NCBI GenBank assembly: GCA_947446335.1
Contig: CANFGA010000002.1
Span: 1 to 35,426 of the forward strand
Source of the DNA: Oxalobacteraceae bacterium
GTDB lineage: Bacteria; Pseudomonadota; Gammaproteobacteria; Burkholderiales; Burkholderiaceae_D
Length of the DNA: 35,426 bases
Reading direction: 5' to 3'
Below the pieces are notes generated by a model. The model saw only the letters and a list, made by a program, of their open reading frames with translations, was not told the DNA's origin and searched no databases. This document shows, one piece after another, positions 1 through 35,426 of the stretch; position 1 is the first letter of the stretch; every line of letters begins with the position of its first letter. The translations under genes were made by a program, and so were the position numbers.

Positions 1-5
1 CGGGC

Positions 6-827
6 GTGGGCCACATGGGGGTTACCGTCAGCGCTCCGCGCCTGTCCTATAGCGTGCGCGCACCAAAGGGCGGCAAGGTGGCGCGCCACACCGTTGTGCT
101 CAGTCACGCGCTGGGCTGCGACCAGACCATGTGGGACAAATTTGCAAACAACCTGGCCAACGATGCGTCGATGCCTTGCCGCGTGATCAGCTACGACCAT
201 CGCGGCCACGGCGGCTCGGACGCACCACCTGGACCATACACGATGGCGGAACTGGCCGACGATGCGGCGCGCTTGTTGCGCGAACTCGATTCCGGTCCTG
301 TCGTCTGGATCGGCTTGTCGATGGGTGGCATGGTCGGCCAGGAACTGGCGCTGCGCCACCCTGCCCTGGTGGCAGCGCTGGTCGTCGCCAACACCACGTC
401 AAGCTACCCCGATGCGGCCAGAACCGCTTGGCGCGAGCGCATCAGCACCGTGCAAGCGCAAGGGGTGGAAGCGATCGCGGATGCGGTGATGGCGCGCTAC
501 TCCCACGAGGACTTCCGCGCCGCGCATCCGTCCACGATACAACGCTACCGCCAGCGCCTGGTGACGACCGATGTGACCGGCTACCTCGGCTGCTGCGCTG
601 CGGTTGGTGGTGTCGATACCACGGAGCGACTCGGTCAGATCGCGGCGTCCACGCTGGTCATCGCCGGCGAACTCGACATGGGTGCGCCGGTGGCGATGTC
701 GCAAACGCTGGCGGACGCGATTCCCGCAGCGCAACTGGTCGTGCTGGCACAGGCATCGCACCTGAGCGCAATCGAACAACCGGCGGCGTTCGCCGGCGCA
801 GTGACGCAATTCCTGGCGCAGCTGTGA
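6..827 (+). CDS. pcaD: 3-oxoadipate enol-lactonase (alpha/beta hydrolase); start may be ATG at 15
   Basis: Nucleophile elbow GLSMGG, acid GELDMGAP, His in ASHLSAIEQP; followed directly by pcaIJF. Confidence 0.9.
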   Translation: MGHMGVTVSAPRLSYSVRAPKGGKVARHTVVLSHALGCDQTMWDKFANNLANDASMPCRVISYDHRGHGGSDAPPGPYTMAELADDAARLLRELDSGPVVWIGLSMGGMVGQELALRHPALVAALVVANTTSSYPDAARTAWRERISTVQAQGVEAIADAVMARYSHEDFRAAHPSTIQRYRQRLVTTDVTGYLGCCAAVGGVDTTERLGQIAASTLVIAGELDMGAPVAMSQTLADAIPAAQLVVLAQASHLSAIEQPAAFAGAVTQFLAQL

Positions 828-872
828 TGCGCAAAGTCAGCCAATCACCTTCATTCCTACACTGGTGCACAC

Positions 873-1571
873 ATGATCAATAAAATTTCCGCTTCCGTCG
901 CAGAAGCCTTGGCCACTTTGCAAGACGGCGCCACCGTTATGATCGGCGGCTTCGGCGGCGCGGGCCAGCCGACCGAGCTGATCGATGGCTTGATCGCGCA
1001 TGGCGCCAAGGATCTGGTCATCGTCAACAACAATGCCGGCAATGGCGATACCGGACTGGCTGCGCTGCTGCAAGCCGGTCAAGTACGCAAGATCATCTGC
1101 TCGTTCCCGCGCCAGGCCGATTCCCATGTGTTCGACGCGCTCTATCGCGCCGGCAAGCTGGAGCTCGAACTGGTACCGCAAGGCAATCTGGCTGAACGCA
1201 TACGCGCCGCCGGCGCCGGCATTGGCGGCTTCTTCACGCCGACCGGCTTCGGCACGCTGCTGGCCGAGGGCAAGGAAACGCGTGAGATCGATGGTCGCAT
1301 GTACGTGATGGAATTCCCTATCCACGCCGACTTCGCGTTGATCAAGGCCGAAACAGGCGACCGCTGGGGCAATCTGGTGTACCGCAAGACGGCGCGCAAC
1401 TTCGGCCCGATCATGGCCAGCGCAGCGAAGGTGACGGTGGCCTCGGTGCACGAGATCGTCGAACTGGGCACGCTGGATCCGGAAGCGGTGATCACCCCCG
1501 GCCTGTTCGTGCAGCACGTCGTCAAAGTGCCGCGCACCGCGACCGGCCCGGCCGGCTTCAAGATCAACTGA
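873..1571 (+). CDS. pcaI: 3-oxoadipate CoA-transferase subunit A
   Basis: GGFGGAGQPTELIDGL and NNNAGNGDTGLAALL motifs of CoA-transferase A subunits; paired with the B subunit. Confidence 0.93.
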   Translation: MINKISASVAEALATLQDGATVMIGGFGGAGQPTELIDGLIAHGAKDLVIVNNNAGNGDTGLAALLQAGQVRKIICSFPRQADSHVFDALYRAGKLELELVPQGNLAERIRAAGAGIGGFFTPTGFGTLLAEGKETREIDGRMYVMEFPIHADFALIKAETGDRWGNLVYRKTARNFGPIMASAAKVTVASVHEIVELGTLDPEAVITPGLFVQHVVKVPRTATGPAGFKIN

Positions 1572-1590
1572 GAGAGCGAAAAAATAGATC

Positions 1591-2271
1591 ATGGACGAAC
1601 AAAAAATGAACAGTGCAGCGTACAAAGCGATGAACAAATGGAGCCGCGACCAGATGGCGGCGCGAGTAGCGCAAGACATCCCCGACGGCGCGGTGGTGAA
1701 CCTGGGCATCGGCTTGCCCACGCTGGTGGCCAATCATTTGCCGCAGGATAGAGAAGTGATTCTGCACAGCGAAAATGGCGTGATCGGCATCGGACCAGCG
1801 CCAGCCAAGGGCGAAGAAGATTACGACTTGATCAATGCCGGCAAGCAACCGGTCACGCTGCTGGCGGGCGGTTGCTATTTCCACCATGCGGACAGCTTCG
1901 CGATGATGCGCGGCGGCCATCTCGATGTCTGCGTGCTGGGCGCCTTCCAGGTATCGGGCAACGGCGACCTGGCCAACTGGCATACCGGCGCACCGGACGC
2001 GATTCCTGCTGTGGGCGGCGCGATGGACCTGGCGATCGGCGCCAAAAAAACCTATGTGATGATGGAACACTTGACCAAGGGCGGCGACAGCAAACTGGTC
2101 GCCGCTTGCACTTATCCGCTGACCGGCGTCGCCTGCGTCTCGCGCATCTATTCCGACCTGGCCGTGATCGAACTCAAGGACGGTGCAGCGCAAGTGATCG
2201 AGATCGTCGATGGCGTCAGCCTGGCCGAACTGCAGGCGATCACGGCGCTTGCCTTGCAAGACGCGCGCTGA
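1591..2271 (+). CDS. pcaJ: 3-oxoadipate CoA-transferase subunit B
   Basis: Catalytic HSENGVIGIG motif; GIGLPTLVANHLP. Confidence 0.93.
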   Translation: MDEQKMNSAAYKAMNKWSRDQMAARVAQDIPDGAVVNLGIGLPTLVANHLPQDREVILHSENGVIGIGPAPAKGEEDYDLINAGKQPVTLLAGGCYFHHADSFAMMRGGHLDVCVLGAFQVSGNGDLANWHTGAPDAIPAVGGAMDLAIGAKKTYVMMEHLTKGGDSKLVAACTYPLTGVACVSRIYSDLAVIELKDGAAQVIEIVDGVSLAELQAITALALQDAR

Positions 2272-2342
2272 ATACCTTTGACACTTGCACGCTAGCCATT
2301 GCACGCCAGCGACATGCTACTCAAACAAATACAGGAGACACA

Positions 2343-3545
2343 ATGAACGATGCTTTTATTTGCGATGCACAACGCACCCCATTCGGCCGCTACGGCGGCG
2401 CCCTGGCGGCAGTGCGCGCCGATGACCTGGGCGCAATCCCGATCCGCGCCCTGATCGAGCGCAATCCCCAGGTTGACTGGCAAGCCATCACCGACGTGCT
2501 CTATGGCTGCGCCAACCAGGCCGGCGAAGACAACCGCAACGTGGCGCGCATGTCGGCGCTGCTGGCCGGCTTGCCGTTCGCCGTTCCGGGAGCGACGATC
2601 AACCGTCTGTGCGGCTCGGGGATGGATGCGATCGGCAGCGCCGCGCGCGCCATCAGAAGCGGCGAAGCCGGCTTGATGATCGCCGGCGGCGTCGAAAGCA
2701 TGAGCCGCGCCCCGTTCGTCATGGGCAAGGCCGACAGTGCATTTTCGCGCGCGATGAAGTTGGAGGATACGACAATGGGCTGGCGCTTCGTCAACGCACT
2801 GATGAAATCCCGGTACGGCGTCGACAGCATGCCCGAGACGGCTGAAAACGTGGCGTTGAAATACAACATCAGCCGCATTGACCAGGACCAGATGGCGCTA
2901 CGCAGCCAGACCCGGGCGCTGGCAGCCCAGGCGGCAGGCGTGTTCACCAGCGAAATCACGTTGGTCACGATCACGCCTAAAAAAGGCGCTGCCATCGTCG
3001 TCGATCAGGACGAGCATCCGCGCGCCACGACGCTCGAGACGCTGGCAAAACTCAAACCCGTGGTCAATCCGGCCGGCAGCGTCACCGCCGGCAATGCGTC
3101 GGGCATCAACGATGGCGCCTGCGCGCTCTTGATTGCCAGCGGCGCCAGTGCGGCCCAGTACGGTTTGACGCCGAAAGCGCGCATCGTCGGCATGGCCAGC
3201 GCCGGCGTCGAACCGCGCCTGATGGGGATGGGGCCGCATCCAGCCACGCTCAAGGTGCTGGCATTGACCGGCCTGAGCCTGGCGCAAATGGACGTGATCG
3301 AACTCAATGAAGCATTCGCCGCGCAAGGTCTGGCGGTGCTGCGCGAACTGGGCTTGCAAGACGATGATCCGCGCGTCAATCAGAACGGCGGCGCGATCGC
3401 GCTCGGCCACCCGCTGGGCGCATCCGGCGCGCGTCTGGTCATGACTGCAGTGAATCAATTGCAGCGCAGCAATGGTCGCTATGCGCTGTGCACGATGTGC
3501 ATCGGTGTCGGCCAGGGCATCGCTTTGATCATCGAGCGGGTCTGA
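2343..3545 (+). CDS. pcaF: 3-oxoadipyl-CoA thiolase
   Basis: ATG at 2343 after AGGAGACACA; thiolase motifs RLCGSGMDAIG, GGVESMSRAPFVM, NQNGGAIALGHPLGASGAR, TMCIGVGQG. Confidence 0.95.
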   Translation: MNDAFICDAQRTPFGRYGGALAAVRADDLGAIPIRALIERNPQVDWQAITDVLYGCANQAGEDNRNVARMSALLAGLPFAVPGATINRLCGSGMDAIGSAARAIRSGEAGLMIAGGVESMSRAPFVMGKADSAFSRAMKLEDTTMGWRFVNALMKSRYGVDSMPETAENVALKYNISRIDQDQMALRSQTRALAAQAAGVFTSEITLVTITPKKGAAIVVDQDEHPRATTLETLAKLKPVVNPAGSVTAGNASGINDGACALLIASGASAAQYGLTPKARIVGMASAGVEPRLMGMGPHPATLKVLALTGLSLAQMDVIELNEAFAAQGLAVLRELGLQDDDPRVNQNGGAIALGHPLGASGARLVMTAVNQLQRSNGRYALCTMCIGVGQGIALIIERV

Positions 3546-3616
3546 TAGCACGAACATCGCCAGTTCTCAATCCGGTACTGCCTCGACCAAGCCAAGGCAG
3601 TGCTGGCCGTCCCGGA

Positions 3617-5120
<1,504 letters not shown>

Positions 5121-5122
<2 letters not shown>

Positions 5123-6065
5123 GATAAAAACCCTCTTCAAAAGCCGCGTCCGCTTGCGCCATCTCGATTGCTTCGTGGCGGTAGCGCAAAGCCGCCATCT
5201 CGGCAGGGCCGCAGACAAGATGGGCTTGAGTCAGCCTGCGGTATCGAAAACATTGACCGAACTCGAAGAGATCGTCGGCGTCAAATTGCTGGAGCGAAAT
5301 CGCCTCGGCACCCGCTTGACGCGCGATGGCGACATTTTTCTGGCACATGCGGTGGCGGTGCAAGAGGCGCTCAATGCGGCGCAACTCGCAGTGGGCATTG
5401 GCCATGCTCCACGCTTCGAAACGGTCCACGTGGGCGCGCTGCCCACAGTGGCGCCGGACTTGCTGCCGCTGGCGCTATTGGCCTTTCGCCGCAGCCATCC
5501 GGATGTGCGGGTGCTGGCGCAAACAGCGAGCAACGTCGCTCTGCTGCAAAGTTTGAAAGCGGGGGAACTCGATTTCGCATTGGCCCGCATGAGCGATCCC
5601 GAAATGCTGGGTGGCCTGTCGTTTGAATTGCTCTACATGGAACCGCTGGTTCTGGCGGTGCGTCCAGGCCATCGACTGGCCGCGCACGCTGCGGTGGACT
5701 TGGCCGATGTGCTGGCCTATCCGATCGTGGTATCGGCCAAGGGCACTACGCCGCGCCACAACACCGAAAGCCATTTCCAGTCGCATGGTTTGAAACTGCC
5801 TTCCAACTGCCTCGAGACGCTGTCGGTCTCGCTGGCGCGCCAAGTCACCAGAGAATCGGACGCCATCTGGATCGCCCCGACAGGCGCGGTACGCGCCGAC
5901 CTGCAAGATAGAATATTGCTGCGCCTGGCCACCAATACCGACGGTACCGAAGAACCGGTCGGACTGCTGTGCCGCAGCGAAGGCAGCTTGAGCGCAGCGG
6001 CGCAGGCATTCATCGAATGCCTCAGAGAAGCGGCGACGGCGCGCCGCGCAGCACTGCCAGCTTAG
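5121..6065 (+). CDS. pcaQ: LysR-family regulator, PcaQ type
   Basis: N-terminal HTH RHLDCFVAVAQSRHLGRAADKMGLSQPAVSKTLTELEEIVGVKLLER; divergent from pcaHG. Confidence 0.88.
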
Positions 6066-6070
6066 GGAAC

Positions 6071-7207
6071 TTAGAAGCGGTGCAGGATGCCGACCTGCAA
6101 ACCAGTGAGACTCTTGCCGTTGACATCGGCGCCGGCAAGATTGGCCGATGGGCCGGCCGAACCGCTGAAACGAAATCCGGCCCGGGACTGGTTTTTCATG
6201 TAGTTGGCAAAACCGTACAAGGTAGTACGTTTTGACAAGTCATAAAACGCCCCCAGATTGCCGCCGCGGGCACCTGCATCGCCACCGCTGGTGTCGTGCA
6301 TCACGCCATACAGGGCACCGACTCGCCATTGCGGGCTGATCCGATAGTCGGCTGACAATTGGCTGATGTTGTAAAAACGCTCCGCGTTCAGATCGGTGCC
6401 AGCAAAATAGTTGTTTGGAATGCTAACGTTGTTCAACATTGTCCCGGCATTGTTGCCATTCGCATTCGCCGTCGAGTTATTGCTGCGTACAAAAGCGGCG
6501 TACACGGTGCCGGAGGCATATTTATAATTGGCATACAGATTGTGATACACGATCTTTTCATGCACCGTGGCCGTCAAGTCGTTGGGACTGGCCGACAAAC
6601 CGGCGTAACCGGCCCGGTAAGGCCCGTTCTGATAGTCGACTCCGAGCTGGTAGAGGGCACTGTTGCGGTTCTTCGCGCCGCTCGCCGACAAGCCGTTTTC
6701 GGGCAATGCATAGTGCAATTCGAGCTGCACGCCAGCCATCCGCGGCGACTTGTACGACAGGTCGTTATCGTAGCGCGAAGGCACGCCGAAGGTATTGATG
6801 ATCGAGCCGAAGGTGGTGCGGCCGGTGTAATCGATGGCGTCGCCGATATAAAAGATCGCGCCATTCTGACGCCCGATGCGAAACTCGCCGACCGGCGTAT
6901 CGATGCCGACCCAAGCCTGGCGATCGAACAAGCGGCTGCCGTCGGCCTGGGTTCCGGCATCGGCGCTGAGGCCCTGCTCGAGGTTGAATTTGGCAAAGTA
7001 GCCCGAGCCCAGATCTTCGACGCCCCGAAAACCGAGCCGACTGCGCAACAGCGTGCCATCGTTCAAGCCGGTGATGTGTTCACCGCTGCTGCTGCGGATA
7101 TAGCCCAGATATTGATCGACGGTGCCGTACATGGTGACATTGGACTGGGCCTGAACTGCGGCTGAACAGGCTGCCAGCGTGCACATTGCGATAAGTTGTT
7201 TTTTCAT
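6071..7207 (-). CDS. Gram-negative outer-membrane porin
   Basis: Signal peptide MKKQLIAMCTLAACSAAVQAQ, SNVTMYGTVDQYLGY, C-terminal GLQVGILHRF. Confidence 0.92.
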   Translation of the reverse strand: MKKQLIAMCTLAACSAAVQAQSNVTMYGTVDQYLGYIRSSSGEHITGLNDGTLLRSRLGFRGVEDLGSGYFAKFNLEQGLSADAGTQADGSRLFDRQAWVGIDTPVGEFRIGRQNGAIFYIGDAIDYTGRTTFGSIINTFGVPSRYDNDLSYKSPRMAGVQLELHYALPENGLSASGAKNRNSALYQLGVDYQNGPYRAGYAGLSASPNDLTATVHEKIVYHNLYANYKYASGTVYAAFVRSNNSTANANGNNAGTMLNNVSIPNNYFAGTDLNAERFYNISQLSADYRISPQWRVGALYGVMHDTSGGDAGARGGNLGAFYDLSKRTTLYGFANYMKNQSRAGFRFSGSAGPSANLAGADVNGKSLTGLQVGILHRF

Positions 7208-7344
7208 TGTTGTCTCCTGATGGTGTTGATGATGTGCGCTGGTTGACACATTTTTCGATACATTTTTTACATTACCCCCCGAAAACGCAGCGAGGGACTT
7301 TCATGGATGCCGGGCCGTTGTTGTTGACCGGAGCGATGGCGCTG

Positions 7345-8538
7345 TTACATTTTGCAAAGCGGCGATGCCGCAGGCGTGAGCGAGGCGGCGAAAGTTTGCT
7401 CGATCACCGGACGCAGCGCGCCGTCCGCCATCTTGGCGCGCACCACATAGTTGGGCAGCACCAGTTGGTTGTCGGCAGCGCGCATCGTGACGTTGCCGTA
7501 GATGGTGTCGAGCGAAGCGCCGCGCAGGGCGCGGCTGATGTCGTTCGGCTTCACGCTGCCTGCTTTCTTGACGCCGTCGAACATCACCTGCACGCCGTTA
7601 TAAGCCTGGCCTTCATTGTCGGTCGGCAGGCGATTGAACCTGGATTTCCAGGCCGCGACGAACTCCTTGTTGCGCGGGTTGTTGATATCCGACGAATATG
7701 CCGTATTGCCCGGCATGCCTTCGAGCGCCTTGCCGGTGGCATCGATCAGGAAGTTCTGGATCAGGGCATGGCCGATCAACCGGGTCTTGGGAATCAGGCC
7801 GAATTCTTCCGCCTGCTTGATGAAGGCGATCGCATCACGACCGGTTTCAGCGACCCAGATGGCGTCCACATTGGCCGCCTTCAGTTGCGCTATGTAGGGC
7901 GAGAAGTCCTTGGTGCCCAGCGGCACATACAAGCTCAGCGGAACGCTCTTGCCGGATGCTTCGACTGCCTTCTTGAATGACTCCCCCGAATCGCGGCCCC
8001 ATATGTAATCGGCCGCCAGCACAGCAAAGGTCTTTTCCTTCAAGCCCTTGGCCCACTCGTTGATCATCGCGATATCCATCGCATCGGAATGGTTGGTGCG
8101 GAAACTGCGCGCCTTGCAGGTGTCGCCGGTGAGTTTGTCGGATTTGCTGGCCACGATGAAATAGGCCGCATCCCAGCGTTCCAGATTTTGTGCCAGCGCC
8201 AGCGAGATCGACGAGGGAATGGCACCGATGAGCAAATTGTAGCCGTCGCGGGCCAGTTTTTCTGCAACACGGCGCCCTGCATCAGGCGTGCCCTCATCGT
8301 CGGCACTTTGCACTTCGACCTTGCGCCCATCGACGCCGCCCCTGGCGTTGGCCTCGTCGACCGCGAACTGAACGGCACGGATCACCTCCTCGCCCTGCTG
8401 GGAGAAGACGCCCGACTTCGACGACACCAGACCGACCTTGACCGGTTCCTTGCCTTGCGCCAACGCCGTCAGCGGCAAGGCCGCCATCAGGGCCAGCATC
8501 ATGACCGAATGCTGCAATGTTTTATTTATTTTATTCAT
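7345..8538 (-). CDS. livK: Branched-chain-type ABC transporter substrate-binding protein
   Basis: Signal peptide; VKVGLVSSKSGVFSQQGEEVIRAVQFAVDEANARGGVDGRKVEV; adjacent to livFGMH. Confidence 0.9.
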   Translation of the reverse strand: MNKINKTLQHSVMMLALMAALPLTALAQGKEPVKVGLVSSKSGVFSQQGEEVIRAVQFAVDEANARGGVDGRKVEVQSADDEGTPDAGRRVAEKLARDGYNLLIGAIPSSISLALAQNLERWDAAYFIVASKSDKLTGDTCKARSFRTNHSDAMDIAMINEWAKGLKEKTFAVLAADYIWGRDSGESFKKAVEASGKSVPLSLYVPLGTKDFSPYIAQLKAANVDAIWVAETGRDAIAFIKQAEEFGLIPKTRLIGHALIQNFLIDATGKALEGMPGNTAYSSDINNPRNKEFVAAWKSRFNRLPTDNEGQAYNGVQVMFDGVKKAGSVKPNDISRALRGASLDTIYGNVTMRAADNQLVLPNYVVRAKMADGALRPVIEQTFAASLTPAASPLCKM

Positions 8539-8611
8539 TTTTTTGTCTCCTCGACTTCATTGCCGGAAACGGTCCGGCGGCCGCAATGTGGAATGATCGG
8601 GTCAGACCGGG

Positions 8612-9316
8612 TCACACCATCACATGCTCTTCCAGGGTAGCGAGGCTGGCCTTGGTGTTGGCAACGGAACCCTGGGCCACGACAGCGCCCTTGGCCATCG
8701 CGCAGTAACGCTCGGCCACCCGCACCACCAGGCTCATGTTTTGCTCGATCAGCAGCAAGGCCGTGCCCTGGTTGGCGACCCGTTGAAAAATGTCCGCCAA
8801 CTGGTCCACGATCACCGGCGCCAAGCCTTCGGTCGGTTCATCCAGCAAGATCAAAGCCGGGTTGGCCATCAGGGCCCGGCCCACGGCCAGCATCTGCTGC
8901 TGGCCGCCCGACAGCGCCGTGCCCGGCGTATGGGCGCGCTCCTGCAAAATCGGAAACAGCTTGTAGACTTCAGGCAAACTCCATGGACCTTTGCGCCCGA
9001 CGGCCGCGCCCAGGGTCAGGTTTTCTTCCACGCTCAAATTGGCCACGATGCGCCGCCCCTGCGGCACCACTGCCACTCCGTGCTGCGCCGCGCTATACGG
9101 GCGCGGCTTTTGCAGCGCATGCTGGCCCAGATGGATCTGTCCGCCGCGCAGCGCTGCGAGACCCAGAATGGCATTGACCACGGTGGTCTTGCCCACGCCA
9201 TTGCGCCCGATCAGCGCGACGCGCTCGCCAGCATGCACGGACAAGCTCAAGCCATGCAGGATATGGGCCGAACCATAGAATGCGTTCACGCTCTCCAACG
9301 TCAACAAGGCGCTCAT
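8612..9316 (-). CDS. livF: ABC transporter ATP-binding protein LivF type
   Basis: Walker A GRNGVGKT, signature LSGGQQQM, Walker B LILLDEPTEGLAP. Confidence 0.93.
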   Translation of the reverse strand: MSALLTLESVNAFYGSAHILHGLSLSVHAGERVALIGRNGVGKTTVVNAILGLAALRGGQIHLGQHALQKPRPYSAAQHGVAVVPQGRRIVANLSVEENLTLGAAVGRKGPWSLPEVYKLFPILQERAHTPGTALSGGQQQMLAVGRALMANPALILLDEPTEGLAPVIVDQLADIFQRVANQGTALLLIEQNMSLVVRVAERYCAMAKGAVVAQGSVANTKASLATLEEHVMV

Positions 9317-10032
9317 GCGGTGCTCCCGAGGTAAGCTTCCCTGACGCGCGGATCGGCCCGCACGGCGGCCGGTTCACCGCTGGCGATGACGCGACCGAGT
9401 TCAAACACGGTGACGACGTCGGATATGCCAAATACCACATCCATGTCGTGCTCGACCAGCAGCACCGAGACGTCCCAGCGCGTAGTGAGCGCCTTCAAGT
9501 GCTTGGCCAGATCCATCGATTCCTTGACCGACAGTCCTGCCATAGGTTCATCGAGCAGCAGCACGCTGGGACGCCCCACCAGCGCCAGCGCCAGATCGAG
9601 CCGGCGCTGCTCACCGTAACCGAGATCATCGGCAATCACATCGGCCATCGCCATCAATTCCAGCTCCTTGAGCACGGCATCGGCATCGGCGCCGGAATCG
9701 GCCACCCCCATCTTGTGCGCAGCCAGTTCCACCTGCTTGCGCACCGACATCTGGCCAAAGATGCTGGTGCGCTGAAAGCTGCGCGACAACCCGCGCATGC
9801 GGCGCGCCGTGGGCCCCAGTTCGGTGACATCCTGATCACCCAGATAAACCTTGCCACGGGTCAATGGCACGCGGCCGGTGATGGCGTCGATGACGGTCGA
9901 CTTGCCGGCGCCATTGGGGCCGATCAAGCCGCGGATCTGGCCGCGCTCCAACGTCAGCGACACGCCGTCGACCGCCTTCACGCCGCCATAGTGGATCGCC
10001 ACATCGTCTGCTTTCAATACGAATTGATTCAT
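9313..10032 (-). CDS. livG: ABC transporter ATP-binding protein LivG type
   Basis: Walker A GPNGAGKST, GYGEQRRLDLALALVGRPSVLLLDEPMAGL; start MNQF after GGAGATATTC. Confidence 0.93.
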   Translation of the reverse strand: MNQFVLKADDVAIHYGGVKAVDGVSLTLERGQIRGLIGPNGAGKSTVIDAITGRVPLTRGKVYLGDQDVTELGPTARRMRGLSRSFQRTSIFGQMSVRKQVELAAHKMGVADSGADADAVLKELELMAMADVIADDLGYGEQRRLDLALALVGRPSVLLLDEPMAGLSVKESMDLAKHLKALTTRWDVSVLLVEHDMDVVFGISDVVTVFELGRVIASGEPAAVRADPRVREAYLGSTA

Positions 10033-10044
10033 GAATATCTCCAA

Positions 10045-11082
10045 TCAAATGCCCGAACGGGCTGTGGCTGTGGAAGAGACCTTGGCCGAAGAAGTGCTCT
10101 TGAGCGCCGGATGGCTCTTTTTTGGCAAGCTTTTCTTGCGCTTGAACAGCCGCTGCAACGCGCCGGCAATACCGGTGGGCGAAAAGACGATCACGGTGAT
10201 CAGGGCGATGCCGAAAATGGCCATCCAGTGGTTTGCGAAGTCGCCCAGCAAGTCCTTGGCCAGAAAATACACGACTGCGCCCAACGCAGGCCCCCACAAC
10301 GCCTTGTAGCCGCCGACCACGGCCATCATCAGCGCCACACCGGACATGCTCCAGTGCAGGTTTTCGGGCGAAACGAAGCCCGTGTTCAGGGCCGACAACA
10401 AGCCAGCGAGCCCGGTCACGGTAGCCGACAGCGCATAGACTGCGGCGCGCGGCAACAGCGTGCGGATGCCGATGAAGCGGGCCCGCTCTTCATTGTCGCG
10501 CACCGCTTCGGTGATGCTGCCGAAGCGGCTGCGCAGCAACAGCGTCAGCACCAGCATGACCAGCACCAGCGTGCTCCAGCACAACAAAAACATCGTGGCT
10601 GGCTTGAGCAACTGCGACTGCGCCACGCCAAACAAGGTCGATGGCCAGTCGATGTTCATGCCGTCGGCGCCACCGGTGAGCCCGCGCGAACGCGATGCGG
10701 TCAGATAAAACATTTGCCCGATTGCCAGCGTGAGCATGCCAAAGGCGACGCCAGGCACACGCACGATGACCAGCCCCATCAGAAATGCCAGCAAGGCGAT
10801 GCCTGCCAGCGTGACGATGATGGTCGCCTCGGCCGGCATCAGATCGAGTGGCAGCAAGATGCCCACGGCATAACCGGCAATCCCGAAAAACACCGCATGG
10901 CCAAAACTGACCATCCCGTTTTGCTTGAGCAGCAAGCCGACGCCGATGGCAAACACGGCGTAGATGATGGCCTGTGTCAACAGCGACAAGACCGTACTCG
11001 AACTCACGCCAGCGGCGACAAGAGCGCCCAAGGCCAGGGCTGCGACAGTCCCGGTACCGATACGTTTGATTGACATGTTCAT
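10045..11082 (-). CDS. livM: ABC transporter permease LivM type
   Basis: Multiple TM segments; MVSFGHAVFFGIAGYA, GLTGGADGM motifs; RBS AGGGAG. Confidence 0.92.
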   Translation of the reverse strand: MNMSIKRIGTGTVAALALGALVAAGVSSSTVLSLLTQAIIYAVFAIGVGLLLKQNGMVSFGHAVFFGIAGYAVGILLPLDLMPAEATIIVTLAGIALLAFLMGLVIVRVPGVAFGMLTLAIGQMFYLTASRSRGLTGGADGMNIDWPSTLFGVAQSQLLKPATMFLLCWSTLVLVMLVLTLLLRSRFGSITEAVRDNEERARFIGIRTLLPRAAVYALSATVTGLAGLLSALNTGFVSPENLHWSMSGVALMMAVVGGYKALWGPALGAVVYFLAKDLLGDFANHWMAIFGIALITVIVFSPTGIAGALQRLFKRKKSLPKKSHPALKSTSSAKVSSTATARSGI

Positions 11083-11096
11083 CCTGTTCTCCCTCT

Positions 11097-11948
11097 TCAA
11101 GTACGGCTACCGGCAAACCCGGCGGGTTTCCAGATCAAGATCGCGACCATCAGCACGAACGGCAGCAGCGCCGCCACATCCGGCAGATACACCGCGCCCA
11201 GCGACTGGACCATGCCCAGCACCATGGCGGCGATGAAGGCGCCGATCAGCGAGCCCAGTCCGCCGACCACCACGACCACGAACGAATCGATCAGCACATC
11301 GCTGCTCATCGACGGCGACAGCGACAAAAACGGCGCAACCACCACGCCAGCGAGTCCGGCCAGCGCGGTACCAAGACCGACCACGCCGGCGCTCAGCGCA
11401 TCGGTATTGATGCCCTGCATCGCGGTGGTGGTGGGGTCGGTACTGGCGGCGCGCACGAACAAGCCGATCCGGGAGTAGCGCAGCCACAGTGACAAGCCTA
11501 GCGCGACCATTGCCCCAACCCCGATCACGCCGATGCGGTAAGCTGGCAACTCGGCGCCAAACAGATCAACCGAGGTATTCAATATCTCGGGTCCGCTCAT
11601 CGACAGGTTGGTCTTGCCCCAGACGGTCTGCACCAGATCCTCGATCACCAGCAGCAGACCGAATGTGACCAGCACCACGCTGAGCGGGTCACGCTCTTGC
11701 AACAGGCGAAAACCATAGCGATCAAGCAGCACCCCCAGCAGCCCCATGATGGCCGGCGCAGCGACCAGCGCCACCCAGAAATTGCTGTAACTGGCAATCG
11801 AATAGCCGATGTATGCGCCCAGCATGTAGAGCGAGCCGTGGGCGAAATTGACCACGCGGCGCAGTCCGTAAATCAGGGCCAGGCCCGAGCACATCACGAT
11901 CAGCAAGGCGCCATAGACCAGGCCGTTGAACAAATTGATGGTTAGCAC
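11097..11948 (-). CDS. livH: ABC transporter permease LivH type (GTG start, RBS inside the preceding SDR 3' end)
   Basis: NGLVYGALLIVMCSGLALIYGLRRVVNFAHGSLYMLGAY; AGGAGAAATAAAGTG. Confidence 0.92.
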   Translation of the reverse strand: MLTINLFNGLVYGALLIVMCSGLALIYGLRRVVNFAHGSLYMLGAYIGYSIASYSNFWVALVAAPAIMGLLGVLLDRYGFRLLQERDPLSVVLVTFGLLLVIEDLVQTVWGKTNLSMSGPEILNTSVDLFGAELPAYRIGVIGVGAMVALGLSLWLRYSRIGLFVRAASTDPTTTAMQGINTDALSAGVVGLGTALAGLAGVVVAPFLSLSPSMSSDVLIDSFVVVVVGGLGSLIGAFIAAMVLGMVQSLGAVYLPDVAALLPFVLMVAILIWKPAGFAGSRT

Positions 11949-11949
11949 T

Positions 11950-12801
11950 TTATTTCTCCTCGCATGAAGTCGATGGCGCGCAGCCACGACCGACTGGCAA
12001 GTCGGTCGCCGGCAGTTGCGATTCGGTCGCGCCGAAGGCAGTCCAACCGCCATCCACCGGCAGTACAGCACCGGTGATGTAACTCGCTTTCGGAGATGCG
12101 AGGAAGGCAATCGCTTCGGCAATCTCGGCCGGTTCGGCCATGCGACCGAGCGGGGTGCGGTGGGCGATGCCGGCGGCATCGAGCGCCCCCTGGCGTTCCA
12201 GCGCAAGAACCAGCTCGGTGCGCACATAGCCGGGCGCCACCGCATTGACGCGGATGCCGGCGCGCGCCCATTCGCTGGCCATCGCACGCGTCATGCCCAG
12301 CACCCCGGCTTTGGCGGCGCAATAGGCATTACGCGAGGGCAAGCCGATGCTGCTGGCGATGGAGCCCAGATTGACGATTGCACCGCGCTGCCCGTACTCA
12401 CGATCGGCTTGCAGCATGACGCGCGCTACCGATTGGCTCATCAGAAAGGTGCCGCGCAGGTGGACTGCGAGCACGCGGTCGAATGCCTGCGTGTTTTGCT
12501 CGACAGTCGCCTCGCTCTGGTCGCCGATGCCGGCATTGTTGACCAGCGCGTCGATGCGTCCGAATCTGGCCAGTACCTCGGCCACGGCCGCTTGCACACT
12601 GGCATCGGAGGTCACGTCGCAGTCCAGAGCGAGGTGTGGCGCACCGAGTTCGGCGGCGCGCGCCTGTGCCGCTTCGGCCCGCAGATCGAGCAGCGCCACA
12701 TGGTAGCCATCGGCGGCCAGTCGCTGCGCAGTGGCCCAGCCGATGCCGTCGGCGGCGCCTGTGACGATCGCGACCGCGACCGCAGTATCGTTTTGTTGCA
12801 T
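11950..12801 (-). CDS. SDR family NAD(P)-dependent oxidoreductase
   Basis: VTGAADGIGWATA, LVNNAGIG, S...YCAAK catalytic motif; GGAGG RBS 7 nt before ATG. Confidence 0.9.
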   Translation of the reverse strand: MQQNDTAVAVAIVTGAADGIGWATAQRLAADGYHVALLDLRAEAAQARAAELGAPHLALDCDVTSDASVQAAVAEVLARFGRIDALVNNAGIGDQSEATVEQNTQAFDRVLAVHLRGTFLMSQSVARVMLQADREYGQRGAIVNLGSIASSIGLPSRNAYCAAKAGVLGMTRAMASEWARAGIRVNAVAPGYVRTELVLALERQGALDAAGIAHRTPLGRMAEPAEIAEAIAFLASPKASYITGAVLPVDGGWTAFGATESQLPATDLPVGRGCAPSTSCEEK

Positions 12802-12869
12802 TGTCATTCCTCCAAAAAAATCAGGCACACCGTGTAATCCGGCGCATCCATAAACATATTACATAAAAG

Positions 12870-12902
12870 TGGAAGTAATTTCAATAATGGAAACTAATTC
12901 CG
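12870..12902. promoter_or_regulatory. Compound IclR-type operator, two 15-bp dyads 18 bp apart
   Basis: TGGAAGTAATTTCAA-taa-TGGAAACTAATTCCG, about 70-100 bp upstream of the SDR/liv operon. Confidence 0.55.
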
Positions 12903-12947
12903 TTTTTATAAATTAATGCAAAGATACAAAAGGCATGTCAAAGAGGT

Positions 12948-13298
12948 TCAGCGCTGCCGCGCGCGCATGCTCGGCATGTCTGCCAAACGGATCAGTCTGG
13001 TTTCCTGGGCCACGATCAAATGCCCGGAAGCGGCCAGATAGGCAGGAAATTCGGGATGAGTATCGCGCTGCCGACAACGCCGTTCATAATCGGTCAGATC
13101 GGCATAAGCCCACAGATGGACAACCTGGTTCAGCGGTCCGACCAGACTGGTATAAATGCCCAGCGGCGGGCCCAGCGTCTCCATCAACACCGGCATGGCC
13201 AGGCGATCGAATACCTCGAGAAATTCAGGCATCTTGCGCAGCGCTATGGTGTAAATGCGATGATCGATCAGGGGTTTGAGGAAAGGATCAGCCGACAT
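12948..13298 (-). CDS. NIPSNAP family protein
   Basis: IDHRIYTIALRKMPEFLEVFDRLAMPVLMETLGPPLGIYTSLVGPLNQVVHLWAYADLTDYERR; overlaps the flavoprotein 3' end by 11 nt. Confidence 0.85.
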   Translation of the reverse strand: MSADPFLKPLIDHRIYTIALRKMPEFLEVFDRLAMPVLMETLGPPLGIYTSLVGPLNQVVHLWAYADLTDYERRCRQRDTHPEFPAYLAASGHLIVAQETRLIRLADMPSMRARQR

Positions 13299-15072
13299 GC
13301 TGGCGCTCCTTGTTGAACTCGGCCACGACCGTCGGCGCCGCCACGCCGGCAACACTGTCCACTGCGGCGATGAAATGCCCGGTCAGGTAACCGAAGGTCA
13401 TGATCGGCCCCAGCGTGATGCCGGCGGCGGGATAATTGCCACCCATGACGCTGGCGCGATCGTTGCCGACCGCATACAGACCGGCGACAGGCGCGCCTTG
13501 ATCATCGAGCACCTGACCCACCGTGCTGGTCTTGATGCCATCGAACGTGCCCAGATCCCCCATGATCACCTTCAGCGCATAATAAGGGCCCTTGCCAACC
13601 GGACCGACGCAAGGATTGGGCTTGTTTTCAGGATCTGCCAGGAAGCGGTTGAATGCAGTCGTGCCGCGTCCAAATTGGGTATCCTCGCCGCGTACGGCGC
13701 CAACGTTGTAGTCGCGCACGGTTTGCTCGAGCGCGGCGCCGTCGATGCCGGCCTGTTGCGCCAGTTGCGTCAGCGTCGCCCCCTTGCTCAGATAACCATT
13801 GCGCAGCAAGGGCCCCAGCGGAATCGGCGCCGGCTTGGCATAACCGAGGCCATATTTGTTCATCGTCGCCTGGTCGCAGATCAGCCACATCGCCGTTTCG
13901 CCATCACCGGCGCAGGCGGCGATCATCGCGGCACCGACATCGTGATACGACTCCGATTCATTGGTGAAGCGCAAGCCGTGGCGCGTCACGCCGATGATGC
14001 CCGGCTTGTAGCGATCCAGCAAATGGGGAAATACGCCAAACTTGCCGCCCGCTTGCGGCACCCGCGACACCGGCATCCAGGCTGCCGGCTGCTTGAAGCG
14101 GATCTCGACCTGGCCGCCCGCAGCCTCGGCCAGTTTCAAGCCGTCGCCGGTATTGCCGCTAGGAACCGGCGACAAGTGCTCGCCGCCGCGGCGCAGATGC
14201 GGGTAAGCTTTCTTGATGCGTTCGACGTCATGCGAAAAACCGCCGCAGGCCAGCACCACGCCGCGCCGGGCGCTGATGCGGATATCGCCACTGGCGCTGC
14301 GCACCAGGGCGCCCGCGACGCGCCCTCCTTCGTGCAGCAATTGGTACGCCGCCGTGTTGGTGTGAATCGGAATGCCCAGGTCAAGCGCCGACTTCGCCAG
14401 CCGCGCCGCCAGCGCATTGCCGCTCGTGACGTGGATGCCGCGCCGGTACAGCGCCAGCTCCTTCAAATGATTGACCAGACGCTTGGCGACGTAGATGAAC
14501 GACGTCAGCGACTTGGTCGCGTTGAAAAAATGCTTCAGGTCAGCGTTCGACGAGTTGAACATCATGCCGATGAAGGTGATGGTTTTCAACGGCGGACGCA
14601 AACGGGCCATGTCAGCACCGAGTTCGCGAATGTCAAACGGCTTGGCCAGGATCGAGCGGCCAACATCGACTCCGCCCTGGACCGTCGGGTGATAGTCCGG
14701 ATACAGCGTCGGAATGAACTTGACATCGGTTTCGCGTTCGAAAAATTTCACCATGTCGGGGCCATTGTCGAGAAAGGCATCGACGGCTGGCGCATCGTAG
14801 AAGGCGCCGGTTTCATTTTTCATGTAAGTCTGGGCCGCTTGCCGGCTATCCTTGACGCCTTGGGCCGCGGCATGGGGATTGCCGGGAATCCACAACACGC
14901 CGCCCGAAAACGCGGTAGTGCCACCAAAATAGGATTCCTTTTCAATAACGATCACGTCGAGGCCGTTTTTCCTGGCAGTGATGGCCGTGGACAGGCCGCC
15001 TGCGCCGGAACCGATGACGAGCAAGTCGCACTCGATGTTGCTGCTTGAATTAGTTTGATTCATTTTATGCAT
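13288..15072 (-). CDS. KstD/fumarate-reductase-like FAD-dependent ring desaturase (paralog 1)
   Basis: N-terminal IGSGAGGLSTAI, YFGGTTAFSGGVLWIPGNP; C-terminal GLYAVGNDRASVMGGNYPAAGITLGPIMTFGYLTG. Confidence 0.88.
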   Translation of the reverse strand: MHKMNQTNSSSNIECDLLVIGSGAGGLSTAITARKNGLDVIVIEKESYFGGTTAFSGGVLWIPGNPHAAAQGVKDSRQAAQTYMKNETGAFYDAPAVDAFLDNGPDMVKFFERETDVKFIPTLYPDYHPTVQGGVDVGRSILAKPFDIRELGADMARLRPPLKTITFIGMMFNSSNADLKHFFNATKSLTSFIYVAKRLVNHLKELALYRRGIHVTSGNALAARLAKSALDLGIPIHTNTAAYQLLHEGGRVAGALVRSASGDIRISARRGVVLACGGFSHDVERIKKAYPHLRRGGEHLSPVPSGNTGDGLKLAEAAGGQVEIRFKQPAAWMPVSRVPQAGGKFGVFPHLLDRYKPGIIGVTRHGLRFTNESESYHDVGAAMIAACAGDGETAMWLICDQATMNKYGLGYAKPAPIPLGPLLRNGYLSKGATLTQLAQQAGIDGAALEQTVRDYNVGAVRGEDTQFGRGTTAFNRFLADPENKPNPCVGPVGKGPYYALKVIMGDLGTFDGIKTSTVGQVLDDQGAPVAGLYAVGNDRASVMGGNYPAAGITLGPIMTFGYLTGHFIAAVDSVAGVAAPTVVAEFNKERQHVG

Positions 15073-15149
15073 GGCTGCTCCATGATGTGACGAGGAACGC
15101 CCGACTGCCAGGGCGTGAAATGGCAAGAGCGCAGGTAGCTGGACATGGG

Positions 15150-15193
15150 CAGATTCCAGCCAAATTTCAGCCAGAGTCCGGCCAGATTCCAGC
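15150..15193. repeat. Four contiguous 11-bp tandem units (consensus CAGATTCCAGC)
   Basis: CAGATTCCAGC/CAAATTTCAGC/CAGAGTCCGGC/CAGATTCCAGC, directly abutting the SDR stop codon. Confidence 0.8.
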
Positions 15194-16021
15194 TCAGGCC
15201 GACATCTGGTCGTTGTAGCCGGGGCGCGGCACCAGATCCATCAGCATCGAACTCATGCCGCCATCGACGCCGATTTCGGCGCCGTTGATGTACGAGGCCC
15301 GGGCGCTGAGCAAGAACAGCGCGGCATTGGCAATATCCTCCGGTTCGCCGATGCGCCCGCTGGCGGTCACCGCAGAGCGACGCTGTTCGAGTCCCGGCGT
15401 ATCGTAGAATTTGGCTGACAAAGGAGTTCGGATCATCCCGGGACACACCGCATTGCTGCGTATGCCCGATGCGCCCCATTCGACTGCCATCTGGCGTGAC
15501 ATCAGCAACACCCCGGCCTTGGTCGCACTGTAGGCGCCACTGTGGGTTTGAGGAAACATGGCAGCGACCGACGCAACATGGACGATGCTGCCCCCACCCG
15601 CGCTCTTCATTTGCGCAGCGAAAGCGCGCGCCACCAGCAAATAGCCGGTCAGGTTGACCGCGATGACATGGTTCCAGTCTTCGATCGATACCGAATCGAG
15701 ACTGGCAGCGCGCAGCAAGCCGGCATTGTTGACCAGCGCGCTGCACACACCGAGCTCGGCGAGCACGCGCTTTGCTGCTGCGGCGATGCTGGTTTGGTCG
15801 GCCGTGTCGCAAGTGATCGCAATCGCGTGTGCGCCCTGCTGGCGCAGCGCTTGCGCCACTTGTTCGCAGCCATTGGTATTGCGATCGAGCAGCGCGACCA
15901 GCGCACCGGCCTCGGCCGCACCGCGCGCCGCAGCGGCGCCGATGCCGCTGGCCGCGCCGGTCACCACGCAGACCTTGCCGCGCAAGCCGAGCCAGTCGAC
16001 ACCGGACACCGGGGGCGTCAT
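15194..16021 (-). CDS. SDR family oxidoreductase
   Basis: VVTGAASGIGAAAA, ALVNNAGL, YSATKAG, INGAEIGVDGG. Confidence 0.9.
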   Translation of the reverse strand: MTPPVSGVDWLGLRGKVCVVTGAASGIGAAAARGAAEAGALVALLDRNTNGCEQVAQALRQQGAHAIAITCDTADQTSIAAAAKRVLAELGVCSALVNNAGLLRAASLDSVSIEDWNHVIAVNLTGYLLVARAFAAQMKSAGGGSIVHVASVAAMFPQTHSGAYSATKAGVLLMSRQMAVEWGASGIRSNAVCPGMIRTPLSAKFYDTPGLEQRRSAVTASGRIGEPEDIANAALFLLSARASYINGAEIGVDGGMSSMLMDLVPRPGYNDQMSA

Positions 16022-16125
16022 GCCACACCTCTGGCGCAGCGCCGGCGTGGTGGTACGTTGACAGCGAGGGAATCAAATTTTGGAACAGCGGAAGCCAATC
16101 CGCCCGATTGCGCGAGGTAAATCAT
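16018..16125 (-). CDS. Possible 35-aa upstream ORF overlapping the SDR start (MIYLAQSGGLASAVPKFDSLAVNVPPRRRCARGVA)
   Basis: GGAG 8 nt before ATG; TGA overlaps the SDR ATG as ATGA. Confidence 0.3.
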   Translation of the reverse strand: MIYLAQSGGLASAVPKFDSLAVNVPPRRRCARGVA

Positions 16126-16274
16126 GATGCTGTCTCCGTCTTTTTTTATAACTTCGTTTAACTGCTTATGCCCTTATTATTTTCCATTTAGTAATGCTGC
16201 GGACTCACGATTACTGCGATTAACAGGACAATTCATGCATACTGCATATCAATCCACGATCAGGAGATAGCGTC

Positions 16275-17168
16275 ATGAGGACCATCCCGCATTACGCGTT
16301 GTACGGCGACCAGGCAAAAAACAGCTGGGCCAGCATCTTCAATTTCGAATGGATACCGCAGCGCTCGGGACCGTATTTATGGGAAATTCAGCCGCATGTG
16401 CATGAAGCATTCATCCAGATCCTGTACCTGACCACGGGCTGCGCCGAAGTGTTGCTCGATGATGCCAAATGGAAAATCGAAGCGCCGTGCCTGATCGTGG
16501 TGCCCGCGCATACGGTGCATGGCTTTCGCTTTTCAACCGATGTCGATGGCGCCGTGATCACGGCCAGCCAACAATTTCTTGAGTCGCTGGCCGGTGTGGC
16601 GATGCCGGCATTGCTGCAAATAATACGCAAGCCTTTGGTGATCGGCGTCGACCAATCGACCCGGCACGTCGATGCGCTGATGCCCTTGCTGCTGGCCGTC
16701 GAGCGCGAATGGCAGGTGCACGAAGATGGCCAGGTCGCGGCCGGCATGTCGCTGATCATCGCCATTCTGGTACAAGCGTCGCGCATCAGCCACCAGCAAC
16801 AACCGGCCAGCGCATCGGGAAATTCGCGCAAGGCCGCGCAGATCGAAAAATTTCGAACGCTCGTCGAGATCCATTTCAGGGAATTGATTTCGGTCGACGC
16901 CTATGCCGACAAGCTCGGCCTGAGCGCCGGCCAGCTCTCGCGCGTGTGCCGTGAAGTGCTGGGCATGTCAGCGCTGGACATGATCAATGGGCGCCTGATC
17001 CATGAAGCCGAGCGCGGCTTGATTCATACATCGATGCCGGTCAAGCAATTGGCCGGTCTGCTCGGCTTCCACGATCCCGCCTATTTCGGACGATTTTTTC
17101 GCAAACATACGGGTACGACCCCGAAGCAATTTCGCGCCAAGGCGCTGGCCGACCTCGCGCTGACCTAG
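16275..17168 (+). CDS. AraC-family regulator, PobR-like
   Basis: IPHYALYGD...LWEIQPHVHEAFIQILYLTTG cupin sensor; C-terminal AraC HTH ..LAGLLGFHDPAYFGRFFRKHTGTTPKQFR. Confidence 0.87.
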   Translation: MRTIPHYALYGDQAKNSWASIFNFEWIPQRSGPYLWEIQPHVHEAFIQILYLTTGCAEVLLDDAKWKIEAPCLIVVPAHTVHGFRFSTDVDGAVITASQQFLESLAGVAMPALLQIIRKPLVIGVDQSTRHVDALMPLLLAVEREWQVHEDGQVAAGMSLIIAILVQASRISHQQQPASASGNSRKAAQIEKFRTLVEIHFRELISVDAYADKLGLSAGQLSRVCREVLGMSALDMINGRLIHEAERGLIHTSMPVKQLAGLLGFHDPAYFGRFFRKHTGTTPKQFRAKALADLALT

Positions 17169-17384
17169 CAACAGCGCCATATGGCGGCACGATCATGAAG
17201 CCGCAGGCGCGCACCGGCATCCTCGACAAGTAACAGGCAAATACATCAGTCAAATACCAGGCAAACACCCGGGTGGCACCTCTGAAAGTCATCTCGATCG
17301 ATTTGCCACGCAGCGCGTGTTGCAAGGGTGTCCAAAGGATTTCCATCGGGCTTACATCATTTCCTGCAATTGCAATGGCATTTT

Positions 17385-17417
17385 TTGAATACAGTTCAAA
17401 AATGAAATACAATTCAA
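17385..17417. promoter_or_regulatory. Compound IclR-type operator
   Basis: TTGAATACAGTTCAA-aaa-TGAAATACAATTCAA, 18 bp start-to-start, upstream of the Gfo/Idh gene. Confidence 0.5.
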
Positions 17418-17457
17418 TAAAAAATAAATCCTATTGATTCCTATCAGGAGACACTCC

Positions 17458-18498
17458 ATGACAAGCAAAAAGAAAATAGCGCTGATCGGTGCTGGCGCGA
17501 TCGGCAAGACCCATGTCGAGGTGCTGCAGCGCAGCACTGATGCGGCGCTGATGGCGCTGGTCGATCCCTCGCCGGCCGCCCGATTGCTGGCCGAGGCAGT
17601 TGGGGTGCCCTGGTTTGCCAACTACCACCAGATGCTGGAATCAAACAAACCGGATGGCGTGATCGTGGCAACACCCAACGCGACCCATGCCGAGGTCGGC
17701 GTATGCTGCATGGAACTGGGCATTCCGGTGCTGATCGAAAAGCCGATCGCCGATACGCTGGCGGCGGCGCAGCGCCTGGTCGATGCATCGAACCGCAGCG
17801 GCTTGCCGTTGCTGGTCGGCCATCACCGGCGCCACAATCCCATAATGCGCCGCGCTCGCGCCCTCCTCGACTCCGGATGCCTGGGCAAGCCGGTGACGGC
17901 CACCGTGATGGCCAACTTCTTGAAGCCGGACAGCTATTTTGACATCACATGGCGGCGCGAAGCCGGCGGCGGACCGGTGCTGATCAACATGATCCACGAG
18001 ATCGATGCAATGCGCTTTTTGTTTGGCGAAATCGCCAGCGTGCAAGCGATGTCATCGAATGCGATCCGCCAATTTTCAGTTGAAGATACCGCCGCCGTGA
18101 TCCTGCGCTTTCGCAATGGCGCGCTGGGCACGATCAGCGTCTGCGACACCGCAACAGGGCCATGGAACTGGGATCTGTGCGCAGGCGAAAGCGCGCACTA
18201 TCCGCGCCAGAACGAAAACAGCCATTTCTTGAGCGGAACCGATGGCTCACTGACCTTGCCCGGGCTCGATATCTGGAGCTACCGCGAACAACGCGGCTGG
18301 CACGATCGGCTCACGCAAGAGCGCAGCACGCCGCATCAGGGCAATCCCTACGAAGCTCAGATGCGTCATTTTGTTGCCATGATCGACGGCAGCGAGGCCC
18401 CGCTGTGCAGCGCCAGCGACGGCATGCGCACGCTGGCGGCAACGCTCGCCGTGCATCAGGCTGCCGCATCGGGCCTGACCATCATGCTCGACAATTGA
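17458..18498 (+). CDS. Gfo/Idh/MocA family oxidoreductase
   Basis: KIALIGAGAIGKTHVEVL Rossmann motif; VLIEKPIADT (catalytic EKP); AGGAG RBS. Confidence 0.9.
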   Translation: MTSKKKIALIGAGAIGKTHVEVLQRSTDAALMALVDPSPAARLLAEAVGVPWFANYHQMLESNKPDGVIVATPNATHAEVGVCCMELGIPVLIEKPIADTLAAAQRLVDASNRSGLPLLVGHHRRHNPIMRRARALLDSGCLGKPVTATVMANFLKPDSYFDITWRREAGGGPVLINMIHEIDAMRFLFGEIASVQAMSSNAIRQFSVEDTAAVILRFRNGALGTISVCDTATGPWNWDLCAGESAHYPRQNENSHFLSGTDGSLTLPGLDIWSYREQRGWHDRLTQERSTPHQGNPYEAQMRHFVAMIDGSEAPLCSASDGMRTLAATLAVHQAAASGLTIMLDN

Positions 18499-18540
18499 GC
18501 CGGGCGCAACAGAACAAGACCATCAATTTGCATTCCGCAT

Positions 18541-18555
18541 TGGAACCATGTTCTA
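18541..18555. promoter_or_regulatory. Single IclR-type dyad TGGAACCATGTTCTA
   Basis: GAAC-CAT-GTTC inverted repeat 33 bp upstream of the IclR start. Confidence 0.45.
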
Positions 18556-18588
18556 ATTCCGTTTTTGACTGCACACAGGAGAATGGAC

Positions 18589-19407
18589 ATGAGTGGAAGC
18601 TTGGATCGCGGGTTGTCGATATTGGAATTGCTGGCAATGAGCGGCGGCCCGCTGCCGCTGCGCGACATTGCCGAACGCCTGACCATTCCACCGAGCGCGA
18701 CGCACCGTTTGCTCACGATGCTGGCCGGCCTGGGCTACGTGCGCCAGACGGAGGACCATGGCGATTATCAATTGAGTCTGAAACTGGTCTCGCTGGGATT
18801 GATACGCCTGTCGACCAGCGGCATTTCCGACCTCGCGCAACCGGTGCTGGAAGAACTCGCGAGCGAAACGGGCGAACTGGCCCGGCTGGGTTTGATCGAA
18901 GATGAAAAGATGGTCTACATCGCAAAAGCGCAGGGCACGCTCCACGACTTGCGCTACGATCCCGACATGGGCAAGGAAGCGCCGCTGTTTTGCACTGCCA
19001 CCGGACAAGCATGGTTGCTCGGCATGACCGATGAAGAGGCGTTGATGATCGTGTCGCGCCAAGGTTTTGGCACCGGCACCGATTACGGACCAAATGCACC
19101 GCGCACCATCCCCGCCTTTCTGAAAGAATTGCAGTTGGCGCGCAAGCGCGGCTACGGCTTGAATCTCGATGCTTCGATGGCTGGCATCAGCGCAGTCGCA
19201 CTGCCGATCCGGCATCCAGTGAGCGGCAAGCCGGTCGGCGCAGTCAGTCTGGCCGGCCCTTCCAGCAGGATCACCGCTGCGCGCGCCAAGCAATTCATTC
19301 CCCTGCTGACCAAGGCGGCCAAAGAATTGTCGGGCATCTCGCTGGGCCCCTCATCGCTGCCCAAACAGCTTGCGGCGCAAAAAAGCCCCGCCAAAAAAGC
19401 GCGCTAG
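18589..19407 (+). CDS. IclR-family transcriptional regulator
   Basis: LDRGLSILELLAMSGGPLPLRDIAERLTIPPSATHRLLTMLAGLGYV; effector domain; AGGAG RBS. Confidence 0.92.
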   Translation: MSGSLDRGLSILELLAMSGGPLPLRDIAERLTIPPSATHRLLTMLAGLGYVRQTEDHGDYQLSLKLVSLGLIRLSTSGISDLAQPVLEELASETGELARLGLIEDEKMVYIAKAQGTLHDLRYDPDMGKEAPLFCTATGQAWLLGMTDEEALMIVSRQGFGTGTDYGPNAPRTIPAFLKELQLARKRGYGLNLDASMAGISAVALPIRHPVSGKPVGAVSLAGPSSRITAARAKQFIPLLTKAAKELSGISLGPSSLPKQLAAQKSPAKKAR

Positions 19408-19415
19408 GGAGACTG

Positions 19416-19449
19416 AGCACGGCATGGACCATGCATGCTGTGCTTTTTT
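19416..19449 (+). terminator. Rho-independent terminator after the iclR-type gene
   Basis: AGCACGGCATG/CATGCTGTGCT stem (one G-U pair) running into TTTTTT. Confidence 0.8.
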
Positions 19450-19476
19450 CAAAACTGTTGGCTTCTTGAATAAAAT

Positions 19477-19509
19477 TGGAATATCATTCCATATAAGAAT
19501 AATATTTCA
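19477..19509. promoter_or_regulatory. Compound IclR-type operator
   Basis: Perfect dyad TGGAATATCATTCCA then, 18 bp on, degenerate AAGAATAATATTTCA; upstream of the acyl-CoA dehydrogenase. Confidence 0.6.
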
Positions 19510-19538
19510 ATTAACCGACAACCCCTTTGAAAGCAACC

Positions 19539-20699
19539 ATGGATTTCTCCCTGAACGACGAACAAAAGATGATCATCGACACCGTGCGTCGATTCATCGC
19601 AGAAGAACTCAAGCCGCTCGAAAACGGCATCGAAGAAACAGGCGCACTGGACCGGGTCACGGCCTTGGCCATCCACGAAAAAGCGAAAGCACTGGGTTTG
19701 TACGCGCTCAATATCCCCGCAGAACTGGGCGGCGGCGGACTCTCGGTGCTCGATCGCATCCTGTGTGAAGAGCAGTTCGGCCATACCTCCGACTACCTGA
19801 TCCGCCGCGCTTTTGGCAACATCTATGAACCGCTGCTGGTGTGCCAGGGAGAGCAAGTGGAACGCTGGCTCAAGCCCACCGTCGAGGGCAAGCGTACCTG
19901 CGCGATCGCGATCACCGAATCTGGCGCCGGCTCCGATGCCCAAGGCATCAAGACCCATGCCAGAAAGACTGACGCAGGTTGGGTACTCAACGGCAGCAAG
20001 CACTTCATCAGCGACGGCCTGTGGAGCGACTTCTTCCTGGTCTCGGCCAAGACCGGCGAGAAGGAAATCAGCGTGTTCATGGTCGACAAGGGCTTGCCAG
20101 GCTTCACCGTGGGCAAGGACCAGAAGATGATGGGGTTGCGCGGCACGCCGCATCTGGAACTGTTTTTTGACGATGTGTTACTGGAACCGGTCGCGCTGCT
20201 GGGCGAGCAAGGTCAGGGCTTCAAGCTGGCCATGGGCGCGCTCAATGTGGTGCGCCTGGCGCAAGTGGGCGCGCGCGCCGTCGGCAAGGCCAGCCATGTA
20301 CTGGAGCTGATGGTCGATTACGCCGGCCAGCGCACCCAGTTCGGACAGAAGATCGGCGACTTTCAGTTGATCCAGCAACAACTGGCCGACAGCGCGATCG
20401 AGATCAACGCCGCGCGCTGGATGGTCTATCACGCTGCCTGGATGCTCGATCAGGGCCAGGATGCGCGGGCGCAGATTGCGATGGTCAAGGTAGCGGCTGC
20501 AGAAATGCTGGGCCGCGTGGTGGACCGGGCAGTGCAAGTATTTGGCGGCATGGGCTTTTGCAAGGAATTGCCGATCGAGCGCTACTACCGCGACGCCCGC
20601 ATTTATCGCATTTATGACGGCACCAGCGAAATTCACCGCACCGTGATCGCCAAGAGCCTGATGAAACAAGGCGCAACGCTGTTCGATGTCAATCGCTGA
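19539..20699 (+). CDS. Acyl-CoA dehydrogenase
   Basis: ITESGAGSDAQGIKT, QVFGGMGFCKELPIERYYRDARIYRIYDGTSEIHR with catalytic Glu position. Confidence 0.93.
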   Translation: MDFSLNDEQKMIIDTVRRFIAEELKPLENGIEETGALDRVTALAIHEKAKALGLYALNIPAELGGGGLSVLDRILCEEQFGHTSDYLIRRAFGNIYEPLLVCQGEQVERWLKPTVEGKRTCAIAITESGAGSDAQGIKTHARKTDAGWVLNGSKHFISDGLWSDFFLVSAKTGEKEISVFMVDKGLPGFTVGKDQKMMGLRGTPHLELFFDDVLLEPVALLGEQGQGFKLAMGALNVVRLAQVGARAVGKASHVLELMVDYAGQRTQFGQKIGDFQLIQQQLADSAIEINAARWMVYHAAWMLDQGQDARAQIAMVKVAAAEMLGRVVDRAVQVFGGMGFCKELPIERYYRDARIYRIYDGTSEIHRTVIAKSLMKQGATLFDVNR

Positions 20700-20718
20700 T
20701 CGCATGGAGAACAACAAC

Positions 20719-22305
20719 ATGGCAAACAGCAAATTCATGACAGCGGCGCAAGCGGCGCAATTGATCCGCGACAACGACACCGTCGGGCTGATGGGCGGTG
20801 GTGGCGGCCTGATGGAAGCGACCTGCATGTTCGAAGCGGTGCAGGCACGCTTTCTGGAGACCGAATCTCCGCGCAAGCTGACGCTGGTGCACGCGCTGGG
20901 CATCGGCGACAAAAAGACCAAGGGAATGAATTGCTTCGCCCACGAAGGCCTGGTCAAGCGCGTGATCGGCGGCCACTGGGTATGGTCGCCCGCGATGCAA
21001 AAACTGGCCCAGGAAGAAAAGATCGAGGCCTACATCCTGCCCGGTGGCGTATCGAGCCAGTTGATGCGCGAAATCGGCGCGGGCCGCCCCGGCCTGTTCA
21101 CCCATGTCGGCCTCGGTACCGTCTGCGACCCGCGCCAGGGCGGCGGCAAGATGAATGCCAGCGCCAGCGACGATCTGGCTGAAGTGATCGAGATGGACGG
21201 GCGCGAATACCTGCGCTACAAACCCTTCCCGATCCATATCGCCATCGTGCGCGCCAGCGCGGCCGATGACGATGGCAACATCAGCTTCGAACACGAAGCG
21301 GCCAATCTCGATGCGCAGTCGCTCGCGCTGGCTGCGCGCAACAGCGGCGGCAAGGTCATCGTCCAAGTGCGCGAGCGCGTGCCCAGCGGTGCGCTGAAGG
21401 CGCGCGAAGTGCGCATTCCATCGGCCTGGGTCGATGCCATCGTGGTCGACCCGCAGCAGCAAACCAGCTACGACATACCGTTCGATCCCGCCTTCAGCGG
21501 CGAACTGACGGGCGCCGAACGCAGGCAAGCCGAAGACGCCGACCACGCGCGCGAACAAGCGGCCGCCAACGACATGTTCAGCGAACGCCAGGCCGTGGCG
21601 CGGCGCGCGGCGGTGGAACTGTTCAATACCGACAAGGCGCGTCCGGTCGTCAATTACGGCGTCGGCGTGCCAGATGCCGTGGCCAGGCTGATTGCGGCGC
21701 GCGGCCAGCAGCACCTGATCTACCAGACCATCGAGCACGGCACTTACGGCGGCACGCTGATGGATGGTGTCCTGTTCGGCTATGCGCGCAATGCGACGGC
21801 GATGCTCGACGCGCCCACCCAGTTCGACTTTTACGCCGGTGGCGGGCTCGATATTGCCTTCCTCGGTTTTGGCCAGTTCGATCAACAGGGTAACGTCAAC
21901 GTCAGCAAGCTCGGCGGCCTCACTGTCGGCCCCGGCGGCTTCATCGACATCGCACAGAATGCACGCAAGGTGATCTTTTGCGGCACGCTCGGGGCCAAGG
22001 GCGTGAAGCTCGAAACAGGCAATGGCCAGATGCGCGTGCTGCGTCAAGGCGAAGTAAGAAAACTGGTCGCACAGGTCGATCAAATCACCTTCAGTGGTCC
22101 GCAAAGCTTGCTACGCGGACAGACCGTGCTGTTCCTGACCGAGCGCGCCAGTTTTCGTCTGACAGCGCGCGGCATCGAACTGTTCGAGATTGCTCCCGGC
22201 ATCGATTTGCAGCGCGATGTACTCGACCAGATGGCCTTCATGCCGCAACTGGCAGAGAAAATCGCGACCATCAGCGCGGATCACTTCCTCGCATCAACAA
22301 CTTAG
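20719..22305 (+). CDS. Acyl-CoA:acetate/3-ketoacid CoA-transferase (fused A and B domains)
   Basis: GLMGGGGGLMEATCMFEAV, catalytic YQTIEHGTYGGTLMDG, FYAGGGLDIAFLGFGQFDQQGNVNVSKLGG. Confidence 0.88.
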   Translation: MANSKFMTAAQAAQLIRDNDTVGLMGGGGGLMEATCMFEAVQARFLETESPRKLTLVHALGIGDKKTKGMNCFAHEGLVKRVIGGHWVWSPAMQKLAQEEKIEAYILPGGVSSQLMREIGAGRPGLFTHVGLGTVCDPRQGGGKMNASASDDLAEVIEMDGREYLRYKPFPIHIAIVRASAADDDGNISFEHEAANLDAQSLALAARNSGGKVIVQVRERVPSGALKAREVRIPSAWVDAIVVDPQQQTSYDIPFDPAFSGELTGAERRQAEDADHAREQAAANDMFSERQAVARRAAVELFNTDKARPVVNYGVGVPDAVARLIAARGQQHLIYQTIEHGTYGGTLMDGVLFGYARNATAMLDAPTQFDFYAGGGLDIAFLGFGQFDQQGNVNVSKLGGLTVGPGGFIDIAQNARKVIFCGTLGAKGVKLETGNGQMRVLRQGEVRKLVAQVDQITFSGPQSLLRGQTVLFLTERASFRLTARGIELFEIAPGIDLQRDVLDQMAFMPQLAEKIATISADHFLASTT

Positions 22306-22326
22306 CCAGATCGATCGATGAAGTTC

Positions 22327-22350
22327 GCACTGGCCGGCTTCGGCCAGTGC
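22327..22350. terminator. Hairpin between convergent genes
   Basis: GCACTGGCCG-GCTT-CGGCCAGTGC perfect 10-bp stem, T-tract 8 nt downstream on +. Confidence 0.6.
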
Positions 22351-22353
22351 AGT

Positions 22354-24096
22354 TCAGCTTTTTTGCAATGGCATCGCCGATGTCGTGCAGCGCGCTACCG
22401 CGTGGCGCGCCGCCAGATAGCCAAAGACCAGCCCGGGGCCCAGCGTGATGCCCGGGGCTGTATAGACGCCCCCCATGATCGAATGCATGTCGTTGCCGAC
22501 CGCATACAAGCCATCGATCGCTCGCTGGTTTGCACCCAACACGCGCGCATCGGCATCGGTCGCAAGACCGGTCGCGGCGCCGATGTCGCCCGGATACAGA
22601 CGTACAGCGTAATAAGGCGCCTGAGTCAATGCGCCCAGATTGGGGTTTTTGCCGCTCCACGCCGGATCGCCGATGTTGCGCTGATAAGCGGTGACGCCAC
22701 GCTGAAAGTCGGGATCGAGGCCGGTTTGCGCATGCGCATTGAAGCGAGCGACGTTGGCCTCCAGCCCTGCAGCATCGATGCCCAGACGGCTGGCCAGTTC
22801 TGCCAGCGTGCGCCCTTGCGTCAGATAACCGTCGGCCAGGAACGGCGCCAACCCTTTGCCGCCCGGACGCACCATGCCGATGCCGTACTTGCGCAGCGCC
22901 TGCGCATCGCAGACCAGATAGGCTGGAATCGCCGCAGCGTTCTTGTTGCGCTGCTGCATGGCCAGCGCAAACAGATGATACGAGGTGCTTTCGTTGACGA
23001 ACCGCCGGCCTGCCTGATCGACGGTCAGCATGCCGGGCTTGGCCCTGTCCATCACGAAATGGGGAAATACGGCAGTGCTGCCATCGGTGCGCGTGCGCAT
23101 CGACACCGGCGCCCAGAACGCATTGGTCAAGGCGCCGCTGCCGTAATGCGCGCCCAGGCCCAGAGCGAGATCGTGCGCAGCGCCGGTGTGGCCGGGCGCC
23201 GCCGGACACCAGTTCTGATCCACGCCCGGCAGCATCGACTTGCGCAAGGACGGATGGCGATTGAAGCCGCCGCTGGCCAGGATCACGCCGCCATGGGCAT
23301 GAACCGTGACTGCTTTTCCATTTTGCGACAAGGTGACCGATTCAATGCCGTGGGCGCCGCTGTCGATGGCGTCGACCGAAGCGTTCAACAGCAGCGCCAC
23401 CTTGGCATGTTTGGACAGCGAATACAACAGGCGCGCAACCAGCGCATTACCCATCACCAGACGCGTGCCGCGCGCATGGCGCAGACGGTCGCATGCATGG
23501 CGCAACAGAATCTGCGCCGAATGCGCGGCCGATGCCAGCGACTTGCCCAGGCCCAGCAGATGGTTGATGTCGGTGCGATCCACCATCATGCCGCCCAACA
23601 CGGTGAATTCGGGTATCGGCGACCGGATCAACTTGAACAGATCGCCCAGCAAGCGCCCGTCGAATGGCAACGGCTCCAGCGCCCTGCCGTTGAGAGTGGA
23701 ACCGCCCAGTTCAGAGATGTAATCCGGATGTTTTGCGCAGGCGCGGTACTTGACATCGGAATGGGCCTCGATCTGCTTGATCGCCGCCGGTCCAGCCTCC
23801 AGAAAAGCCTGGCGCAGCGCTGCCGGCGTGCGCTCGCCGATCGCGTTCGTCAGATAACGCGCCGCCGCTTCCAGCGTATCCGTCGGATTCACCGCTGCGC
23901 CATGATCGGTGCCCGGTATCCAGGTGGTGCCGGCCGACCAGGCCGTGGTGCCACCGACGAATCCGGTACGCTCCACCAGCAGCACGCTCGCGCCATCGAT
24001 CGCAGCGAACAATGCCGCCGCCAGGCCGGCGCCACCGGCGCCGATCACGACAACGTCATAACTTGCCGATGCCGGCAACTGGCTCAAGACATCCAT
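22354..24096 (-). CDS. KstD/fumarate-reductase-like FAD-dependent ring desaturase (paralog 2)
   Basis: VVIGAGGAGLAAALFAA, FVGGTTAWSAGTTWIPGTD; GLYAVGNDMHSIMGGVYTAPGITLGPGLVFGYLAARHA. Confidence 0.87.
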   Translation of the reverse strand: MDVLSQLPASASYDVVVIGAGGAGLAAALFAAIDGASVLLVERTGFVGGTTAWSAGTTWIPGTDHGAAVNPTDTLEAAARYLTNAIGERTPAALRQAFLEAGPAAIKQIEAHSDVKYRACAKHPDYISELGGSTLNGRALEPLPFDGRLLGDLFKLIRSPIPEFTVLGGMMVDRTDINHLLGLGKSLASAAHSAQILLRHACDRLRHARGTRLVMGNALVARLLYSLSKHAKVALLLNASVDAIDSGAHGIESVTLSQNGKAVTVHAHGGVILASGGFNRHPSLRKSMLPGVDQNWCPAAPGHTGAAHDLALGLGAHYGSGALTNAFWAPVSMRTRTDGSTAVFPHFVMDRAKPGMLTVDQAGRRFVNESTSYHLFALAMQQRNKNAAAIPAYLVCDAQALRKYGIGMVRPGGKGLAPFLADGYLTQGRTLAELASRLGIDAAGLEANVARFNAHAQTGLDPDFQRGVTAYQRNIGDPAWSGKNPNLGALTQAPYYAVRLYPGDIGAATGLATDADARVLGANQRAIDGLYAVGNDMHSIMGGVYTAPGITLGPGLVFGYLAARHAVARCTTSAMPLQKS

Positions 24097-24097
24097 C

Positions 24098-24895
24098 TCA
24101 TTCTCCCAGCAAGAAATCGACCATCAGCTCGCGCACGCGGCCAAACATGTGCGCACCGGTCATGCAGTTGCAACCGATTTCGCGCGCGGCGGCGATCAAA
24201 GGCGTGATCGCGGGAGCGGTGATGACACAGGCGACAAACATCGCGGGCGTGATGCGCTCGACATCGAGCGGATACAAGTCGCCCTGCTGCATCCCCACCG
24301 GCGTCGCATTGACCACGATATCGAAGCCGGACGGATCGGCGCTGCCATGCGACAAACTGCCGCGCTCAAGCCCTGCAAGCCGATCGAGCAGCGTTGTGCG
24401 GCGCTGCGCATCGGCATCATGGATCGCCAGCGTACTCACTCCCGCCATCAGCAGTGCATGGGCGATCGCCGAACCAGCGCCGCCAGCGCCCACCAGCAAC
24501 ACTTTCTTGCCTTCGGGCTGGCAGCCGTTGTCGCGCAGCGCGGCGACAAAACCTGAGCCGTCGAACATGTCGCCATGCCAACTGCCATCAAGGTTGCGGC
24601 GCATGACGTTGACGGTATGCAAAAAGGCGGCGCGCTTCGAACTGGTCGCGCACAGATCGAAGCAGGCAAATTTATGCGGCACGGTGACGATCACGCCATC
24701 GAGATTTTTGGCCAGCGATACGCCAGCGAGCCAGGCGGCCAGATCGGCCGGCGCCACATGGGCCGGCATCACGAACGCATTGTGGCCGCGCGCGTGGCAA
24801 TCCTCTGTAACGCCGGCCGGCGACTTCACCTGAGCAATAGGATCGCCCACGATGAAATAAACGCGTGTTGCACCATTCAACAGAAGTTCTGACAT
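24098..24895 (-). CDS. Shikimate/quinate dehydrogenase family protein (AroE paralog 1)
   Basis: VGDPIAQVKSP, VTVPHKFA, MFDGSGFV, VGAGGAGSAIAHALL, VNATPVGM; RBS for the next gene lies in its 3' end. Confidence 0.88.
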   Translation of the reverse strand: MSELLLNGATRVYFIVGDPIAQVKSPAGVTEDCHARGHNAFVMPAHVAPADLAAWLAGVSLAKNLDGVIVTVPHKFACFDLCATSSKRAAFLHTVNVMRRNLDGSWHGDMFDGSGFVAALRDNGCQPEGKKVLLVGAGGAGSAIAHALLMAGVSTLAIHDADAQRRTTLLDRLAGLERGSLSHGSADPSGFDIVVNATPVGMQQGDLYPLDVERITPAMFVACVITAPAITPLIAAAREIGCNCMTGAHMFGRVRELMVDFLLGE

Positions 24896-24945
24896 GATTT
24901 TTACCCGATGGGTTGGCAAGGAAGAATTCGCATTTTATATTTAAG

Positions 24946-24978
24946 TAGAATACAATTCAACTATTGAATTAAATTCCA
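24946..24978. promoter_or_regulatory. Compound IclR-type operator in a divergent promoter
   Basis: TAGAATACAATTCAA-cta-TTGAATTAAATTCCA, 18 bp start-to-start. Confidence 0.55.
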
Positions 24979-25012
24979 TTAAAAATGAAAAGTGATCTGA
25001 CAAGGAGTGACC

Positions 25013-26719
25013 GTGGATAAATTACCGGAACAGATCGATCTGCTCGTGATCGGGTCCGGTGCGGGCGGTCTGTCCACCGCGGTGACCGCCGCCTTGCTGG
25101 GACAAAAAGTGCTGGTCGTTGAAAAAGAGCCGGAGTACGGCGGCACCACCGCCTGGTCCGGTGGTTGGATGTGGATTCCACGCAACCCGTTGGCGATTGC
25201 AGCGGGCATCAGCGAGAGCATCGATGCACCGCTGTGCTACCTGCGCCACGAACTCGGGGCACGCTTCGACGAGGCCATGGCCCGCGCTTTTCTGGAAAAT
25301 GGTCCGCGCATGGTCGAATTTTTCCGCTCCAGATCGGCGCTGCGCTTCATCGACGGCAACAGCATTCCGGACTTTCATGGCGCGGCGCCGGGCGCGGCCA
25401 GCGGTGGACGCTCGATTTGCGCAGCGCCCTTCGACGCGCGACGTCTGGGCCACCACATCGCGCAACTGAAGCCGCCGCTGCCTGAAACCACGCTGTGGGG
25501 CATGGGGATTGCATCGGGCGCCGAACTGAAGCATTTTCTCAATGCATTGCGCAAGCCGGCCTCGTTCTGGCATGTCAGCAAACTGCTGGTCCGATACGGG
25601 CGCGATCTGCTGCTGCACCGGCGTGGCATGCGCCTGGTCAATGGCAATGCGCTGGTGGCGGCACTGGCGGCATCGGCCTTCGAGGCGGGCGTCGAAATTC
25701 GCACCGACAGCCCGGCCAGACGCCTGATCATCGAGCACGATCGCGTCGTCGGCGCCGTGATCGGCAGCGCGCAAGGCGATATCGAGATCCGCGCCAGGCG
25801 CGCCGTGGTGCTCGCCTGTGGCGGGTTTCCCCACGACATGGCGCGCAAGAAGGCACTGTTGCCGCATGCACCGACTGGCCGCGAACACTGGTCCGCCGCA
25901 TCGCGCGGCAACACCGGCGATGGCTTGCGCCTGGGCGAATCTGCTGGCGGCACAGTGACTCGCGATCTGGTGCACGCGGCGGCGCTGGCGCCGGTGTCGC
26001 TGGTGCCAAGGCAAAATGGCAGCGTGGCCCACTTTCCGCACCTGATCGAGCGGGCCAAGCCCGGCTTGATTGCGGTCACTGCTGATGGCATGCGCTTCAC
26101 CAACGAAGCCGATTCTTATCACGACTTCATGCAAGCGCTGCTGCGCGCCGCGCGTCCCGGCGCACCGATTCAAGCCTGGCTGATATGCGACCATGCTTTC
26201 ATTCGCCGCTATGGCTTGGGCGCGGTCAAGCCGGTGCCGATGCCATTGGGCCGCATGCTCGGCAATGGCTACCTGAAACGGGGAAAAACCCTGGATAGCC
26301 TGGCTCGCGCCTGTGCCATTTCGGCTTCCGGACTCGAGAAAACCATTGCAGACTACAACCGACAGGCGATCATCGGGCGCGATGACGACTTCTCGAAAGG
26401 CGAATCTGCATACAACCGCATCCAGGGCGACGCCAGCGCCGGCAACCCCAATGCCTGCATGGCACCGATACTGCGCGGCCCGTTTTACGCCGTACGAGTG
26501 GTCGCCGGCAGCCTGGGCACGTTTGCCGGTCTGCAAGTGAATGCCAGCGCCCAGGTCCAGGATGACGCGGGGCGCACTATCGCCGGCCTGTACGCTGCGG
26601 GCAACGACATGAGCAGCATCATGGGTGGCAACTATCCTGGCGGCGGCATCACGCTGGGGCCGGCCATGACCTTTGGCTTCATCGCCGCCCATCATTGTGC
26701 CGGCATCGATCCATGCTGA
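25013..26719 (+). CDS. KstD/fumarate-reductase-like FAD-dependent ring desaturase (paralog 3); GTG start
   Basis: VIGSGAGGLSTAVTAA, EYGGTTAWSGGWMWIPRNP; GLYAAGNDMSSIMGGNYPGGGITLGPAMTFGFIAAHH; AGGAG RBS. Confidence 0.87.
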   Translation: MDKLPEQIDLLVIGSGAGGLSTAVTAALLGQKVLVVEKEPEYGGTTAWSGGWMWIPRNPLAIAAGISESIDAPLCYLRHELGARFDEAMARAFLENGPRMVEFFRSRSALRFIDGNSIPDFHGAAPGAASGGRSICAAPFDARRLGHHIAQLKPPLPETTLWGMGIASGAELKHFLNALRKPASFWHVSKLLVRYGRDLLLHRRGMRLVNGNALVAALAASAFEAGVEIRTDSPARRLIIEHDRVVGAVIGSAQGDIEIRARRAVVLACGGFPHDMARKKALLPHAPTGREHWSAASRGNTGDGLRLGESAGGTVTRDLVHAAALAPVSLVPRQNGSVAHFPHLIERAKPGLIAVTADGMRFTNEADSYHDFMQALLRAARPGAPIQAWLICDHAFIRRYGLGAVKPVPMPLGRMLGNGYLKRGKTLDSLARACAISASGLEKTIADYNRQAIIGRDDDFSKGESAYNRIQGDASAGNPNACMAPILRGPFYAVRVVAGSLGTFAGLQVNASAQVQDDAGRTIAGLYAAGNDMSSIMGGNYPGGGITLGPAMTFGFIAAHHCAGIDPC

Positions 26720-26784
26720 TCCTGCCGCCACCCCGGGTCGAACGACCTTTTCTCACTTCAACCATCACCATCAAGGAATCCGCC

Positions 26785-27411
26785 ATGTTTTATGAAATGT
26801 CCACCATGACCCTGCCCTTCGGCACAGCCGCTCAAGCAGCCAACGGGGTCCAGCAATATGCGGCCGCGCCCGAAGCCGGCGGCGAACTGCTCGGTTGCTG
26901 GTTTACCGATATCGGCACGCTCAACCAGATGATCGTGCTGCGCGGCTTTGCCACGCTGTCCGACCTGCAGACCGAGCGCGAGCGCACCCAGCAAAGCAAC
27001 AATGCGTTCGGTTGCGGCGCGATCTTCCAGAGTCTGGAACAGCACAGCTACCGCGGTTTTCCATGGATGACGCCGGTGCGCCCGAGCGCAGAATCAGGCA
27101 TCAACGGCCCGGTGTACGAGATCCGCACCTATGGCATCAAGCCTGGCGGGGTGCAAGCGACGATCGATCTGTGGCAAGAATACGTTCCGGCGCGCGAACA
27201 AATTTCTCCGTGCATCGTCGCGATGGTGGCACTGGACGGCGCACTGCGTTTCACCAATATCTGGGCTTATCCAACGCTGGACGCGCGCAGCAAGGCGCGC
27301 CTTGATGCAGTGACGCAAGGAATCTGGCCACCAAAAGGCGGCCCGGCGCACCTGACGACTGCGATGACATCGATCATTGCGATGCCGACGACGGTCTCGC
27401 CGCTGAAGTAG
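26785..27411 (+). CDS. NIPSNAP family protein, apparently two tandem domains
   Basis: FYEMSTMTLPFGTAAQAANGV... and VYEIRTYGIKPGGVQATIDLWQEYVPAREQ...LRFTNIWAYPTLDAR. Confidence 0.83.
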   Translation: MFYEMSTMTLPFGTAAQAANGVQQYAAAPEAGGELLGCWFTDIGTLNQMIVLRGFATLSDLQTERERTQQSNNAFGCGAIFQSLEQHSYRGFPWMTPVRPSAESGINGPVYEIRTYGIKPGGVQATIDLWQEYVPAREQISPCIVAMVALDGALRFTNIWAYPTLDARSKARLDAVTQGIWPPKGGPAHLTTAMTSIIAMPTTVSPLK

Positions 27412-27474
27412 ATTCAGCCTGGTCTGCTGTCACTGCTTACCCCGCCTGTTCTCTTTCATCCATTCAAGGACGGT

Positions 27475-27499
27475 GCCGGCTCTGCGCTGCAGAGCCGGC
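27475..27499. other. 11-bp perfect hairpin in the intercistronic/5' leader
   Basis: GCCGGCTCTGC-GCT-GCAGAGCCGGC, no T-tract, about 20 bp before the next ATG. Confidence 0.6.
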
Positions 27500-27518
27500 G
27501 CTATCCGGCAAGGAATCC

Positions 27519-28358
27519 ATGCGCAGTTACTCACTCGCTTACCTGACGACGAATACACTGACGCCGCCGCAGGCAATCTGCCTCGCGCAGCAACTCGGCT
27601 GCAGCTTTACCGGCCTGCGCCTGCTGCCCAATGCGCCGGGGGCGCCGCACCAATGGCTGATCGGCCAGCCCGAGGTGCTGCGCGAAACGCTGGCCGCGCA
27701 ACGCGATACCGGCGTGGGCGTGTTCGATCTCGAGATCATCCGCATCGCCGCAGGGTTCGACCTGCGCACTTACCTGCCGCTGCTGGAAGCGGGGGCGGCG
27801 CTGAAAGCGAAAGCGGTGCTGGTTGCCGGCGACGACCCCGACAATGCCCGCCTGAGCGAAAACTACGCGCGCCTGTGCCAGGCAATGGCGCCGTTGGGCA
27901 TGACAGCCGATCTGGAATTCATGCCCTGGACCTGCGTGCCGGACGTGCAATCTGCCTTGCGCATTGTCAACGCCGCCGGTTGCCCTGCCAATGCCGGCAT
28001 TCTGGTCGATGCGCTGCATGTGGCGCGCTCAAACACGACGCTGGACGACATCCGGGCGATTCCTCGCCAGTTGCTGCATTACGCCCAAATTTGCGACGCC
28101 CCCACCAGCGCCCAGATCGGCCGCCCGTTCACACAAGAAGAAATGATCCACACCGCGCGCTGCGAACGCCTGCTGCCCGGCGAAGGCGACATCGACCTGC
28201 AAGCCCTGTTCTCGGCCTTGCCGCAAGACTTGCCCATCAGCGTGGAAATACCGCATCAGCTGCGCCTGGCGCAGGCGGGCCAGACCGAGTGGGCGCGCCA
28301 GGCCTTGGCGAGCAGCCGTGCGCTGATCGAGCGCTGCGATGCCCAGTTGCCGGCGTGA
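27519..28358 (+). CDS. Sugar phosphate isomerase/epimerase-like TIM barrel protein
   Basis: AP-endonuclease-2/xylose-isomerase-like metal-site segments DLEFMPW, ILVDALHVARSN, SVEIPHQ. Confidence 0.8.
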   Translation: MRSYSLAYLTTNTLTPPQAICLAQQLGCSFTGLRLLPNAPGAPHQWLIGQPEVLRETLAAQRDTGVGVFDLEIIRIAAGFDLRTYLPLLEAGAALKAKAVLVAGDDPDNARLSENYARLCQAMAPLGMTADLEFMPWTCVPDVQSALRIVNAAGCPANAGILVDALHVARSNTTLDDIRAIPRQLLHYAQICDAPTSAQIGRPFTQEEMIHTARCERLLPGEGDIDLQALFSALPQDLPISVEIPHQLRLAQAGQTEWARQALASSRALIERCDAQLPA

Positions 28359-28406
28359 GCGGCAAACCTGATCCGATCATCAGTACTGCACGGTGAAGCT
28401 GGCGCA

Positions 28407-28443
28407 GACGTGAAAACAGGGCCGATGGCCCTGTTTTCACGTC
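28407..28443. terminator. Bidirectional terminator between convergent genes
   Basis: 17-bp perfect stem GACGTGAAAACAGGGCC-GAT-GGCCCTGTTTTCACGTC with A/T tracts. Confidence 0.85.
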
Positions 28444-28569
28444 GCTGATGTAGCGAATCGATTGCTCGACGATCGCATCATGTTCCGACTTGCTTGCTTT
28501 TTTTCAACTGAGCCAGAATCGATCGGGACAGCCGCAGGCGCGCAGCGCCCCAACCATCCCTTGCATTCA

Positions 28570-29955
28570 TTACTTGGCAAAGCTCTTCGAGCGCAGCCGA
28601 TCGTACTCATCTTTTCCCATCGGAACCGCGTTGGCATTGCCCAGATCGGTCATCGGAATCCGATAGGTTTCGCGGGCACTCAAGGCAGCGAGCGCGGCAA
28701 TCACGGTCACGCCGAAGGTGATTGCACCGACCGTGAACGGGATATTGAGCGCACCCGGAGGCGCCACCCAGGCGAACAATGCCGGCAGCAAGGCCGTCAC
28801 CATCGTGCCCAGATTTTGCGAAATCGCCATCGCGGAGACCCGGGTGCGCGTCGGAAACAGCTCAGGATAAAAGCTTGGAAAAACAGCATTGTAGCCTTGA
28901 TAAACCACGCCCCACATCAGCAGCGACATGCCAATGGCCAGCGGTATGTTATGGATGCTGATCGCATACAGGTAACCGAAGGACAACAGTCCCGAGCACA
29001 GCGCACCGATGACCAGCGGTGGTTTGCGACCAATTTTATCGGACAAACTGCCGACATAAGGGATCACCAGGATGGCCAGGCAATTGCCCAGGACCGGGAT
29101 CCAGAGATAAATATCCTTGGGAAAACCGATGCCGTAGCTAGGTTGCACTGCGTAAGCTGCGCCAAAGATGCTCGTGACCACCGGAATGACATTCATCAGT
29201 GCCATGCACATGACGCGCAGCATGTCTTTCCAGCTTTCCTGTACCGCCTGGATGACAGGCGCCTTGGGGCGTGCTGCTTCGCTGTTTTCTTGCACGAAGG
29301 CCGGCGTTTCATCGACAGTGCGACGGATCACAAAGCCGACGATGATCACCACGAAGCTGAGCAAGAACGGAATGCGCCAGCCCCATGAGTTGAACTCGGC
29401 CTCCGGCATGAAGTGCGCCAATGGCAAAAATACGGCAGCGGCCAGGATCTGGCCGGCCTGCACACCCTGAAGGGTAAAGCTGGCGTAATAACCGCGCCGA
29501 CCAAATGGCGCATGTTCGAGAATCATCGAACTGGCGCCGGAAATCTCACCGGCAACGGCAAAACCCTGCACCAGACGCAGGAGCACCAGCAGTGTCGGCG
29601 CGAGCATGCCTACCTGATCGTAAGTGGGCAACAATCCGACCGCCATGGTCGAGATACCCATGAGGAACATGCAGACCAGCAACACATGCTTGCGACCACG
29701 GGTATCGCCCCAATGACCCAGGACCAGAGCACCGATCGGCCTGGCGATATAACCGACGCCATAGGTTGCCAACGATGCAACCAGCGCCATCTTGGGATCA
29801 CCTTGAGGGAAAAATATCTGCGGGAAAATCAAAGCCGCAGCGGTCGCATAAATGAAGAAATCGTAGTATTCCAGTACCGAGCCTATCCATCCGCTCAGTG
29901 TTGCTTTCTTTGCTTGCTGGGTGTCGTGTGGTTTTTGTTGCTTCGTGCCAGCCAT
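28570..29955 (-). CDS. MFS transporter, metabolite:H+ symporter (MHS) type
   Basis: GWIGSVLEYYDFFIYATAAALIFPQIFFP, GHWGDTRGRKHVL; GGAGATAAAA RBS. Confidence 0.9.
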   Translation of the reverse strand: MAGTKQQKPHDTQQAKKATLSGWIGSVLEYYDFFIYATAAALIFPQIFFPQGDPKMALVASLATYGVGYIARPIGALVLGHWGDTRGRKHVLLVCMFLMGISTMAVGLLPTYDQVGMLAPTLLVLLRLVQGFAVAGEISGASSMILEHAPFGRRGYYASFTLQGVQAGQILAAAVFLPLAHFMPEAEFNSWGWRIPFLLSFVVIIVGFVIRRTVDETPAFVQENSEAARPKAPVIQAVQESWKDMLRVMCMALMNVIPVVTSIFGAAYAVQPSYGIGFPKDIYLWIPVLGNCLAILVIPYVGSLSDKIGRKPPLVIGALCSGLLSFGYLYAISIHNIPLAIGMSLLMWGVVYQGYNAVFPSFYPELFPTRTRVSAMAISQNLGTMVTALLPALFAWVAPPGALNIPFTVGAITFGVTVIAALAALSARETYRIPMTDLGNANAVPMGKDEYDRLRSKSFAK

Positions 29956-30075
29956 TTTTATCTCCTGTATGTCAAAATTGAATGTTGAATGCTTGCAGCG
30001 CATTGCGGATGCAAAAGCCTTTAACGATTCGATGTAGTGCTTTTGTAGACATGGCATCCTCCAAGATGGGTGAGT

Positions 30076-30103
30076 GGCCATTCAATCCATATATTGAATG
30101 GCC
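30076..30103. promoter_or_regulatory. Palindromic operator candidate upstream of the MHS transporter
   Basis: GGCCATTCAAT-CCATAT-ATTGAATGGCC perfect 11-bp arms, no T-tract. Confidence 0.5.
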
Positions 30104-30173
30104 GGGTAAAACAAGCCGCAAACACGCAACTGCGCGCAGCAGGCCAAGGTTCGAAAAAATTCCTTAAAGTGCG

Positions 30174-31367
30174 TTACGGCGACGCGTGACGGTAAGCGCG
30201 CGGAATCGCGATCAATGCGATCAGGCCGACCAGCGCCGAAATGACGGACATCGCGAGCACCAGCGTATTCGATGCCGGCATGCTGCTCACCGATACCAAT
30301 TGGCCGCTGATGAAGGCCGCGCCGGTGATCACGCAGCCCGATACCGCTGCCGCGCGCCCGGCCTGCAACGGAAAGGGGGCGACGGCGCCGCCTTGTCCGC
30401 ACGGCTGATGAAAGCCATGGCCCAGCATGTAGATGCATTGCGGCAGTGCCAGCGCCCACACCGTGTGCACGCCGCCCAGCCACAACAGCAACTGACTGGC
30501 ACCACCAAGCAGCGACAAGCAGGCACCGATACGCACCACTTGCGGCACCGTCCAGCGCAAGAGCGCTTGGCGACACAGCACGGTGCCAGTCAAAAATGCC
30601 AGCGAGCACAGCGCCGGCATGACACCGTAGGCGACGCCCGACATGCCGAATTCGCCGATGAAAACGAAGGGTGACAACAGCAGAAAACAGATCGCCCCGC
30701 TGAAACTGAAGCCGGCCAGCAGCGACGAGGCACGAAATTGCGCATGGCGAAAAAAACTCAAGAAACCCACGCCGCCAGTCCCGGTCGAACGCACATAGGT
30801 TTCAGAAAAACCAAAATAGACCGCCAGCCAGGCCACCAGGCCAAAACTGGCGACGACGCCTATCGTCGCTTGCCAACCCAGGTAGTGCATGACAAATCCG
30901 CCCACGATCGGACTCAGGAACCCGATGACGCTCATGCCAGTCATGCTTCTAGCCATGATTCCCAGGCCTGCGACGCCGGCGTAATTGTCGCGGATGATGG
31001 CGCGCGCGCCGATCACGCAAGTGGCGGTCGCCGCACCCTGCAGAGCGCGGCTGCCGATCAACAAGGGCAAACTGGTCGCCAGCGCGGCGGCCACGCCGCT
31101 CAGCACATACAGCCCCAACCCCCACAACAGCGTGCGACGGCGCCCGCAACGGTCGACCAGCGCACCGGCGCCCAATTGCGCCAGGCCGAATGCCAGGATG
31201 AAGGCAGTCAGCGTCCATTGCACGCGCCCAGGCAGGCCACCGAGATCGACGGAGATCGAAGGCAAAGCCGGCAGATACAGATCGGTCGCCACCGTCTGGG
31301 TGGCCAGCAGCAAGATCAGGATCAAACTCACCGGCACCGCACGCGTTGGAGGACTGGTCAATTTCAC
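30174..31367 (-). CDS. MFS transporter, Bcr/CflA type
   Basis: ATDLYLPALPSISVDLGG, GALVDRCGRRRTLLWGL, SRALQGAATATCVIGARAIIRD. Confidence 0.9.
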   Translation of the reverse strand: MKLTSPPTRAVPVSLILILLLATQTVATDLYLPALPSISVDLGGLPGRVQWTLTAFILAFGLAQLGAGALVDRCGRRRTLLWGLGLYVLSGVAAALATSLPLLIGSRALQGAATATCVIGARAIIRDNYAGVAGLGIMARSMTGMSVIGFLSPIVGGFVMHYLGWQATIGVVASFGLVAWLAVYFGFSETYVRSTGTGGVGFLSFFRHAQFRASSLLAGFSFSGAICFLLLSPFVFIGEFGMSGVAYGVMPALCSLAFLTGTVLCRQALLRWTVPQVVRIGACLSLLGGASQLLLWLGGVHTVWALALPQCIYMLGHGFHQPCGQGGAVAPFPLQAGRAAAVSGCVITGAAFISGQLVSVSSMPASNTLVLAMSVISALVGLIALIAIPRAYRHASP

Positions 31368-31486
31368 CGGATGCTGCCCCGGGCAGAGTGCCTTGAAACG
31401 GCGGCAGTGCGCGTATTTTCTGGAGTGCGCATGTTGTTTCCCAAATCGATACGAAGGTTGCTTCTCAAGTCATGCCGGCCAACGCC

Positions 31487-32374
31487 TCACGCCATCGTCG
31501 AATGGCCCGCGCTGGACTGGCGCACCTGCAGGCTGCGCCGCAGCACCTGATCGGTGACCCACTTGGCACTGGCGTGGGCACGCTGCGCGACGACCTGCGG
31601 CGACAGTTGCAAGTAATCGTCGTTGGCCACTTCAAAACTGTAATCGCCGCGGTAGCCGCTGCGATCGAGGCGACGCAGCAAGTCTGATAACTCCTTCGAA
31701 TGCGCGCCTTCGCCTGGAAACACACGCAAATGACGGGCCGTATCCATGCGTTCTTCGGCACTGCTGATGCCCGGCCACATGAAATCAGACAATTGCACCA
31801 GCGCGATTTTGTCGCTGGCAATATCGGCCAAGCCATCGGCATCGAGGCCACTGGCGAGCATGTGGAAGGTGTCGAGCACGATGCCAAGGTTGGCATGATC
31901 GGCCATCTCGACCACTTCCCACGCCTGGTCAGTGTGGTGCACATGACGGCCCCACGACAGCGCTTCAAAGCCGATGCGTACACCCAGCGGCACCGCCAGC
32001 GTCGCCAGTTTGGCCAGGTCGCGCGCAATCAGCGGCAACTCGCCGCTGGCATGAGCCGAGGTGCTGGAAGAGACCAGCAGCAACGGTGCACCGACTGCCT
32101 TGCAAGCCTGCAGCAAGTGTTTCGCAATGTCGAGCTTGTACTGATGCAACGAGCTCGATAATCCTTCATAGTCGCGCAATACTTGCAAAGCAGTCACTTG
32201 CATGCCGCTCGCGCGCACCACGCGCACTGCGTCAGCCACGCCGCCCGGATAGTCGGCCAGATCCGTGGCCCATAACGTGATTTGCGAAAAACCGGCCGCT
32301 TTTGCCGCCGCCAGCTTCGACTCCAGGGGCCCGGCCAGCGTGATGCTGTCGAGACCGAAATTGGACAGGTTCAC
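31487..32374 (-). CDS. Sugar phosphate isomerase/epimerase; 3-dehydroshikimate dehydratase-like TIM barrel domain
   Basis: GFEALSWGRHVHHTDQAWEVVEMADHANLGIVLDTFHMLASG...IALVQLSDF resembles QuiC N-terminal domain; GTG start overlapping the upstream stop. Confidence 0.8.
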   Translation of the reverse strand: MNLSNFGLDSITLAGPLESKLAAAKAAGFSQITLWATDLADYPGGVADAVRVVRASGMQVTALQVLRDYEGLSSSLHQYKLDIAKHLLQACKAVGAPLLLVSSSTSAHASGELPLIARDLAKLATLAVPLGVRIGFEALSWGRHVHHTDQAWEVVEMADHANLGIVLDTFHMLASGLDADGLADIASDKIALVQLSDFMWPGISSAEERMDTARHLRVFPGEGAHSKELSDLLRRLDRSGYRGDYSFEVANDDYLQLSPQVVAQRAHASAKWVTDQVLRRSLQVRQSSAGHSTMA

Positions 32375-33219
32375 AATGCCTCCAGCGCGCGAAACGCATC
32401 CGACGCCACGCCCGGCCAGCCGAACAGTTCGAGGTACAAGGGCGCTTGTTCGATCAGCATTTCCTTGCCCTTCTGAATTCGACAGCCGCGCGCCTGGGCT
32501 TCCACCAGCAAGCGGCTCATTTCAATTTTCATCCCGCAATCGGCCACGATGCACGATGGTGCAATCCCGTCCAGATCCAGCGGCAATGGATCGTCTGCAT
32601 GCATGCCCAACGGCGTCGAATTGACAACCAGATCGTAGCCGGCTGCGCGCGGTGCGCCGATCGCAAATTCGATCTGCGGAAATGCCACAGCCAAGCGCTC
32701 GCGCAGCGCCTCGGCTTGCCCGACCCGGTTGTCAAAAATGGCAACATGGCCCATGCCGCGCGACGCCAGCGACTCGGCGATCGCGCAGCCGACACCACCG
32801 CTGCCGACCACCAGCGCCCGCCCCTTGGTCCAATCAAACGGCATGTCAAGACAGGTGCGGTCAAAAGCGCGCACGAAGCCTTCGCCATCGATCAAGTCGC
32901 CGATGACCGTCTTGCCATCAAGCGCCTTGTAGATCGCATTGCAGGCGCCGGCCAGCACGGCGCGCTCGGTCGGCTGATCGACTGCATCGACGCTCATTGG
33001 CTTGTGCGGAATCGACACGAAGATACCGCCCACGTTCTCCATCGCCATCAGGGTGCGTACGGCGGCGCTGTAATCTTGCGGCGGCACCTTCAAGGGAATC
33101 ACGCGGGCATCGATGCCGTGCTGCATGAAATAGGCATTGAACAGCGCGGGCGCCTTGACTTGCTCGACCGGCCAGCCGATGACAGGGAAAATGCGCGTGG
33201 TACCGGAAATTTCAAGCAT
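32371..33219 (-). CDS. Shikimate dehydrogenase family protein (AroE paralog 2)
   Basis: VIGWPVEQVKAP, VSIPHKPMS, GDLIDGEGFVRAF, VGSGGVGCAIAESLA, VNSTPLGM. Confidence 0.9.
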   Translation of the reverse strand: MLEISGTTRIFPVIGWPVEQVKAPALFNAYFMQHGIDARVIPLKVPPQDYSAAVRTLMAMENVGGIFVSIPHKPMSVDAVDQPTERAVLAGACNAIYKALDGKTVIGDLIDGEGFVRAFDRTCLDMPFDWTKGRALVVGSGGVGCAIAESLASRGMGHVAIFDNRVGQAEALRERLAVAFPQIEFAIGAPRAAGYDLVVNSTPLGMHADDPLPLDLDGIAPSCIVADCGMKIEMSRLLVEAQARGCRIQKGKEMLIEQAPLYLELFGWPGVASDAFRALEAL

Positions 33220-34099
33220 GCTGTTGCTCCAGATGACTGACGACCAGTTCAAAACTGACGCCGCCTTTGTATAGTTGGGTCAAGGCACCCTTTTCGCTCG
33301 ACTGCACCAGAGCGCGATCGATGAAAACGATGCCGCGTTGTTTCAATTGCTGCACGGCGGCCAGCACATCGGGCGCGCCGAAGCCGACCCGGATCAATTG
33401 CTCGCCCCATTGCAAGCCGGCAGCTCCCTCGGGCGGCTCGACAAGTTGCAAATAAAAGCCATGGCATGGGCTTTCCAGCAACGTACCCTTGGGCAACACG
33501 CCGAAATAACGGCCTTCCGGCAGCGGCCGAAAATCCATCAATTGCTGGTAAAAATCGATCCATTCGGGCGCGCGGCCGGGTCCGATCGCTTGCACCACAC
33601 CAAAGAAATGCAAGCCGGCCAGCGCCGGCGGGTGAACCGGGGCATTCGCGATCGGCTTGAAATCGACGTCGTAGATCGAAAAATCTTCACTGAAGCGGTC
33701 GACGAAATACAGGATCGAATCGCCCGCCCCGTGCACGCCGGGAATATTCAATTCCATCGCGCCGGCACGCGTCGGTATTGGCCAGGCCCCCATCGCGATC
33801 GCATGCTGGTAAGCAGCACCGGCGTCGCGCACGCGCAAAGCGATCGCACTGATCACCGTCGACTGCGAGTCCAGATCCGATTGCGGCAAGGCGCGCGGGT
33901 CGGCGTTGACGATCACATTCATGCCGCCCTGACGGTACAAAGTGACTTCGCGCGAACGGTGGCGCGCCTGTGCGACAAAGCCCATCTGTTCGAGCAAGGC
34001 ACCCAGCGCCAGTGGCTGCGACGTCGCGTATTCGATGAATTCGATGCCATCGATGCCCAGCGGATTGTTCGGTTCCGGGTTCTGTTCTTGCGCGTTCAT
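33212..34099 (-). CDS. VOC / 4-hydroxyphenylpyruvate dioxygenase-like protein
   Basis: GIDGIEFIEYAT...LGALLEQMGFVAQARHRSREVTLYRQGGMNVIVNAD; second domain GLHFFGVVQ...GVSFELVVS. Confidence 0.82.
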   Translation of the reverse strand: MNAQEQNPEPNNPLGIDGIEFIEYATSQPLALGALLEQMGFVAQARHRSREVTLYRQGGMNVIVNADPRALPQSDLDSQSTVISAIALRVRDAGAAYQHAIAMGAWPIPTRAGAMELNIPGVHGAGDSILYFVDRFSEDFSIYDVDFKPIANAPVHPPALAGLHFFGVVQAIGPGRAPEWIDFYQQLMDFRPLPEGRYFGVLPKGTLLESPCHGFYLQLVEPPEGAAGLQWGEQLIRVGFGAPDVLAAVQQLKQRGIVFIDRALVQSSEKGALTQLYKGGVSFELVVSHLEQQHA

Positions 34100-34176
34100 G
34101 GTGGTCCTTCACTCAAATGAATAACTATTATAAAAACATCGCATAGTGAAAAATAGTGCCAAAAATCACAAATACT

Positions 34177-34207
34177 GCGACAATCGCTCAGATGGAGCGA
34201 TAATCGC
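34177..34207. promoter_or_regulatory. 31-bp near-palindrome, candidate IclR (PcaR/PcaU-type) operator
   Basis: GCGACAATCGCTC-agatg-GAGCGATAATCGC; central 7-bp arms perfect, 11 of 13 positions overall. Confidence 0.65.
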
Positions 34208-34235
34208 ACAATTAATCATAAAATGGGGGCCAGGT

Positions 34236-35018
34236 ATGAAAAAGCTGCAATTGCTGGAGGTCGAGGTCGCCAAGCGCGATCTGATCGAGGGTCTGATCAA
34301 GGGCATCGATGTGATCACCGCCTTCAACGACGATGCGGCGCGCCTGAGCGTGACCGACCTGGCGGAAAAAATCGGTCTCAGCCGCAGCGCAGCGCGCCGC
34401 TACTTGCTCACGCTGGTCCACATCGGTTTGGCCGCAACAGATGGCCGCAATTTCTGGCTCACGCCCAAGGTATTGAACCTGGGCCGCGCGTATCTGGATT
34501 CGGCGCGCCTGCCGCGCGCCATCGTGCCCTTCCTGCAGCGCCTGACACTGCAACTGCAGGAATCGACCAATTATTCCGTGCTCGAAGGCGACGATGTCGT
34601 CTATGTCAGCCGCGTCAATGCGCCGCGCCTGATGACGACCAGTTTCGAGCCGGGTACGCGCTTGCCGGCCTACACGGCGACCGCGGGCCGGGTCTTGCTG
34701 TCGGCGCTGCCCGATGATCAATTGCACGCTTACGTGGAACGGGTCGAGCTGATCGCCTTTACCCACTTGACGCTGCTGGACAAAAAACAATTGCTGCACG
34801 AAGTGTTGCAAATCCGGGAAGATGGTTTCGCCGTGACAGAGAATCAGTATGAAGTCGGCTTGCGCGGTATTTCGGTGCCGATCAAGAGCCGGCGCGGCGT
34901 GCTGATCGGGGCGCTCAGCATATCGATGATGATTGCCAACAGCTCAAAAGCGGAAGCGATGGCCAAATGCGTGCCTGCGCTGCAGGCAACGGCCAACACG
35001 CTGATGCAATGGGTTTGA
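34236..35018 (+). CDS. IclR-family regulator of the PcaR/PcaU/PobR subgroup
   Basis: LIEGLIKGIDVITAFNDDAARLSVTDLAEKIGLSRSAARRYLLTLVHIGLA; RBS GGGGGCCAGGT. Confidence 0.87.
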   Translation: MKKLQLLEVEVAKRDLIEGLIKGIDVITAFNDDAARLSVTDLAEKIGLSRSAARRYLLTLVHIGLAATDGRNFWLTPKVLNLGRAYLDSARLPRAIVPFLQRLTLQLQESTNYSVLEGDDVVYVSRVNAPRLMTTSFEPGTRLPAYTATAGRVLLSALPDDQLHAYVERVELIAFTHLTLLDKKQLLHEVLQIREDGFAVTENQYEVGLRGISVPIKSRRGVLIGALSISMMIANSSKAEAMAKCVPALQATANTLMQWV

Positions 35019-35055
35019 TCAGCATGCTGGCGCTCGGCTGCAGTCTGCAACCGAA

Positions 35056-35426
35056 TCAGGCCGCTTCGTTTTGCTGGGCTTGGGACGCCATCCGCGCCGC
35101 CGCATTCAACGCGCCATAAGCATCGTAATGGTCAGTGCGCTGAACCAGTTCGAAGAAAAAGCGATCGGCGTGATTCTCGGTGTAGATGTGAAAATAATCA
35201 CCATCGGCCGAGCGATCGAACACGATGCCAAGCAGACGCATGCGATCAACCAAGGCGCCATCGAGGTCGTGGCGCGCGATCAAGTCGTCATAGTAATTGA
35301 CTGAAATGGGGACAAATTGCACGCCCTGGCTGCGCATCTGGGCCACGGTGGCAAAAATGTCGCAGCAAGCGAACGCGATGTGGTGCACGCTGCCGCTGCC
35401 GATCGCTTCGATCACCCTGGCGGTGC
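35056..35426 (-). CDS. quiC: C-terminal part of a bifunctional 3-dehydroshikimate dehydratase/HPPD-like protein (QuiC type), truncated by the window edge
   Basis: VIEAIGSGSVHHIAFACCDIFATVAQMRSQGVQFVPISVNYYDDLIARHDLD...DYFHIYTENHADRFFFELVQR; frame open to the last base. Confidence 0.75.
   Translation of the reverse strand, partial: TARVIEAIGSGSVHHIAFACCDIFATVAQMRSQGVQFVPISVNYYDDLIARHDLDGALVDRMRLLGIVFDRSADGDYFHIYTENHADRFFFELVQRTDHYDAYGALNAAARMASQAQQNEAA

Follow-up and report, generated by a model that had tools for sequence, protein, structure and literature searches.

The stretch of DNA analysed here, referred to as the window, is 35,426 nt long, comes from an Oxalobacteraceae bacterium and encodes three FAD flavoproteins of one family, two of which are followed by a gene for a NIPSNAP protein. 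The first of these pairs lies in a group of genes that we call module A:

16275 to 17168, plus strand: AraC-type regulator, transcribed divergently from module A (171.8 bits with the HpaA model, below cut-off)
15194 to 16021, minus strand: SDR dehydrogenase 5' of P0002 (ChcB2 model, 183.5 bits; cut-off 350)
13288 to 15072, minus strand: FAD flavoprotein P0002, 594 aa, predicted KstD/ChcC2-like ketone alpha,beta-dehydrogenase (FAD_binding_2, 329 bits)
13288 to 13298, minus strand: 11-nt overlap of the P0002 and P0001 reading frames, ATGTCGGCTGA
12948 to 13298, minus strand: single-domain NIPSNAP P0001, 116 aa (PF07978, 74.1 bits; cut-off 22.3)
11950 to 12801, minus strand: second SDR dehydrogenase, 3' of P0001 (ChcB2 model, 203.5 bits, below the cut-off of 350)

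The ChcB2 model describes cis-4-hydroxycyclohexanecarboxylate dehydrogenase, and both SDRs of module A score below its cut-off. The TGA stop codon of P0002 occupies positions 13290-13288 of the minus strand, and the ATG of P0001 (13298, same strand) lies within the 3' end of the P0002 gene, with an AAGGAG motif 7 nt 5' of it. The 11-nt overlap described in an earlier, sequence-only reading of this DNA is thereby borne out.

By the terms of that reading, an adjacency of flavoprotein and NIPSNAP confined to this locus would have spoken against it; a count across genomes shows that the adjacency is not so confined. We compared the 80 closest P0002 homologues from 84,980 species genomes (71-77% identity, flanks of up to 8 kb), a sample of mutually related loci from Burkholderiales, Pseudomonadales and Rhodocyclales (beta- and gammaproteobacteria) in which Burkholderiales predominate. 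In 75 of the 80 loci the next gene downstream, co-directional with the flavoprotein gene, encodes a NIPSNAP; in one more (L088) the NIPSNAP gene is convergent. The two genes usually overlap or touch: this holds for the NIPSNAP start and the flavoprotein stop in 64 of these 75 loci, with offsets of -4 (35 loci), -17 (11), -1 (nine), -11 as in the window (eight) and -14 (one). The remaining four loci have no NIPSNAP, and three of those genomes hold a 71-77% identical NIPSNAP elsewhere; in the genome of one close relative (L046), no P0001-like gene was found at all. The other neighbours are less constant than the NIPSNAP: the upstream SDR occurs in 64/80 loci, the AraC gene in 62/80 and the downstream second SDR in 37/80. 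The NIPSNAP is present in 12 of the 16 loci that lack the upstream SDR and in 15 of the 18 that lack the AraC gene. Conversely, of 29 further NIPSNAPs from the window's family, not one lies within 1.5 kb of a KstD-like flavoprotein. In samples drawn without bias across phyla and orders, a NIPSNAP was nearby in all four flavoproteins at 67-75% identity and in only six of 43 at 45-53% identity. An association of the two genes beyond chance is thus strongly supported. Loci of Variovorax, Xenophilus and Hydrogenophaga (L069, L078, L093, L105 and others) have an additional NIPSNAP from a different lineage next to a thiolase-like gene, on the minus strand and roughly 3 kb upstream of the flavoprotein gene.

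The second pair belongs to module B (17434-28358), a conserved cluster with a Gfo/Idh gene, an IclR gene, a flavoprotein and shikimate-dehydrogenase-like gene pair divergent from a further flavoprotein, a two-domain NIPSNAP and a TIM-barrel gene. Its relevant genes, together with the protocatechuate dioxygenase genes of the window, are as follows:

22354 to 24096, minus strand: third flavoprotein of the family, P0003, with no adjoining NIPSNAP (NF009477, 895 bits; cut-off 758)
24098 to 24919, minus strand: shikimate-dehydrogenase-like enzyme (PF08501, 42.7 bits)
25007 to 26719, plus strand: second flavoprotein of the family, P0004 (NF004789, 884 bits; cut-off 747)
26785 to 27411, plus strand: two-domain NIPSNAP P0005, 208 aa (two PF07978 stretches, 85.3 bits; cut-off 22.3)
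27519 to 28358, plus strand: TIM-barrel (AP_endonuc_2) isomerase- or dehydratase-like enzyme, 3' of P0005 (PF01261, 51.6 bits)
3617 to 5019, minus strand: protocatechuate 3,4-dioxygenase genes (alpha subunit at 3617-4270: TIGR02423, 265 bits; cut-off 126)

P0004 starts with a GTG at 25007, with 25013 as a possible alternative. The second flavoprotein-NIPSNAP pair of the sequence-only reading is present (25007-27411); unlike the first, its genes are separated by 65 nt and their reading frames do not overlap. P0003 was absent from that reading. In the host's own genome, an incomplete and fragmented assembly that is 82% complete, just two NIPSNAP genes were found, P0001 and P0005, each 3' of a flavoprotein.

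The core of module B also occurs in Paracoccus (L124), Rhizobium (L126), Limimaricola (L169) and Diaphorobacter (L123). The neighbours of the shikimate-dehydrogenase-like gene match those in Limimaricola, Rhizobium and Paracoccus, the TIM-barrel gene is conserved in L123, L124 and L169, and the two-domain NIPSNAP is an optional member of such clusters across relatives. The six NIPSNAP-bearing flavoproteins at 45-53% identity are likewise of the module B type and carry a two-domain NIPSNAP. Two-domain NIPSNAPs are found without an adjoining flavoprotein in other catabolic operons, namely in Rhodococcus DK17 pDK3 (L125:10001-10618) and in Cupriavidus oxalaticus (L168:7998-8612), where the gene lies between those for MaoC and an acyl-CoA dehydrogenase.

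Among alphaproteobacterial orthologues of P0002 at 64-68% identity, from Neorhizobium, Haematobacter, Salipiger, Rhizobium and Paracoccus, the NIPSNAP lies beyond a divergent AraC gene, and in Roseomonas (62%) it lies two genes downstream. In a tree built on few columns, in which deep branches are unsure, the alphaproteobacterial NIPSNAPs (except that of Roseomonas), the beta/gammaproteobacterial type and the two-domain type form separate groups. Together with the divergence of P0001 and P0005, whose alignment covers just 46 residues (33% identity) while their partners P0002 and P0004 are 50% identical, this grouping favours repeated association of flavoprotein and NIPSNAP. The separate lineages and gene orders would fit such repetition better than a single event, although they do not amount to proof.

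P0002 resembles KstD and AcmB (PDB 4c3x and 7p18) in its FAD_binding_2 fold family and its Tyr/Tyr/Tyr/Gly set of catalytic residues. In KstD, Tyr487 and Gly491 polarise the ketone while Tyr119 and Tyr318 capture the proton (PMC5348764). The matching residues of P0002 (Tyr127, Tyr376, Tyr547 and Gly551 for KstD Tyr119, Tyr318, Tyr487 and Gly491) do not vary among the 80 homologues; since all four are kept, P0002 should dehydrogenate a ring ketone at the alpha,beta position. P0003 also keeps all four, and a residue check of P0004 found Phe at the Tyr119 position, which may alter its reaction or substrate. The label KstD-like given by the sequence-only reading holds for these residues and less well for overall similarity. 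The best functionally named model for P0002 is ChcC2, 4-oxocyclohex-2-ene-1-carboxylate 5-dehydrogenase (NF053677, 565.0 bits, below the cut-off of 900; P0004 and P0003 score 469.6 and 419.0 bits, also below 900), and its score against the KstD equivalog NF009478 is 448.7 bits, below the cut-off of 789. By these scores P0002 appears nearer to ChcC2 than to KstD, and we claim neither identity. Steroid degradation was set aside as a role, given this order of scores and a window in which no steroid genes were recognised and the neighbours point to small alicyclic acids. With ChcC2 as the best model, ChcB2-like SDRs on either side of the pair and pobA and pcaK-like genes nearby in relatives, P0002 probably aromatises a cyclic keto-acid rather than a steroid.

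Aerobic degradation of cyclohexanecarboxylate proceeds via 4-oxocyclohexanecarboxylate and two desaturases (delta-dehydrogenases) to 4-hydroxybenzoate (PMC9795900). The chc pathway of Sinomonas cyclohexanicum, with its dehydrogenase ChcB2 and desaturases ChcC1 and ChcC2 (Yamamoto et al. 2021, cited in PMC9795900), served as a comparison system. Like that pathway, module A combines an SDR with a KstD-like flavoprotein predicted to oxidise the ring of a 4-substituted cyclohexanecarboxylate, and relatives carry genes for 4-hydroxybenzoate (pobA, pcaK-like) beside it. Unlike it, module A stays under the equivalog cut-offs for ChcC1, ChcC2 and ChcB2 and contains one flavoprotein instead of two, plus the NIPSNAP; nor was a P450 noticed in the window.

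P0001 belongs to the NIPSNAP family by profile (PF07978, matched by 50/50 members of alignment A1) and by the monomer fold of its dimeric alpha/beta-barrel, as seen in 5k9f, 5kak, 1vqs, 1vqy, 2ap6 and 5ixu. Its AlphaFold2 model has a pLDDT of 92.8, and the top 15 PDB matches are all NIPSNAP structures (TM-score 0.76-0.90), none of them above 33% identity; the model of P0005 was poor (pLDDT 60) and was left out of the fold comparison. Within the family, P0001 belongs to a separate clade with invariant residues of its own: Arg21, His61, Trp63, Tyr65, Arg74, Arg78 and Asp79. Other NIPSNAPs have Gly at position 21 and mostly Tyr at 61, Leu at 63, Trp at 65, Lys at 74, Phe at 78 and Ala at 79, and the alphaproteobacterial type shares His61, Trp63 and Tyr65 with the P0001 clade. 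The best match of the model outside the NIPSNAPs is LsrG (E 4e-6), followed by YgiN/ABM monooxygenases, which match almost as well, and the OAC cyclase; a viral fold search gave no significant match. LsrG, the phospho-AI-2 isomerase, is a ketone isomerase that acts on phospho-DPD (PMC8016206). Like P0001, LsrG and the ABM/OAC enzymes are small alpha/beta-barrel proteins; they work without a cofactor on keto or enol compounds, and the modelled fold of P0001 would fit an enzyme for such a compound. P0001 is no more than 20% identical to LsrG, and we claim no membership of that family for it. The literature searched assigned no biochemical function to bacterial NIPSNAPs, and open literature searches for NIPSNAP with flavoprotein, shikimate or quinate, operon, isomerase or degradation cluster returned nothing relevant.

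We tentatively propose, at somewhat less than even chances, that P0001 is an enzyme devoted to tautomerising or isomerising the dienone product of P0002, within an operon that aromatises an alicyclic acid. Module A, in the order AraC gene, SDR, flavoprotein, NIPSNAP and SDR, would convert the ring of an alicyclic hydroxy- or keto-acid into that of an aromatic acid. The SDR might generate the ring ketone, and the KstD/ChcC2-type flavoprotein would then dehydrogenate alpha,beta to it, once or twice, yielding an enone or a cross-conjugated dienone. Through the translational overlap, the small dimeric alpha/beta-barrel NIPSNAP could be made in step with the flavoprotein, bind its unstable product and catalyse a proton shift, either enone isomerisation or dienone-to-phenol tautomerisation. 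Tautomerisation of the product would be the simplest role for a NIPSNAP next to a ketone dehydrogenase, and the sequence-only reading had likewise suggested that it acts on, protects or tautomerises an unstable dienone or enone. However, 2,5-dienones, of which the presumed ChcC2 product is one, could aromatise unaided, and a tautomerase would then be unnecessary. The scarcity of NIPSNAPs beside the more distant flavoproteins (6/43), the genome of L046 and the YgiN/ABM fold matches also count against the proposal.

The nature of the substrate is a separate matter. PobA is encoded beside the module in 21 of the 80 loci and in Haematobacter, the pobA-linked loci being mostly Burkholderia and Paraburkholderia and hence not 21 independent cases, and a PcaK-like 4-hydroxybenzoate transporter is encoded beside it in 49 of the 80. 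The 82% complete genome of the host itself has no pobA match, so that 4-hydroxybenzoate may not be the product in this bacterium, and the protocatechuate 3,4-dioxygenase at 3617-5019, whose beta subunit we read from the translation of the adjoining gene (4267-5019), is likely to be the aromatic sink. At 31487-34099, a QuiC-like 3-dehydroshikimate dehydratase is apparently encoded in two parts, a TIM-barrel gene and an HPPD/VOC-like gene, which flank a shikimate-dehydrogenase-like gene, each of the three overlapping the next by a few nucleotides; Paracoccus (L124) has the fused form. As separate genes the halves score 175 and 103.8 bits, below an equivalog cut-off of 1200 set for a single two-domain protein. 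A quinate- or shikimate-like substrate may therefore apply in this genome, given the missing PobA match and the protocatechuate dioxygenase, shikimate-dehydrogenase-like and QuiC-like genes of the window. In its full form, a possible but doubtful alternative holds that the substrates are quinate- or shikimate-type hydroaromatics instead of the cyclohexanecarboxylate type; the flavoprotein would form protocatechuate or gallate by aromatising a polyhydroxylated ring, and the NIPSNAP would perhaps isomerise an enol. The two shikimate-dehydrogenase-like genes and the similar neighbours in Paracoccus agree with it; on the other hand, the genes concerned belong mainly to module B, and module A alone travels with PobA and the PcaK-like transporter in relatives. 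As it concerns the substrate, this alternative is compatible with a tautomerase role for P0001.

The translational overlap can also be read differently, since overlaps with coupled expression are typical of stoichiometric complexes. The NIPSNAP could be a non-catalytic partner of the flavoprotein, such as a small subunit, a chaperone or an electron-acceptor docking protein, held at a fixed ratio by the overlap, and its tight pairing with one flavoprotein clade would suit that role. We consider this unlikely: distant NIPSNAP lineages lie beside related flavoproteins, in some cases on the opposite strand and beyond a regulator. This pattern is easier to explain by a common action on a small molecule than by a single co-evolved interface. 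Two-domain NIPSNAPs also occur in operons without an adjoining flavoprotein. Similarly improbable, in our view, is that the adjacency reflects descent and joint operon transfer, with the NIPSNAP serving another step or general stress or lactone handling and having no special link to the flavoprotein. The 80 loci are indeed close relatives, mostly Burkholderiales, and two-domain NIPSNAPs do occur in varied catabolic operons; yet the NIPSNAP is the most constant neighbour and is usually retained in loci that lack the SDR or the AraC gene, Alphaproteobacteria combine different NIPSNAP lineages with different gene orders, and 0/29 other NIPSNAPs have such a flavoprotein nearby. Least probable, and by our estimate a long shot, is a cofactor-free monooxygenase of the ABM/YgiN kind that hydroxylates the dienone or phenol, for instance directly to protocatechuate: the fold matches and a host genome without a PobA match but with protocatechuate 3,4-dioxygenase genes in the window speak for it, whereas PobA, the usual ring hydroxylase, adjoins the same NIPSNAP in 21 related loci and in Haematobacter, so that the NIPSNAP is no replacement for PobA, and LsrG, an isomerase, is the nearest characterised protein by fold.

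Extending the tautomerase proposal beyond the window, we consider it possible, though on balance doubtful, that bacterial NIPSNAPs of the P0001 clade are dedicated to tautomerising dienones or isomerising enones, thereby completing KstD/ChcC2-type ring aromatisation, in a partnership that arose more than once from different NIPSNAP lineages. If true, the NIPSNAP family would thereby gain its first catabolic function. The flavoproteins, often annotated as 3-oxosteroid 1-dehydrogenase or FAD-dependent oxidoreductase, are probable alicyclic-acid aromatising enzymes. NIPSNAP proteins have a broad distribution that reaches from bacteria to human mitochondria, and the tight pairing found here, conserved across many bacteria and adjoined by 4-hydroxybenzoate genes in relatives, links one of them to an enzyme of predictable chemistry and so provides a concrete reaction to test.
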